From Actinomycetaceae bacterium (lineage in GTDB: Bacteria > Actinomycetota > Actinomycetes > Actinomycetales > Actinomycetaceae): a stretch of 64,000 nt of DNA. A program made the translations under genes and the position numbers. This document shows, piece by piece, positions 1 to 64,000 of the stretch; the stretch's first letter is position 1; each line of letters starts with the position of its first letter. Where the stretch lies: contig JAUNLF010000002.1 in NCBI GenBank assembly GCA_030532405.1, positions 186,001-250,000 on the forward strand, written 5' to 3'. Below the pieces are notes generated by a model that did no database searches, was not told where the DNA came from, and worked only from the letters and a program-made list of their open reading frames with translations.

Positions 1-137
1 GGTATGGCGCGTTCCTGGTTGGGCCGCCCGTCATCGGCTACATCGCCAACTACACGGGTTACAAGTTGGCGCTCGGCTTTATTGTTTTGCCGGTGCTCAT
101 GTCGCTTTACCTGACGCGCTACCTCGACGAAAAGTAA
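1..137 (+). CDS. MFS transporter, C-terminal end only (partial)
   Basis: The window opens inside a gene. Read from base 3, 44 codons end in TAA at 135-137. The peptide has a Gly-Pro-Pro-Val-Ile-Gly-Tyr stretch followed by a hydrophobic segment and a short charged tail (YLDEK). This is how the last transmembrane helices of many major facilitator superfamily permeases look, so it is probably the end of a 12-helix secondary transporter. The substrate cannot be told from this fragment. It lies 162 bases upstream of murB on the same strand, with a hairpin between them, so co-transcription is doubtful. Confidence 0.55.
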   Translation, partial: YGAFLVGPPVIGYIANYTGYKLALGFIVLPVLMSLYLTRYLDEK

Positions 138-152
138 CCTGCGCTTGCGGTG

Positions 153-175
153 CGCCCTTATCGTGTATGAGGGCG
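153..175. terminator. hairpin between the MFS gene and murB
   Basis: A 9-bp stem (one G-T pair) closes a 5-base loop: CGCCCTTAT, CGTGT, ATGAGGGCG. No T-run follows, so it is only a possible terminator for the upstream gene. A very similar arm pair occurs before infA, where a T-run does follow. Confidence 0.4.
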
Positions 176-299
176 GACTGGGTTGCCTGAAGCCGTGCGC
201 CGCGGGGCGCGGTTGGGCGGCTGTATGCGGCGCGTGTCGTGCGCCCTCGTTTATATCCTGCGGTGGCGGTGACTAAAATGGGGCCAGAAAGGAAGGCTC

Positions 300-1517
300 A
301 TGGACAGTTGTAGCTTTTTCCCACAGGATCCGAATCCCGAACCGGTTGCGGCGGTGCAGTCGAACCGCCAGTACAAGCCCGACTCGGTGGATTTGCGCGA
401 TTGGACGACGCTTGGAGTTGGCGGGCCGGCCGCGAAGTTCGTGAAGGCGTCCAGTGAAGATGAGATTGTTGAGGCCGTGCGGGCCGCTGACGAGGCGGGC
501 GAGCCGGTCTTAATGCTCGGTGGCGGGTCGAACCTGGTCGTGTCTGACGAGGGGTTCTCCGGCACAGTTGTGCACGACATGCGGTCGGATGTGAAGGTCG
601 AGCATGACTCGGGCTGCGGCGGGGTTGTGATCCGCGTGAGCGCCGGCATGGAGTGGGATCAGCTGGTCGCGCTTGCCGTCCAAAATGACTGGAGTGGCCT
701 TGAGGCGCTCTCGGGTATTCCGGGCACGGTTGGCGCCGCGCCCGTGCAGAACATTGGTGCGTACGGGCAGGAGGTCGCCGACACGCTGTCCGCGGTCCGC
801 GTCTACGACCGCCTGGAGGGGCGCCGCCGCACGCTATTCCTGTCTGACGTGGAGCTCGGCTACCGCACGTCGATTCTGAAACGCTCCACCCTGGACCCGT
901 CGCTGTCGCAGGGCCGCGTGTGGGGGCCGACCGGCCGCTGGATCGTCCTCGCTGTCGAATTTCAAATGACCCACGCGTCACTTTCCGCACCCGTCGCGTA
1001 CGCGGAACTCGCGCGCAGGCTGGACGTCAACATCGGCGATCGAGTGGATCAAAGGCTGGTGCGCGAAAACGTCCTCGAACTTCGACGCGGAAAATCAATG
1101 CTACTTGACGACGATAACCGCAACACGTACTCCGCGGGATCCTTCTTTACAAACCCGATCATTCCCGAATCGGAAGCCGCGAAACTGCCCGAAAACGCGC
1201 CCAAGTTCCCCGTGCGTGCAATTGCACCGCGGGGTAGCGTTCCGGATCCAAACAAGATTCAAGAGGGCGTGCTAAAGACGTCCGCCGCATGGTTGATTAA
1301 CAACTCCGGGTTTGACCGCGGATACAAAGCGGACCCCGAATCCAACGCGTCACTGTCCACCGCGCACGTGCTCGCCCTGACAAACCGCGGGGGAGCAACC
1401 TCAGCCGAGATCGCCGCGCTCGCGGCCACCGTCCGCGACGGGGTCTTCGAAAAGTGGGGCATCGAGCTGGTTCCCGAACCCGTGCGCGTCGGCTGGGACA
1501 TCCCGCTGCTGGCCTAA
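300..1517 (+). CDS. murB: UDP-N-acetylenolpyruvoylglucosamine reductase (MurB)
   Basis: MurB reduces UDP-GlcNAc-enolpyruvate to UDP-N-acetylmuramate with NADPH and FAD, in the cytoplasmic stage of peptidoglycan synthesis. The 405-residue protein has the FAD-binding GGGSNLVVSD at about 74-83, the GIPGTVGAAPVQNIGAYGQE block at about 139-158, a GYRTS segment near 188 and the SAGSFFTNP block at about 278-286. The Ser of GSFF is the expected proton donor and the C-terminal GIELVPE supplies the expected Glu. The ATG start is supported by an AAGGAAGG ribosome binding site just upstream. A TAAAAT at 274-279 could be its -10 box. It is followed by a clear terminator, so it seems to be a single-gene unit. 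Confidence 0.97.
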   Translation: MDSCSFFPQDPNPEPVAAVQSNRQYKPDSVDLRDWTTLGVGGPAAKFVKASSEDEIVEAVRAADEAGEPVLMLGGGSNLVVSDEGFSGTVVHDMRSDVKVEHDSGCGGVVIRVSAGMEWDQLVALAVQNDWSGLEALSGIPGTVGAAPVQNIGAYGQEVADTLSAVRVYDRLEGRRRTLFLSDVELGYRTSILKRSTLDPSLSQGRVWGPTGRWIVLAVEFQMTHASLSAPVAYAELARRLDVNIGDRVDQRLVRENVLELRRGKSMLLDDDNRNTYSAGSFFTNPIIPESEAAKLPENAPKFPVRAIAPRGSVPDPNKIQEGVLKTSAAWLINNSGFDRGYKADPESNASLSTAHVLALTNRGGATSAEIAALAATVRDGVFEKWGIELVPEPVRVGWDIPLLA

Positions 1518-1523
1518 GGTGGG

Positions 1524-1551
1524 CGCGCGCCTAAGGCTGGCGCGCGGTTTT
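1524..1551 (+). terminator. intrinsic terminator of murB
   Basis: A perfect 8-bp stem CGCGCGCC/GGCGCGCG with a 7-base loop is followed by GTTTT. It lies 7 bases after the murB stop, between convergent genes. A second short palindrome (ACCCCGCGGGGT, about 1602-1613), with TTTT beyond it when read on the minus strand, may serve the opposing gene. Confidence 0.75.
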
Positions 1552-1664
1552 CGGGGTGGCCTGTAAACGCAGGCGGGGCCGGCGCACACGTGCCGGGGTA
1601 AAACCCCGCGGGGTGCGCCCGGTGCGGGCTGGCGCCCGCGCATACTCCGGGCTGGCGCCAGCGC

Positions 1665-3272
1665 CTAGGGCTTGAAGCGTTCCATTTCTTCAACGAGTAG
1701 GCGAAGGGCTTCGGGCGAGGTCAGCAGGTGGTTGTGGCCGAACATGTCGGCGGTGACGACGCGGGCACCCGGAAGCCACGAACCGGATGGAACTTGCTGG
1801 TCCCACTTGGCTTCAATGGACGTGATCTTGGAGTTCGCCCGCAAATCCGTGAACTGTCTGCGAATCTCGGGGTGCGACGGCATTAGGTTGTCAAAGCCAA
1901 GCGAGTGCGGCGCAAGATTTGCAACCTCGGAACCCGCGTACGGTGTGCCGAGCGAAACCATGCCGCGAACGCGCCAAGATTCCGCTCCACTCATCGTCAT
2001 TTTGCCAACCAGGCCGCCCTTGGAATGCGCAAAGATAACAACGTCCGTGAGGTCGTTTTCGCGCAGGTATTCATCCAGCCGATTCGACAGCAACTGGACC
2101 GGGCCGGGCGCAGAATCCAACGCGGGCACCAAGTGAACGTCCCACCCGGCCCTGCGGAGGGCGGCCCCGGCAAACTCCAAGTGCCGCCAAGTTTCAACGA
2201 TCCCAGGAATGCCGACCGCCACGGGCCGCCCGGGCGCGCGCAAATCCTGCAGCGACGCACCCGCCGCCACGCCCACCTCAGCGGCAAGAGTCCGCACACG
2301 CTGCGCACCGGCCCGCGCGTAGTCCGCCACCGCGAGCGGCACCGCCGTTCCCGCAGCCGGCAAACTTTTACGGTGGGAGTCCAGCTCCTCCCAAACCGCG
2401 CTGTCATCTGCCTCAAAGCGCACAGAGCCGTCCTCATCGGCAATAATGACGCCACCGTCGCCGAAGTTTTCAACCTCGCGTCGACCCGGCGCACCCTGCC
2501 GGCCAAGTTCGATCATGGCCCGCGCAACGTCGTCGGCGTGACGGACGATAACCGAATGCGCGCCGCCCTCAACCTCGATGATGGGCGCGATGACGTCAGT
2601 TCCGGACTGGGCGGCAAGTTGCAGGTCGTGAAGCCAGGCGCGTGAGGCGACGTAATCGTGTTCTCCGCGCATGAGGACGGTGCGGGCACGCGCATCCGCC
2701 AGCCGCATCCCGATCGGGTAAGTCAGCATCGCCGGCAGTGTTTGCATGAACCACACGATGCCCGACCGGGCGTAGGCACTCAGCGCAAACGCGGTCACAT
2801 CCAGGGGTTCGTGCACCGAGGACTGCAGGAACCGCAAACCCACCTGCCACGCGGTGCGCTCCAACGCGTTCACAGGAGGGCCGATCAACAGGATCCGGTC
2901 GATCCACTCCGGGTCGCGCGCGGCGAGCTCCGTGACAACCTGCGCCCCCATCGAATGACCTAGCACCACCGGATTCTTCACACCCTCAAACCGCAAAACC
3001 TGGTGAACCGCGGCGGCAAACCCCGCAATCGACAGCGGATGATCCGGCCGCGTCGCCTTCCCAAACCCAGGCAAGTCAAGCGAAATGACGTCACCGTACG
3101 GCACCAAAAGCTCCGCGAGTTTCAAAAAATACCCCGACGACACGCCAATTCCGTGTACGAGGACGAACGTGGGCTCGCCCTCGACATCAAAATCGCGGCG
3201 AAAACGGTGGACCCTGACCCGCATTCTGCGGCCGATCGAGACCACGGAGTTCGAAACGGAGTAGCTACCCAC
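1665..3272 (-). CDS. two-domain alpha/beta-hydrolase (tandem hydrolase/lipase-like protein)
   Basis: The protein (535 residues from the start chosen here) carries two alpha/beta-hydrolase domains. Domain 1, about 30-260, has LVHGIGVSSGYF, the nucleophile elbow GHSMG (Ser about 107), GEHD (Asp about 206) and GGAHS (His about 239). Domain 2, about 350-535, has GIPGIVETW, the elbow AHSKGG (Ser about 417), SLGTPYAGS and FGHNHLL (His about 513-515), which resembles triacylglycerol-lipase or PGAP1-like esterases. Both look catalytically complete, so an ester or amide substrate is likely but unknown. The open frame runs about 70 codons further upstream inside the deaminase gene, in shadow sequence. 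The GTG at 3272 overlaps the upstream stop by 8 bases; in-frame GTG at 3245 or ATG at 3224 are alternatives. The overlap suggests an operon with the deaminase gene. Confidence 0.8.
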   Translation of the reverse strand: MGSYSVSNSVVSIGRRMRVRVHRFRRDFDVEGEPTFVLVHGIGVSSGYFLKLAELLVPYGDVISLDLPGFGKATRPDHPLSIAGFAAAVHQVLRFEGVKNPVVLGHSMGAQVVTELAARDPEWIDRILLIGPPVNALERTAWQVGLRFLQSSVHEPLDVTAFALSAYARSGIVWFMQTLPAMLTYPIGMRLADARARTVLMRGEHDYVASRAWLHDLQLAAQSGTDVIAPIIEVEGGAHSVIVRHADDVARAMIELGRQGAPGRREVENFGDGGVIIADEDGSVRFEADDSAVWEELDSHRKSLPAAGTAVPLAVADYARAGAQRVRTLAAEVGVAAGASLQDLRAPGRPVAVGIPGIVETWRHLEFAGAALRRAGWDVHLVPALDSAPGPVQLLSNRLDEYLRENDLTDVVIFAHSKGGLVGKMTMSGAESWRVRGMVSLGTPYAGSEVANLAPHSLGFDNLMPSHPEIRRQFTDLRANSKITSIEAKWDQQVPSGSWLPGARVVTADMFGHNHLLTSPEALRLLVEEMERFKP

Positions 3273-4374
3273 GCGGGCCCTCAGACTGGCTAGGTTGGGC
3301 CGGCTGCGTGGCGTGGGCCGGCTGCGTGGCGCGGGCCGGCTGGTCGAGGGCGGCCGCGTCTTCGGACTCCAGCCACAGGTCGATTTGGCGTTTCCAGCGC
3401 TGCTTGTTGGCGGGCGAGGCCAGCGAGGCTTCAATAGAATCGCGGGCAAGTCCCGCCAGCTGGCGGTCGTTGAAACCAACGGAGCGGGCGTACTCGTACT
3501 GGTCTAACAGGCGCGAGCGGAACAGTAGCGGGTCGTCGGCGCCCAGCGCGATCGTTGCGCCGGCTTTCGCCATTTTGCGAAGCGGTACGTCCTCCAAGTT
3601 TTGGAAGACGCCCAGGGAAACGTTGGACGTGGGGCAGACCTCGAACGCGATTCCAGCTTCGATTAATCGGGCCAGGAGGGCGGGGTCTTCGGATGTCCTC
3701 ACCCCGTGGCCAAGTCGCGCGGGTTTCAGGTGGGCAACCACTTCGCGCACGTGTTCGGGGCCCAGCAGTTCACCGCCGTGGGGGACTCCGGCCAGGCCGG
3801 CGCGCCTCGCGATTCGGAACGCGGCAGAAAACTGGGACGTATCGCCCGCGGTCTCGTCGTTAGACAGGCCAAAACCGACGATTTCGCCCGGCTGGTCACC
3901 CGCGTACTGGGAGGCCAGGCGCGCGAGCGTGCGCGCATCCAGCGGATGCTTCATACGGGACGCCGCGACAATCACCGCGACCTCCACACCCGTCTCCTGC
4001 GTGGAGCGGCGCGCCTGATCCATCACGATCTCCAACGCCGGCGTCAGACCGCCCACCCAGGGGGCGTACGATGTTGGATCCACCTGAATCTCTAGCCGAA
4101 CCGAGCCTTCCGCAGCATCGTCCTCGGCGGCCTCACGAATAATGCGGCGCATGGCGGATTCTGAACGCACGAGCGATCGGGCCGCATCGTAAGAGCGTTG
4201 AAAACGGAACCATCCGCGCGCGTTTGCCGGCACGGTCAGCGGGTCGTTTTCAAGCAGGTGGGAGGGCAGGCGCACGCCGCGTTCTTTGGCCAGCTCAATC
4301 ATCGTGTCTGGCCGCATCGCACCCGTGAAGTGCAGGTGCAGGTGTGCCTTCGGTAGCTTCGCGAGGTCCCTCAT
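3265..4374 (-). CDS. add: adenosine deaminase family protein
   Basis: This 369-residue protein belongs to the metal-dependent adenosine/adenine deaminase family, which turns adenosine (or a related purine) into inosine plus ammonia. The N-terminal metal site is HLHLHF at 11-16, with FTGAM where classical enzymes have LDGAL. Further blocks are PHGGE (HAGE in the family), RLGHGVRT, FEVCPTSNVSLG and GADDPLLF, which supply the remaining metal and catalytic residues. The ATG at 4374 has GGAAGA 8 bases upstream, so the longer open frame upstream is not used. The C-terminus has a low-complexity Ala-Thr-Gln-Pro tail encoded by an 18-bp repeat. The substrate could be a modified purine, because the FTG variant marks an actinobacterial subgroup. 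It overlaps the hydrolase gene downstream. Confidence 0.85.
   Translation of the reverse strand: MRDLAKLPKAHLHLHFTGAMRPDTMIELAKERGVRLPSHLLENDPLTVPANARGWFRFQRSYDAARSLVRSESAMRRIIREAAEDDAAEGSVRLEIQVDPTSYAPWVGGLTPALEIVMDQARRSTQETGVEVAVIVAASRMKHPLDARTLARLASQYAGDQPGEIVGFGLSNDETAGDTSQFSAAFRIARRAGLAGVPHGGELLGPEHVREVVAHLKPARLGHGVRTSEDPALLARLIEAGIAFEVCPTSNVSLGVFQNLEDVPLRKMAKAGATIALGADDPLLFRSRLLDQYEYARSVGFNDRQLAGLARDSIEASLASPANKQRWKRQIDLWLESEDAAALDQPARATQPAHATQPAQPSQSEGPRG
3297..3343. repeat. 18-bp tandem repeat in the deaminase C-terminal tail
   Basis: Two copies of an 18-bp unit that begins GGGCCGGCTGCGTGGC (3297-3314 and 3315-3332) are followed by a partial third copy. On the minus strand they encode the repeated Ala-Thr-Gln-Pro-Ala tail. 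The in-frame unit length suggests slippage in a disordered tail. Confidence 0.85.
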
Positions 4375-4482
4375 GCGGTAAGTCTTCCACGAAAGCGCGA
4401 TCCGCGGTAGTTTGTCCGCCCCGAGGGCGCCGCGAAGCCTCGGCGGGTGGTGGTGGCGCCGCGTTTGTGATCCACTTGGATT

Positions 4483-5826
4483 GTGACAAAAATTCGACAC
4501 CGCCAACTACTGGATTACATGTCGGGCCCGGGCGCCCTGCAGCTAATCCGCGCGGGGTTACAGTCCGCGCCGGCACTGCCGCCGTCGCCGGGCCAATCGG
4601 CGTACCGGTACCTAACGGACTACGAGGTCGCCTCCTGGAAAGTCACCTCCACCCACGCGCGCCCAAACGCGGGTGCATCCGTGACCTACCGCGTGAACCT
4701 GGTGGGCCGCGGCAAACCGTTACACGTCGTTACTGTCGCATCCACCGAGTCCGTGCCGCGCGGCTCCACAATGGTCCTTCGCGCCGACCCGGCCGTGATC
4801 GCACCGGGCGCCGAATCGCCCTCCCCAATCCCAATAAACGTTTGGACTTTCCCGCACGACCCGCACCTGCCCGGCCTGCCGTGGGCGGCGGATAGCACCG
4901 CGATTTCGCGGGCGCTCAGCATTGAAAACCCTGAAATCAGGCCGGTTGTTTACCGGCCAACCAGGCGTTCGATGATTAGGATTTCCGAGGGCGGCTCGCC
5001 GGCGTATTGGGTGAAAGTGCTGAAGCCAAAGACCGCGCAGGCCGTGTTAGACACGCTGAGCTTGCTGAACGGGTCGCAGTTTCCGCACGCGCCCGTGGTT
5101 GCAACGCCCGCGCCCGGCGTGATCGTGCAGGCTCAGGGTCAGGGTGAGCCGCTTGCGAACCTGATTTCGCGCAGGCCTTTTGACGCGGCCCGAATGTTTG
5201 ACGAAATTAAGGGCGTCCTGGACGCGCTGCCTTCCGAAGTGGTTGACTTACCGCCGCAAAAGTCTTGGACCGACAGGCGCAAACACTACGCAAAAGCCCT
5301 GTCGCAAGCCCTGCCGGACCTGAAGTCCGCCGCCACCCAGCTTGTGCGCACTATCGACCAGCATCTGGTGTACGACCAGCGGCCCGTACCCACCCACGGA
5401 GACTTCTTCGAAGCGAACCTCCTCACCAACGGCACAAACATCACCACGGTGCTGGACCTGGATTCGCTGGGGCCCGGCACCCGCGCCGATGACTACGCGT
5501 GCCTGCTGGCCCACGTGTCAGTGCTACCGTTCCTGTCGCCCGGACGCTGGGTGAGCGCGCCCTCCACGGAACCTTGGCGAACCCGCCTGGACCAGTTCCT
5601 GCCCGGGAAACGGTGCCCGTCTTACCCGGACTCCGAGACCGTCCTAGAAGCGTGGCGCCTGCGCGCCGAACGCGAGGTCGCCCCCGCGGACCTGTACGCG
5701 CGGTGCGCCGCTGTAACACTGTCACTGGCATCGTCGGCCTCCCTACAACACGGGGAAGCCGAAGCCCGCGCACGCTTCGCCCGCGCCCAGTGGTGGGCCA
5801 AACTAGCCGGCGAATCCGACTGGTAA
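4483..5826 (+). CDS. aminoglycoside-phosphotransferase-fold (APH-like) protein
   Basis: The 447-residue protein has the kinase-fold signature of the APH/choline kinase superfamily in its C-terminal half: THGDFFEANLL at about 304-314 (Asp about 307, Asn about 312) and LDLDSLGPGTRADDYA at about 324-339, with a Lys in YWVKVL near 178 as the likely ATP-binding lysine. Residues 40-150 form a separate N-terminal part without a recognised motif. Such proteins often phosphorylate small metabolites, and resistance cannot be inferred. The GTG at 4483 is taken because the conserved-looking RQLLDYMSGPGAL lies downstream of it; ATG 4519 is an alternative. It is divergent from the deaminase gene (108-base gap), so the two may share a regulatory region. 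Confidence 0.75.
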   Translation: MTKIRHRQLLDYMSGPGALQLIRAGLQSAPALPPSPGQSAYRYLTDYEVASWKVTSTHARPNAGASVTYRVNLVGRGKPLHVVTVASTESVPRGSTMVLRADPAVIAPGAESPSPIPINVWTFPHDPHLPGLPWAADSTAISRALSIENPEIRPVVYRPTRRSMIRISEGGSPAYWVKVLKPKTAQAVLDTLSLLNGSQFPHAPVVATPAPGVIVQAQGQGEPLANLISRRPFDAARMFDEIKGVLDALPSEVVDLPPQKSWTDRRKHYAKALSQALPDLKSAATQLVRTIDQHLVYDQRPVPTHGDFFEANLLTNGTNITTVLDLDSLGPGTRADDYACLLAHVSVLPFLSPGRWVSAPSTEPWRTRLDQFLPGKRCPSYPDSETVLEAWRLRAEREVAPADLYARCAAVTLSLASSASLQHGEAEARARFARAQWWAKLAGESDW

Positions 5827-5877
5827 GCCCGCGGGCCCGAGCCAGCCCACCACCCGCACGCATCCCCGTCGCGTTGC

Positions 5878-5969
5878 CATTACCGGCGCGTACGAGGACG
5901 CCTCGGTAAACCTGTTGCGCTCATACGCGGACATTTACCATCACCGGCGTGCACGAGGACGCCTCGGAC
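5878..5969. repeat. imperfect direct repeat, 2 x about 32 bp
   Basis: The segment CCATTACCGGCGCGTACGAG (5878 onward) through GGACGCCTCGG recurs at 5938-5969, 60 bases later, with a few changes that are mostly transitions. It lies between two convergent genes. The core TACGAGGRCG also appears near 57763. The function is unknown. Confidence 0.6.
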
Positions 5970-6006
5970 ACTCGCCGACCCGCGAGTAACAACCGCCTTG
6001 CAACAC

Positions 6007-6043
6007 AAAACCGGCCGGTAGCGTCCCAAGGACGACCGGCCGG
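6007..6043 (-). terminator. terminator of the minus-strand hydrolase gene
   Basis: A 9-bp perfect stem CCGGCCGGT/ACCGGCCGG encloses an inner complementary pair (CGTCC/GGACG). On the minus strand it is followed by TTTTGTGTT. It starts 14 bases after the stop of the gene at 6058. Confidence 0.85.
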
Positions 6044-6057
6044 CTGTCAGCTTACGC

Positions 6058-6945
6058 TTACCCGTACAGGTTCGGGTTGCCCATTTCGTGTCTGCGGATT
6101 TGGGAGTTCATCCACATAACCATTGTCTCTAGTAGCATGGCGCTCACGGTTGGTTCGTTGAACACTTCGTGCTTGGCGCCGGGGACCTCGATCATTTCAA
6201 CCGAAGCTCCGCCCGTGCCCGCCTCTTGCGCGAAGTGCCAAGAAGCCGCCGGATTGCACGCAACATCGTCGGAGCCGTGGAAGATGATCAGCGGGTTTTG
6301 CCACCGGCTCGCACGCTTCATGGTTTCAAGGCCCTGCACCATGAGTGTTCCCGCAGTTTTCGCGGGAACTTTACCGTGGTAGTTGAGCGGATCCGTCTTG
6401 TAATCCTCAACAACCTTCGGGTCGCTCGCCAGGTCTTCAGGATTCAGCGCTGTCGTCGGAGTTCCGCCGGGCATCAGCAGTGTTGCCTTAGCGACCTTCC
6501 TCACGATTTCCGGATCCATGCCGCCGGTCGCGTCAAATGCAGGACCGGAAAGTACCACGCCGCGCACGTTACTCGGATCAACCAGGTTAGACGCCGCCGT
6601 CACCAGGCCGCCCATCGAATGCCCAAACAGGAACAGGTCGGAAGTGCGCATCATTGCCGCAACCTGCTTGCGAGCCTCCACGTGATCCTTAATCAACCCG
6701 CCAACGTCAACCTTTGCGCGCGGTCCCGGCGCGGTGCCGTGCCCGTACTGGTCGTACGTGTACACGTCAAAACCGGCCTCGCGTAGCGCGTCAATCACGT
6801 GCGTGTAGCGCCCCTGATGCTCTGCGTATCCGTGCAGTACCAGGACCGACGCCACCGGGTCCTGGCTCGTTAAATGCTTCTTAATCTCAGCTTTCATGAG
6901 CTCAAGTGTTTCAGATTTCACGGGTCTGCGCGCGTCCTCACCCAC
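6058..6945 (-). CDS. alpha/beta-hydrolase, monoacylglycerol-lipase-like (serine hydrolase, S33 type)
   Basis: The 295-residue cytoplasmic protein has no signal peptide. It has VLVLHGYAEHQGRY (the HG oxyanion region) at about 34-47, the elbow GHSMGG at 108-113 (Ser110), HGSDD near 223-227 (Asp) and GAKHEVFNE near 257 (His259). This is the layout of bacterial monoacylglycerol lipases and lysophospholipases of the hydrolase_4 family, which cleave monoglycerides or similar esters. The GTG start at 6945 has GAGGA 7 bases upstream. The gene is divergent from the AGCS symporter gene, with a 97-base gap that must hold both promoters, and ends in its own terminator. Confidence 0.85.
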   Translation of the reverse strand: MGEDARRPVKSETLELMKAEIKKHLTSQDPVASVLVLHGYAEHQGRYTHVIDALREAGFDVYTYDQYGHGTAPGPRAKVDVGGLIKDHVEARKQVAAMMRTSDLFLFGHSMGGLVTAASNLVDPSNVRGVVLSGPAFDATGGMDPEIVRKVAKATLLMPGGTPTTALNPEDLASDPKVVEDYKTDPLNYHGKVPAKTAGTLMVQGLETMKRASRWQNPLIIFHGSDDVACNPAASWHFAQEAGTGGASVEMIEVPGAKHEVFNEPTVSAMLLETMVMWMNSQIRRHEMGNPNLYG

Positions 6946-7042
6946 GTTTTCGTCCTCAAAAATGTTTGAAGTGTGAGACAGATAGTGGACGGTCCGTGGA
7001 TCGGTAGGTACCTTTTACACACCATCAACGAAGAAGGTCCAA

Positions 7043-8446
7043 ATGCTCCAGCAAACTTTTGAAAGCATTTCATCGGTCCTGTGGGGACCGTTTGTGCTCA
7101 TTCCGCTACTACTGGGAACGGGTCTGTACCTGACGATCCGTCTGGGTGGCCTGCAGTTCAAGATGCTAGTTCCCGCCATGAAACTTGCGTTCGTCAAGCG
7201 TTCCGACAGTGGGCTCGCAGCCGATTTGGAGGGCGATATCTCGCACTACCAGGCCCTCACGACAGCGCTCGCGGCAACTGTTGGCGTGGGTAACATCGCC
7301 GGAGTGGCAACCGCTATCCACATTGGCGGGCCGGGCGCGGTTTTCTGGATGTGGGTCACGGGCCTTGTCGGCATGGCTTCGAAATACGCTGAAGCGTTCA
7401 TGGGGTCGCGCTACCGCACGAAAGACGCCAACGGTGACATTTCGGGCGGCCCGCAGTACTACCTTGAACACGCTCCGAAGAACAAAACATTCGGCAAGGT
7501 TCTCGCGATCTCGTTCGCTATCTTCGCGACCCTCGCGTCGTTCGGTATTGGCAACATGACGCAGTCGAACGCGGTTGCAGGCCAGTTGCAGTCCTCGTTC
7601 GGCTGGGACCCAACCCTGGTCGGCCTGATCATGGCCGTGGGTGTGGGCGCGGTGCTGATTGGCGGCATCAAGTCGATCGGTCGCGTAACCGCGGCGTTCG
7701 TTCCGTTCATGATCATCCTGTACGTCGGCGGTGCGCTGATCATCCTCGCACTGCACGCGAGTGCAATCCCGGGTGCGCTCGCCCTCATCATCACGGACGC
7801 GTTCACGGGCACGGCGGCAACGGGCGGATTCGTAGGGTCCGTGTTCCTAATCGCACTGCAATACGGTGTGGCCAGGGGTATTTTCTCTAACGAATCCGGC
7901 ATGGGTTCCGCGGCAATCGCGGCGGCGGCCGCGAAGACTCGCCACCCGGTGCGTCAGGGCCTGGTCTCTATGACTCAAACGTTCATTGACACGATCATCG
8001 TCGTAACCATGACGGCTCTGGTCATCGTCGTAACCGACGCTTGGCAGACCGGCATCGACGGGGCGCCCCTAACCGCGGAAGCGTTCTCGATCGGCTTCCC
8101 CGGAACGCAAGGCCACTTCATCGTGGCGGTGTCCGTCGTGTTCTTCGCGTTCTCCACGGTCCTGGGGTGGGCGTACTACGGTGAGCGCTCCACCGAGCGC
8201 CTAGTCGGCGTGAAGGGCGTCAAGTTCTACCGCTTCGCCTTCACGATCGTCGTGTTCATCGGCGCTATCACCGAGCTGAAAGCCGTGTGGGCGTTCTCCG
8301 ACATGATGAACGCATTAATGGCGATTCCAAACCTAATCGGCCTGCTACTCGCGTCCGGCCTGATCGTGCGTGAAACGAAGGCGTACCTAGAGAAGGATCC
8401 CGACCTTACCAACGCGCAAGACTTCCTCGCTCCCGATTGGAAGTAA
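7043..8446 (+). CDS. sodium:amino-acid symporter, AGCS family
   Basis: The 467-residue integral membrane protein belongs to the alanine or glycine:cation symporter family, which imports small neutral amino acids with sodium. Family signatures seen are LGGLQFKML near 33, ALTTALAATVGVGNIAGVATAI at about 72-92 (split here: the core is VGVGNIAGVA), GPGAVFWMWV, GGPQYYLE near 136, IFSNESGMGSA near 277 and TVLGWAYYGERS near 372. About ten or eleven hydrophobic segments can be picked out. The ATG start follows a GAAGAAGG stretch. It is monocistronic and ends at a GC-rich hairpin shared with the convergent aminotransferase gene. Confidence 0.93.
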   Translation: MLQQTFESISSVLWGPFVLIPLLLGTGLYLTIRLGGLQFKMLVPAMKLAFVKRSDSGLAADLEGDISHYQALTTALAATVGVGNIAGVATAIHIGGPGAVFWMWVTGLVGMASKYAEAFMGSRYRTKDANGDISGGPQYYLEHAPKNKTFGKVLAISFAIFATLASFGIGNMTQSNAVAGQLQSSFGWDPTLVGLIMAVGVGAVLIGGIKSIGRVTAAFVPFMIILYVGGALIILALHASAIPGALALIITDAFTGTAATGGFVGSVFLIALQYGVARGIFSNESGMGSAAIAAAAAKTRHPVRQGLVSMTQTFIDTIIVVTMTALVIVVTDAWQTGIDGAPLTAEAFSIGFPGTQGHFIVAVSVVFFAFSTVLGWAYYGERSTERLVGVKGVKFYRFAFTIVVFIGAITELKAVWAFSDMMNALMAIPNLIGLLLASGLIVRETKAYLEKDPDLTNAQDFLAPDWK

Positions 8447-8452
8447 GCAGAA

Positions 8453-8482
8453 GGGGGCGGCCGGAAAACTCCGGCCGCCCCC
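8453..8482. terminator. bidirectional hairpin between symporter and aminotransferase genes
   Basis: A 12-bp perfect stem GGGGGCGGCCGG/CCGGCCGCCCCC with a 6-base loop sits in the 53-base gap between two convergent stop codons. T-runs are poor on both sides, so termination efficiency is uncertain. Confidence 0.75.
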
Positions 8483-8499
8483 ACTTGCAACTACGGAAG

Positions 8500-9708
8500 C
8501 TAATTTGCTCCGTTGATCAGTTTCTTAACGCGGTTCATGCCCTCAATCAGGTCCTCATCGGACAGGGCGTAAGAGAATCGCAGGTAGCCCGGGCTGCCAA
8601 ACGCCTCACCGGGAACAGCGGCGACCTCGGCCTCGTTCAAAATAACTTCGGCAAGATCCGCAGAAGAATTGATTTGCACGCCGGCGACCTGCGTGCCGAT
8701 TAGCCCCTCCACGGATGCGAACACGTAGAACGCGCCCTGCGGGGTCGGAACGGTGAACCCGTTGATCTCGGAGGCGATCTCTACCATCTTGCGGCGGCGA
8801 CGGTCGAACGCCTCGCGCATCTCGAACACGGCATCCAAGTTGCCAGACACCGCGGCCAGCGCCGCCTTTTGAGCCACGTTGCACACGTTCGAAGTCAGGT
8901 GCGACTGGAAGTTCGCGGCCGCGCTAATCACGTCGGCGGGGCCAATCATCCAACCCACGCGCCAACCCGTCATCGCGTACGTCTTAGCGACACCGTTCAT
9001 CACGATCGTCTGGTTTTGCAGTTCGGGAACCAGCTTCGCAATGTGGACGGTCTCCACATCGTCGTACAGCAGGTGCTCGTAAATCTCGTCGGTCAGCACC
9101 CAAATGCCGTGCTCCAGCGCCCACTGTCCAATAGCCGTGGCTTCTTCGGGAGTGTAAACAGCGCCCGTCGGGTTCGAGGGCGAACAGAACAGCAACGCCT
9201 TCGTCTTATCGGTACGGGCGGCCTCAAGCTGGTCGACGGTGACCTTGTAACCCTGATCGGTGCCCGCGAACACTTCGACAGTCGTTCCGCCAGCCAGTGC
9301 GATGGCCTCGGGGTAGCTCGTCCAGTACGGAGCGGGAAGCAGAACCTCATCACCGGGGTCAACAACGGCTGCGAACGCTTGGAAAACAGCTTGCTTTCCG
9401 CCGTTAGTTACCAAAATCTGGGTGTTGGGATCGACCTCGTACCCCGAATCGCGAAGCGTCTTTTCAGCGATCGCCTTGCGAAGTTCGGGCAGGCCCTTGT
9501 TAGCCGTGTACTTGTGCATCGCCGGATCGTTAGCGGCAGCCACAGCGGCTTCCACAACGTAGTCCGGGGTGGGGAAGTCGGGCTCGCCCGCACCAAAACC
9601 AATAACGGGACGGCCGGCGGCCTTCATTTCTTTCGCGCGATTAGAAACGGCGAGGGTAGCGGAGGGCGCGATGGCGCCTAAACGTTTTGAAACTCTGTTA
9701 GTACTCAC
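8500..9708 (-). CDS. PLP-dependent aminotransferase (aspartate aminotransferase, class I-beta type)
   Basis: The 402-residue enzyme is predicted to move the amino group between aspartate and 2-oxoglutarate with pyridoxal phosphate in the cytoplasm. Visible are [12 protein letters not shown] at about 38-49, [10 protein letters not shown] at 176-185, LTDEIYEHL with the PLP-ring Asp207, the Schiff-base Lys242 in [16 protein letters not shown], and the carboxylate-binding Arg in YLRFSYA near the C-terminus. The pattern fits the Thermus-type AspAT subgroup common in Actinobacteria; prephenate or other activity cannot be excluded. The GTG start at 9708 is preceded by AGGGG almost adjacent to it, so translation initiation is unusual. 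Confidence 0.9.
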
Positions 9709-9812
9709 CCCCTAAGCTTTACAAAAGTTGCGCCTTAGAGCACGGGTATTCTTTATTTTGGAACGCAAATCCGGCGTCGAAGGGTCGCGAAGATAACAAA
9801 ATGGGGGGCCGG

Positions 9813-9843
9813 TTGGACTTAGACGGCGTGCTACGGTTAAACT
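9813..9843 (+). promoter_or_regulatory. probable promoter for tRNA-Trp and secE
   Basis: TTGGAC (9813-9818) and TTAAACT (9837-9843) are separated by 18 bases. They lie about 45 bases before the tRNA, in the gap between the divergent aminotransferase gene and the tRNA. The same TTAAAC -10 form occurs before the L10 leader. Confidence 0.4.
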
Positions 9844-9886
9844 CATTGACGCACACGTTTGGGACACTGATTCCAAAAGGGTGCGA

Positions 9887-9959
9887 AGGGCAGTGGCGCA
9901 ATTGGTAGCGCACCGGTCTCCAAAACCGGCGGTTGTGGGTTCGAGTCCCGCCTGCCCTG
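9887..9959 (+). tRNA. tRNA-Trp (anticodon CCA)
   Basis: A 73-base cloverleaf: acceptor AGGGCAG/CTGCCCT (9887-9893 and 9952-9958), discriminator G, D arm with TTGGTAGC, anticodon stem CCGGT/ACCGG around the loop CTCCAAA with CCA at 9920-9922, and T arm GTGGGTTCGAGTCCCGC. The 3' CCA is not encoded. It sits 36 bases before secE, the usual actinobacterial arrangement, and may be processed from a shared transcript. Confidence 0.98.
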
Positions 9960-9995
9960 CTCCGTGTAGGTAAGACCAGGAAGGGCTGAAGGAAG

Positions 9996-10241
9996 ATGGC
10001 AAACCAGCCTTCAACATCGCCTTCGAGCAACGAGAACGTCCATGATGATCTCAACATCTTCGGGCGTATCGTGCTTTTCGTCCGCCAGGTTATCGCCGAG
10101 CTTAAGAAGGTCGTGTGGCCCGGTAAAGAAGAGTGGTGGACCTACTTCCTAGTCGTCCTAGTCTTCGTGGGCGCGATCATGGCGTTCACCGGCCTGCTTG
10201 ATCTGGCGTTCGGCCAGCTGAGCGTCTGGATTTTTGGATAG
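9996..10241 (+). CDS. secE: preprotein translocase subunit SecE
   Basis: SecE is the small membrane subunit that clamps SecY in the SecYEG channel. The 81-residue protein has the conserved amphipathic stretch FVRQVIAELKKVVWPGKEE at about 28-46 and one transmembrane helix at about 49-72, the short single-helix form usual in Gram-positives. The ATG follows a GAAGGAAG site. It lies directly after tRNA-Trp and before nusG, from which a strong terminator separates it. Confidence 0.96.
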   Translation: MANQPSTSPSSNENVHDDLNIFGRIVLFVRQVIAELKKVVWPGKEEWWTYFLVVLVFVGAIMAFTGLLDLAFGQLSVWIFG

Positions 10242-10279
10242 TAAAACTCCAGTTTTTGCAGTAAACTAAACCCGTATTC

Positions 10280-10317
10280 AACACACCCGAGGTCACCGAC
10301 CAGGGTGTGTTACTTTT
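10280..10317 (+). terminator. terminator between secE and nusG
   Basis: The stem AACACACCC/GGGTGTGTT (9 bp) with a 14-base loop is followed by ACTTTTT. It would end the tRNA-Trp/secE transcript or attenuate read-through into nusG. Confidence 0.85.
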
Positions 10318-10366
10318 TATCGCCCGTATTTGAAACGCCGTATCGCGCGTTTGAGGAGGTCCGCAA

Positions 10367-11098
10367 GTGGATCAAGAAAATATTGACGAGGTCGTACCTG
10401 CCGAAGACTCGGCAGAGGACACCGCGGCTGCTGAAGACACGGCCCAGGATGCCGCGCCCGCGGAGGAGCCGGCAGAGGCCGCAACGCCCGAGGTTGTCGA
10501 CCCGATTGAAGAAAAGCGCGAAGAACTCTCCGTGCTCCCCGGTGACTGGTATGTCATCCACTCCTACTCCGGCCACGAGCGCCGCGTGAAGGCCAACCTC
10601 GAGCAGCGCATCCAGTCGCAAAACGCTGAGGACTGGATCTACCAGGTTGAGGTCCCCATGGAGACCGTTACCGAACTAACCAAGGGCGGCAAGAAGAAGC
10701 AGGTAGACCGTGTTCGTATTCCGGGCTACGTCCTCGTACGCATGGAAATGAACGAAAAATCTTGGCGCGTCGTAAAGGAAACCCCGGCTGTAACTGGCTT
10801 CGTGGGTGATGCGCGCGACCCGGTCCCGCTATACCTCGACGAGGTCGTCAACATGCTCGCTCCCATGTGGCAGGCGAAGGCCGACCAGGTGGAAGCCGCT
10901 GCCGCGGTTATTACCCCGCCGGCAATCACGTTCAAGGTTGGCGAATCTGTAACGGTTACGGACGGCCCGTTCGAAAACATGCCCGCCACCGTTTCGGAGG
11001 TCATCCCCGAGCAGCGCAAGCTGACCGTGTCGATCATGATCTTCGAGCGTGAAACTCCGATCGAACTTACCTTCGATCAGGTCGAGAAAATCGACTAA
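10367..11098 (+). CDS. nusG: transcription termination/antitermination protein NusG
   Basis: NusG binds the clamp of RNA polymerase and links it to Rho or to ribosomal protein S10. The 243-residue protein has an acidic, Ala- and Glu-rich extension (about 1-58) typical of Actinobacteria, then the NGN domain starting at [38 protein letters not shown], and a C-terminal KOW domain with [21 protein letters not shown]. The GTG start has GAGGAGG 8 bases upstream. No obvious promoter was seen in the 125-base gap after secE, so read-through past the terminator may feed it. Confidence 0.97.
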
Positions 11099-11176
11099 CC
11101 ACCTTCGCGGGTGATGTGTCCCACGCCGTCTGGATTTTCAGGCGGCGCGGGCGTTATGATTATCGATCGTGCAGAC

Positions 11177-11204
11177 TTTGGCACTATTTTGTGTTGCCTA
11201 TTTA
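11177..11204 (+). promoter_or_regulatory. possible promoter of the rplK-rplA operon
   Basis: TTTGGC (11177-11182) and TATTTA (11199-11204) lie 16 bases apart, giving a leader of about 80 bases before rplK. The leader (from about 11212) contains a GCCGGTCACGC...GCATGGCCGG inverted pair that could be an autoregulatory structure. Confidence 0.35.
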
Positions 11205-11288
11205 CGCAACGGATAGTTACGGGGTCTGTGAACGCCGGTCACGCAACTTGCATGGCCGGAAACTAGACAAGTAAAAGGACCCATATTT

Positions 11289-11720
11289 ATGGCACCGAAG
11301 AAAAAGGTTGTCGGCCTGATTAAGCTCCAGATTCAGGCTGGCGCTGCTAACCCGGCACCGCCGGTTGGCCCGGCTCTGGGCCAGCACGGCGTGAACATCA
11401 TGGAGTTCTGCAAGGCCTACAACGCGGCTACTGAATCCCAGCGCGGAAACATTATTCCCGTTGAGATCACCGTGTACGAAGACCGCTCCTTCACCTTCAT
11501 CACGAAGACGCCTCCGGCGGCTCAGCTGATCAAGAAGGCAGCAGGCGTGCAGAAGGGCTCTGGCGTACCGCACACCGATAAGGTCGGTTCGCTCACTAAG
11601 GCTCAGGTCCGTGAGATCGCCGAGACCAAGAAGGATGACCTCAACGCGAACGACGTTGAAGCCGCAATGAAGATCATCGCCGGCACCGCGCGTTCCATGG
11701 GAATCACGGTCGAGGCCTGA
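11289..11720 (+). CDS. rplK: 50S ribosomal protein L11
   Basis: L11 forms the stalk base and the GTPase-associated centre with 23S rRNA. The 143-residue protein has [29 protein letters not shown] at the start (seen in two blocks: [12 protein letters not shown] and [13 protein letters not shown]) and the C-terminal rRNA-binding helices ending in ARSMGITVE. The N-terminal Pro-rich hinge, where thiopeptide resistance changes occur, looks wild type. The ATG follows an AAAGGACC site. It is paired with rplA 92 bases downstream. Confidence 0.98.
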
Positions 11721-11812
11721 TCCCACCGGGCCGTCCCAGCAGGGAGGCCTACTAAATCAGTGGAAGGGCACAAGCCGCCCGCACACCACAACTGCAAGGA
11801 GAAAAAGCAGAT

Positions 11813-12529
11813 ATGGCTAAGCGTTCAAAGGGCTACCTCGCAGCAGCGGAGAAGATTCGTCCCGACGAGTCTTACGCGCCGCTAGAAGCGATGGAGCTCG
11901 CTAAAGAAACCAGCGTCACGAAGTTTGACTCGACCGTCGAGGTCATGTTCCGCCTAGGCGTGGACCCTCGTAAGGCCGACCAGATGGTTCGTGGCACCGT
12001 CACTCTTCCTCACGGCACCGGTAAGACCTCCAGGGTCCTGGTCTTCGCCGTTGGTGAGCGCGCACAGCAGGCAATCGATGCTGGCGCTGACGAAGTCGGT
12101 GGCGACGAACTGATTGAAAAGGTCCAGGGCGGATACACCGACTTTGATGTCGCTGTTGCAACCCCGGACATGATGGGCAAGGTCGGCCGTCTTGGCCGCG
12201 TCCTCGGTCCCCGTGGCCTCATGCCGAACCCGAAGACCGGCACGGTCACCATGGATGTTGAGAAGGCAGTCAAGGAGATTAAGGGAGGCCGTATCGAGTT
12301 CCGCATCGACAAGCACTCGAACCTCGCCTTCATTCTTGGCAAGACCAGCTTCACGGCCGAGCAGCTACGCGACAACTTCGCGACTGTTCTAGATGAGGTG
12401 CTTCGCCAGAAGCCGGCTTCCGCTAAGGGCCGCTACATCAAGAAGTGCACCATCTCGACCACGATGGGTCCGGGTATCCCGTTGGATATCACCAAGACGA
12501 CCCGCTACAAGCAGGCTCAGGCTAACTAG
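11813..12529 (+). CDS. rplA: 50S ribosomal protein L1
   Basis: L1 forms the mobile L1 stalk of the large subunit and in many bacteria represses its own operon by binding the mRNA leader. The 238-residue protein has [19 protein letters not shown] near 38, RVLVFAVGE near 73, [19 protein letters not shown] at about 121-139, and the [20 protein letters not shown] block near the end. The length is normal. A GGAGAAAAAG ribosome binding site precedes the ATG. The operon closes with a strong terminator. Confidence 0.98.
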
Positions 12530-12548
12530 CTTTAGACCGAGTTCAATG

Positions 12549-12580
12549 AAAGAGGCAGGCTCCGACGGGCCTGCCTCTTT
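12549..12580 (+). terminator. terminator of the rplK-rplA operon
   Basis: A perfect 12-bp stem AAAGAGGCAGGC/GCCTGCCTCTTT with an 8-base loop lies 20 bases after the rplA stop. It ends in TTT then CGTG. Confidence 0.9.
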
Positions 12581-12584
12581 CGTG

Positions 12585-12612
12585 TTAGAACGCTCATAAT
12601 TTCGCGTTAAAC
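12585..12612 (+). promoter_or_regulatory. promoter of the rplJ-rplL operon
   Basis: TTAGAA (12585-12590) and TTAAAC (12607-12612) are 16 bases apart, just after the preceding terminator. Initiation near 12619 would produce exactly the structured L10 leader. Confidence 0.5.
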
Positions 12613-12625
12613 TGGGAATCTTACT

Positions 12626-12781
12626 TGCGTGGGTTCGAACCGGTGGGTTAACCTGATGCGTAGCCAAAGACCGTTGGTACCTCTTACGAGGTGTAACTCC
12701 TAATCGGGACCCACGCAGGTGAACAAGAACGCAACTAGGTTGCGTGTAGCCCTTGTGCGCCGTGCGTGCAGGGGATTTTTT
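12626..12781 (+). ncRNA. ribosomal protein L10 leader with attenuator
   Basis: The leader is closed by the long-range helix TGCGTGGGT (12626-12634) with ACCCACGCA (12709-12717). Inside it are the GCCAAAGACCGTTGGT block, like the kink-turn region of the known L10 leader family, and a small ACCTC/GAGGT hairpin (12679-12692). After it, CCCTTGTGCGC (12750-12760) pairs with GCGTGCAGGGG (12764-12774, with wobble pairs), followed by ATTTTTT, which is an intrinsic terminator. By analogy, L10(L12)4 binding would promote termination. The regulation itself is inferred. The remaining 69 bases to rplJ hold its ribosome binding site. Confidence 0.85.
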
Positions 12782-12850
12782 AATTCCTGGAATCTTAGAT
12801 TGGGGTTACCCGACCAGTAGGACCAGCGGATGATCACGGAAGGAGGGCCC

Positions 12851-13372
12851 ATGGCAAGGCCTGACAAGGAAGCCGCAGTAGCGGAGCTAGTGGAGCTTTT
12901 CCGCAACTCCAACGCTGTTGTGCTGACTGAGTACCGCGGTCTGACCGTTGAGCAGATGAAGTCTCTTCGTCGTTCGATGGCAGGAAACGCGCAATACGCC
13001 GTGGTGAAGAACACGCTGGCCGCCATCGCCGCAAAGGAAGCCGGACTCGACTTCCTGGAGGAGGACCTGGTTGGCCCGACCGCTATCGCTTTTGTAAATG
13101 GCGAGGTCGTTGACGCCGCGAAGGCCATGCGTGACTTCGCTAAGGAAAACCCACAGCTGGTCCTCAAGACCGGTGTGATGGAGGGCGCGAAGCTCTCCGC
13201 TGATGATGTTAAGAAGCTCGCTGACCTTGAGTCCCGTGAGGTTCTGCTGGCCAAGACTGCTGGCGTCCTCAAGGCTGGAATGTCCAAGGCTGCGTTTGCC
13301 TTCGCCGCACTGCCCACTAAGGCAGTACGCACCATCGATGCCCTGCGCGAGAAGCAGGAGCAGGCGGCCTGA
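12851..13372 (+). CDS. rplJ: 50S ribosomal protein L10
   Basis: L10 anchors the L7/L12 dimers to the stalk base. The 173-residue protein begins MARPDKEAAVAELVELFRNS and has VVLTEYRGLTVEQMKSLRR at about 24-42, VKNTLAAIAAKEAG, and a long C-terminal helix for L12 binding. The ATG at 12851 is chosen over an in-frame ATG 21 bases upstream because AAGGAGGG lies 5 bases before it. It is expressed with rplL and is the expected ligand of its own leader. Confidence 0.97.
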   Translation: MARPDKEAAVAELVELFRNSNAVVLTEYRGLTVEQMKSLRRSMAGNAQYAVVKNTLAAIAAKEAGLDFLEEDLVGPTAIAFVNGEVVDAAKAMRDFAKENPQLVLKTGVMEGAKLSADDVKKLADLESREVLLAKTAGVLKAGMSKAAFAFAALPTKAVRTIDALREKQEQAA

Positions 13373-13462
13373 CACGGCCACCCCGGACACCCGGTACCGT
13401 GCCGAGGTCCAAAAAACTAACAACTGCTTCTACAGCAGGAATACATGGAAGGAAGTGCCAAA

Positions 13463-13852
13463 ATGGCAAAGCTCACCGCTGAAGAGCTCATCGACGCTTT
13501 CAAGGAACTCACCCTGGTTGAACTCGCTGACTTCATCAAGAAGTTCGAGGAAGAGTTCGACGTTGAGGCCGCAGCTCCGGTTGCCGCTGTTGCAGCTGCC
13601 CCGGCAGCGGGTGGCGCAGAGGCTGAGGCTGCTGAAGAGCAGACCGAGTTCGACGTCATCCTTGAAGCCGCTGGCGACAAGAAGGTTCAGGTCATCAAGG
13701 CTGTTAAGGCTCTGACCGGCAAGGGCCTGAAGGACTCCAAGGACATGGTTGACGGCGCACCGTCCACCGTTCTTGAGGGCGTCTCCAAGGAAGATGCTGA
13801 GAAGGCCAAGGCTGACATTGAGGCTGCTGGCGGTACCGTCACCCTCAAGTAA
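13463..13852 (+). CDS. rplL: 50S ribosomal protein L7/L12
   Basis: The multicopy stalk protein L7/L12 recruits translational GTPases. At 129 residues it shows the N-terminal dimerisation helices ([34 protein letters not shown]), an Ala-rich hinge at about 38-55, and the C-terminal domain [20 protein letters not shown] through [20 protein letters not shown] to VTLK. The ATG at 13463 follows GGAAGGAAG; an in-frame ATG six codons upstream overlaps that site and is unlikely. Confidence 0.98.
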
Positions 13853-13868
13853 GCTCTGTACTTACAAC

Positions 13869-13910
13869 AAAACGCGCGGGTCGCAGGTGAAAGCCTGGCT
13901 CGCGCGTTTT
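13869..13910 (+). terminator. terminator after rplL
   Basis: AAAACGCGCG (13869-13878) pairs with CGCGCGTTTT (13901-13910), with further pairing inside. It separates rplJ-rplL from rpoB-rpoC, which has its own promoter. Confidence 0.88.
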
Positions 13911-13950
13911 GTATATCCCAGCCCGGCGGCGCCCCGCCCTCCTGAAATAT

Positions 13951-13979
13951 TTGACAAAACGGTAAAACGTGAGTAAAAG
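13951..13979 (+). promoter_or_regulatory. promoter of rpoB-rpoC
   Basis: A consensus -35 TTGACA (13951-13956) and TAAAAG (13974-13979) are separated by 17 bases. The resulting leader is about 170 bases long. A second -10-like TACTAT at 14048-14053 could mark an additional start. Otherwise the 305-base gap rplL-rpoB holds only the terminator and this leader. Confidence 0.65.
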
Positions 13980-14157
13980 CACGCGCTTGAGGCTAGAGAT
14001 CGCGCGGGAAAGTCGATAAGTTGGAGGATACGCCTGTGTCCGAGGTGTACTATGCCTGCACGCAATTAATGAATGCGCTGAGCGTGGGTAGGGTATGGAT
14101 AGCACGAGGGGCCCAGGACGTGCGCGCTGATTAGATTAGAGCAGGGAAGGACCCCCT

Positions 14158-17100
14158 TTGGCTGCACAGAGTGAATCTGCCGCAAAGCATGTTAACAAAA
14201 GAATTTCTTTCGCTCAGCTACGCGAGCCGATGCATGCGCCCAACCTTCTTAGCCTCCAACTGGAGAGCTTTGACTGGCTACTTGGTACCGAAGCATGGCG
14301 TAAGCGCGTAGAGGAAGCAAACGCGTCCGGCGCTCAGAAGCTCCCGACGACTTCTGGCCTAGAGGACATCTTTGCAGAGATTTCGCCCATCGTAGACGTG
14401 GGCGACAACATGTCGCTAGATTTCCGCGAATTCCACTTTGAACCGCCGAAGTACTCGGTGGAGGAGTGTCGCGAAAAGGACAAGACTTACGAGGCTCCGC
14501 TGTACGTACAAGCGGACTTCATGAACCAAAACACCGGTGAGATCAAGTCGCAGACGGTCTTCCTGGGCGAATTCCCGCTCATGACAGACCGCGGCACGTT
14601 CATCATTAACGGCACCGAGCGCGTGGTTGTTTCCCAGCTCGTGCGTTCTCCCGGCGTGTACTTTGAGGCCGCGGCCGACAAGACGTCGGACCGTACCATT
14701 TACTCCGCCAAGATCATCCCGTCGCGCGGTGCCTGGCTCGAGTTCGAGATTGACAAGCGCGACTCCGTAGGTGTTCGCATCGACCGTAAGCGTAAGCAGC
14801 CGGTAACCCACTTCCTGAAGGCGCTGGGTATGACCGAGTCTGAACTTCGCCTCGAGTTCGAGGACTACCCGGTACTGCTAGAAACCCTGGAAAAGGACAC
14901 GGTTTCGGATCAGAACGAAGCCCTGACCGACATTTACCGCAAGATCCGCCCGGGTGAACAGGTCTCCGCTGAAGCTGCAGAGAACCTGCTCAACAACTTC
15001 TACTTCGAAGAAAAGCGTTACGACCTGGCAAAGGTTGGCCGCTACAAGATCAACAAGAAGCTTGGTCTGGAAGCCGATCTTGACGAGTCCACGCTCCGCC
15101 TGGAAGACATCGTCGCAACCGTCAAGTACCTGCTTGCCCTGCACAAGCGCGGCAACGCAACCGGCCGCGACCGCGACCAGGTCAAGTTCGTTGGCATGCG
15201 TGGCGGCGAGTCCGTCCAGCTGCCCCTCGAAACCGATGACATCGACCACTTCGGTAACCGCCGCATCCGCGCGGTGGGTGAGTTGATTCAGGCGCAGGTC
15301 CGCACGGGTATGGCGCGCATGGAGCGCACCATCCGTGAGCGCATGACCACTCAGGATATCGAGGCGATCACTCCGACCTCACTTATCAATATTCGTCCGG
15401 TAACTGCCGCTATCAAGGAGTTCTTCGGAACTTCCCAGCTGTCGCAGTTCATGGACCAGAACAACCCGCTCGCGGGCCTTACCCACAAGCGTCGCCTATC
15501 GGCGCTCGGCCCGGGTGGTTTGTCTCGTGATCGCGCGGGCATGGAAGTTCGTGACGTTCACCCGTCACACTACGGCCGCATGTGTCCGATCGAGACCCCT
15601 GAAGGTCCGAACATTGGTCTAATCGGCTCGCTCGCAACCTACGGTCGTATCAACCCGTTCGGTTTCATCGAAACCCCGTTCCGCGTTGTCCGCGACGGTC
15701 AGGTAACCGACGAAATCCACTACCTCACCGCTGATGAGGAGGACGGCCACCCCATCGCGCAGGCTTCCGCACCGCTGGATGAGAACAACCGTTTCATTGG
15801 CGACTCGGTCGTATGCCGTATCGCCGGTGAAGACCCTGCGCTGGTCCCGGTTGAGGAAATCGACCTCATGGACGTGTCCGCACGCCAAATGGTGTCGGTC
15901 GCGACCGCCGCTATCCCGTTCCTGGAGCACGACGACGCGAACCGTGCACTCATGGGCGCGAACATGCAGCGTCAGGCTGTTCCGCTACTCACCACCGAGG
16001 CTCCGCTTGTCGGCACTGGCATTGAGCGCCGTGCCGCACTGGACTCGGGTGAAATGGTGACCGCGAAGAACGCCGGCGTTGTCACGGAGGTCTCCGCTGA
16101 CCTCGTAACCGTCATGACCGACGAAGGTGGCACGGATTCTTACCGCCTTGAAAAGTTCGGCCGTTCGAACCCGGGTAACTGCACCAACCAGGTTGTTGTC
16201 GTGAACGAGGGCGACCGTGTTGAGGTGGGCGACCTGATCGCAGACGGCCCCGCAACTCAGGGTGGCGAACTAGCACTTGGCAAGAACCTGCTGGTTGCCT
16301 ACATGTCTTGGGAAGGCCTGAACTACGAGGACGCGATCATCTTGTCGCGCCGCGTCGTCCAGGATGACGTGCTGACCTCGATCCACATTGAGGAATACGA
16401 GATCGCAGCCCGCGAAACCAAGCTGGGTTACGAAGAGATCACCCACGACCTGCCGAACGTGTCCGAAGACGCGTTGAAGGACCTCGACGAGCGCGGCATT
16501 GTCCGCATCGGTGCCGAGGTTGAGGCCGGCGACATCCTGGTCGGTAAGGTCACCCCGAAGGGCGAGACCGAACTGACCTCCGAAGAGCGCCTACTCCGCG
16601 CAATCTTTGGTGAGAAGGCCCGCGAGGTTCGCGACACCTCGATGCGCGTTCCCCACGGGGAATCCGGTATCGTCATCGGCGTTCGCGAACAGAACGCGGA
16701 CGAGGACGACCTACAGCCCGGCGTACAGCAGAAGGTTCGCGTCTACGTGGCGCAGCGCCGCAAGATCACGATCGGTGACAAGCTTGCAGGCCGCCACGGT
16801 AACAAGGGTGTCGTCTCGAAGGTCCTGCCGATCGAAGACATGCCGTTCCTAGCTGACGGCACGCCGGTCGACATTATTTTGAACCCGCTGGGTGTTCCCC
16901 CGCGTATGAACATCGGTCAGGTTCTGGAATACCACCTGGGCTGGATCGCAGCCATGGGTTGGGATGTTTCCGAAGCCGTTAAGAACGGTGAGAACTGGGC
17001 CAAGTACATTCCAGAAGAGGGCATTACCGCGCCGGCTGGCACGAACGTTGCCACCCCGGTGTTCGACGGCCTCGAGCCTGAAGCTCTGCTGGGACTACTT

Positions 17101-17670
17101 CGCAACACGCTACCGAACCGCGATGGTGACCGTCTGATCGACGACGACGGCAAGACCACGCTGTACGACGGCCGCTCCGGCGAACCGTTCCCGTACCCGA
17201 TCGCGGTTGGCTACACGTACATGCTGAAGTTGCACCACCTGGTTGACGACAAGATTCACGCCCGTTCCACGGGTCCGTACTCGATGATCACGCAGCAGCC
17301 GCTGGGCGGTAAGGCCCAGTTCGGTGGCCAGCGCTTCGGCGAGATGGAGGTGTGGGCACTTGAGGCTTACGGTGCCGCGTACGCCCTCCAAGAATTGCTG
17401 ACGATCAAGTCGGACGACATGAACGGCCGCGTTTCCGTCGTGAACTCGATTGTGAAGGGCGAGGATATTCCGGAGCCGGGTATCCCCGAATCGTTCCGCG
17501 TGCTCATGTACGAGATGCGTTCGCTGTGCTTGAACGTTGAGGCACTTGACGTTGAAGGCAACGCGATTGACCTAACGACTCAGAATGACTCTGGACGTTC
17601 AGCTTCGGAGGAGCTCGGTATCAAGATCGATACCCGCCCCAACGCTGGCGCCCTTATCGACGATATTTAG
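14158..17670 (+). CDS. rpoB: RNA polymerase beta subunit
   Basis: The 1170-residue beta subunit forms half of the RNA polymerase active-site cleft. The rifampicin cluster reads [18 protein letters not shown] then [14 protein letters not shown] (about 423-455), with the Asp, His and Ser of the three commonest resistance positions present, so the sequence predicts susceptibility at this target. Other blocks are [34 protein letters not shown] and the C-terminal [20 protein letters not shown]. The TTG start at 14158 has GGGAAGG 7 bases upstream and there is no better start near. It is followed by rpoC. Confidence 0.98.
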
Positions 17671-17818
17671 TCCGCCTCCCGTCGCGACCATCACCAGACC
17701 GGTTTGAAATAAATCGATTCGGGAGGACGTGACGGGCAGGCGCCCCGGTCGCTCCAGCGGGCGGCCAGGGAGCCGGACCATCCCACGCTGGACCCGGTGT
17801 ACTACAGAAGGATTCACT

Positions 17819-20800
17819 TTGATCGACGCCAATGCTTTCGACAAGCTTCACATTGGACTCGCGACTGCTGATGACATCCACAGGTGGAGCCATGGCGAAG
17901 TAAAGAAACCAGAAACGATCAACTACCGTACGCTCAAGCCGGAAAAGGAAGGCTTGTTCTGTGAGCGCATTTTTGGTCCCACCAGGGACTGGGAGTGCCA
18001 GTGCGGTAAGTACAAGCGCGTGCGCTACAAGGGCATCGTGTGTGAGCGATGCGGTGTAGAGGTCGCGCGTGCTGACGTGCGCCGTGAGCGTATGGGCCAC
18101 ATTGAGCTCGCCGCTCCGGTCACCCACATTTGGTACTTCAAGGGCGTGCCGTCACGCCTTGGCTACCTGCTTGACCTTGCGCCGAAGGACCTGGAGAAGG
18201 TTATTTACTTCGCCGCGTACATGATCACGGAGGTGGACGAGGACGCTCGCCACGAAGACCTACCGACTCTACGCAACGAGCTTGAGGTAGAGCGCAAGCG
18301 CATCGAGGATCGTCGCGATGCAGCCATTAACGCCCGCGCGGAGGCCCTTGAGGCCAAGCTGGCTGAGATGGAAGAAAAGGGCAACAAGCAGGAGACCCGC
18401 GACAAGGAGCGTCGCGCCGGTGAGCGCGAAATGAACCAGATTCGCCGCGGCTTCGAGCAAAAGCTTGAGCGCCTCGAAGAGGTCTGGGACAAGTTCGTGA
18501 ACCTGAAGGTCGGTGACCTGGAGGGTGACGAACTCGCGTTCCGCGACATGCAGGCCCGCTACGGCATTTACTTCAAGGGTTCGATGGGTGCAGCCGCTAT
18601 TCAAAAGCGTCTGCAGAACTTTGACCTTGAAGCGGAAGCTGAGAAGCTTCGCGAAACCATTAACACGGGTACCGGTCAGCGTAAGACCCGCGCCCTCAAG
18701 CGCCTAAAGGTCGTTAACGCGTTCCTCACCACCGATAACGTTCCCGAAGCCATGGTTCTGGATGCCATCCCGGTTATTCCGCCGGACCTGCGTCCCATGG
18801 TTCAGCTGGACGGTGGCCGCTTTGCGACCTCGGACCTGAACGACCTGTACCGCCGCGTGATTAACCGTAACAACCGCCTGAAGCGACTTTTGGAGCTGAA
18901 CGCTCCGGAGATCATCGTCAACAACGAAAAGCGCATGCTGCAAGAGTCCGTTGACGCACTGTTCGACAACGGTCGCCGCGGCCGCCCGGTTTCCGGACCG
19001 GGTAACCGCCCGCTGAAGTCGATCTCCGACATGCTGAAGGGTAAGCAGGGACGTTTCCGTCAGAACCTGCTCGGTAAGCGCGTTGACTACTCTGGCCGTT
19101 CGGTTATTGTTGTTGGCCCGCAACTGAAGCTCCACCAGGCTGGTCTGCCCAAGCAGATGGCCCTGGAGCTGTTCAAGCCCTTCGTCATGAAGCGCCTGAT
19201 CGAGAAGAAGTACGCGCAGAACATCAAGGCCGCGCAGCGCAAGGTTGACCGTTCGCGCCCCGAGGTGTGGGACGTCCTCGACGAAGTAATTCGCGAGCAC
19301 CCGGTTTTGCTGAACCGTGCACCCACGCTTCACCGCCTCGGCATTCAGGCGTTCGAACCGCAGCTGATTGAAGGTAAGGCTATTCAGCTGCACCCGCTCG
19401 TTTGTGGCGCGTTCAACGCTGACTTCGACGGCGACCAGATGGCTGTTCACCTTCCGCTCGGTGCGGAGGCGCAGGCTGAGGCCCGCATCCTCATGCTTTC
19501 CGCGAACAACATTTTGAAGCCGTCCGACGGCCGCCCCGTGACCATGCCGTCGCACGACATGATCATCGGCCTTTACTACCTGACCCTGGATCCGGATCCG
19601 CGCGTCGAGGTCGCACGCGACCCCGAAACCGGCGAGCAAATCATCCCGCGTTTCAGCTCGGTAGCAGAAGCAATCATGGCGTTTGACCGCGGCACGTTGG
19701 ACATCAACGCTCGCGCAATCATCCGTTTCGACGAAGTCGTGCCGCCCAAGGGCTGGCAGGCTCCCGAAGGATGGCAAGAGGGCGACCCGATTGAACTTGA
19801 GACCTCTCTTGGTCGCGCAATGTTCAACGACCTACTGCCGTCGGACTACCCGTACGTCGAGGCCCTGGTCGACAAGAAGAAGCTAGGCAAGGTTGTGAAC
19901 GACCTCGCCGAGCTATACCCGAAGGTCCTGGTTGCCGAGTCGCTAGACGCCCTCAAGGCCGCCGGATTCTACTGGTCCACCTGGTCTGGCTTGACGCTGA
20001 CGTTCAACGACATTGTTGCGCCGGAAAACAAGGGCGAAATCCTCGCCCAGTACGAATCCGCCGCAGCGAAGATCCAGCGCGACTACGAAATCGGTAAGAT
20101 CACCGAGGACGAGCGCTACAACGCCCTCGTTGAAACATGGACCGCGGCAACCCGCGAAGTTGCAGACGCCATGGAGGCAGCGTTCCCCGAGCGCAACAAC
20201 CTATTCCAAATGGTTGACTCCGGTGCGCGTGGTAACTGGGATCAGGTTCGCCAGCTGGCCGGTATGCGTGGCCTCGTGTCGGACCCGAAGCAGAAGCTCA
20301 TTGAGCGTCCGATTAAGGCGAACTACCGCGAGGGCCTCACGGTTCTCGAGTACTTCATCGCGACCCACGGTGCTCGTAAGGGTCTGGCTGACACGGCTCT
20401 GCGTACGGCTGACTCCGGTTACCTAACGCGCCGCCTGGTCGACGTTTCGCAGGACGTCATCGTCCACGAGGCCGACTGTGGTACGCGTCGCGGCCTCATG
20501 ATGCAGATCGCTGAACTGGATGACGAGGGTAAGGCGCACCGCCTCGACACTGTCGAGACCACCGCCTACGCTCGTACGCTGGCCACCGACGCTAAGGACG
20601 CCGAAGGCAACGTTATTGCCGAGGCCGGTGTTGACGTGGGCGACGTCGTAATCGACAAGCTCGTCGAAGCCGGAATCACCGAGATCAAGGTTCGCTCCGT
20701 GCTGAACTGTGAGTCCCCGGTCGGCACCTGCGCGGCCTGCTACGGTCGCTCGCTCGCTTCCGGCAAGCGCGTCGACATCGGCGAGGCCGTCGGCATTATC

Positions 20801-21736
20801 GCCGCCCAGTCGATTGGCGAGCCCGGCACACAGCTGACGATGCGTACCTTCCACACCGGTGGTGTCGCATCCGCAGCTGACATTACGCAGGGTCTGCCCC
20901 GTGTTCAGGAGCTCTTCGAAGCGCGTACCCCGAAGGGTGAAGCCACCATGGCTGAAGCCGCCGGCAAGGTACACATCGACGACTCCGACGCGGCCACCCG
21001 CAAGATCGTCATCACGCGTGACGACGGCGAGCCGGATCTGGTGGTTGAGGTTTCGCGCAGGCAGGAACTTCTTGTCGAAGAGGGCGAGCACATCGCGGTT
21101 GGCACCAAGCTAACCACCGGCCGCCTGGACCCCAAGAAGATGCTCCGCATCCGCAACAAGTCCGAAACGCAGCGCCAGCTCGTTGACGAAGTTCAGGAAG
21201 TGTACCGCTCGCAGGGCGTGGACATTCACTCCAAGCACATCGAGGTAATCGTTCGCCAGATGCTGCGCCGCGTGACCGTCCTCGACGATCCGGGCGATAC
21301 CGACCTGCTACCCGGTCAGCTTGTTGACGAGGTCGAGTTCAAGCGCATCAACCGCGCAACCGTCGCGGAAGGTGGCCGTCCGGCCGCTGGACGCCCCGAA
21401 CTCATGGGTATCACCAAGGCCTCGCTTGCAACCGACTCGTGGCTCGCGGCCGCATCGTTCCAAGAGACCACCAAGATCCTGACCGAAGCCGCGATGAGCG
21501 CCAAGTCGGATCCGCTGGTAGGCCTTAAGGAAAACGTCATTCTCGGTAAGCTCATCCCGGCCGGCACCGGCCTGCCGCGCTATAACAACGTGCGCGTCGA
21601 GCCCACCGCAGAAGCTATGGCTAACGCCGACTACGTTGAAGCCGACTTCCAGATCGGCGAGGTTGACGAGGACTTCCTCGCATCCCTCGACTCGATCGAC
21701 TTCGGAGCAACGTTCTCGGACCCGGACTTCCGTTAA
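17819..21736 (+). CDS. rpoC: RNA polymerase beta' subunit
   Basis: The 1305-residue beta' subunit carries the catalytic magnesium site [12 protein letters not shown] at about 533-544. The N-terminal zinc ribbon is [13 protein letters not shown] followed by VCERCG, and the second zinc site is built from the Cys of EADCGTRRG and [13 protein letters not shown]. The TTG at 17819 starts [15 protein letters not shown], which matches the usual actinobacterial N-terminus, and AGAAGG lies 7 bases upstream. The open frame extends 30 codons further up into non-conserved sequence, which I reject. The Ala-Glu-Lys-rich helical stretch near 150-220 is the actinobacterial-type coiled insertion. Confidence 0.98.
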
Positions 21737-21770
21737 GCCATTCAAAGCTGAGTTAGCTTAGTGCTCAGTA

Positions 21771-21802
21771 GGTTTCGCCCCCGCTTCGGCGGGGGCGAAA
21801 CC
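21771..21802 (+). terminator. terminator of rpoB-rpoC
   Basis: A perfect 14-bp stem GGTTTCGCCCCCGC/GCGGGGGCGAAACC is capped by a UUCG-type tetraloop, 34 bases after the rpoC stop. There is no T-run after it, but the stem is very stable. Confidence 0.8.
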
Positions 21803-21812
21803 AATTCACCAA

Positions 21813-21918
21813 CCCAGCGCCCCGGCGGCAAGCCAGTCGAAGTGTTAGCTCAGGTGGGGGAGCGGCCCAGCGGCCCGGCTGCAAGCCAGCCGAAGTGTTA
21901 GCTCAGGTGGGGGAGCGG
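21813..21918. repeat. 53-bp tandem duplication downstream of rpoC
   Basis: Two adjacent 53-bp units (21813-21865 and 21866-21918), both beginning CCCAGCG and ending GTGGGGGAGCGG, differ at only three or so positions. A partial third copy (CCCAG) follows. They contain no gene that I can support. Confidence 0.9.
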
Positions 21919-22281
21919 CCCAGTCCGCCCTCAACAATCAAAACACTGTTAAATCGCGCACAAACGCACGCCAGAAAACACCCCAACATTGACCATACCG
22001 GGCAAAAAGCCATATATTGGTTGGCGGTGCCCGCGTCGCCGGGCTACTACCGCTCAACAAACGCAGTCCAACAGACCGCAAATGTTGACAAGTGGGCTCC
22101 CAGACAGTTCGTCGGAGCTCCGGACGTCATCCTTTAACCCTCACAACTTTGCGACAGTGAGGCTAATGGCGGGCCGGCCCTGACGGACACCCGTGTGCCC
22201 ACAATCAGGGAAGCGCAAACAAGCGCTTAACCGGCGCCGCGAAACTAGATTTTAGAAATAACAAAGGAAGACGGAGAAGTA
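21919..22281. other. intergenic region before the rpsL operon; no gene seen
   Basis: These 363 bases complete the rpoC-rpsL gap. Two short plus-strand frames lie inside, but with no ribosome binding site and no family resemblance. The region must hold the promoter of rpsL-rpsG-fusA. TTGACA occurs at 22084-22089 without a convincing -10 at 17 bases, and TAGATT lies near 22246, so I do not assign a site. Confidence 0.5.
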
Positions 22282-22656
22282 GTGCCTACAATCCAGCAGC
22301 TGGTGCGCAAAGGACGCAGCACCAAGCCCGCGAAGGCTGCAACCCCCGCGCTAAAGGGAAGCCCCCAGCGCCGCGGCGTTTGCACCCGCGTATTTACTAC
22401 CACGCCGAAGAAGCCGAACTCGGCTCTGCGTAAGGTCGCTCGTGTGCGCCTATCCTCGGGCATTGAGGTCACCGCATACATTCCCGGTGAAGGCCACAAC
22501 CTGCAGGAGCACTCCATTGTGCTAGTCCGCGGCGGTCGCGTTAAGGACCTCCCCGGCGTTCGCTACCACATCGTGCGCGGCGCGCTCGACACCCAGGGTG
22601 TTCGCGGCCGCCAGCAGGCACGTTCCCACTACGGCGCGAAGAAGGAGAAGAAGTAA
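22282..22656 (+). CDS. rpsL: 30S ribosomal protein S12
   Basis: S12 sits at the decoding centre and governs accuracy. The 124-residue protein starts [11 protein letters not shown] after a GTG initiator, and keeps [17 protein letters not shown] near 41-57 and [21 protein letters not shown] near 85-105. The two lysines where streptomycin resistance usually arises are unchanged. GGAGAAG precedes the start. It overlaps the rpsG start by one base. Confidence 0.98.
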
Positions 22657-23126
22657 TGCCTCGTAAGGGCCCAGCTCCCAAACGCCCCCTAGTCGAAGAT
22701 CCCGTATACGGCTCGAAGGTCGTCTCCCAGCTCGTTAACCGCGTGCTCCTAGACGGCAAGCGTTCCGTAGCGCAGGGCATCGTTTACGGTGCACTCGCAG
22801 GCGTCGGCGAAAAGACCGACCAGGATCCCGTAGTCGTGCTAAAGCGCGCGCTCGACAACATTCGTCCGTCCCTCGAGGTTCGCTCCCGCCGCGTCGGTGG
22901 CGCAACCTACCAGGTTCCGGTCGAGGTCCGCTCATCGCGTTCCACCACGCTGGCACTCCGCTGGCTCGTGGACTTCTCGCGTCAACGTCGCGAAAAGTCG
23001 ATGACCGAGCGTTTGATGAACGAGATTCTGGATGCTTCCAACGGCCTCGGTGCCGCTGTAAAGCGTCGCGAAGATATGCACAAGATGGCGGAGTCCAACA
23101 AGGCTTTCGCTCACTACCGCTGGTAA
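22656..23126 (+). CDS. rpsG: 30S ribosomal protein S7
   Basis: S7 starts assembly of the 30S head and contacts E-site tRNA. It has the standard actinobacterial length of 156 residues, with [20 protein letters not shown], the [20 protein letters not shown] helix region, [20 protein letters not shown] and a C-terminal [15 protein letters not shown]. The ATG shares its A with the rpsL TAA, so the two are translationally coupled. Confidence 0.98.
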
Positions 23127-23168
23127 TACCAGTACTGCCCGTAGCAGACACAAGCGAAGGAAACACAC

Positions 23169-25286
<2,118 letters not shown>

Positions 25287-25427
25287 GCGCCTGCTCAAGC
25301 CTAAAATGAGGCGTTAACCCGCCCACAGTAATAAAATCCAGTAGTAACAGATTCTTAGCAAGTGTTAGGCTACTTCCTAGCACTAAGCTGTTAAGAAACT
25401 CATCTACCCGAGTCCAGGAGGACACAA

Positions 25428-26618
25428 GTGGCGAAGGCCAAGTTCGAGCGTACGAAACCGCACGTAAACATCGGTACCATCGGTCACGTTGACCATGGTA
25501 AGACCACCCTGACCGCGGCGATCACCAAGGTTCTGGCAGACCAGTACCCCGATCTGAACGAGTTCACCCCGTTCGACCAGGTCGACAACGCTCCTGAAGA
25601 GCGCGACCGTGGTATTACCATTAACGTTTCCCACGTTGAGTACCAGACCGACAAGCGTCACTACGCACACGTCGACGCCCCCGGTCACGCTGACTACGTT
25701 AAGAACATGATTACCGGTGCTGCCCAGATGGACGGCGCTATCCTCGTAGTCGCAGCAACCGACGGCCCGATGGCTCAGACCCGCGAGCACGTTCTGCTTG
25801 CGCGCCAGGTTGGCGTTCCGACGATCGTTGTTGCTCTTAACAAGTCCGACATGGTCGACGACGAAGAAATGCTTGAGCTGGTTGAGGAAGAGGTTCGCGA
25901 GCTTCTGTCCTCGCAGGGCTTCGATGGTGACAACACCCCGATCCACCGCGTTTCCGCTCTTAAGGCTCTTGAGGGCGAAGAAGAGTGGGTCAAGGCTGTT
26001 CAGGACCTCATGGCAACCGTTGACGAGTACGTCCCGACGCCGGAGCGCGACATGGACAAGCCGTTCCTCATGCCGATTGAGGACGTCTTCACCATTACCG
26101 GTCGTGGCACCGTTGTTACCGGCCGTGTAGAGCGTGGCAAGCTGCCGATCAACGCTGAGGTCGAGATCCTCGGTATCCGTGACCCGCAGAAGACCACCGT
26201 CACCGGTATTGAGATGTTCCACAAGTCCATGGATGAAGCATGGGCAGGCGAGAACTGTGGTCTACTTCTTCGCGGCACCAAGCGCGAGGACGTTGAGCGT
26301 GGCCAGGTCGTAGCCGTTCCCGGTTCGATCACCCCGCACACCAAGTTCAAGGGCCAGGTCTACATCCTGAAGAAGGAGGAGGGTGGCCGTCACAAGCCGT
26401 TCTTCACCAACTACCGCCCGCAGTTCTACTTCCGTACCACGGACGTAACCGGCATCATCGAGCTGCCGGAGGGCACCGACATGGTTATGCCTGGCGACAC
26501 GACTGAGATCTCCGTTGAGCTCATTCAGCCGATCGCTATGGAGGCCGGCCTCGGCTTCGCTATCCGCGAGGGTGGCCGCACCGTTGGCTCCGGTCGTGTG
26601 ACCGAGGTTCTTTCCTAA
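25428..26618 (+). CDS. tuf: elongation factor Tu
   Basis: EF-Tu delivers aminoacyl-tRNA to the ribosome. At 396 residues it shows [14 protein letters not shown] at about 19-32, [48 protein letters not shown], and domains 2 and 3 ending [16 protein letters not shown] start with AGGAGGA. The 141-base gap from fusA contains AT-rich sequence (TAAGCT at 25384-25389) that could be a separate promoter, as is usual for tuf. Its terminator marks the left edge of the accessory island. Confidence 0.98.
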
Positions 26619-26633
26619 GTCTTAGCTGACTAA

Positions 26634-26672
26634 ATAGTTTTGGCCCAGAGCAATGCTCTGGGCCAAAACTAT
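26634..26672 (+). terminator. terminator of tuf
   Basis: A 19-bp perfect inverted repeat, ATAGTTTTGGCCCAGAGCA with its complement, has a 1- to 3-base loop and a T-rich 3' arm (CAAAACTATTTC). It ends the str operon 15 bases after the tuf stop. Confidence 0.92.
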
Positions 26673-26823
26673 TTCTAAAAACTCCAAGATTGCACGGCAG
26701 ACGCTGGTGTAGTTGGCGTTATTTTTACGCGCCATTGTGGCACAAAGTTGCTTTAACGTTTTAGCTTTAACGACAACGGTTTGTTTTATTATTTCGAAAA
26801 AGACAGAAATAGATGCATTTGTC

Positions 26824-26904
26824 TTGAAAAGAGTTGTTTAAGAGTCTAGTTATTCACCCAAAGTTGGTGCTAGGGTGATTTTGTCCGGTACTAAACCGGT
26901 TCAT
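26824..26904 (+). promoter_or_regulatory. promoter region and LacI-type operator of the GH85 gene
   Basis: TTGAAA (26824-26829) and TAGTTA (26847-26852) are 17 bases apart. A second candidate pair is TTGGTG (26864-26869) and TACTAA (26889-26894). CTAAACCGGTTCAT at 26891-26904, with the palindromic core AACCGGTT, resembles the generic LacI/GalR-family operator and lies 31 bases before the start codon. The whole tuf-GH85 gap (26673-26935) is AT-rich compared with the flanks. It also contains a weaker CG-centred inverted repeat, GCTTTAACGTTTTAGC, at 26750-26765. Confidence 0.45.
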
Positions 26905-26935
26905 TAACACCTAGCTAAAAGCAAAGGAGCTTTGA

Positions 26936-29900
26936 GTGACTTTAAGTAAAGGTGCACGCGCGAAGCGCTGGGGTTCCGTCGCGATTACGGGGCTTGCTAT
27001 TACAGCCTTAGCAACTCCACTTGCATTTGGTGCTGACTCTTATCCGCCACAAGGTGACGCTAGTGTCAAAGCATCACAACCGGTCGTGTCGGGTTACCGT
27101 GTCCAAAATATTCGAGACTGGTCCCCGGAATCTGATCCGTACGCAGAGCAACTACGTGCAACTGTTCCGTTGCAAGAACGTAATGAAGCGAATCCGCAGA
27201 CGCAGGTCAAACCTGAGCTTGATGGCAAGGCAGAAATCATGCTCATGCAGGGCGACTACGGTAACTCGTTCTTTGGGTCGACGACTCATAACAATACGTT
27301 TGGCGAGTTGGCGTTCAACTTCTGGCAGTACGCCGACTACTGGTCACCCTGGCACGGAGCTGCCTCGGTTGGCGTTCCGCAGGCAATCTACGATCCCCAA
27401 AACTCTGATTGGCGAAATCGTGGTTTCGAGTTCGGCGTGATGACACTACCAACACGTGAGTATACAAATGCTGCTCACCGTAACGGCGTGAAATCTATTG
27501 CTGTACTGTATTTTGACCCCTACTTCCGTCCAGGACTGACCTACAAGGAGCTCTTTGAAAAGGATGCGGACGGCAATTACGTGGTGGCCGACAAACTGGT
27601 CGAGATGGCTAACTATTACGGCTTTGACGGCTATTTCTTGAATGAGGAAGAAGGCGGCCCGGCCCGCGAAGAGTTCAAACCATTTATGGCATACCTGACG
27701 TCGAAGGGGCTTTATACACAGTGGTATGACACAAACTCCTATATGGATGCCCGAAAGGCTCAGTGGCTTAGTGATGAGCAGTACGGCAAAATCCATGACT
27801 CGGTATTCGTAAACTACGGAAATAATGGTTCGCAAATGCACGAGTGGTCAGTGCAGAACGGATATGACCCTTACGCGCAGGTATTTGCAGGTATCGAAGC
27901 AAACCAAACAGGATTCGCCGGTGATGGGGGAGTATCCAGGGGGTTCGCCTCGGCAGAGAATCACTCGCCGCTGACTTCTATCGCCCTCTTTACGCCATCA
28001 GATCATTATCAGCGCGAACTTGACGGAAAGATTGAGGGGCTAACAGGGAGGGTCGATAAAACTAAGCCTTTCATGCAGCAGCAGCCGTATCAGTGGATGA
28101 TCGCTGATCGTGAGCGCATGTATTTCTCCGGTGCCTATTCCGATGTGACAAAGACAGGCCCCGAAAATACGCAGACTCGACCCGAAATCGCTGTAGACGA
28201 GGAGGGTTGGATTGGTGTAGCAGACTTTGTTCCCGCACGGTCTGTAATTGATGGGACCGAATTCGCAACTGATTTCTCAACGGGAAAGGGGATGAGGTCG
28301 TACACCAATGGTGGCATCACCAATGACTCAGAGTGGATTGACCTTGGTGCACAATCAATCCTGCCGTCTTGGCAGTGGTGGATAAGCACAGAGTCTGGCG
28401 ACACTACGTTGGAGGCTGACTTCGACTACGGGCCGGAACCACGCGTGGACATTTATGGCAACGAAATCTCTACACCGTTCGAGCCAGTGGGTGCATACAA
28501 TGGGGGTAACTCGTTGGTTTTGCACGGCGACATCTCCGAGCCTCACGACCTGCGTCTATTTAAGACTGATCTTGCGATCGCTGAAGATTCCAAAGCAAAA
28601 GTAACCTTGCGCGCAGCCGCTAACGGAAACTTGAGTCTCAAGCTCGGCCTCGTATTCAAAGACGATGCTGAACAGACCGTAGCAGTTGATCTTCCAGAAG
28701 TCACGAGCGAATGGACTACTGCGGAAATTGATCTATCGGAGTTCGCGGGCAAGCAGATCGCAACAATCGGTTTGATAATCGATGGACAAGCCACGGGGGC
28801 GCAGGTCAATATCGGCGAACTATCGGTAGGAAGGGCATCCACTAATGCTCCGGCGACTCCCACAGGACTGAACGTTCGCGAATTAAATACCGACGGATCG
28901 GCGACCGTAGCGTGGGATATTGGCGAGTTTGAACAGGTCGACTACTACGTGCTGGAAGCCATCGGAAATGATGGTCAAGTACGCCATCTGGGCAAGACGT
29001 TTGGTGACGTTCATTATGTGAAGGACGTGGGGCTTGATGGTGACTACTTCTTGTCGGTTCGCGCTATTGGTAAGTCTGGTTTGTCTTCGGAGCCGGCGAT
29101 GGTTTTCGTAGGTTCAAGCGCGTTGCCAACCGATCTCGAAATAAATGAGGCTATGGATGAAAACGAACACTTTGCGGAAGCAGTCAACGCCGGTGAAGTT
29201 GAGGTGTCCTGGCAGTCTCCCGCAAGTGGTGCAGATGGGTACACAGTGCGCATGGAGACCTTGTACGCAGATGCGGTAAGTCCATTCCATGGTTACACAC
29301 AGCGCCACGTCGGGGCTGACACCACATCTGTTACGTTACCGGCACCACTTGAAGGCATGAAGTTCCGTGTAACTGTTACGCCGGATGGGTATGACTCGAG
29401 TGCTGTGGCAGCCAAGTCAGTGGTTGGCCGTTACCACGACGCATACTCTGCGCCACTTGAGATGCGAGACGTTAGTTTGCTTGGGGGTGCGAGCTTCCAA
29501 CTGAACAATCCCACATCTAATGACTGGCAACAAATAGTGTCCGCTGGTGATGAGGAATGGACAGCGACTCGCGGTAAGAGTAACCGCTCCTCGTGGGGGC
29601 AAAGTGATGAGAACGGTAGTCTCACGAAGCGGCGCACGGTTGAATCGCAGATCGAGTACGTTATCCGTGACTACGCGGGCAATGTTTCGCAGGGTCTTGC
29701 TGTCAAGAACGATGATGGTGAAGCGCAACTTGTAGACTCCGCGGCTCCGCAAGTGTGGGGCACGCCCTGGGGAGTTCAGGATGTTGCAGCTGGCAAAGAA
29801 ATGGTTCCGGTGGAAATCACAGCTGTTGACAATACGTCCGATGTGACTGTAGCTGTCGGCTTTGTTGAGGCGTCACAAGCTGTGGATGAGGAAGGTGATT

Positions 29901-30430
29901 CTGCAGAGGTTATGACAGACCTGGCCGACGGTATCACGTTCGATGCGCAGACCCTTACCATCAGTGGAACGCCTACCTGGGAGGGGGAACGGATCCTACG
30001 GGTTATAGCGATGGATGAGTCATCGAATAAGGAAACTTTCGACTTCACGGTGAGGGCGCACGGTGTGCCCGAAGGATCCCCGGATCCGGAAGAACCTGGT
30101 ACGACGGAAACCACGGATCCCGAAAAGCCTGGTACGACGGAAACCACGGATCCCGAAAAGCCGGAAACATCTGATGATCCGACCGAACCCGAGGAGCCTG
30201 TTATTCCTGAGGAGCCGACTGCTCCTGAGGAATCTACCCAACCGTCGGTATCGGTTGATCCTGGGCAGAGCGGAATGACCGATCCGTCGCAATTGGGTGA
30301 TAATCAGAAGCCTAACAAGCAGGGGTTAGCGCAGACAGGTGTGCAGGTGGCTGCTTTGGCTGTGCTCGGCATAGGATTGGGGGCTCTAGGAATTTCGGCT
30401 GTGACTATTAGTCGTAGGAAGCGCATGTAG
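26936..30430 (+). CDS. surface-anchored endo-beta-N-acetylglucosaminidase, GH85
   Basis: GH85 enzymes cut the chitobiose core of N-linked glycans, leaving one GlcNAc on the protein. The 1164-residue protein has a signal peptide (Lys/Arg N-terminus, hydrophobic 14-31, likely cut near AFG-AD). The catalytic block FDGYFLNEEE at 230-239 has the substrate-assisting Asn236 and acid/base Glu238 expected for the family, with HGAASVGVPQAIYDP and VKSIAVLYFDPYF upstream. A beta-sandwich-like region follows, then a fibronectin-III-like domain (about 638-735), further Ig-like segments, a Pro/Thr/Glu stalk (about 1042-1125), LAQTG at 1131-1135, a hydrophobic helix and RRKRM. The LAxTG form suggests class E sortase anchoring. 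GTG start with AAGGAGC. The exact glycan is not known from sequence. Confidence 0.9.
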   Translation: MTLSKGARAKRWGSVAITGLAITALATPLAFGADSYPPQGDASVKASQPVVSGYRVQNIRDWSPESDPYAEQLRATVPLQERNEANPQTQVKPELDGKAEIMLMQGDYGNSFFGSTTHNNTFGELAFNFWQYADYWSPWHGAASVGVPQAIYDPQNSDWRNRGFEFGVMTLPTREYTNAAHRNGVKSIAVLYFDPYFRPGLTYKELFEKDADGNYVVADKLVEMANYYGFDGYFLNEEEGGPAREEFKPFMAYLTSKGLYTQWYDTNSYMDARKAQWLSDEQYGKIHDSVFVNYGNNGSQMHEWSVQNGYDPYAQVFAGIEANQTGFAGDGGVSRGFASAENHSPLTSIALFTPSDHYQRELDGKIEGLTGRVDKTKPFMQQQPYQWMIADRERMYFSGAYSDVTKTGPENTQTRPEIAVDEEGWIGVADFVPARSVIDGTEFATDFSTGKGMRSYTNGGITNDSEWIDLGAQSILPSWQWWISTESGDTTLEADFDYGPEPRVDIYGNEISTPFEPVGAYNGGNSLVLHGDISEPHDLRLFKTDLAIAEDSKAKVTLRAAANGNLSLKLGLVFKDDAEQTVAVDLPEVTSEWTTAEIDLSEFAGKQIATIGLIIDGQATGAQVNIGELSVGRASTNAPATPTGLNVRELNTDGSATVAWDIGEFEQVDYYVLEAIGNDGQVRHLGKTFGDVHYVKDVGLDGDYFLSVRAIGKSGLSSEPAMVFVGSSALPTDLEINEAMDENEHFAEAVNAGEVEVSWQSPASGADGYTVRMETLYADAVSPFHGYTQRHVGADTTSVTLPAPLEGMKFRVTVTPDGYDSSAVAAKSVVGRYHDAYSAPLEMRDVSLLGGASFQLNNPTSNDWQQIVSAGDEEWTATRGKSNRSSWGQSDENGSLTKRRTVESQIEYVIRDYAGNVSQGLAVKNDDGEAQLVDSAAPQVWGTPWGVQDVAAGKEMVPVEITAVDNTSDVTVAVGFVEASQAVDEEGDSAEVMTDLADGITFDAQTLTISGTPTWEGERILRVIAMDESSNKETFDFTVRAHGVPEGSPDPEEPGTTETTDPEKPGTTETTDPEKPETSDDPTEPEEPVIPEEPTAPEESTQPSVSVDPGQSGMTDPSQLGDNQKPNKQGLAQTGVQVAALAVLGIGLGALGISAVTISRRKRM
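30095..30160. repeat. 33-bp tandem repeat in the stalk of the GH85 protein
   Basis: Two exact 33-bp units (30095-30127, 30128-30160) encode an 11-residue Pro-Gly-Thr-Thr-Glu-Thr-Thr-Asp-Pro-Glu-Lys repeat, in frame. This is a wall-spanning linker whose length may vary between strains. Confidence 0.9.
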
Positions 30431-30441
30431 TCAGGTAAATC

Positions 30442-30495
30442 AAATAGCCCCGAGAAGCAAGACCAGAATTAGTCGTTAACTTCCCGGGGCTATTT
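30442..30495. terminator. bidirectional terminator between the GH85 and importer genes
   Basis: AAATAGCCCCG(A)GAAG at 30442-30457 pairs with CTTC(C)CGGGGCTATTT at 30480-30495, with one mismatch and a 22-base loop. A- and T-runs flank the stem on both strands, so it can serve both convergent genes. Confidence 0.8.
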
Positions 30496-30519
30496 CAATT
30501 TCGCAATGAAGTTGGTGTT

Positions 30520-31848
30520 CTACTCCATGAAACCGTTTTGCTTTGCGTAGGATTCAAGGTCGGTTTGCCATGTAGCTAGTGCGTCTTCGACGGTGGTAGT
30601 CCCTGCAAAAGCTCCCGCGATCTTGTCTCCGTAAATCGTGTTAGCGTACGGCTGGAATGGTAGGTAGCTCCATCCGGGTAGAACATCTGCCGCAGCCTGC
30701 GCCAGAACCTTGTTGTACTCCTGGCCGCCAAAGTACTCGTCGGTGTATGTCAGGAAGTCCTCATCTGTGAGCATTTCGTTGGTTGAAGGGAAGTTTCCGT
30801 TTTCCACACGGATCTTCGCCCCGTCTCCAACACTCATGAACTCCAAGAATTTGTAGGCAGCATCCTTCTTGTCCGAGGCACTCATAATAGCGAGTGAAGA
30901 TCCACCGTTTTCTGAGTTAGCTGTTTCTCCTGCCGTGGGCACTGGGGCCGGAGCAACTCGGAAGTCACCAGATGCTTCGGGTGCCGAACCAATTAGGTTC
31001 GCCGGCATCCACGCACCCGTGATCAAGCTTGCAATAGTTCCGTCGCCAAGGCCACGGAACCAGTCGTCTGACCAACCTGAAACAGTCTTGTTCAGAAGGT
31101 CCTCATCGATCATCTTTTGCCAGAAGTCTGCATAGGTCATAACTCCTTCGTCAGCGAGGTCGATCTTTACCTGGCCGTCCTCGACGGAGAACGGTTGACC
31201 GCCCGCTAGCCACATCATCGAGGTAGCCATACCAGCGTCACCATTGTCAGAAGTGATGTAGTAGTCGTCTCCCAGTGCACGAATCTTCTTTGCCGCTTCG
31301 TAGTACTCGTCCCAAGTTGCAGGTGGGGTGTCTACTCCGGCTTGCTTGAATACAGCTTCGTTATAGAACAAAGCCATTGGCCCCGAATCCATGGGAAGAG
31401 CGTATACCTGACCGCTATCGGACAATGTCACCGAGTTCCACGTGCCGGGCGTGTATTGATCCTTCAAGTCGGCTGCGCCCATCTGGGACAGGTCAGCAAG
31501 ATGACCGGGGATAGCGTACTGGGCGAGCGCGTAGTATTCTACTTGCGCAATATCGGGCACTCCCGAGCCTGCTGCAAGAACGTTGTCGATCTTTGTGTAG
31601 GTGTCAGCGGCACCGCCAACATTTTGGAGATCTACCTTGATATCCGGGTAGGCTTTCTCAAATTCTTCAACCACCGGTGTCAGGGTGGGCTCCCAGGCCC
31701 ACAGCGTAAGGGTTACTTCTTCGCTTCCGGATGACGCGCCTGCTCCCTGAGTTGTGTCTGTTGTATTTTCTGCATTCCCACCGCAGGCGGCTAGAGTTAG
31801 TGCCATAACAGCGGTGCAAGCCGTTACGGCAAGGGGCTTAATCCTCAT
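30520..31848 (-). CDS. carbohydrate ABC transporter substrate-binding lipoprotein
   Basis: The 442-residue extracytoplasmic binding protein captures a sugar for the importer. It has a lipoprotein signal with lipobox LTLAACGG (Cys22), a Thr/Ser/Gly linker, then the family-1 solute-binding fold: LTLWAWEPTLTPVVEEFEKAYP near 47-68, PDIAQVEYYALAQYA, YALPMDSGPMALFYNEAVFKQAG and a TGAWMPANLIG segment. Family-1 proteins bind oligosaccharides. The ligand here is inferred to be a host-type glycan or galactoside because of the GH35 and GH85 neighbours. It is the last gene of the GH35-permease-permease operon, 72 bases after the permease. Confidence 0.92.
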   Translation of the reverse strand: MRIKPLAVTACTAVMALTLAACGGNAENTTDTTQGAGASSGSEEVTLTLWAWEPTLTPVVEEFEKAYPDIKVDLQNVGGAADTYTKIDNVLAAGSGVPDIAQVEYYALAQYAIPGHLADLSQMGAADLKDQYTPGTWNSVTLSDSGQVYALPMDSGPMALFYNEAVFKQAGVDTPPATWDEYYEAAKKIRALGDDYYITSDNGDAGMATSMMWLAGGQPFSVEDGQVKIDLADEGVMTYADFWQKMIDEDLLNKTVSGWSDDWFRGLGDGTIASLITGAWMPANLIGSAPEASGDFRVAPAPVPTAGETANSENGGSSLAIMSASDKKDAAYKFLEFMSVGDGAKIRVENGNFPSTNEMLTDEDFLTYTDEYFGGQEYNKVLAQAAADVLPGWSYLPFQPYANTIYGDKIAGAFAGTTTVEDALATWQTDLESYAKQNGFME

Positions 31849-31920
31849 GTTTGTTTCCTTTCAATTTGTTTTCGACGTTGAAAAATCAGTAATCCGTTTT
31901 GAAGATGTTCAAGGCGCTTA

Positions 31921-32832
31921 CTATTCCTTTACGCTTCCTGCAGCCAGACCGGACTGCCAGTAGCGTTGCAGGAATAGGAACGCGATACAGAGCGGAATGA
32001 TCGTTAAGAGAGACCCCGTGATAATCACGTTTTGGAGTGGCTCAACACCGCCGGCAGCGGAATAGGTTTGCAACTTGATGTCATTGAGACCCGTGGTGAG
32101 CGGTTTCCACTTTTCGGAAGTGAGCATGATCAGCGGTAAGAAGTAGTTATTCCATGTCGCGACAATAGTGAAAAGTGCAACGGTAACGATTCCGGGCGCA
32201 AGCAGTGGAAGTGACACCTTGAAGAAGGTGTTGAGTTCACTAGATCCATCTACGCGTGCTGCTTCGATAAGCTCCATAGGCACGGCCTCTTCGGCGAATA
32301 CCCACATTAAATAGAATCCAAAGGGCGTAATGAGGCAAGGAATGATGACTGAAATTGGGGTATTCACTATTCCAACGCGACTGAACATCAGGAATAAGGG
32401 AACAGTGAGTGCAGTACTCGGTACCGCAATTGCTCCCAAGACAATGGCGACGACTGCCTTGCGACCGGGGAAGCGATACTTGGCAAGCCCATAGCCTCCT
32501 AGGACCGCGAGTAACGTTGCGCCACCAGCGCCCACGACCACGTAGAGCAGAGTATTTAGGAACCAGCGTACGAATATACCGTCCCTGTATTCGAGTGTTT
32601 GTTTGATGTTGTCGAAAAGCGCGAATGAGTCACCAAACGCAAAGCCAAACGTGGTTATATAGTCCGCCTGTGTTTTAGTGGAGTTGATGACGAGCCACAC
32701 TAAAGGCATGAGTGCGTAGATCGCAATTAGTGCGACGATGACCGTGAGAACAATGGACTTTCGTGGTCTCGTTGGACTGTATCCTTTAGTCCTCCGGCGT
32801 CTTGGAGTGGCAAGGTTGGTCGGCGTGCTCAT
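31921..32832 (-). CDS. carbohydrate ABC transporter permease (MalG type)
   Basis: The 303-residue membrane protein is the second permease of a CUT1-type sugar importer. It has a short basic N-terminus, six hydrophobic segments and the ATPase-docking EAA loop EAARVDGSSELNTFFKVSLP. The ATG at 32832 is preferred over one eight codons upstream, because GAGGAGG lies 6 bases before it and the ATGA overlap with the preceding stop is typical of coupled permeases. No ATP-binding subunit is encoded in the window, so a shared MsiK-like ATPase elsewhere is likely. Confidence 0.93.
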   Translation of the reverse strand: MSTPTNLATPRRRRTKGYSPTRPRKSIVLTVIVALIAIYALMPLVWLVINSTKTQADYITTFGFAFGDSFALFDNIKQTLEYRDGIFVRWFLNTLLYVVVGAGGATLLAVLGGYGLAKYRFPGRKAVVAIVLGAIAVPSTALTVPLFLMFSRVGIVNTPISVIIPCLITPFGFYLMWVFAEEAVPMELIEAARVDGSSELNTFFKVSLPLLAPGIVTVALFTIVATWNNYFLPLIMLTSEKWKPLTTGLNDIKLQTYSAAGGVEPLQNVIITGSLLTIIPLCIAFLFLQRYWQSGLAAGSVKE

Positions 32833-33758
32833 TTTTGGCCTCCTCGAGCTCCCCACAACTGCACGACGTAAGCCACAACCACGGTTATTAGTCCCATAAC
32901 GATTGCGAGAGTTGCCGAGTAGTTCGGGCTATGCGCTTCAAAAGCTAGGTGGAATGCGTAGAAGTTTGGTGTGAAGTACGTAGTAATCACGTTGTTCGAC
33001 ATCTGTTGCATTACGTTGGGCTCGTTGAATAGTTGGAATGAACCGATAATCGAGAAAATCACCGTGATCATGAGTGAACCGCGCAATGCAGGTAGCTTGA
33101 TTGCCCGTACGATGTCGAACTCGTTTGCGCCATCGATAATGGCTGCCTCATACAGCGATTCGGGTATCGTCTTCAGCGTTGAGTACAAGATCAACATGTT
33201 GTAGCCGATATAACACCAGGTAACAATATTTCCGATACCCACCCAAATCAGGTCATGGGTGAAGAAATCAATTGAGGTACCAAAAGTAGTGTTGAGAGAA
33301 CCGACTACGCCGTAGCGAGTTCCGTATAAGAACCCCCACATTAGAGTTGCGACCACAGCGGGGATGGCGTACGGAAGGAAAACGGAGATTCGAAAGAATT
33401 TCGCTCCCCACAGTCGACCGGAGTCAAGTGCAAGGGCTAGAAACAAAGATATTCCTAGCATGATAGGTACCTGGATCAGAAGGAAAAGTCCTACACCTCT
33501 GACGCCGCTCCAAAAGTTGGGATCTTGGAACAACGTAATGTAGTTTTCAAAACCTATGAACTGTTCGCCTTGCGACTTGCCCCATACCATCTTTGGCTCG
33601 AAGAATGACAGGTAGATCGCGTACAGGAGCGGGGCGATGAAAACTATGGTGAAGAAGAACATGAAGGGACCAACGAAAATCCAACCCCTCCAGTCCCGCT
33701 TCGGTCGTCGTAGTGTTATCTTCGCCGGAGAGAATGGTGTAACAGTATCGCTCATCAT
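32829..33758 (-). CDS. carbohydrate ABC transporter permease (MalF type)
   Basis: The 309-residue inner-membrane protein is the first permease of the importer. It has a basic N-terminus, six hydrophobic segments beginning with GWIFVGPFMFFFTIVFIAPL, and the EAA loop EAAIIDGANEFDIVRAIKLP, which contacts the ATPase. It starts 5 bases after the GH35 stop and its TGA overlaps the next ATG by 4 bases, so the genes form one operon. A doubled ATG leaves the start one codon uncertain. Confidence 0.93.
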   Translation of the reverse strand: MMSDTVTPFSPAKITLRRPKRDWRGWIFVGPFMFFFTIVFIAPLLYAIYLSFFEPKMVWGKSQGEQFIGFENYITLFQDPNFWSGVRGVGLFLLIQVPIMLGISLFLALALDSGRLWGAKFFRISVFLPYAIPAVVATLMWGFLYGTRYGVVGSLNTTFGTSIDFFTHDLIWVGIGNIVTWCYIGYNMLILYSTLKTIPESLYEAAIIDGANEFDIVRAIKLPALRGSLMITVIFSIIGSFQLFNEPNVMQQMSNNVITTYFTPNFYAFHLAFEAHSPNYSATLAIVMGLITVVVAYVVQLWGARGGQK

Positions 33759-33763
33759 TTGAC

Positions 33764-35503
33764 CTACGCTTCCGTATGGCCGAGTAGCGGTTTAGGAAGC
33801 AACGAAATCGAGGGTGCAGTAACTGCTTCTAGTTCCCAAATCATTATTGAGTTGTGGTTCGCCTTGATTAGTGGTCCGGGAATATAAAGCGTGTCGGTCG
33901 GTCCAGCTGCCCAGTAGCGTCCGAGCAAGAAACCGTTACACCAAGCAATACCGGTGGTTAGGTTACGCGTGTCTAGATGGAGGTCTCTGCCTTCATCAGC
34001 ATTGAACGTTGCCGTTGCAATAATTGGGCCAGATTGGGGGCTGGCAAGCTTTTGAGGATCCGTTGCATTTAGGCTACTCATCAGGTCGAGGTCTACGGTC
34101 GACACTTTCCAGTCGAAAATGTCACGGGTTGCGGTGTGGCATGGACCGATTAGTCCCTTTTCTTCCCCAATTCTTTTGTCGTAATTGACGCGACCAAGAT
34201 CTTCAGCAATTACGGTTAGTCTGCCTTTACGGCGGGGAATGGTTAAGGCACGTTGGCGGTGAAGCCTGTTGATAGATCCAATAGATTCCCCATCCAGGAA
34301 GAAGTACGCTCTGTCGCGCACGTCTTCAAAAATAAGGACCTGGTCTTCTTCATTGACTTCGGTCTCGTAAATCATGAATTTTGCAGTTGGTGAAACTTCA
34401 TCGATGCTCGGAAGACGCTTGTACATGGTTCCCTCAGTGAGGGACATCTTCCAGTCTGGGCCTACAAACAGCGGTAAGTCGCTAACGGCAGTTCCGTGCA
34501 CGGGGTTGTTTGCTTGAGCAACGGCGGTGCCGAGATTACTGGAGATAGCTTGTTGAAATAGATTGTATTTTTCGGTCGTTGTGCCATCCTCAGCTAACGG
34601 TGCGTCATAGTCATATGAGGTGGTGATTGGACTGTACGTGCCCTTGTGGTTAGCCCCATTCATCAAACCGAAGTTCGTGCCGCCGTGGAACATGTAGAGA
34701 TTTACAGATGCGCCCATACCGAGTAGCTGGGCGAAATCTTCTGCTTGCTCTTCTGGATCCGTCACATGATGGTGCTGCCCCCAACTGTCGAACCATCCGT
34801 TCCAGTACTCCATACACATTAGTGGCCCGTTAGGTTGGAAGCGACGAAGTACACCTAAACGCTCAGGGCTGTGTGACCCGAAGGTGGCGGTGGTTAACAG
34901 CTCGGGCAACGATCCGCGCTCGAGCATGGCCTCGTTTGCTTGATCGCAGGTGCACAGTGGCACATCGATGCCTTCCGCCCTTATTTGATCCGCTAGCGCG
35001 CGTAGGTATTCCTTGTCCTCTCCAAATGCCCCGTATTCATTTTCAACTTGAACCATGATTACGTTGCCACCGTGACTGACCTGCCGGGACTGAACGATGG
35101 GGAGGACGTTTTTGAAGTACTCCTTGGTTGCCGCAAGGTAACGTGGGTCGCTAGTACGCAGCTTAATTCCACTCGCAGTTAGCCAAGATGGAAGGCCTGC
35201 ATTATCCCATTCTGCGCAGATATAGGGGCCGGGGCGCACGATAGCCTTTAGACCACGCTCAGCTGCAAGATCCAGGAACGCGCCAAGGTCTCGCCATCCG
35301 TCCAAGCGGAACTCGCCAGGTTTGCTCGAGTGAAAGTTCCAAGCTACATAGGTCTCGATCGTGTTCAAACCTAACGCTACCGCCTGGTCCAGGCGGTGGG
35401 CCCACTGGCTTGGATGCACGCGGAAATAGTGTAAGGCCCCGGAGATAATCTGCGTAGGCTGACCGTCGAGTATGAATCCGTCATCGGAGATTGCGAAGCT
35501 CAC
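33764..35503 (-). CDS. beta-galactosidase, GH35, cytoplasmic
   Basis: The 579-residue enzyme removes terminal beta-galactose. GH35 signatures: ISGALHYFRVHPSQWAHRL near 20-38, NTIETYVAWNFHS, RPGPYICAEWDNAGLPSWL near 90-108, the acid/base Glu156 in VQVENEYGAFG, and the nucleophile Glu232 in CMEYWNGWFDSWG. There is no signal peptide, so it acts inside the cell on imported sugars, unlike the secreted GH35 enzymes. Family members of this compact type prefer beta-1,3- or beta-1,4-galactosides of glycan antennae; specificity cannot be read here. The GTG start at 35503 has AAGGAG 8 bases upstream. It is the first gene of the importer operon, directly behind the operator. Confidence 0.95.
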   Translation of the reverse strand: MSFAISDDGFILDGQPTQIISGALHYFRVHPSQWAHRLDQAVALGLNTIETYVAWNFHSSKPGEFRLDGWRDLGAFLDLAAERGLKAIVRPGPYICAEWDNAGLPSWLTASGIKLRTSDPRYLAATKEYFKNVLPIVQSRQVSHGGNVIMVQVENEYGAFGEDKEYLRALADQIRAEGIDVPLCTCDQANEAMLERGSLPELLTTATFGSHSPERLGVLRRFQPNGPLMCMEYWNGWFDSWGQHHHVTDPEEQAEDFAQLLGMGASVNLYMFHGGTNFGLMNGANHKGTYSPITTSYDYDAPLAEDGTTTEKYNLFQQAISSNLGTAVAQANNPVHGTAVSDLPLFVGPDWKMSLTEGTMYKRLPSIDEVSPTAKFMIYETEVNEEDQVLIFEDVRDRAYFFLDGESIGSINRLHRQRALTIPRRKGRLTVIAEDLGRVNYDKRIGEEKGLIGPCHTATRDIFDWKVSTVDLDLMSSLNATDPQKLASPQSGPIIATATFNADEGRDLHLDTRNLTTGIAWCNGFLLGRYWAAGPTDTLYIPGPLIKANHNSIMIWELEAVTAPSISLLPKPLLGHTEA

Positions 35504-35524
35504 CTAGACTCCTTCGTCGTAGGA

Positions 35525-35569
35525 ATGTTTACGTAAACATAATAAACTCCTATTTTTTCAATTTGTCAA
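35525..35569 (-). promoter_or_regulatory. promoter and palindromic LacI operator of the GH35-importer operon
   Basis: On the minus strand, TTGACA (35569-35564) is followed after 19 bases by TATTAT (35544-35539). Immediately downstream is the perfect 16-bp palindrome ATGTTTACGTAAACAT (35525-35540), centred on CG as in LacI-family operators. It overlaps the -10 box and expected start point, so a bound repressor would block initiation. The site is 32 bases from the GH35 start codon's far side and about 60 bases from the regulator promoter, so it may also control lacI. Confidence 0.8.
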
Positions 35570-35600
35570 TAATCGCAAAGGAAATTTGGTTAATATCAGT

Positions 35601-35627
35601 TTGGTAACGATCACAATGGGGTATGAT
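35601..35627 (+). promoter_or_regulatory. promoter of the LacI-family gene (leaderless)
   Basis: TTGGTA (35601-35606) and TATGAT (35622-35627) are 15 bases apart, a little short. The ATG at 35635 begins 8 bases after the -10 box, where transcription itself should start, so the mRNA is probably leaderless. Confidence 0.5.
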
Positions 35628-35634
35628 CGCTAGC

Positions 35635-36672
35635 ATGAGTAACAATGCGCGACAGGGATTTCGTTCAAAAGGCGGCGTGTCAATTGCGGACGTGGCGCGG
35701 CTGGCAGGCGTGTCGTCGCAGACTGTTTCGCGAGTGTCGAATGGGTCGGACCAAGTCAGGCCTGAGACTCGCGATAAAGTTATAGAGGCTATGCGGATGC
35801 TTGGATACTCGCCGAATATTGCTGCCCGCGCATTGCGGCAAGGGGAGTTTAAGGCTATTGGTGTTCTTGGGAATCGTTTTGACCGCACGGGGGAATCGTT
35901 AACGACTAGCGCACTAATCGCAGCGGCAACGGCGCAGGATTATGCGGTTACTATCGTCACGGTTCAAGAAAACAAGCTTGGCGACTGGGATCATGCCGCG
36001 ATTAGACTCTCTAGCCAGGCAATTGACGGGCTGGTCATCCTTCGAGCTGAGCATACGCCCGAGCAGTTCGCGCTACCTGCCGGTTTTCCGGTTGCGGTTG
36101 CTGACTCTCGGTTGGCGGGCTTGTATCCAGCTGTGACACTGAATCATGAGCAAGGAAGTGTTGCTGCAACTAAGCACCTACTGGGACTGGGGCACCGCCA
36201 GGTGCATCACCTTGCTGGTTTAAAGGGGTCGGATCCTTCTGTAGCGCGTTTGCTACCTTGGCAACGCGTGTTGGAGCAAAACGGAATTCGCCCGCCGGAG
36301 CCCTTCTATGGTGATTGGTCTGCGCAATCAGGTTACGAAATAGGGAAGAAGATTGCGCAAAGGGGAGATGTTACTGCCCTTTATTGCGCCAATGACGAGA
36401 TGGCGATGGGGGTGCTCCATGCGTTCCATGAAGCCGGTCTAAGAGTTCCTGAAGATATATCCGTGGTTGGGTTTGATGATCTTTCGTTGAGCGCGCATCT
36501 ACCTGTTCCGCTTACAACAGTGAGGCAGGATTATCAGATGATTGGGAAGCACTTGTTTGACTTGGTGAAAGAGCAACTGGAAAAGGGTCGGGATGCTGTT
36601 GCGCGTCGTCGCGTCGTCGTGCCCACGCAATTAATCGTCCGCTCCACAACTGCAGCTCCGCGATTTAACTGA
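35635..36672 (+). CDS. LacI-family transcriptional regulator of the glycan operon
   Basis: The 345-residue repressor has the N-terminal helix-turn-helix SIADVARLAGVSSQTVSRV at 16-34, the hinge-helix region YSPNIAARALRQG, and a periplasmic-binding-like sensor domain containing LGHRQVHHLAG, ALYCANDEMAMGVL and ISVVGFDDLSLS. It is expected to bind the palindrome in the divergent GH35 promoter and release it when a sugar, probably galactose-containing, is present. ATG 35635 is chosen because the -10 box ends 7 bases before it; the ATG at 35623 lies inside that box. Its A/T-richer codons differ from the ribosomal genes on either side. Confidence 0.9.
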   Translation: MSNNARQGFRSKGGVSIADVARLAGVSSQTVSRVSNGSDQVRPETRDKVIEAMRMLGYSPNIAARALRQGEFKAIGVLGNRFDRTGESLTTSALIAAATAQDYAVTIVTVQENKLGDWDHAAIRLSSQAIDGLVILRAEHTPEQFALPAGFPVAVADSRLAGLYPAVTLNHEQGSVAATKHLLGLGHRQVHHLAGLKGSDPSVARLLPWQRVLEQNGIRPPEPFYGDWSAQSGYEIGKKIAQRGDVTALYCANDEMAMGVLHAFHEAGLRVPEDISVVGFDDLSLSAHLPVPLTTVRQDYQMIGKHLFDLVKEQLEKGRDAVARRRVVVPTQLIVRSTTAAPRFN

Positions 36673-37004
36673 CAGGAATCTGGGCCCTGGGATCGATTAC
36701 TGCCAGTTCCCGGCCTTGGTTTATGAGAACCGCAACACTAATTCATGATTCGTTTGGAATCCGCGGCCTGATATGTAAAACTATTTGAGTTGCCTCAGAC
36801 AGGAAGCAACCGCGGAATGTCTGAGAAATCGTACAGCCCACCCATCCGGGTGTGTGCTGAGGGGTGTATGCCCCACGTTCTTGATCACAAGAAAAACGGT
36901 CCACTTCCCGCCAGAAGGGAAGTACCGCGCTTCAGTTTGTTGCAAATAGCGACACGCCCGAGTGCGGGGACCGGTGAGAAGCTGTTTAAGAGAGGTAAGA
37001 CGGC
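36673..37004 (+). promoter_or_regulatory. promoter and leader of the S10 operon
   Basis: This 332-base gap has no gene. TTGGAA (36754-36759) and TAAAAC (36776-36781), 16 bases apart, form a probable promoter. The following leader of about 215 bases contains small hairpins such as GGGGTGTATGCCCC near 36860 and ACTTCCC/GGGAAGT (36903-36923). A regulatory role for these is possible but unproven. The rpsJ ribosome binding site AGAGAGGTAAG lies at the end. Confidence 0.45.
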
Positions 37005-37313
37005 ATGGCGGGACAAAAGATCCGCATCCGGCTCAAGTCCTATGACCACGAGGTCATTGACAGCTCCGCGCGCAAGATCGTCGACACTGTGCAGCGCGCA
37101 GGTGCGACGGTCGTGGGCCCGGTGCCGCTGCCGACCGAGAAGAACGTATTCGTTGTCGTTCGGTCGCCCCACAAGTACAAGGACAGCCGCGAACACTTTG
37201 AAATGCGCACTCACAAGCGCCTGATTGACATCATCGACCCGACGCCGAAGGCTGTCGATTCGCTCATGCGACTCGACCTCCCGGCAGACGTAAAAATCGA
37301 TATTAAACTCTGA
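37005..37313 (+). CDS. rpsJ: 30S ribosomal protein S10
   Basis: S10 is a 30S head protein and also the NusG/NusE antitermination partner. The 102-residue protein has [19 protein letters not shown], the [39 protein letters not shown] region (seen in two blocks) and the C-terminal [11 protein letters not shown]. The length is standard. It is the first gene of the S10 operon and restarts the ribosomal cluster after the 10-kb island. Confidence 0.98.
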
Positions 37314-37327
37314 GGAAACCTGCAGAC

Positions 37328-37993
37328 ATGACTACAAACACCAAGCAGGCGGCTGCGCCCGTTAAGGCGCTGCTCGGCCGCAAGCTCGGCATGACCCAGG
37401 CATGGGACAACGACGGTAAGGTCGTTCCCTTGACGGTCGTGCAGGTGGGCACCAACGTCGTTACGCAGGTGCGCACCGAAGAGACTGACGGCTACTCAGC
37501 CGCACAGATTGGCTTCGGCGAGATCGACTCTCGCCGCATCACGAAACCACTAGCCGGACACTTTGAAAAGGCTGGTGTAACGCCTCGCCGTCACCTCGTA
37601 GAGGTCCGCACCTCCGAAGCCGACTCCTTTGAGGTCGGCCAGGAACTAACCGCGGACGTATTCGCCGCTGGCGACAAGGTTGACATTTCCGGCAACACCA
37701 AGGGCAAGGGCTTCGCAGGCGCCATGAAGCGTCACGGCTTCGCAGGCGGCCCCGCAGGCCACGGTGCACACAAGGTTCACCGCAAGCCCGGTTCCATTGG
37801 CGGCGCAGCGACCCCCGGTCGCGTGTTCAAGGGCCAGCGCATGGCAGGCCGCATGGGCAATGTCCGTCGTACCATCCAGAACCAGACCGTTTTCGCAGTT
37901 GATCAGGAAAAGGGCCTGCTCCTTATTCACGGCGCCATTCCTGGCCCGAAGAACGGTGTTGTCCTGATTCGCTCCTCTGTGAAGGGTGCGTGA
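37328..37993 (+). CDS. rplC: 50S ribosomal protein L3
   Basis: L3 is an early assembly protein whose loop reaches the peptidyl transferase centre. The 221-residue protein has a short N-terminal extension, [20 protein letters not shown] near 14-33, [20 protein letters not shown] and [26 protein letters not shown] (overlapping blocks near 115-175). It lies 14 bases after rpsJ. Nothing unusual. Confidence 0.98.
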
Positions 37994-38000
37994 ACGATAA

Positions 38001-38642
38001 ATGGCTAATGCACTGACTGTTGACGTCATCGGAGTTGACGGAGAGAAGGCCGGCACGGTCGAACTCCCCGCAAAGTACTTCGATGCTCCTACTAACATCG
38101 CTTTGATCCACCAGGTCGTTAAGGCCCAGCTGGCAGCAGCTCGCAGTGGCACGCACGCCACCAAGACTCGCGGCCAGGTTTCCGGCGGCGGCAAGAAGCC
38201 GTGGCGCCAGAAGGGCACCGGCCGTGCTCGTCAGGGCTCCATCCGAGCTCCGCAGTGGGTCGGCGGCGGCGTAGTACACGGCCCGCAGCCGCGCTCCTAC
38301 GCAGAACGTACGCCTAAGAAAATGAAGGCAGGCGCCCTCTACGGTGCGCTGTCCGATCGTGCACGCGGTGGCCGCATCCACGTCGTCACCGGATTCGTCG
38401 AGGGCGAAGTACCCTCCACGAAGACCGCACGCATCGCTCTTGAGAGGGTTGCGGACGCCCGCAAGTCCCTCGTCGTTGTTGCTCGCGAAGACAAGCTGAA
38501 CCGCCTGTCGGTTCGCAACCTCGCGAACGTACACGTTCTATGGGCTGACCAGCTGAACACGCTCGACGTTATGAACGCCGAAGACGTTGTGTTCACCAAG
38601 GACGCGCTCGACGCCTTCCTCGCATCCAAGGAGGACAAGTGA
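38001..38642 (+). CDS. rplD: 50S ribosomal protein L4
   Basis: L4 lines the exit tunnel and in some bacteria represses the S10 operon. The 213-residue protein shows [20 protein letters not shown] near 46-65, followed by [20 protein letters not shown], the tunnel loop. It lies 7 bases after rplC and overlaps rplW at GTGA. Confidence 0.98.
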
Positions 38643-38941
38643 GTCTCGAAACGTCCAAGAACCCCCGCGACATCATCTTCGCGCCGGTCATCACCGAGAA
38701 GTCCTCTGGACTCATGGACCTAGGTAAGTACACCTTCCTAGTGGACCCGCGCGCAAACAAGACTGAGATTCGTAAAGCAATCGAAGAAATCTTCGGTGTG
38801 AAAGTTTCTCACGTTGCAACGCAGAACCGACAGGGCAAGCGCTACCGCACTCGCGATGGCATTGGCCGTCGAAACAACACGAAGCGAGCCATCGTTACTG
38901 TAAGCGAAGGCACCATTGACATCTTCGGCGAACTCGCCTGA
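38639..38941 (+). CDS. rplW: 50S ribosomal protein L23
   Basis: L23 is the tunnel-exit docking site for trigger factor and SRP. The 100-residue protein has [39 protein letters not shown] and [19 protein letters not shown]. The GTG start overlaps the rplD TGA by 4 bases, so translation is coupled. Confidence 0.97.
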
Positions 38942-38969
38942 GTCATCGAAGAAGTAAAGGTTACACAAA

Positions 38970-39806
38970 ATGGGAATCCGTAAGTACAAGCCGACGACGC
39001 CCGGTCGTCGTGGCTCCAGCGTGGCGGACTTCGTGGAGATTACCCGGTCCACTCCGGAGAAGTCTCTGGTTCGCCCGCTGACCAAGACCGGCGGTCGCAA
39101 CAATCAGGGTCGCGTCACGGCCCGCCACCGCGGTGGTGGCCACAAACGCGCCTACCGTCTAATCGACTTCCGTCGTAACGACAAGGACGGTGTACCGGCA
39201 AAGGTCGCTCACATCGAGTACGACCCGAACCGTACCGCCCGTATCGCCCTGCTGCACTACGCAGACGGCGCGAAGCGTTACATCATTGCTCCTGCAAACC
39301 TTAACCAAGGTGACCGCGTCGAATCCGGTCCGAACGCAGATATTAAGCCCGGCAACAACCTGCCGCTACGCAATATCCCCGTCGGTACCGTTGTCCACGC
39401 TGTCGAGCTATACCCCGGTGGCGGCGCAAAGATCGCCCGCTCCGCAGGCACCTCCGTTCAGCTAGTTGCAAAGGAAGGCCGCTTCGCTCAGCTGCGTATG
39501 CCCTCCGGTGAAATCCGCAACGTAGACGCACAGTGCCGCGCAACCGTTGGCGAGGTCGGCAACGCCGAACAGACCAACATCAGCTGGGGCAAGGCTGGAC
39601 GCATGCGTTGGAAGGGACGCCGTCCGCACGTCCGTGGCGTTGCCATGAACCCGGTTGACCACCCGCACGGTGGTGGTGAAGGCCGCACTTCCGGTGGCCG
39701 TCACCCGGTCAGCCCGTGGGGCAAGCCCGAGGTCCGTACCCGTCGTCCGAATAAGCCCAGCGACAAGCTCATCGTGCGCCGTCGCCGGACCGGCAAGAAG
39801 CGCTGA
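38970..39806 (+). CDS. rplB: 50S ribosomal protein L2
   Basis: L2 is a core protein of the peptidyl transferase region. The 278-residue protein has [37 protein letters not shown], the [20 protein letters not shown] block and [19 protein letters not shown] with the conserved His of the RNA-contacting loop. Ordinary for an actinobacterium. Confidence 0.98.
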
Positions 39807-39821
39807 TAGAGGAGCTGGATT

Positions 39822-40103
39822 ATGCCACGCAGTCTGAAGAAGGGACCCTTCGTAGACGATCACCTACTCAAGAAGGTAGATGAGCAGAACGAAAAGGGTA
39901 CAAAGAACGTTATTAAGACCTGGTCTCGCAGGTCCGTCATCACCCCGGATTTCCTGGGACACACGTTTGCTGTGCATGACGGCCGTAAGCACGTGCCGGT
40001 CTTCGTTACGGAAGCAATGGTTGGCCACAAGCTCGGAGAGTTTGCACCCACCCGCACGTTCCGTAGCCACGACAAGGACGATCGCAAGGGCCGCAGGCGC
40101 TAA
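39822..40103 (+). CDS. rpsS: 30S ribosomal protein S19
   Basis: S19 is a 30S head protein that contacts A-site tRNA through S13. The 93-residue protein starts [20 protein letters not shown] and includes [20 protein letters not shown] and [28 protein letters not shown] precedes the ATG; it is 15 bases after rplB. Confidence 0.98.
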
Positions 40104-40142
40104 GCCTGGGAACTTGTTAGGCAAGAAGTGAGGCAGGATTTA

Positions 40143-40514
40143 ATGGAAGCCAAGGCGCAGGCGCGCTACGTACGCGTCACGCCCCTCAAGGCTCGTCGCG
40201 TTGTGAACGAGATTCGCAACAAGAACGCCTTGGAGGCTGCGGACATTCTGCGGTTCGCTCCGCAGGCTGTCGCAAGAGACGTTAGAAAAGTTTTGATGAG
40301 TGCCATGGCCAACGCGAAAGTGAAGGCCGAAAACGCTGGAGAGCGTTTCAAGGACGAGGACCTTTACGTACTCGAAGCGTACGTAAACGAAGGCCCCACC
40401 ATGAAGCGTTTCCGCCCGCGTGCACAGGGCCGTGCAGCCCAGATTCTGAAGCGCACGAGCCACATCACCCTGGTGGTAGGCACGAAGGACGACAATGGGA
40501 AGGAAGGCCGGTAA
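40143..40514 (+). CDS. rplV: 50S ribosomal protein L22
   Basis: L22 spans the large subunit and its hairpin lines the exit tunnel, where macrolide-resistance changes can arise. The 123-residue protein begins [20 protein letters not shown] and has [20 protein letters not shown] and [16 protein letters not shown] 40143 with AGGA upstream is preferred to an in-frame GTG 15 bases earlier. Its TAA shares a base with the rpsC ATG. Confidence 0.96.
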
Positions 40515-41335
40515 TGGGTCAAAAGGTTAACCCCACCGGATTTAGGCTTGGTATCACCACCGAGCACCGCTCCCGCTGGTTCGCTGACTCCACCGCGGAA
40601 GGCCAGCGTTACAGCGACTACGTGATCGAAGACGTGAAGATTCGCGACTTCCTCAACGAGAACCTGGAACGCTCCGGCGTGTCAAAGATCGTCATCGAAC
40701 GCACCACCGACCGCGTTCGCGTCGATCTGCAAACCGCCCGCCCCGGCATTGTTATCGGCCGTCGCGGCGCAGAAGCTGACCGTCTTCGCCAGCAGCTCGA
40801 AAAGCTGACCGGCAAGCAGGTACAGCTGAACATTCTTGAAGTAAAGAGTCCTGAGCTCGACGCAAAGCTCGTCGCGCAAGGCATCGCAGAGCAGCTCGCT
40901 GCCCGCGTATCCTTCCGCCGCGCAATGCGTAAGGGCATCCAGTCCGCAATGCGCGCTGGCGCCGAGGGCATCCGTGTCCAGGTATCCGGCCGTCTTGGCG
41001 GTGCTGAAATGTCGCGCACCGAGTTCTACCGCGAAGGCCGTGTACCCCTACACACCCTCCGTGCATACATCGACTACGGCTTCTACGAGGCACGTACGAC
41101 CTTCGGTCGCATCGGTGTAAAGGTATGGGTCTACAAGGGCGACATGACCGAACGCGAGTTCCAGCAGCAGCAGATGGAAGCTGGCAACCGTGGTGGACGT
41201 CGTGGCGGCCGTGGCCGTCGTGGCCCGCGTCGCGGAGGCGACCAGCAGAGAAACAGGACGCCACAGGCGCAGCAGTCGGCTCCTGCCGAATCTGAAGCAG
41301 CGCCGCAGGCTGAGAAATCCGGAACGGAGGCCTAG
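40514..41335 (+). CDS. rpsC: 30S ribosomal protein S3
   Basis: S3 forms part of the mRNA entry site. At 273 residues it has [20 protein letters not shown], the KH domain with [20 protein letters not shown] near 77-96, and [21 protein letters not shown] basic then acidic tail (Gly-Arg-rich, then Ala/Gln/Glu-rich, about 220-273) extends beyond the core, as is common in Actinobacteria. Confidence 0.98.
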
Positions 41336-41337
41336 TC

Positions 41338-41756
<419 letters not shown>

Positions 41757-41757
<1 letters not shown>

Positions 41758-41993
41758 TGGCAGACAAGAAGGGTCTAACAACCGCCGACCTTGACGAGAT
41801 GGACGACCTCCAGCTCAAAGAGGAACTAGAAAAGGCGAAGGCTGAACTGTTTAACCTCCGCTTCTCCAAGGCTCTCGGACAGATCGAGGATCACGGCCGC
41901 TTCAAGGCCGTTCGTCGTGACATCGCCCGTATCTACACAGTGGCGCGTGAGCGTGAGCTCGGCATCCGCACCGCACCTAACAGCGAGGAGTGA
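41757..41993 (+). CDS. rpmC: 50S ribosomal protein L29
   Basis: L29 is a small helical hairpin protein at the tunnel exit. The 78-residue protein has [20 protein letters not shown] and the [20 protein letters not shown] motif, with ten or so extra residues at the N-terminus. Its ATG shares a base with the rplP TAA. Confidence 0.96.
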
Positions 41994-41999
41994 GCTTAA

Positions 42000-42269
42000 G
42001 TGAGCGATACGCAGAAAGTTCGTAACCAGCGCAAGGTACGCCGCGGCTACGTTGTATCCGACAAAATGGATAAGACCGTCGTCGTCGAACTAGAGGATCG
42101 CACCAAGCACCCTCTATACGGCAAGGTCATGACCAAGAAGAAGAAGGTCAAGGCACACGACGAGAACAACGAAATCCGCACCGGCGACCTCGTTCGCATC
42201 ATGGAGACCCGCCCGCTGTCAGCCACCAAGCGCTGGCGCGTAGTCGAGGTGATCGAAAGGGCCAAGTAA
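42000..42269 (+). CDS. rpsQ: 30S ribosomal protein S17
   Basis: S17 is an early 16S rRNA-binding protein. The 89-residue protein has [40 protein letters not shown] and [23 protein letters not shown] start, 6 bases after rpmC. It is the last gene of the S10 operon here, closed by a strong terminator. Confidence 0.97.
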
Positions 42270-42332
42270 GCCTTTCGGGCGCAACTAACTAGATAGTTAG
42301 CAGCCTGCAAAGAGCGGGCCTTTCAAAACCGC

Positions 42333-42371
42333 AAAAATGTAGCCACCCAGATCCTGGGTGGCTACATTTTT
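42333..42371 (+). terminator. terminator of the S10 operon
   Basis: An 18-bp perfect stem, AAAAATGTAGCCACCCAG with its complement, encloses a 3-base loop and ends in TTTTTA. It lies 64 bases after rpsQ. Confidence 0.93.
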
Positions 42372-42481
42372 ACGCCCTCAAATATGAAAAAATCGTTCAC
42401 CGGTCAAAAATTTGTGCCAATGAGGGCGAAAATCACACGTCAGGTGAGGAAAGGCACAAGGGTTTTAAAGCTTGACGCCTT

Positions 42482-42509
42482 TTGAATGACTAGGCAAATG
42501 TCGTAAGCT
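42482..42509 (+). promoter_or_regulatory. probable promoter of the rplN (spc) operon
   Basis: TTGAAT (42482-42487) and TAAGCT (42504-42509) are 16 bases apart. The TAAGCT -10 form is shared with the rplM promoter. It lies in the 513-base gap rpsQ-rplN. The rest of that gap holds the S10 operon terminator, a distant inverted pair CGCCCTCA/TGAGGGCG (42373-42380, 42421-42428) and a leader of about 265 bases with no gene that I can support. Confidence 0.4.
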
Positions 42510-42782
42510 AGACAAGTTGCAGTTTCATGCGAACCAGCAGAATGCGCCAAATCCAATACGCGCTACAAATCTGAGTGGCTTAACCCACCACGCCTGGGAC
42601 CGTGGGACTCGACCTAATCTCTTCAGAGACCTGGCACCAAGGTTAACCCGGTGTGCTCGAGTCTGAAGCAGATAGGTACATCGCGCGAGCTTTTCGCGCT
42701 CAAGTCCGTATACGTTCGGCCAGGCTCAGGCGCCCTTTTGTGTGCGCTGACGAGAACCAGCTCGACGACAGGAGTACAACGA

Positions 42783-43151
42783 ATGATCCAGCAGGAGTCG
42801 CGACTAAAGGTTGCCGACAACACGGGTGCAAAAGAAATCCTTTGCGTCCGCGTCCTCGGTGGCTCGGGTCGGCGCTACGCGGGAATTGGCGACACCATCG
42901 TCGCCTCCGTGAAGGACGCCATCCCCGGCGGCAACGTGAAGAAGGGGGAAATCGTCAAGGCAGTGGTAGTGCGCACCCGCAAGGAGCGCCGCCGTCCGGA
43001 CGGTTCCTACATCCGCTTCGATGAAAACGCAGCTGTCATCCTCAAGAGTGATGGCGAACCGCGTGGTACCCGTATCTTTGGCCCCGTTGGCCGTGAACTT
43101 CGCGACAAGAAGTTCATGAAGATCGTGTCACTCGCACCGGAGGTGCTCTGA
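42783..43151 (+). CDS. rplN: 50S ribosomal protein L14
   Basis: L14 forms an intersubunit bridge. The 122-residue protein starts [20 protein letters not shown] and has [20 protein letters not shown] and [20 protein letters not shown]. The ATG at 42783 has ACAGGAG 7 bases upstream; the open frame 44 codons further up is leader sequence. It is the first gene of the spc operon and its stop overlaps the rplX ATG. Confidence 0.98.
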
Positions 43152-43597
43152 TGGCAGCAAAAATTAAGAAGGGTGACCTCGTAGAGGTCATCTCTGGTCG
43201 CACGAGCGACCAGAAGAAGATTGACGAACGAAACAAGCGTCGTGAGGCCGAAGGTCTTGCACCGCTCGCTCCCGGAGACAAGGGCAAGCAGGGACGCGTA
43301 ATCAAGGTCTTCCCGAAGGAACAGAAGGTCCTCGTTGAGGGCATCAATGTCAAGACGCGTCACACGCGTCGCGGCATGTCCGCCCAGGGTGCACAGACCG
43401 GCGGCATCGAGCACATCGAAGCCCCGATCCACGTATCCAAGGTGGCCTTGGTTGACCCCGATACCAAGAAGCGCGTTCGCGTTGGCTTCCGCGTAGACCG
43501 TGATGAGAACGGCAAGCGCGTGAACCGCAACCCGATTCGCGTGGTTCGTGGTGGCACCAAGCGTGGCCTCGAACCCGGAAAGGAAATCGGAGCATGA
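43151..43597 (+). CDS. rplX: 50S ribosomal protein L24 with an internal insertion
   Basis: L24 starts large-subunit assembly and sits at the tunnel exit. The protein is 148 residues, clearly longer than the usual 100-120. The KOW motif is split: [18 protein letters not shown] is followed by about 20 charged residues (roughly 20-41, with [14 protein letters not shown]) before [20 protein letters not shown] resumes. The rest, [34 protein letters not shown] and [10 protein letters not shown], is normal. The frame is open and coding throughout, so this is a true insertion, not an error I can detect. Starts one base before the end of rplN. Confidence 0.95.
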
Positions 43598-44139
43598 CCC
43601 CTCGTCTAAAGCAGAAGTACACAGACGAAGTCCGTCCCAAGCTAGAGAAGGACTTCAACCACCCGAACCCCATGGAAGTTGGCGGCCTAACCAAGGTCAT
43701 CGTCAACATGGGTGTAGGTGAAGCGGCTCGTGACTCGAAGGCAATCGACGGCGCGATCCGCGACCTCGCTGCCATCACCGGGCAGAAACCGATCGTTACC
43801 AAGGCACGCAAGTCCATTGCACAGTTCAAGCTTCGCGAAGGACAGCCGATCGGCGCTCACGTAACCATGCGTGGCGACCGTATGTGGGAGTTCATGGATC
43901 GTCTGATCTCCCTGGCACTGCCCCGAATCCGCGACTTCCGCGGACTCTCCCCGAAGCAGTTCGACGGTAACGGAAACTACACGTTCGGCTTGACGGAACA
44001 GTCCGTCTTCCACGAGATCAACGTCGACAACATCGACCGCGTCCGTGGTATGGACATCACGATCGTCACGTCAGCCAAAACCGACGAAGAAGGCCGTGCC
44101 CTCTTGCGTGGCCTGGGCTTCCCGCTCAAGGAGAACTGA
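43594..44139 (+). CDS. rplE: 50S ribosomal protein L5
   Basis: L5 binds 5S rRNA and contacts P-site tRNA and S13. The 181-residue protein has [60 protein letters not shown] and [24 protein letters not shown] overlap with rplX. Normal length and content. Confidence 0.98.
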
Positions 44140-44142
44140 CAA

Positions 44143-44328
44143 ATGGCGAAGACGTCTTTGAAAGTAAAGGCAAGCCGCAAGCCGAAGTTTGCGGTTCGTG
44201 CCTACACGCGCTGTAACCGTTGCGGTCGTCCGCGTTCGGTATACCGCAAGTTCGGATTGTGCCGTGTCTGCCTTCGCGAACTCGCTCTGAACGGCGAGCT
44301 CCCGGGCGTGACTAAGAGCAGCTGGTAA
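44143..44328 (+). CDS. rpsZ: 30S ribosomal protein S14, zinc-binding type Z
   Basis: S14 belongs to the 30S head. The 61-residue form with [20 protein letters not shown] (two CxxC pairs) is the zinc-ribbon type, which lies in the spc operon between L5 and S8. A zinc-free paralogue, if present, would be elsewhere. Three bases separate it from rplE. Confidence 0.97.
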
Positions 44329-44398
44329 CGACTACATCGCAGGTCCCCAGTTGATAAGCAACTGAGGGAAACCCCGATGAGGAAGGGGAGAAACCCCG

Positions 44399-44797
44399 AT
44401 GACAATGACTGATCCCATCGCAGACATGCTCACGCGTCTGCGTAATGCGAGCTCGGCACATCATGACTCGGTGTCGATGCCGCACTCAAAGCTAAAAGCA
44501 GCTATCGCTGACATCCTTGTCGAAGAAGGCTACATTGCCGGAGCCAAGGTAGAGGACGCGCGCGTAGGCAAGACGCTTACGCTCGAACTCAAGTACGGCG
44601 CTGACCGCGAACGCGCAATCACTGGCGTTAAGCGCGTTTCTAAGCCCGGTCTGCGCGTTTATGCAAAGTCCACCAACCTGCCCCGCGTACGCGGCGGTCT
44701 TGGCGTAGCGATTCTTTCGACTTCGTCCGGCCTGCTCACCGAGCGCGAGGCATACAACAGGGGAGTAGGTGGGGAAGTCCTCGCCTACATCTGGTAA
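44399..44797 (+). CDS. rpsH: 30S ribosomal protein S8
   Basis: S8 is a primary 16S rRNA binder and, in enterobacteria, the spc operon repressor. The 132-residue protein has [37 protein letters not shown] and [29 protein letters not shown] precedes the start. The start could also be the Met two codons later. Confidence 0.97.
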
Positions 44798-44809
44798 GGA
44801 GGAATATCA

Positions 44810-45346
44810 ATGTCACGTATTGGCAAGACTCCGATTCCGATCCCCGCAGGCGTTGACGTAACCATCCAGGACCGCGACGTAACGGTCAAGGGCCCGAAGG
44901 GCACCCTGTCTTACGCGGTTAAGGGTCCGGTCGCCGCTAAGTTAGAAAACGGCGAAGTTACCGTAACCCGCGATGGTGACACTCGCGAGGCTCGCGCAAT
45001 GCACGGCCTCACGCGTTCCCTGATTCTCAACATGGTCGTTGGCGTAACCGAGGGTTACTCCAAGGCTCTAGAGATTGTCGGCACCGGTTACCGCGTTGTT
45101 GCGAAGGGTAAGGATCTGGAGTTCCAGCTCGGATTCTCCCACCCGGTTCTTGTTAAGGCCCCGGAAGGTATCGAGTTCAAGGTCGAGAACCAGACCAAGT
45201 TCGCTATCTTCGGCATCGACAAGCAGCTGGTTGGCGAAACCGCAGCGAAGATCCGCAAGATCCGCGCACCCGAACCCTACAAGGGCAAGGGCATCCGCTA
45301 CGCCGGCGAACAGGTACGTCGCAAGGTTGGAAAGGCTGGTAAGTAA
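44810..45346 (+). CDS. rplF: 50S ribosomal protein L6
   Basis: L6 lies near the sarcin-ricin loop and the factor-binding site. The 178-residue protein begins [20 protein letters not shown] and ends with [20 protein letters not shown] plus a basic tail. AAGGAGG precedes the ATG. Stop and the rplR start share a base. Confidence 0.98.
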
Positions 45347-45714
45347 TGTCTTACACCGTTAAAGGCAAGGGCAAGTTCGTTGCCCGCAAGCGTCGCCACC
45401 AGCGTGTTCGCAAGAACGTCAACGGTACCGCCGAGCGTCCCCGCCTAGTCGTAACCCGCTCCAACCGTCACATGGTTGCGCAGGTCGTAAACGACCAGGT
45501 TGGTCACACCCTCGTATCGGCTTCCACCATGGAAGACGAGTTCGACGGCAACAGCACCAAGGTTGAAGCAGCTCGCCGCGTAGGCGAACTGGTCGCTGAG
45601 CGTGCCAAGGAAGCCGGCATCACCTCCGTGGTCTTTGACCGCGGTGGCAACAAGTACCACGGCCGTGTCGCCGCTGTAGCGGAAGGCGCCCGCGAGGGCG
45701 GCCTCGAGCTGTAA
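45346..45714 (+). CDS. rplR: 50S ribosomal protein L18
   Basis: L18 binds 5S rRNA. The 122-residue protein has [35 protein letters not shown], and [20 protein letters not shown] ending AREGGLEL. Standard. Confidence 0.97.
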
Positions 45715-45741
45715 GAGCGACGAAAGGAAGAGAACACACTG

Positions 45742-46416
45742 ATGGCTAGAAATCAGGAAAACTCTGAGGGCCGCGACGAGCAGCGTCGCGAACGCCGCGG
45801 AGGTCGCCAGGAGCGCCGTGACAACAACAGGCGCGATGAGAAGAACCAGTACATCGAGCGTGTCGTTACCATCAACCGCGTGTCCAAGGTCGTGAAGGGC
45901 GGTCGCCGCTTCAGCTTCACCGCTCTGGTCGTCGTTGGCGATGGCGAAGGTACCGTCGGCGTTGGCTACGGCAAGGCTAAGGAAGTTCCCCAGGCCATTG
46001 CTAAGGGCGTCGAGGAGGCAAAGAAGAACTTCTTCCGCGTCCCGATGATCCGCAAGACGATTACGCACAGGGTGCAGGGTGAGGACTCCGCTGGCATCGT
46101 TATGCTGCGTCCGGCTAACCCCGGTACCGGTGTAATCGCAGGTGGCCCGGTCCGCGCCGTACTCGAGTGCGCTGGTATTCACGACGTGCTAACCAAGTCC
46201 CTTGGTTCAGCAAATGCAATCAACATTGTCCGCGCAACTGTGGACGCCCTCAAGCAGCTTGAACAGCCCGAGGCCGTCGCAGCACGCCGTGGACTTCCGC
46301 TGGAACGCGTTGTTCCCGCTTCGATGCTCCGCGCACGCGCAGAGGGCGAAGCTGAAGAACGCGAAAAGAAGGAAAAGGCCGAAAATGAACAGGCCGCCGC
46401 AGGGGTGAGCAAGTAG
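45742..46416 (+). CDS. rpsE: 30S ribosomal protein S5
   Basis: S5 contributes to decoding accuracy and to the mRNA entry helicase. The 224-residue protein has a long Arg/Glu/Asn-rich N-terminal extension (about 1-36) and an acidic-basic C-tail after 195, both common in Actinobacteria. The core has [20 protein letters not shown] and [20 protein letters not shown]. The spectinomycin loop VKGGRRF looks unaltered. Confidence 0.97.
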
Positions 46417-46601
46417 TGGCTAAGAACCTTAAGATCACTCGCGTTCGCTCCGACATTGGCCGCTCCGAGCGTCAGCGCGCAACCATGCGTGCGCTCGGCC
46501 TGCGCAAGATCCGCCAGTCGGTAGTCCTTCCGGACAACAAGTCCAACCGTGGCATGGTTAACGCCGTGCGTCACATGGTTGAGGTAGAGGAGGTCGACTG
46601 A
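46416..46601 (+). CDS. rpmD: 50S ribosomal protein L30
   Basis: L30 is a small globular 50S protein. The 61-residue protein has [40 protein letters not shown] and [14 protein letters not shown]. The GTG start shares a base with the rpsE TAG. Confidence 0.96.
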
Positions 46602-46603
46602 CC

Positions 46604-47059
46604 ATGAGTGAAGAATACTCAATCACACGCCTCCACGATCTGAAGCCGGCTCCGGGCTCCAACAAGCGCAAGATGCGCGTTGGCCGCGGTGAAGGCTCCA
46701 AGGGTAAGACCGCAGGTCGTGGAACCAAGGGCACGAAGGCCCGCTACCAGGTTCCCGCAGGCTTCGAGGGCGGCCAGATGCCGTTGCACATGCGCCTTCC
46801 GAAGCTACGCGGCTTCAAGAACCCGTTCCGTGTTGAATACCAGGTAGTTAACCTGGACAAGATCGAGCAGCTGTTCCCCGAAGGTGGCGACGTCACCGTT
46901 GAGGATCTCGTAGCTAAGGGCGCTGTGCGTCCGAAGCAGCCGGTTAAGGTGCTCGGCCAGGGTGAAGTAACCCAGAAGTTCAACATCACCGTTGATAAGT
47001 GGTCCGCTTCCGCTGAAGCGAAGATCACGGAGGCTGGCGGAACTATTTCCGCCCGCTAA
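46604..47059 (+). CDS. rplO: 50S ribosomal protein L15
   Basis: L15 is a late assembly protein of the 50S core. The 151-residue protein has [40 protein letters not shown] and [21 protein letters not shown] strong terminator follows, so secY is not simply the next gene of one transcript. Confidence 0.97.
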
Positions 47060-47082
47060 GTCAGCGATAATTTCATGACGAG

Positions 47083-47116
47083 AGTGGCCCGATCAGGCTT
47101 TGGTCGGGCCACTTTT
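47083..47116 (+). terminator. terminator of the spc operon after rplO
   Basis: AGTGGCCCGA (47083-47092) pairs with TCGGGCCACT (47104-47113), followed by TTTG. It lies 24 bases after the rplO stop; the 99 bases from here to secY probably carry a secY promoter. Confidence 0.88.
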
Positions 47117-47212
47117 GTCCACCAATCCAAAACTGGTTTCAGACTTAGTCGTATTTTCCGATAGTCTTAGACTCGACTTTCAACACAACACTTGAAATCC
47201 CAAGGAGGACGC

Positions 47213-48505
47213 TTGTTAAGCGCATTCGCACAAGCATTCCGAACACCTGATCTTCGGAACAAGATGCTGTTCACCTTGATGATCATGGGATTGTTTAGGC
47301 TCGGCTCATTCATCCCAACGCCGGGAGTTTCCACACCTAACGTCCAGGTCTGTTTAGCACAACAAGACCAAACATCCCTGCTTGATCTGGTCAACCTGTT
47401 CTCTGGCGGCGCCCTCCTACAGCTGTCAATCTTCGCCCTGGGAATCATGCCCTACATTACGGCGTCGATTATTGTTCAACTTTTGCGTGTTGTAATTCCA
47501 AGGTTTGACGACCTTCATAAGGAAGGCCAGCAGGGCCGTTCGAAGCTCACCCAGTACACGCGTTACCTGACGATCTTCCTGGGCATCCTGCAGTCTTCGA
47601 CGATTATTTCGCTTGCAACCTCGGGCCAGTTGTTCCCGGGTTGTTCCGTGGACATTGTGCCCGACGCTAGCGCGGTCACGTTCATCCTGATGGTTATCGT
47701 CATGACCGCGGGCACGGGCGTAATCATGTGGCTCGGCGAACTCATCACCGAGCGCGGCATCGGCAACGGCATGTCCCTGCTGATCTTCACGTCGATCACC
47801 GCAACCCTACCGTCGCAGCTGCTGGCCATTGGCCGCGGTGGCGGCTGGAACAAGGTGTTCTGGATCGTCCTGCTCATCCTCGCCATCACGATGGCGGTTG
47901 TGTACGTCGAGCAGGCGCAGCGCCGCATCCCCGTGCAGTACGCGAAGCGTATGGTTGGCCGTCGCCTAATGGGCGGATCCACGACCTACATTCCGCTGAA
48001 GATCAACATGTCCGGCGTTATCCCGGTTATCTTCTCGACATCTATTTTGGCGATGCCCCCGATGATCGCGAACTTTGGCCAGCCGACCGAAGGCTGGGTC
48101 ATGTGGATTCAGCGTAACTTCCTGTCGACCTCCGGCCTCTACATGCTGCTGAATGGTCTGCTGATTCTGTTCTTCGCGTTCTTCTACACTTCGATTACGT
48201 TCAATCCGGAGGAAACCGCGGATAATATGAAGAGGTACGGAGGCTTCATCCCGGGCATCCGGGCGGGCCGTCCTACCGCAGACTTCCTGCGCTACGTCAT
48301 GAACAGGATCACGACAGCGGGCGCTATCTACCTAGTGATCGTTGCATTGTTGCCGTCCATGGCGATGATCCCCCTACAACTCGAAGCAGGCCAGCTACCG
48401 TTTGGTGGTACGACGCTACTGATTATCGTGGGCGTCGGTTTGCAGACGGTTAAGGAGATCAACTCGCAGCTACAGAAGCATCACTACGAAGGATTCCTCC
48501 AATGA
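47213..48505 (+). CDS. secY: preprotein translocase subunit SecY
   Basis: SecY forms the channel of the Sec translocon together with SecE. The 430-residue membrane protein has ten predicted helices, the plug-region IPTPGVSTPN near 31-40, GIMPYITASIIVQLL, RGIGNGMSLLIF near 190, RRIPVQYAKRM and FNPEETADNMKRYGGFIPGI. The TTG at 47213 (LLSAFAQAFRTPDLRNKMLF) has AAGGAGG 6 bases upstream and matches the usual actinobacterial N-terminus; the frame extends seven codons further without a ribosome binding site. It overlaps adk by 4 bases. Confidence 0.97.
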   Translation: MLSAFAQAFRTPDLRNKMLFTLMIMGLFRLGSFIPTPGVSTPNVQVCLAQQDQTSLLDLVNLFSGGALLQLSIFALGIMPYITASIIVQLLRVVIPRFDDLHKEGQQGRSKLTQYTRYLTIFLGILQSSTIISLATSGQLFPGCSVDIVPDASAVTFILMVIVMTAGTGVIMWLGELITERGIGNGMSLLIFTSITATLPSQLLAIGRGGGWNKVFWIVLLILAITMAVVYVEQAQRRIPVQYAKRMVGRRLMGGSTTYIPLKINMSGVIPVIFSTSILAMPPMIANFGQPTEGWVMWIQRNFLSTSGLYMLLNGLLILFFAFFYTSITFNPEETADNMKRYGGFIPGIRAGRPTADFLRYVMNRITTAGAIYLVIVALLPSMAMIPLQLEAGQLPFGGTTLLIIVGVGLQTVKEINSQLQKHHYEGFLQ

Positions 48506-49119
48506 CATCGAAAGAAGCAGATCAACGTGGGCCTGCAGTTTTGATTCTTGGTGCCCCGGGCGCTGGCAAGGGGACGCAGGCTAAGAATATTGCGAAGGTG
48601 CTTGATGTTCCCGCGATTTCGACGGGCGCGATTTTCCGTCAGAACATGGCGGATGGTACCGAGCTTGGTAACCGTGCGAAGAAGTACATGGATGCCGGCG
48701 AGTTCGTTCCGGACTCGGTCACTAGCCCCATGGTGAAGGCGCGCCTTGAGGCGCCGGATGCGCAGAAGGGATTCCTGCTTGACGGGTACCCGCGCACGAT
48801 CGATCAGGCTTACTACTTGCGCAACACGTTGGCGGAGTCCGGCCGCGAGCTGGACTTGGTCCTAGAGATTACTGTTGATTTCGATGAGGTCGTGAAGCGT
48901 TTGCTGAACCGCGCCGAGATCGAGGGGCGTTCTGATGACACTGAGCCGGTGATTCGCCACCGCCTGGAGGTGTACCACGAGCAGACCGAGCCCATGGTTA
49001 CTTACTACGCTGATCAGGACAAGCTTGTTCAGATCGACGGTGAAGGAACGATCGACGAGGTTTGGGAGCGGATTTACAAAGTTCTCGAAGAACACGGCCT
49101 CGTGGCTGAAGGTAAGTAG
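48502..49119 (+). CDS. adk: adenylate kinase
   Basis: Adenylate kinase interconverts ATP + AMP and 2 ADP. The 205-residue protein has the P-loop GAPGAGKGTQ at 17-26, the AMP site ISTGAIFR and FLLDGYPRT near 91-99. The lid is the short form with RSDDTEPVIRHRLEVYHEQT and no Cys4 zinc site. A short N-terminal extension of about ten residues precedes the first strand. Coupled to secY by an ATGA overlap. Confidence 0.98.
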   Translation: MTSKEADQRGPAVLILGAPGAGKGTQAKNIAKVLDVPAISTGAIFRQNMADGTELGNRAKKYMDAGEFVPDSVTSPMVKARLEAPDAQKGFLLDGYPRTIDQAYYLRNTLAESGRELDLVLEITVDFDEVVKRLLNRAEIEGRSDDTEPVIRHRLEVYHEQTEPMVTYYADQDKLVQIDGEGTIDEVWERIYKVLEEHGLVAEGK

Positions 49120-49132
49120 TACTAACTGTTGA

Positions 49133-49169
49133 TGAACCCGCTGACTATCCAGCGGGTTCATTGCATTTT
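49133..49169 (+). terminator. terminator after adk
   Basis: TGAACCCGCTG (49133-49143) pairs perfectly with CAGCGGGTTCA (49150-49160), followed by TTGCATTTT. It may attenuate read-through into map, 25 bases further on. Confidence 0.88.
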
Positions 49170-49194
49170 ACGTTCATAGTTTGCAAAGGTAAAA

Positions 49195-50031
49195 ATGCCA
49201 AGGATTGAGATTAAGACTGCTGAGCAGATCAAGTGGATGCGTGAGGCCGGCTTGGTTGTCGCGAAGATTCATGCGGCGCTGCGTGAGGCGGCGAAGCCGG
49301 GTGTGACGTTGCTTGAGTTGGATGAAGTGTCGGCGCAGGTGATTGCGCAGAATGATGCGAAGTCGAACTTTTTGGGGTACGGCGGTTTCCCGGCGACGGT
49401 GTGTATTTCGGTGAATGACACGGTGGTTCACGGGATTCCGGACATGACGCGGCTGGAGGCGGGCGACCTCGTGTCGTTTGATTGCGGTGCATATGTTGAG
49501 CGCGGAGGGCGTCAATGGCATGGTGATGCGGCGTTCACGATGATCGTGGGTGGCGACGAGGCGGGCTCGATGGAGGCTCGCAGGCTGAACGCGGTGACTG
49601 AGGCGTCGATGTGGGCGGCGCTCGCGTCGGTTGCGACGGGTAGGCGCGTGTCCGCGATTGGGGATGCTGTTGAGGAAGCGGTGGAAGAATACCGCGACGG
49701 GTCTTGGACCGCGGGCATTATCGAGGAATACACGGGCCACGGAATTGGCACGGCGATGCATCAGGCGCCAGAAGTGTTGAATTACAGTGCGCGCGGAATG
49801 TCACCGCGAATCAAGGAGGGCATGGTGCTGGCTGTTGAGCCGATGCTCACTGATGGTGATATTGAAACGTATGTGCTTGAGGACGAGTGGACGGTTAAGA
49901 CCGCGGACGGTTCATTGGCGTCGCACTGGGAGCACACGGTTGCGAAAACTAAGGACGGCATTTGGGTGTTGACGGCTCCCGATGGGGGAGAGGCCGGCTT
50001 GGCGCCGTACGGTATTAAACCCCGGCCGTGA
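49195..50031 (+). CDS. map: methionine aminopeptidase, type I
   Basis: The enzyme removes the initiator Met from new proteins. The 278-residue protein shows the five metal ligands in VSFDCGAYVE (Asp), WHGDAAFT (Asp), GHGIGTAMHQ (His), LAVEPML (Glu) and SHWEHTVA (Glu), plus TVCISVNDTVVHGIP with the substrate-site His. It has no N-terminal zinc-finger extension. Weak ribosome binding site (CAAAGGTAAAA) before the ATG. Between here and infA (157 bases) lies a short attenuator-like hairpin. Confidence 0.97.
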   Translation: MPRIEIKTAEQIKWMREAGLVVAKIHAALREAAKPGVTLLELDEVSAQVIAQNDAKSNFLGYGGFPATVCISVNDTVVHGIPDMTRLEAGDLVSFDCGAYVERGGRQWHGDAAFTMIVGGDEAGSMEARRLNAVTEASMWAALASVATGRRVSAIGDAVEEAVEEYRDGSWTAGIIEEYTGHGIGTAMHQAPEVLNYSARGMSPRIKEGMVLAVEPMLTDGDIETYVLEDEWTVKTADGSLASHWEHTVAKTKDGIWVLTAPDGGEAGLAPYGIKPRP

Positions 50032-50134
50032 GAGATTTAACAGCCGAAGTGACTTTTACTTAAAAGATCAATCGTTTAGAGTTGATAGTCGGGTCATTAT
50101 CTGGAATTGCAATTTGTAACCGGTGTTGACCTTG

Positions 50135-50158
50135 CCCTTATCAAGCATGAGGGTTTTT
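50135..50158 (+). terminator. terminator or attenuator before infA
   Basis: CCCTTAT pairs with ATGAGGG (one G-T pair) around CAAGC, followed directly by TTTTTC. It is 31 bases upstream of the infA start, so it could end the map transcript or attenuate infA. Confidence 0.65.
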
Positions 50159-50188
50159 CAAACGAACTGTAGAGGAACGACGGAGGAT

Positions 50189-50410
50189 ATGGCGAAAAAA
50201 GACGGCGTCATTGAAACGGAAGGCACAGTCGTGGAGGCACTGCCGAACGCGATGTTTCGAGTTGAGCTCACCAATGGGCACATGGTACTTGCGCACATTT
50301 CAGGAAAAATGCGCCAGCACTACATTCGTATCCTTCCTGAAGACCGCGTCGTCGTTGAGCTAAGCCCGTACGACTTGTCGCGCGGACGCATCGTTTACCG
50401 CTACAAGTGA
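50189..50410 (+). CDS. infA: translation initiation factor IF-1
   Basis: IF-1 occupies the A site during initiation. The 73-residue OB-fold protein begins [20 protein letters not shown] and has [20 protein letters not shown] and [20 protein letters not shown]. The ATG at 50189 with CGGAGGAT upstream is used; the frame extends 22 codons upstream through the hairpin and is not coding there. Confidence 0.98.
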
Positions 50411-50445
50411 ACCGACACTAAGCCGATTTCGGCGGAGGTAGAACC

Positions 50446-50562
50446 ATGAAGGTACAGCCGAGTGTCAAGAAGATTTGTGACAGCTGCAAGGTGATTCGTC
50501 GCCACGGCAAGGTCATGATCATCTGTGACAACCCGCGACACAAGCAGCGCCAGGGCCGTTAA
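50446..50562 (+). CDS. rpmJ: 50S ribosomal protein L36
   Basis: L36 is the smallest 50S protein. The 38-residue frame [20 protein letters not shown] through [18 protein letters not shown] has the zinc ligands Cys11, Cys14, Cys27 and His32. GGCGGAGG lies 8 bases before the ATG. It follows infA by 35 bases, the standard order. Confidence 0.97.
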
Positions 50563-50616
50563 GCCCAGTAGCTAGCTTTAGAAATCAGTAAGCACTTCAT
50601 CGGCCGTTTTAGTTAT

Positions 50617-50649
50617 GCGCCCTTTAATCGTTTTGATGATTGAGGGCGC
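50617..50649. other. hairpin in the rpsM leader
   Basis: GCGCCCT (50617-50623) pairs with AGGGCGC (50643-50649), with AATC/GATT pairing inside. It lies in the 187-base gap rpmJ-rpsM and could be a terminator without a T-run or a regulatory leader element. A second small GAGGTG/CACCTC hairpin occurs near 50714. Confidence 0.4.
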
Positions 50650-50749
50650 CTCTGCTGGGGCGGGACCCTCGGTTAAGGAGGCCGGGGCTGGAGCAACGTA
50701 AGTCCAGATGGTGAGGTGAACACCTCCTTCTCACTAACGGAGAGAAAAC

Positions 50750-51121
50750 ATGGCACGTATTGCCGGCGTAGACCTCCCCCGCGAAAAGCGGTTGGAAGTT
50801 GCGCTTACTTACATTTACGGCGTCGGCCGCACTCGCGCCCAGGAGTCTCTGGCTGCGACCGGTGTTTCACCGGACACGCGTGTTAAGGACGCATCTGAAG
50901 AAGATCTCGTGAAGCTCCGCGAGTACATCGAAGGCAACTTCAAGATTGAGGGCGACCTGCGCCGTGAGGTTCAGGCTGATATTCGCCGCAAGATCGAGAT
51001 TGGTTGCTACCAGGGTCTGCGCCACCGTCGTGGCTTGCCGGTCCGTGGTCAGCGCACCAAGACTAATGCCCGCACCCGTAAGGGTCCGAAGCGCACTGTT
51101 GCTGGAAAGAAGAAGGCGTAA
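50750..51121 (+). CDS. rpsM: 30S ribosomal protein S13
   Basis: S13 lies at the top of the 30S head and contacts L5 and P-site tRNA. The 123-residue protein begins [20 protein letters not shown] and has [20 protein letters not shown] and [20 protein letters not shown] with the basic tail. First gene of the alpha operon. Confidence 0.98.
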
Positions 51122-51160
51122 CCCCTTCGGGTGCGCTATTGACTCGCAGGAGAATAAATT

Positions 51161-51568
51161 ATGGCTGCTACTAAACCACGTCCGCAGGCGGCCCGTAAGG
51201 GACGGCGTAAGAATCGCCAGAATATCCCGCACGGCCACGCATACATTAAGTCGACGTTTAACAACACGATCGTGTCCATTACGGACCCGACGGGTGCTGT
51301 CCTGTCCTGGGCATCTTCTGGTCAGGTTGGCTTTAAGGGTTCACGTAAGTCCACTCCGTTCGCCGCTCAGCTAGCTGCTGAATCCGCAGCTCGTCGTGCT
51401 CAGGAATACGGTGTGAAGAAGGTTGACGTTTTCGTTAAGGGCCCCGGTTCTGGCCGTGAGACCGCGATTCGTTCGCTCCAGGCTACGGGTATTGAGGTTG
51501 GCTCCATTCAGGATGTTACGCCTCAGCCGCACAACGGTTGCCGCCCGCCGAAGCGTCGCCGCGTCTAA
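51161..51568 (+). CDS. rpsK: 30S ribosomal protein S11
   Basis: S11 belongs to the 30S platform. The 135-residue protein has [40 protein letters not shown] and the C-terminal [18 protein letters not shown]. It is followed by rpoA; the rpsD gene often found between them is absent here. Confidence 0.98.
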
Positions 51569-51703
51569 GCGTTTATACGAGACCACTGAGTCTCCACGTC
51601 GAAGTCGGTTTGCCTCCCGGCGCCGACACACACCTGTTCCAGCGCCAGCTGGTAACACAACCCGATGTCATATGGCGGATATCGGGAAGAAAGGATCACA
51701 GAC

Positions 51704-52693
51704 GTGCTCATTGCACAGCGACCCACTCTGACAGAAGAGAAGGTTAGCGACTACCGCTCGCGCTTCACCCTGGAGCCCCTTGAGCCTGGTTTCGGCTACA
51801 CGCTTGGTAATTCCTTGCGTCGCACGCTACTGTCCTCGATTCCGGGGGCGGCAGTTACGTCCATTCGTATTGACGGCGTTCAGCACGAGTTTTCGACCGT
51901 GCCCGGCGTTAAGGAGGACGTTGCTGAGATCATCCTCAACATTAAAGAAATCGTACTGTCGTCTGAGAATGACGAGCCTGTAGTGATGTACCTGCGCAAG
52001 GCTGGCGCGGGTGTTGTTACTGCTGGTGATATCACGCCCCCGGCGGGCGTGGAGATCCACAACCCGGATAAGCACCTTGCGACCTTGTCTGAGAAGGGCA
52101 AGATCGAGATTGAGCTGACGGTTGAGCGTGGCCGCGGATATGTTTCCGCCGCGCAGAACAACTATGCGGATGCCGAGATTTCGCGTATTCCGATTGACTC
52201 GATTTACAGCCCGGTCTTGCGTGTGACTTACAAGGTTGAGGCTACCCGTGTTGAGCAGCGTACCGACTTTGATCGCCTCGTCGTTGACGTGGAGACGAAG
52301 CCGGCTATTACGCCGCGTGACGCTCTTGCCTCTGCTGGTAAGACCCTTGTTGAACTGTTTGGCCTTGCACGTGAGCTGAACACGGAAGCTGAGGGTATTG
52401 AGATCGGACCGTCCGCAACTGATGAGACCCTCGCGCAGGATCTTGCTTTGCCGATTGAGGATCTTGGCTTGCAGTCGCGTTCTTACAACGCTCTGCGTCG
52501 CCGTGGCATTCTGACGGTTGGCGAGTTGGTTGCCCACTCTGAGGCGGATCTGCTTGACATTCGTAACTTCGGTTCGAAGTCGATTGAGGAGATTAAGGAG
52601 AAGCTCGCGGGTCTGGGTATGACGCTCAAGGATGCGGTCATGCCTGGTGCAGCGGCTGATCAGCCCGGCTCTATTCAGTTCAGCGACGAGTAA
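51704..52693 (+). CDS. rpoA: RNA polymerase alpha subunit
   Basis: Alpha nucleates polymerase assembly and its C-terminal domain binds UP elements and activators. The 329-residue protein starts [20 protein letters not shown] at the GTG at 51704, with AAAGGA 9 bases upstream; the open frame 13 codons further up is not conserved. The N-terminal domain has [20 protein letters not shown] and [16 protein letters not shown]; the C-terminal domain has [20 protein letters not shown] and [20 protein letters not shown]. Confidence 0.98.
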
Positions 52694-52723
52694 GACTCGT
52701 TTGAAAGTTTTATAGGAGAAATA

Positions 52724-53287
52724 ATGCCCAAGCCTACGAAGGGCCCTCGTCTGGGTGGTGGCCCCGCCCACGAGCGACTAATGCTGGCGAACCTCGCGCA
52801 GGATCTTTTCCAGCACGGCCAGATTACGACCACGGTTGCTAAGGCGCGTCGCGTGCAGCCGCTTGCGGAGAAGCTGATTACGAAGGCTCGCCGCGGTGAC
52901 ATTCACGCTCGCCGTACTGTTGCGAAGACGATTCCGAACAAGGATATTCTTTACATCTTGTTCGATGAGATCGCACCGTCGATTGACCCGGAGCGTGAGG
53001 GTGGCTACACCCGTATCACGAAGATTGGTAACCGTAAGGGCGATAACGCTCCGATGGCTACCATTTCGCTGGTCACCGAGAAGCTAGAGAAGAAGGCTGT
53101 TGTTGCCGAGGCGGATAAGACTGCTGCGATGGCTGCTGCCGCTGAGGATGAGGACGTTGCTGAGTCCGCGTCTTCGGCTTCGGCTGAGTCGGCTTCGTCT
53201 GCTTCCGCAGAGTCCGCGGATTCTGCGCAGGAGCCTGTAGTCGAGGAAGAGGCGTCTGAGGAAGCCTCGACTGAGGAAGACAAGTAA
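52724..53287 (+). CDS. rplQ: 50S ribosomal protein L17 with acidic tail
   Basis: L17 lies near the tunnel exit. The core (about 1-118) has [40 protein letters not shown] and [20 protein letters not shown]. The remaining 60-70 residues are low-complexity Ala/Ser/Glu, including two copies of a SASSASAE-type unit, giving 187 residues in total. Such tails are frequent in Actinobacteria. Last gene of the alpha operon. Confidence 0.97.
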
Positions 53288-53308
53288 GTCTTAGCTTTTA
53301 GCTACGAG

Positions 53309-53345
53309 CGCGGGAGTTACCTTAACGGGTGGCTCCCGCGTTTTT
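53309..53345 (+). terminator. terminator of the alpha operon
   Basis: CGCGGGAG (53309-53316) pairs with CTCCCGCG (53333-53340), with inner ACC/GGT pairing, followed by TTTTT. It ends 14 bases before the next start codon. Confidence 0.93.
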
Positions 53346-53358
53346 GTACAATCGCAGT

Positions 53359-54108
53359 GTGACTGAGCTTAGAACGTTAGCGGTTGATTGCGGTGGCGGG
53401 GGCATTAAGGCTTCCGTGTTGGATGAGAATGGGACGATGACGGCGCCGGCTGTGCGGACGGCGACGCCGTACCCGTTGCCACCGGAGCTGCTGGTTGACA
53501 CGATTGCGGACTTGGCGGACCATTTGCCATCGACGGATCGTGTGACGGTTGGAATGCCGGGCATGATTCGCCATGGGATTGTAATTGCCACGCCGCACTA
53601 CATTACGAAGGATGGGCCGCGTTCTAAGGTGTTGCCGAACCTGGTGGCCGCGTGGGATCACTTTGATATGCGTTTGGCTGTGGGGGACCGTTTGGGCGTG
53701 CCCGCCCTCGTATTGAATGATGCGGAGGTCGCTGGGGCCGGGGTGATTACGGGTACGGGCCTAGAGATGATCATTACGCTGGGCACGGGGCTTGGAAACT
53801 CGGTGTTTGATGCGGGCCGGTTGGCGCCGCATACGGAGATTTCGCAGGGGCCGATCCGGTGGGGGTTGACGTACGACGATTACATTGGCGAGCATGAGCG
53901 CCTGCGTTTGGGGGATGCCCACTGGTCTCGGCGGGTGCGACGCGTGGTGGCGAGTTTGCGGCCGATGTACATGTGGGACAGGCTCTACATTGGTGGGGGT
54001 AACGGGGTTCGGATTACGCCGACGCACCGCGCGAGCTTGGGTGAGGATGTTGTGATTGTGCCTAATGATGCGGGGATTCGCGGGGGAGTGCGCGCGTGGG
54101 AGGTCTAG
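53359..54108 (+). CDS. ROK-family protein, polyphosphate-glucokinase-like
   Basis: The 249-residue protein has ROK-kinase signatures: the phosphate loop VDCGGGGIKASVLDENG near 9-25, VGMPGMIRHG near 65, LNDAEVAGAG near 118 with the catalytic Asp, and the second loop TLGTGLGNSVFDAG near 135-148, then IGGGNGVRI. Length and motif order resemble polyphosphate/ATP glucokinases, which make glucose 6-phosphate, but several spacings differ, so the substrate is open. GTG 53359 follows a TACAAT -10 box (53347-53352) by 6 bases and there is no ribosome binding site, so a leaderless start is likely. It overlaps truA by 13 bases. Confidence 0.75.
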   Translation: MTELRTLAVDCGGGGIKASVLDENGTMTAPAVRTATPYPLPPELLVDTIADLADHLPSTDRVTVGMPGMIRHGIVIATPHYITKDGPRSKVLPNLVAAWDHFDMRLAVGDRLGVPALVLNDAEVAGAGVITGTGLEMIITLGTGLGNSVFDAGRLAPHTEISQGPIRWGLTYDDYIGEHERLRLGDAHWSRRVRRVVASLRPMYMWDRLYIGGGNGVRITPTHRASLGEDVVIVPNDAGIRGGVRAWEV

Positions 54109-54977
54109 TCGATCCGCTTCGCGTGCGCTTGGATATTCGCTATCGCGGGACTGCGTTTCACGGGTGGGCGGCGCAGCCGGGCCTGGTGACGGTGCAGGGC
54201 GCGGTTGAGGACGCCCTCGGGTTGCTTCTGCGCGTCCCGGTGACGCTGACGGTTGCGGGGCGTACGGACGCGGGGGTGCATGCGTTGGCTCAGGTGGCTC
54301 ACTTTGATGTGGAGGAGTCGCGGGTGCGGGCGTTGGCGCGCGATGGCGCCCTCGAAAATGGATTGCAACTGCTTCGAAATCGGTTGAATACGCTACTTGC
54401 GCGGGGGTCGGATTCGCCTGGTTCGGATGTTGTTATTTTGGCCGTGAGGGCGGTGAACGCCGACTTTGACGCGCGTTTTTCGGCGGTGCAGAGGCGTTAT
54501 AGGTATCGGATTTCGGATTCGGTGACCACGCGGGATCCGTTGACGGCGGACGCGGTGTGGTGGGTGAACTACGCGTTGGATGTGGACGCGATGAGCCGGG
54601 CCGCGCAGCATCTGCTTGGTGAGCATGATTTCTTGTCGTTTTGTAAGCCTCGTGAAGGGGCGACGACGATTCGCACGCTGCGGGCGATTACGGTTTCGCG
54701 CGATGAGCACGGTATTTTTGTGGAGCTTCGCGCGGACGCGTTTTGTCATTCCATGGTGCGTTCGATTGTGGGCGCGTTAGTGGAAGTGGGACGAGGGCGC
54801 CGCTCGGACCTGTGGGTCAAAGAGCTTGTGGATAATCCGGGCAGGTTGAAGCCGGCTCCGGTGGCTCCCGCGCACGGGCTGACGATGCTGGGCGTGGACT
54901 ATCCCGACCCGAAGCATTGGGCGGACCAGCAGCACCAGACGCGGCGCAGGCGCGGTGAATGCGACGAGCCTAAGTAG
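54096..54977 (+). CDS. truA: tRNA pseudouridine(38-40) synthase
   Basis: TruA isomerises uridines 38-40 in the anticodon arm. The 293-residue protein has RLDIRYRGTAFHGWAAQPGL, the catalytic-Asp block VAGRTDAGVHALAQVAHFDV near 53-72, RYRYRI, and FCHSMVRSIVGALVEVGRGR. The GTG at 54096 has GGGGGAG 8 bases upstream; a GTG at 54123 is an alternative. It carries a short Gln/Arg-rich tail. The overlap with the ROK gene suggests coupled translation. Confidence 0.95.
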   Translation: MGGLVDPLRVRLDIRYRGTAFHGWAAQPGLVTVQGAVEDALGLLLRVPVTLTVAGRTDAGVHALAQVAHFDVEESRVRALARDGALENGLQLLRNRLNTLLARGSDSPGSDVVILAVRAVNADFDARFSAVQRRYRYRISDSVTTRDPLTADAVWWVNYALDVDAMSRAAQHLLGEHDFLSFCKPREGATTIRTLRAITVSRDEHGIFVELRADAFCHSMVRSIVGALVEVGRGRRSDLWVKELVDNPGRLKPAPVAPAHGLTMLGVDYPDPKHWADQQHQTRRRRGECDEPK

Positions 54978-55063
54978 GTGGCCCGTTCGCCCTCGTAAAC
55001 AAAAAAACGTGGCGAAACGCGCGGGCTTAAGTGAGTAATCCGCCACTAAATCCGCCACGAGCT

Positions 55064-55093
55064 TTGACGGGTAAGGGGCATCGCGGTTAAGCT
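55064..55093 (+). promoter_or_regulatory. promoter of rplM-rpsI
   Basis: TTGACG (55064-55069) and TAAGCT (55088-55093) are 18 bases apart. The leader would be about 155 bases. The rest of the 277-base gap after truA shows no gene. Confidence 0.55.
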
Positions 55094-55254
55094 GTAAGAC
55101 GTTGTGCGTCTAGTGTGCGCGGACCAGAAATTCCCACTCACTGGTCTAACGCCCGGACGCAATGACGCGAGCAATACCTGAACGCGAGCGGACGCCATAT
55201 TCAATACCGAATAGTTTGCCCGTCCGCCTTAGTTAGAAGAAGAAGGCCACGCCC

Positions 55255-55698
55255 GTGCGCACTTATACTCCTAAGCCCGGAGACGACGTCAAGAAGTGGT
55301 ACGTCATTGACGCCACTGACCTCGTCCTCGGCCGTGTGGCAGCAGCGGCTGCCAAGCTACTTCGTGGGAAGCACAAGCCGACTTACACGCCGAACATTGA
55401 CCAAGGTGACTTTGTCATCATTATCAACGCTGACAAGGTTGGTCTGACGGGAAATAAGCTCGATCAGAAGTTCGCTTACCGTCACTCCGGTTTCCCGGGT
55501 GGCTTGAAGTCCGTTTCTTACCGCGAGCTACTTGCTAAGTACCCTGAACGTGCCGTTGAAAAGGCTGTTCGTGGGATGCTTCCCCATAACAAACTCGGCG
55601 CCCAGCAGCTGAAGAAGCTTAAGGTCTACCGTGGATCTGAGCACCCCCATGCTGCGCAGAAGCCGATTCCCTACGAGATCACCCAGGTCGCCCAGTAA
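55255..55698 (+). CDS. rplM: 50S ribosomal protein L13
   Basis: L13 is an early 50S assembly protein. The 147-residue protein has [40 protein letters not shown], and [20 protein letters not shown] ending in [12 protein letters not shown] start after AAGAAGGCCACG. It forms a two-gene operon with rpsI. Confidence 0.98.
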
Positions 55699-55742
55699 GC
55701 GCCCAGCGCTGTGGACGCCAGTAAGAAAAACTGAGGAGAACT

Positions 55743-56234
55743 GTGGCTGAGACCACCGAAACCGACGTGCTGGAAGAGGAGAACGCCCCCAGCTCGTACA
55801 CAACCGAAACCGAGTCCGAAAAGACGGGCTCCGGCCAGTCCATTACCGCTCCGGGTCACGGCCTGGGACGCCGCAAGCGCGCTGTCGCTCGTGTTCGTCT
55901 AGTTCCGGGAACCGGCGAGTGGACCGTTAATGGCCGTAGCCTTGACGACTACTTCCCGAACAAGTTGCACCAGCAGCTTATTCGCGCACCGTTTGTACTG
56001 CTTGACCTTGAAGGCCGCTTTGACGTTGTTGCCCGCATTAATGGTGGCGGCGCGTCCGGCCAGGCTGGTGCCCTTCGCCTGGGTATCGCTCGCGCCCTCA
56101 ATGCTATTGACCGCGATGCGAACCGTCCGGCTTTGAAGAAGGCTGGCTTCCTTACTCGTGACGCTCGTGTCACGGAGCGTAAGAAGGCTGGTCTTAAGAA
56201 GGCACGTAAGGCTCCGCAGTACTCCAAGCGTTAA
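55743..56234 (+). CDS. rpsI: 30S ribosomal protein S9
   Basis: S9 contacts P-site tRNA through its C-terminal tail. The 163-residue protein has an acidic, Thr-rich N-terminal extension (about 1-40), then [40 protein letters not shown] and the terminal [15 protein letters not shown] start with GAGGAGAA upstream. Ended by a clear terminator. Confidence 0.98.
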
Positions 56235-56256
56235 AGTTTGGTGTCAATTGCGACAC

Positions 56257-56289
56257 GAAAAGCCCCACGCACGTCGTGTGGGGCTTTTC
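56257..56289 (+). terminator. terminator of rplM-rpsI
   Basis: GAAAAGCCCCAC (56257-56268) pairs perfectly with GTGGGGCTTTTC (56278-56289), followed by TAATTTTG. It lies 22 bases after the rpsI stop. Confidence 0.93.
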
Positions 56290-56405
56290 TAATTTTGGGC
56301 GCTTATATTATTGTTGAAAAGTTTTTAGTGATCTGAACGCGTTTTATCGCGCGAGGGCGGCAGTTGGTTGCTGCGGGCGTGGGGCGTTGGATGGAAGGAT
56401 AGCTA

Positions 56406-57758
56406 ATGCCACGGATGTTTGGCACGGATGGTGTGCGCGGGCTGGCGAATAGGGATATTACTCCGTCGTTGGCGTTGGAGCTTGGTGAGGCGGCTGCGCG
56501 TTATGTGGCGCGTATGCGCGCGGAGTTCGGCGAGACGGTTAAGCCTAAAGCCATCATTGGCCGTGACACGCGCGTGTCTGGCGAGTTTTTGGATCACGCT
56601 TTGGCGGCGGGGTTGGCTGCGGCGGGTATGGATGTGACTCGTATTGGTGTTGCGACGACTCCGATGGTTGCGTATTTGACGGCGACGGAGGACGTTGCTT
56701 TGGGCGCGATGATTTCGGCGTCTCATAATCCGATGCCGGACAATGGTATTAAGTTTTTTGCTAATGGCGGTTTCAAGTTGGAGGACCGCGCTGAGGATGC
56801 GATTGAGCGGTTGATGAGTGAGCCGTGGGAGCGTCCTATTGGTGAGGGTGTTGGGGAGATTGAGTTTAATGACTCCCGCGCGGAGGCGTCTTATATTGAG
56901 CATTTGGTGAATGCGTGTGGCGTGTCGCTTCGCGGTTTGCGTATTGCGGTTGACGCGGCGAATGGGTCGGCGTCGAAGTTGGGGCCGGAGGCTTTGCAGG
57001 AGGCCGGCGCGGACGTTGTGGTTATTAATGCTTCGCCGGACGGGTCGAATATCAACCAGGATTGTGGTTCGACGCATCCGGAGCAGTTGCAGGCGTTGAC
57101 GGTGGCTTCGAAGGCTGATTTTGGTGTTGCTTTTGATGGTGATGCTGACCGTTGTCTGGCTGTGGATGCGCAGGGCAACCTGATTGATGGTGACAAGATT
57201 ATGGGTTCGCTGGCTGTGGATATGCGCCGCCGCGGCAAGCTGGCTGACGACACTTTGGTTGTGACCGTCATGTCGAATCTTGGTTTGCTTTTGGCGATGA
57301 AAGACCAGGGCATTAAGACGGTTCAGACGGCGGTTGGTGACCGTTATGTTCTTGAAGAAATGAGGGCGAACGGCTACACGCTTGGTGGAGAGCAGTCTGG
57401 TCACGTTATTGCTAGCCACCACGCGACAACTGGGGATGGCGTGTTGACGGCGCTGCTGGTTGCCCGCATGGTTAAGGAGACCGGCCAGTCCCTGGCTGAA
57501 GCTACGAGCTTCATTAAGCGCCTGCCGCAGATCCTGATCAATGTTGGTGGCGTGGATAAGAACCGTACTGACGATGAAGTTCTGCAGGCCGCCGTTGCTG
57601 CCTCTGAGGAGCGTTTGGGCGACACCGGCCGCGTACTGTTGCGCGCGTCTGGCACCGAGCCGCTAGTTCGCGTAATGGTTGAAGCCGCAACGCAGGACGA
57701 AGCCGACCGCGAGGCACACAAGATTGCCGACGTCGTAAAGGAACGCCTCTCCCTATAA
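56406..57758 (+). CDS. glmM: phosphoglucosamine mutase
   Basis: GlmM converts glucosamine 6-phosphate to glucosamine 1-phosphate for UDP-GlcNAc, the precursor used by MurB's pathway. The 450-residue protein has MFGTDGVRGLAN at 4-15, the phospho-Ser loop GAMISASHNPMPDNGIKFF near 100-118, the magnesium loop FDGDADRCLAV near 242-252, the sugar loop GGEQSGHV and the phosphate-binding RASGTEPLVRVMVE. The ATG has GGAAGGATAG upstream. Nothing unusual apart from G+T-rich codon use in the first half. Confidence 0.98.
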   Translation: MPRMFGTDGVRGLANRDITPSLALELGEAAARYVARMRAEFGETVKPKAIIGRDTRVSGEFLDHALAAGLAAAGMDVTRIGVATTPMVAYLTATEDVALGAMISASHNPMPDNGIKFFANGGFKLEDRAEDAIERLMSEPWERPIGEGVGEIEFNDSRAEASYIEHLVNACGVSLRGLRIAVDAANGSASKLGPEALQEAGADVVVINASPDGSNINQDCGSTHPEQLQALTVASKADFGVAFDGDADRCLAVDAQGNLIDGDKIMGSLAVDMRRRGKLADDTLVVTVMSNLGLLLAMKDQGIKTVQTAVGDRYVLEEMRANGYTLGGEQSGHVIASHHATTGDGVLTALLVARMVKETGQSLAEATSFIKRLPQILINVGGVDKNRTDDEVLQAAVAASEERLGDTGRVLLRASGTEPLVRVMVEAATQDEADREAHKIADVVKERLSL

Positions 57759-57835
57759 CGGTGTACGAGGGCGTGCTTTCCTACTCGTCTGGTTAGCCCG
57801 CCCAAACGCTGAGGACAACCCTGAGCTTTCCAGGA

Positions 57836-57884
57836 GGCCGTATCCGACACCAACCCGGTGCCGGGTGCGGCCTTTTAAATTTTT
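57836..57884 (+). terminator. terminator between glmM and coaA
   Basis: GGCCGTATCCGACACC pairs with GGTGCCGGGTGCGGCC (57836-57872, with G-T pairs), followed by TTTTAAATTTTT. It lies between convergent genes, and its T-tract touches the coaA stop. Confidence 0.85.
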
Positions 57885-58870
57885 CGTAGCTTGAGGCCTT
57901 TGACGCGGTGGTCGGGGCCTTTTTCGATGACGAGGGTTGCGCGCTCGCGGGTGGGTTCAATGTTTTCTACGAGGTTGGGCAGGTTGATGCGCCGCCAAAT
58001 TTCGCGAGAGCGTGTCACGGCGTCCTCATCATCCAAATCTGCGTAGTTCTTGAAATACGACTGGTCGTGCGTGAACGCGGTGCCGCGAAGCTTCAAAAAC
58101 CGGTTAATGTACCACTTTTCAATGTCCTCGGGGGCTGCGTCAACGTAGATTGAAAAATCAAAATAATCCGAAACAGCAACCGCTCCTGTTTGCCCCAGGG
58201 CTGTGCGGGCGGGTTGGAGGACGTTCAGGCCCTCAACGATGAGGATGTCGGGGCGGCTTACAAGTTCGTACTCGCCGGGCACAATGTCGTAAGACAGGTG
58301 CGAGTAGACGGGCGCGTACACTTCTTCTTTGCCGGACTTAACTGCGGAAATGAACTCCATGAGCGCAATGCGGTCGTAAGACTCAGGGAAGCCCTTTTTC
58401 TCCATGATTCCGCGTTCTTGTAGCACCTTGTTGGGGTACAAAAACCCATCGGTCGCAATCAGTTGTACGCGCGGAGTGGAGGGCCAGCGCCGCAAAAGCT
58501 CGCGAAGTAGGCGCGCAGTGGAGGATTTACCTACCGCAACCGACCCTGCGACGCCGATAATGAATGGGACCGGAGGGCGATCGGGTTCCTGCAGAAACAG
58601 GTGGCGTTCGCGGCCCAGCCGGCGAGTCGAATCCACGTACATCTGCAACAGTGCAGACACCGGGCGGTAGATAGCGTCGACCTCACTTAAATCAAGCGGG
58701 TCACCCAAGCTAGAGATGCGGTCAACATCATGCGCGGTCAGTGGAAGCGGTGTTGAATCTGCAAGCGAGCGCCAAGCCTCACGCGTGAAAAACTCGAAGG
58801 GGGACGGCTCGACTCGTTGAGCATCTGCGGGCAAATCGGAATACACGAATCTATCTTGCCTGAAAAACAC
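57875..58870 (-). CDS. coaA: pantothenate kinase, type I (CoaA)
   Basis: CoaA phosphorylates pantothenate in the first step of coenzyme A synthesis. The 331-residue protein has FFTREAWRSL near 27-36, the P-loop GVAGSVAVGKSSTARLL at 106-122, LIATDGFLYPNKVLQERGIM, KGFPESYDRIALMEF and ILIVEGLNVLQP. The GTG at 58870 has only GGGGA directly against it; the GTG eight codons later (58846) is an alternative start. It is divergent from the NAD(P)HX repair gene across 144 bases. Confidence 0.95.
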   Translation of the reverse strand: MFFRQDRFVYSDLPADAQRVEPSPFEFFTREAWRSLADSTPLPLTAHDVDRISSLGDPLDLSEVDAIYRPVSALLQMYVDSTRRLGRERHLFLQEPDRPPVPFIIGVAGSVAVGKSSTARLLRELLRRWPSTPRVQLIATDGFLYPNKVLQERGIMEKKGFPESYDRIALMEFISAVKSGKEEVYAPVYSHLSYDIVPGEYELVSRPDILIVEGLNVLQPARTALGQTGAVAVSDYFDFSIYVDAAPEDIEKWYINRFLKLRGTAFTHDQSYFKNYADLDDEDAVTRSREIWRRINLPNLVENIEPTRERATLVIEKGPDHRVKGLKLRKI

Positions 58871-59014
58871 TCCCCGCGCGTGTATGGGCGACTTTCAAAT
58901 AGAAAAACTTAGGGAAAATCACGACGATCGAGGCTACAACTTAATGTCCGTGCCTATCCGTACCATTGAGACATAAAGTCAAAGAGATAAAAAGTTAGGG
59001 ACGGTGGAGCTCAA

Positions 59015-60892
59015 ATGATAGTCACCCACAGCGTTGAAACAATCCGGGAAGTCGAGCGGAAGGCTGTCGCGGCTGCACCAACGGACCTATTCATGAGGAA
59101 AGCGGCGATCGGCGTAGCTGAAGCGGCAAACCGGATGCTACGTCAAGTTGATGAGTACTACGAATACGTCATCGTTTTTGTTGGTGGTGGTGACAACGGT
59201 GGTGACGCCCTCTATGCCGCTTCAATACTGGCAATGTTTAGTTACGACGTCGAAGCCATACTGTTAACAGATCACCCGCACGAACGCGCACTTGCGGAAG
59301 CAGTCAGACGGCGCGTGAAAATCACTGATGCTTCAAACATGTCTGCGGAAGAAGTTGTGGATCGAGCCAAATACGGAACCCTGTGGATTGATGGGATTCT
59401 AGGTACTGGATTCAAAGGCGAATTGCGTGAACCCCTACGCTCGATTATTGCCGGCCTGGAAGCCATTCGCACTGAACCGCCCCACCCGCTCGTTTTGGAA
59501 ACAGACCCAACTTCAGACGGCGCCGACGAGGACCGGGATACGAAGTCCGCGGATGCGGTCGAGCCTGAAAGCAGCGGTGATGAAAGGCTGGACGCCCTAC
59601 GGGCGTGGCGAAAAGTGGATTTCGAGTTCTTGTCCGCTAAGCCCGTCAATTTGGAATATGGCGACCCGCTATTCGACCCCAGCTGGCAGTTCCCGGAAGA
59701 AAACGTGCGCGACTACCAGCGCCGCGTCGTTGCTGTAGATGTTCACTCAGGGGTGACCGCGGACGACGGCAGTGTCAGTGGGCCAGCCCTCTTCGCGGAC
59801 ACCGTCGTAACCATGGGAGCCATCAAACCCGCCCTCCTGCTACCACCCGCCGCGTACCTACATAGGCGCATAGAGCTAGTGGACTTGTTATTGGATTTCG
59901 AGGACGAGGGCGAAACTCGCACCCTGGATTTCAAGGACTTTCACGACGACTATCCCGTGCCAGGGCCGCTCGACCACAAGTACACGCGCGGAGTCGTGCA
60001 AATGGTTGTGGGATCCGAGCAGTATCCGGGAGCGGCGGTGCTGGGGACGCTTGGCGCGCAAAACACCGGGGTAGGCATGGTCAGGTTGGAAACCACGCAG
60101 ACCCCGAAAATGCTGGCACTACAGGAGGCACCCGGGATTGTGCCGGGGACGGGCCGGGCGCAGGCGATAGCGGTCGGGTCGGGGATGGATCCCGAGGATC
60201 GCAAGACGTACGCGCGAATCGAGGCGGCGCTGCAAGGCGCCCGCGCCCAGTCCATTCCTGTCGTGATTGACGCGGGCGCGCTGAGTGTCGCGGCTCGCAT
60301 GGTGGCTGACGATTTCGATTTCACGGCGCCCGCGGTGTGGACTCCGCACGCGGGGGAGGCCGCCGCGATTCTCACGATCCTTGACGACGGTGAGTGGGAC
60401 CGCGCGAAAGTTGAGGCAGCCCCCGTGGTGGCGGCTCGCCGCCTGGCTGAACTCACCGGTGGGATCATCGTCATGAAGGGCGGAATCACACTGGTCGTGA
60501 ACCCCGCCGGGACCGTGTACGCGCAGACGCAGGCCCCCGCCTGGGCGGCCGTCGCGGGGAGCGGCGACGTCCTCACTGGTGTGATTGCTGTGCGCGTCGC
60601 CCACCAGCAAGTCGAAGTGGAGCGGGAAGCCAGCTCGCCCTCGAACGCGAATGAACATGACTGGAATGAAAAGTTCACGAGGGCCGCCGCGAGCGCGGTC
60701 TGGCTCCACGGCACGGCCGCCTCAAAGGTGGCCGATGCGACGGGTGACGCGAATTTCGAGATCACGAGTAATGTCGGCTACCCGGATTTCAAATGGAAAT
60801 GGAGGAGGGCGGGCGGCCCGATCGCAGCCGTTGACATTGCGCGTAAACTGAGCAAGGTAATCTGGGAGACCACATTCGGAAAACGCAGTTAA
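59015..60892 (+). CDS. nnr: bifunctional NAD(P)H-hydrate epimerase/dehydratase with an insertion
   Basis: The enzyme repairs hydrated NAD(P)H. The N-terminal YjeF epimerase part has VGGGDNGGDALYAAS at about 56-70, WIDGILGTGFKGELREPLRS and VVAVDVHSGVTADDGSVSG near 238-256. The C-terminal ATP/ADP-dependent dehydratase part has GSEQYPGAAVLG, TPHAGEAAAIL and the catalytic AGSGDVLTGVI near 514-524. At 625 residues it is longer than the usual 480-520, because about 80 residues, mostly acidic (roughly 152-235), sit inside the epimerase domain between the GTGFKG loop and VVAVD. ATG start; AGGGACGGTGGAG lies upstream. Confidence 0.93.
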   Translation: MIVTHSVETIREVERKAVAAAPTDLFMRKAAIGVAEAANRMLRQVDEYYEYVIVFVGGGDNGGDALYAASILAMFSYDVEAILLTDHPHERALAEAVRRRVKITDASNMSAEEVVDRAKYGTLWIDGILGTGFKGELREPLRSIIAGLEAIRTEPPHPLVLETDPTSDGADEDRDTKSADAVEPESSGDERLDALRAWRKVDFEFLSAKPVNLEYGDPLFDPSWQFPEENVRDYQRRVVAVDVHSGVTADDGSVSGPALFADTVVTMGAIKPALLLPPAAYLHRRIELVDLLLDFEDEGETRTLDFKDFHDDYPVPGPLDHKYTRGVVQMVVGSEQYPGAAVLGTLGAQNTGVGMVRLETTQTPKMLALQEAPGIVPGTGRAQAIAVGSGMDPEDRKTYARIEAALQGARAQSIPVVIDAGALSVAARMVADDFDFTAPAVWTPHAGEAAAILTILDDGEWDRAKVEAAPVVAARRLAELTGGIIVMKGGITLVVNPAGTVYAQTQAPAWAAVAGSGDVLTGVIAVRVAHQQVEVEREASSPSNANEHDWNEKFTRAAASAVWLHGTAASKVADATGDANFEITSNVGYPDFKWKWRRAGGPIAAVDIARKLSKVIWETTFGKRS

Positions 60893-60901
60893 GGGGGCCA
60901 G

Positions 60902-61453
60902 TTGTCTCAGCCTGAAGCGCCGCACCCAAACACGCCGGAACCCGGCGCGCAGGGGCAACCCGTTTCGCACGCCCGTGTGGCAGGGCACCCCACGCGCGAG
61001 GGTGGCGTAGCGGGGCCGCCCGCATCGGAAGCCGCCGCGAAAAAGCCGCGCGAAAAACTGATCGACGCGACCACCTGGAAGTTCGCGATCGTCGGGGTCA
61101 TCAACACGATTGTCGGCACGACCGTCATGTTCTTGGCGTACAACTGGCTCGGATTCGGCTACTGGGTGTCGTCAGCGCTGAACTACATAATCGGCTCGAT
61201 CGTCAGCTTCTTCCTGAACAAATACTTCACATTCCAAAACAAGGAACGCTCCCTCAAACAAGTCGTCCTCTTCATCGCGAACATTACAATCTGCTACCTA
61301 CTGGCCTACGGAATGGCAAAACCAATCATCTATAACGTGCTTGAGGGCGTGTCTGTAACGGTTGCCGACAACGTCGCCATGGGCCTCGGCATGGTGTTGT
61401 TCGTCATCCTGAACTACGCCGGCCAACGCTGGGTAGTCTTCCGCAAACCGTAA
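60902..61453 (+). CDS. GtrA-like membrane protein
   Basis: The 183-residue protein has a Pro/Gly/Ala-rich cytoplasmic N-terminus (about 1-55) and four hydrophobic helices beginning TWKFAIVGVINTIVGTTVMF, including NYIIGSIVSFFLNKYFTF, which is typical of the GtrA family. Members are thought to flip polyprenyl-phosphate sugars for cell-surface polysaccharide; the substrate is unknown. TTG start with AGGGGG 6 bases before it. It lies 9 bases after the repair enzyme, so they are probably co-transcribed. The 187 bases to alr are very GC-rich, with no other gene seen. Confidence 0.85.
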   Translation: MSQPEAPHPNTPEPGAQGQPVSHARVAGHPTREGGVAGPPASEAAAKKPREKLIDATTWKFAIVGVINTIVGTTVMFLAYNWLGFGYWVSSALNYIIGSIVSFFLNKYFTFQNKERSLKQVVLFIANITICYLLAYGMAKPIIYNVLEGVSVTVADNVAMGLGMVLFVILNYAGQRWVVFRKP

Positions 61454-61640
61454 CCGCCGCAGCGCGGGTGCCAGAGGCGCCAGGATGGGCGCGGGAGGCC
61501 GCGCGCCCGCGAACGCCTCGTGGCCGCACCTTTCAACCCCGCCCACCCGGCGCCGCGCGGGAGGGCGGAATGCTACGTAATAGTGGAATCGCGGCCTGTT
61601 GGTTGCCCGCGCGGTGGTAAGTTCGACGCAGGAGGAAAAG

Positions 61641-62879
61641 ATGTCCGAACAGCTTTCACGGTACCCGGCGGTTGCTGAGATCGACCTGCAGGCACTCGCC
61701 CACAATGTGCAAAAAATGCGAGAGTTCGCGCCGAACTCTCGCCACATGGGCATCATCAAAGCCGACTCGTACGGACACGGCCGCGCCCTCTTTGCCGTGC
61801 AACTCGCCAAACTTGGCTACGACATCGTTGGCATCGCGCAACTCGCCGAAGCCCTCGAAGCGCGCAAAGAACTAGACGCTGCAGGCTTCCAAAACGTCGC
61901 CGTATTCTCGTGGATCCTCCCACCCGTAGGTGAAGACACCCTGCGCGACGCCCTCCAAACCGGCATCGAACTTTCAGTATCAACACCAGCGCAAATCGAA
62001 GCCATCACCTCCGCGTACGCCAGCCTTACGCAGGCTCAACAGGCGGCGTCCTCCCGCGCGGCGGCGCGTATTCATTTGAAGGTGGACACGGGAATGGGCC
62101 GTGCGGGGGCAACCCCGGAAGAGTTCCCAGCCCTCGTGGACGCCGCAATCCAAGCCCAAAAAAGCGGGATCCAAATCGTGGGAGTGTGGTCTCACTTGGC
62201 CCGCGCTGACGAGGCCGGTGAAGACGGCAACGCCGCAACCATGCGCCAGCTAGAAATCTTTAAAACCGCCGCCAAACTAGCCAAAGACCGCGGACTCGAA
62301 GGCTTCCAGCTTCACCTAGCCGCATCGTCGGGCCAAATCTGGCACCCGAACACGCATTTCGACATGGTCCGCGACGGCATCGCCATGTACGGCCTATCAC
62401 CAGACCCCGCAAACACGGCGACCCTAGACCTGGGACTCCAGCCCGTCATGACGCTGAAAGCCCAACTCACTTCCGTCAAGAAAGTAAAGGCCGGCCAGAC
62501 AGTTTCCTACGGAGGAACCTGGATCGCCCAGCGCGACACCTGGCTCGCCCTTGTACCACTTGGATACGGCGACGGAATCCCACGCCACGCATCAAACGCC
62601 GGCCCCGTGCACGTACAAACGCGGCAAGGAACTGTGCGAACCCACGTCGTTGGGCGAGTTTGCATGGACCAGTTCGTAATCGACCTCGGACCCGCAAACA
62701 AAGCGCCCGCAAATCCCGGCGACTGGGCCATCCTCTTTGGCAACCCGCAGCGCCTATCCACAGCCGGATGCCCCACCGCTGACGACTGGGCCAAAGCAAG
62801 CGGTACCATTAACTACGAAATCGTAACCCGGCTCGGCGCGCGCGTGCCTCGTATCATTTTTGAGGGCGAGCCTCGCTGA
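61641..62879 (+). CDS. alr: alanine racemase
   Basis: Alr makes D-alanine for peptidoglycan with PLP. The 412-residue protein has the PLP Lys40 in GIIKADSYGHG, the IHLKVDTGMGRAG segment, the second catalytic Tyr (about 290) in VSYGGTW, LGYGDGIPRHASN and GRVCMDQFVIDLG. The ATG at 61641 has AGGAGGAAAAG directly upstream, so the frame's 14-codon upstream part is not used. It is followed after 46 bases by tsaE, the usual actinobacterial neighbour. Confidence 0.97.
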   Translation: MSEQLSRYPAVAEIDLQALAHNVQKMREFAPNSRHMGIIKADSYGHGRALFAVQLAKLGYDIVGIAQLAEALEARKELDAAGFQNVAVFSWILPPVGEDTLRDALQTGIELSVSTPAQIEAITSAYASLTQAQQAASSRAAARIHLKVDTGMGRAGATPEEFPALVDAAIQAQKSGIQIVGVWSHLARADEAGEDGNAATMRQLEIFKTAAKLAKDRGLEGFQLHLAASSGQIWHPNTHFDMVRDGIAMYGLSPDPANTATLDLGLQPVMTLKAQLTSVKKVKAGQTVSYGGTWIAQRDTWLALVPLGYGDGIPRHASNAGPVHVQTRQGTVRTHVVGRVCMDQFVIDLGPANKAPANPGDWAILFGNPQRLSTAGCPTADDWAKASGTINYEIVTRLGARVPRIIFEGEPR

Positions 62880-62925
62880 GCCACACGCTGCAACAACCAC
62901 TAGAACTAAGAACCGTAGGAACTGA

Positions 62926-63453
62926 ATGTTTAGTATCACTGCGAAAAATGCGGGAGACACTCAGGAACTGGGCGCCGCACTAGCAAACTTCGTGCGCGGC
63001 GGCGACCTCATCATGCTGACCGGCGACCTCGGAACCGGTAAAACGACGTTCACGCAAGGCCTCGGCCGCGCAATGGGCGTCAAAGGCCGCGTCGCATCAC
63101 CCACATTCATCATCGCCCGCGTGCACCAAGGGACCTCCGGCCCTGACCTCGTGCACGTGGACGCCTACCGGATCGAAGACCTAGACGACCTGGAAACACT
63201 CGACCTGGACACGGCACTAGAAGAAGCCGTCGTCGTCGTCGAATGGGGAGAAGGAAAAACCGAAGCGCTAACCGATGAGCGCCTCGAAGTTGTCATCACC
63301 AACCCCGCAGACATTTCACAAGTTGCCGACGACCTGGAAACCGCCGACTCGGGCGTGCGCGAACTGCGCTTCAACCCCGTCGGCCTGCGCTGGCAAGCCG
63401 AAGACACCCTAGAAGAAGCCCTACGCGCAGCCGTTGAGGAGAACTACGCATGA
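62926..63453 (+). CDS. tsaE: tRNA threonylcarbamoyladenosine biosynthesis ATPase TsaE
   Basis: TsaE is the ATPase that works with TsaB and TsaD in making the universal t6A37 tRNA modification. The 175-residue protein has the P-loop LTGDLGTGKTTFTQGLG at 31-47, VASPTFIIARVH near 56-67, HVDAYRIEDLDDLETLDLD and VVVEWGEG. An unusually long acidic C-terminal part (about 30 residues) follows. ATGA overlap with tsaB shows coupling. Confidence 0.96.
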   Translation: MFSITAKNAGDTQELGAALANFVRGGDLIMLTGDLGTGKTTFTQGLGRAMGVKGRVASPTFIIARVHQGTSGPDLVHVDAYRIEDLDDLETLDLDTALEEAVVVVEWGEGKTEALTDERLEVVITNPADISQVADDLETADSGVRELRFNPVGLRWQAEDTLEEALRAAVEENYA

Positions 63454-64000
63454 TCGACCTTTGCATTGACACGTCCGTTGGCGCCACCGTTGCGGTAGTC
63501 ACCGAAGATCAAATCACCTCGACCACCGAGCCCAGTTCACGCGCACACGCCGAACGCCTATCCGCCCTCGTTGCAGACGCGTTAGAAGAGGCCGGATTTA
63601 GCCGCGCATCCAAAGACGTGGACCTAGACCAGGTGATCGTCGGTACGGGACCCGCCCCGTTCACCGGACTACGCGCCGGACTCGTAACCGCCCGCGTAAT
63701 CGGCCGCGTGAACGGCGTGCCCGTCAGGGGAGTGGGATCCCTCGACATCCTCGCCCGCGGATACCTAGACGAAATGCCATCCGACGCCGAAGTCGTAGTC
63801 GTCACCGACGCGCGCCGCAAAGAAGTCTACTGGGCGCACTACCGCGCTCGCGGCCCGCGCGACGTTGAACTAATCGAAGGGCCCGCCGTCAACACCGCCG
63901 AGTTCGTCGCCAACAAGTTCCGCTCCCAAGACGTCGAGTTCGCCGGCCCCGGATGCGCAGCCTACCCCGACGCCCTCCCGTCCTCCCGCGTCGACGGTGA
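63450..64000 (+). CDS. tsaB: tRNA threonylcarbamoyladenosine biosynthesis protein TsaB (partial, 3' end outside window)
   Basis: TsaB is the inactive partner of TsaD in t6A synthesis. The visible 183 codons begin MIDLCIDTSVGATVAVVTED and contain the family block IVGTGPAPFTGLRAGLVTAR and a VTDARRKEVYWAHYR strand-helix segment. The gene runs off the window end, in frame. It shares ATGA with tsaE. Confidence 0.95.
   Translation, partial: MIDLCIDTSVGATVAVVTEDQITSTTEPSSRAHAERLSALVADALEEAGFSRASKDVDLDQVIVGTGPAPFTGLRAGLVTARVIGRVNGVPVRGVGSLDILARGYLDEMPSDAEVVVVTDARRKEVYWAHYRARGPRDVELIEGPAVNTAEFVANKFRSQDVEFAGPGCAAYPDALPSSRVDG

Follow-up and report, generated by a model that had tools for sequence, protein, structure and literature searches.

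What joins a cell-surface GH85 endoglycosidase, a sugar ABC transporter, a GH35 beta-galactosidase and a LacI-family regulator that lie side by side between tuf and rpsJ in an Actinomycetaceae genome? The segment sits in a 64,000-nucleotide stretch of DNA, here called the window, and the first-pass annotation had read it as a single 10-kb unit that captures, imports and trims host-type N-glycans. We consider it highly probable that the segment instead holds two independent sugar systems, with GH85 a predicted outlying member of an N-glycan regulon and the solute-binding protein (SBP), permeases, GH35 and LacI a putative separate beta-galactoside operon. All the parts belong to known kinds; the placement is unusual.

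The segment between tuf and rpsJ

Open reading frames and Pfam matches bear out the claimed gene order and families from GH85 to LacI. On the left, tuf, encoding EF-Tu (25428..26618, plus strand), called as an open reading frame and compared in position across genus genomes, is followed by a terminator-like hairpin (26634..26684, plus strand; -31.1 kcal/mol, z -9.1, none of 200 shuffles as stable) and then by the GH85 endo-beta-N-acetylglucosaminidase gene (26936..30430, plus strand). The opposite strand carries an operon read from 35503 to 30520, consisting of GH35 (33764..35503), a MalF-like permease (32829..33758), a MalG-like permease (31921..32856), both with BPD_transp_1 domains, and a solute-binding lipoprotein with an SBP_bac_1 domain (30520..31848). 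The local LacI gene (35623..36672, plus strand), assigned by Pfam and related loci, diverges from GH35 and is followed by the S10-operon leader (36673..37004, plus strand), which is partly common to insertion-free relatives, and by rpsJ (37005..37313, plus strand), identified by ORF call and by the rpsJ search in the genus.

The operon thus converges on GH85, and between the ends of GH85 and the SBP gene lies a stem-loop (30440..30505; -24.8 kcal/mol on the plus and -33.5 kcal/mol on the minus strand, with 0/200 shuffles as stable on either), likely a bidirectional terminator. Opposed in direction and parted by this strong stem-loop, GH85 and the ABC/GH35 operon do not form a single transcription unit. 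Could the six genes nevertheless serve one N-glycan pathway, with GH85 releasing galactose-capped glycans, the local ABC transporter importing them and GH35 removing the galactose? The genes are adjacent, which favors such a reading, but the convergent arrangement argues against it, and together with the evidence below leads us to judge it very improbable.

That the segment is an insertion is borne out by the genus. Among 11 genomes compared, rpsJ was matched in nine, and in seven of these nine tuf and rpsJ lie 0.4-0.9 kb apart, as against the 10-kb segment of our genome. The same gene set was recovered between tuf and rpsJ only in part: the seven genomes lack the insert, whereas one relative, G147 (91% complete, in 280 contigs), has a LacI-GH35 pair adjoining rpsJ, with 74% identity for LacI and 76% for the first part of GH35 over residues 1-316. 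A second contig of G147 holds the remainder of GH35 (49%, residues 316-579), the permeases (87-88%) and the SBP (81%); neither GH85 (threshold 1e-20) nor GH5_18 (1e-40) was matched in that genome. A search for tuf in G147, G127 and G141, run without a positive control, returned no match. GH85 had no match in any of the other 10 genus genomes.

The GH85 enzyme

The GH85 domain scores 152.7 bits against a Pfam family cut-off of 22.2 and is the sole GH85 match in the genome. N236 and E238 of the 1164-residue protein align to the INQE stretch of 3fha and are conserved at 90% or more in 14 sequences; we take Asn-x-Glu to be the catalytic pair, on the model of Endo-A. The reading frame is full length and begins with a signal-like segment, and its C-terminus carries LAQTG, a hydrophobic stretch and RRKR, which we read as a sortase sorting signal. 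These two ends make wall anchoring plausible, in line with the first-pass annotation, and the retained Asn and Glu suggest that the protein is probably a secreted N-glycan endoglycosidase. N-glycans are the sole substrates of characterized GH85 enzymes in the portion of a review at hand (PMC10154615).

A probable separate beta-galactoside module

Compared with proteins of solved structure, the SBP is closest to 6q5g (E 3.9e-129) and 6h0h (1.1e-128), the next best match standing at 2.4e-38. 6H0H is Bal6GBP, for which the available text of the review PMC8106489 gives a Kd of 92 nM for beta-1,6-galactobiose, binding of the 1,3 and 1,4 isomers 300- and 1630-fold weaker, and a Trp63 (Arg49 in GL-BP) that goes with galactose at position 2. 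Our protein retains both Trp residues of the aligned WAW stretch (W50, W52), either of which may correspond to Trp63. B. longum has three Bal6GBP homologues with 51-74% identity, and loss of one of them (51%) impaired growth on lactulose, as stated in the part of PMC8110962 consulted. By its sequence, the SBP would belong with the beta-galactoside binders and not, as had been proposed, with binders of N-glycan fragments; a binding protein for unrelated galactosides, as the sequence predicts it, is an outcome that the first-pass annotation had itself set against its reading.

GH35 has its best matches among solved structures in 4mad and 4e8c, which we take to be beta-1,3-galactosidases, and inspection by eye found no obvious signal segment, so the enzyme is probably intracellular, as the first-pass annotation had it. 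With the SBP nearest Bal6GBP and GH35 nearest these two enzymes, the ligand could be a galactoside with a beta-1,6 or a beta-1,3 linkage, whether from plants, of milk type or from the host. For a joint N-glycan pathway, this kinship makes a Gal-beta1,3 substrate from the host thinkable.

How often does such a module travel with GH85? The SBP search matched 15 of 151 genomes; five weak matches (E 1e-41 to 1e-54: G015, G034, G049, G057, G145) were left out, which gave a set of 10, and setting aside our own genome and G147 left nine module loci in eight family genomes with SBP orthologues at E 9.3e-128 or better. In these nine loci the SBP and both permeases are always present (60-66% identity for the MalG-like and 52-63% for the MalF-like protein), GH35, in place of the GH42 of B. 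animalis, accompanies them in seven, and GH85 is found in none. A LacI gene (38-54% identity) lies beside the MalF-like permease gene (permF) in seven of the nine, and another (48%) lies about 9.5 kb off in L057.

The reciprocal comparison gave the same picture. Neither the SBP nor GH35 lies near GH85 in any of the 13 GH85 loci that represent all other GH85 genomes of the family set, and this SBP, GH35, tuf and rpsJ are absent above the score cut-offs from all 56 named GH85 loci in the flanks examined, some of them short, with weak matches of 121 bits for the SBP in L143 and 75 bits for tuf in L114. Both absences weigh against a joint pathway. At orthologue level the galactoside SBP occurs in 10/151 genomes, three of which also carry GH85 (3/14 GH85 genomes; p 0.05, relatedness ignored), and in the two besides ours the genes are separated by about 2.5 Mb in G007 and about 0.5 Mb in G013. 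A search of the open-access literature, judged by titles and the starts of abstracts, found no published unit of GH85, GH35 and a Bal6GBP-type protein.

A predicted N-glycan locus about 50 kb away

About 50 kb downstream lies an N-glycan locus with an epimerase-like gene, a LacI gene, GH38, GH5_18 and an ABC transporter. The window's contig, C6, has the orthologous N-glycan LacI (51%) at its end (264394-265389), beside a gene of the GlcNAc 2-epimerase family. The one GH38 match in the genome opens contig C23, and behind it come GH5_18, an SBP and two permease-like genes. Since the start of GH38 is encoded by the last bases of C6 and the rest by C23, with overlapping query coverage, the two contigs most likely abut. 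From the start of GH85 it is then about 50 kb to the epimerase-like gene and 52.5 kb to the LacI/GH38 operator. The N-glycan genes of C23 share 58-77% identity with their counterparts in G032 and G081, where GH85 is close by. The GH5_18 protein has no Pfam match and aligns with 6gvb, the exo-beta-1,4-mannosidase of C. acnes, at E 4e-118.

A narrow substrate had been deduced from the lack of any mannosidase, hexosaminidase or sialidase in the segment. That lack is real locally, but the genome has the GH38 and GH5_18 genes, three places that match GH20 and, in a frame of 1813 residues, a sialidase-type domain; the absence of hexosaminidase and sialidase is therefore local only, and with a GH38/GH5_18 locus about 50 kb away the deduction from the missing mannosidase is not supported. 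Adjacency can mislead: the mannosidases that seem to be missing are encoded at that distance. The locus also has its own importer, which is a further point against assigning the local transporter to N-glycans.

Searches for GH85, the SBP and GH5_18 each covered 151 genomes (G000-G150), taken as an identical set. GH85 occurs in 14 of them, and GH5_18 in all 14 of these versus 19 of the 137 without GH85 (Fisher p 4e-11, relatedness ignored). Seven of the 13 family genomes (G001, G007, G013, G027, G032, G043, G081) have the two within about 15 kb of each other, GH38 falls within the fetched 19-20 kb at 7/13 family GH85 loci, and GH38 and GH5_18 are both found within the available flanks of 11 of the 56 named loci. 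In the remaining six of the 13 genomes GH85 and GH5_18 are apart, by at least 64 kb on the same contig (G078, G096, G109, G142) or on different contigs (G132, G150).

Two predicted operators

Two sequence motifs might tell the systems apart; do they assign GH85 to one of them? The first, the palindrome TGTTTACGTAAACA, lies between GH35 and LacI (35526..35539), is the only perfect copy in our genome and is a predicted operator of the beta-galactoside LacI. It is perfect in G147 as well, and among the nine other related loci it is perfect in four, has one mismatch in two and two mismatches in two, and is absent from one (for L057 and L064 the LacI-permease gap was replaced by the stretch before permF). 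Upstream of GH85 it is absent, the best match having 6 mismatches of 14, which again counts against a joint pathway.

The second motif, ACTAAANCGNTTTAGT, was derived from relatives, where it is sited before GH85 and before GH38. It stands directly before GH85 at 0-1 mismatches in seven of the 13 family loci (L068, L069, L072-L076). In our 2.2-Mb genome it occurs at two places at up to two mismatches, both beside the genes for which it was predicted: at C6:265437 with one mismatch, between LacI and GH38, and in the window at 26890..26905 as ACTAAACCGGTTCATT with two mismatches, 31 bases 5' of GH85. The motif is not enriched by count, with 2 places versus 6 for a reversed control pattern, so weight falls on the positions only; likewise, the window alone has 3 matches at 3 mismatches, near chance (mean 1.43). 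Under a matrix that draws on relatives alone, the GH38 site comes first and the GH85 site second across about 149 kb of our genome's sequence; of 5000 Markov sequences modeled on the tuf-GH85 gap, 12 scored as high as the GH85 site. Among the named loci, 47 of the 56 (those over 20 kb) were used for this check; in L112, whose match begins at 9362, the position examined was slightly off. Eleven of the 47 have the motif no more than 700 bases upstream of GH85, and all eleven belong to the 17 loci that record titles assign to actinobacteria. A shared motif thus stands before GH85 and GH38, imperfect at GH85, and we regard the two sites as predicted operators of the N-glycan LacI.

The imperfection deserves weight, because 2 of the 14 fixed bases differ at the GH85 site, both in the right half. 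GH85 could accordingly be under neither regulator, a relocated N-glycan enzyme that is constitutive or decaying and whose operator remnant is degenerating. This would also suit the lack of GH85 matches elsewhere in the genus and a composition unlike that of the N-glycan genes; however, the frame is full length, with its catalytic residues and sorting-type signal kept, and the site is one of only two in the genome at up to two mismatches, and we therefore hold a GH85 outside both regulons to be very improbable.

Distance from the N-glycan genes is not peculiar to this genome, to judge from four relatives (G078, G096, G109, G142; loci L072-L075) whose unlinked GH85 has the same motif at 0-1 mismatches. 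The unlinked GH85 genes of G132 and G150 have no operator at up to two mismatches. The closest GH85 proteins (60-62%), in two Trueperella-type genomes, are encoded beside an ABC/GH2/LacI operon, on a contig other than that of GH5_18 and with no operator at up to two mismatches. Third-position GC is 0.54 in GH85, 0.52-0.58 in the galactoside operon and 0.70-0.78 in the N-glycan genes tested, so GH85 may have arrived with the operon; this shared lower GC and the Trueperella-type neighborhood are points in favor of a joint N-glycan pathway. Of the 13 relatives, 10 were measured, and in nine of these the GC of GH85 falls 0.003 to 0.055 short of the local value; composition proved not decisive as a guide to origin.

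The accessible part of PMC6160142 reports C. acnes strains in which a short secreted GH35 is at times accompanied by GH85 genes, which adds to the case for a joint pathway. Given the imperfect operator, the GC values, the Trueperella-type neighbors and these C. acnes genes, we keep a slight probability for a meaningful pairing. It might then be a hybrid system, wall-anchored GH85 with a GH35/Bal6GBP-type importer for galactose-bearing fragments of host glycans, drawing two LacI regulators onto one 10-kb segment and repeated in kind by the Trueperella-type arrangement; to this we give the slimmest chance of the readings considered.

Against a single capture-import-trim system of GH85, transporter and GH35 stand the module that lacks GH85 in all nine loci, the absence of the module operator before GH85, and a predicted GH85 operator that points to the GH38/GH5_18/ABC locus; on module separation, convergence and operators we rejected the single-unit model.

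A proposed scattered N-glycan regulon

Given module separation, co-occurrence with GH5_18 and the predicted operator 5' of GH85, this gene most likely belongs, as an outlier, to an N-glycan regulon of known type. In the pathway we propose, wall-anchored GH85 would cut N-glycans off glycoproteins outside the cell, the ABC transporter of the distant locus would import the released glycan, the GH38 alpha-mannosidase would demannosylate it, and the GH5_18 core beta-mannosidase would split the remainder to mannose and GlcNAc. The distant LacI would control GH85 through the operator that lies 31 bases ahead of the GH85 start codon. The SBP, two permeases, GH35 and local LacI would form a Bal6GBP-type beta-galactoside import operon with its own operator.

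The analysis yields two operator motifs that can be put to the test; the first would belong to a beta-galactoside LacI, the second to a LacI-controlled N-glycan regulon. The second precedes GH85 or GH38 in Arcanobacterium, Cutibacterium and other actinobacteria, so that sequence could serve to group scattered N-glycan genes in one regulon.

Comparison with known systems

The N-glycan part resembles a GH38/GH5_18 locus with transporter genes and a regulator in C. acnes (CaMan5_18, PDB 6gvb), a pair noted also in Arcanobacterium haemolyticum in the text available from PMC6160142; our genome likewise has GH38, GH5_18, an SBP and two permease-like genes. The locus of C. acnes strain 266 differs in adding GH20 and GH18, and the accessible part of the same paper places no GH85 there, whereas our genome carries, about 50 kb from its locus, a putatively wall-anchored GH85 preceded by a matching operator. 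In S. pneumoniae, EndoD (GH85), the NgtS-P1-P2 importer and mannosidases are encoded at three separate places and used together, according to sections of PMC5215778. Our genome, too, encodes GH85 apart from an ABC importer and mannosidases, their joint function here being predicted; GH92 and GH125 serve in S. pneumoniae (families outside those searched here), and GH5_18 would do so here. The galactoside part is most like the Bal6GBP and GH42 importer system of B. animalis subsp. lactis, which, as far as the available portions of PMC8106489 and PMC8110962 describe it, has the SBP nearest to ours, ABC permeases and an intracellular-type beta-galactosidase; that enzyme is a GH42 there and a GH35 here, and the ligand of our system is predicted from sequence.

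Glycosidase loci in the same genome

The GH38 gene of the N-glycan partner locus is divided between the end of the window's contig (C6; L095) and the start of contig C23 (L084), and these two ends probably abut. Another contig (L085, C13) carries a beta-galactosidase locus at 3414-10884. Its GH2 enzyme is of LacZ type and is accompanied by an SBP, a LacI and two ORFs placed where permease genes would be expected. This LacI is 44% identical to the window's LacI, and between it and the SBP stands a copy, with one mismatch (TGTTTACGTAATCA), of the local operator, the palindrome predicted between the window's GH35 and LacI genes. Three GH20 matches and a sialidase-type domain were also found in this genome (C6:39893-44992, C26:8305-9369 and C18:130626-131441); long frames of 980 and 1443 residues hold two of the three GH20 matches, and the sialidase-type domain sits inside a frame of 1813 residues.

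Comparison with relatives and known structures

The GH35 of the sister genome G147 shares 76% identity with the window's enzyme over its first 316 residues (L056 1-791, contig C195); the remainder, on a different contig, shares only 49%. Matches to the beta-mannosidase GH5_18 in G137, G027, G049 and G078 are interrupted by stop codons. In the Trueperella-type genomes G150 and G132, GH5_18 and GH85 lie on separate contigs, and GH85 adjoins an SBP, two permeases, a LacI and a GH2 enzyme (L066, L067) whose nearest structures are beta-glucuronidase/galactofuranosidase.

Around the window's GH85, a second, weaker operator-like site (GCTTTAACGTTTTAGC; 26750-26765) lies ~140 bases farther upstream than the predicted N-glycan operator, and in the C-terminal part residues 965-1065 (29828-30130) resemble part of 4m03, the solved structure of a serine-rich platelet adhesin.
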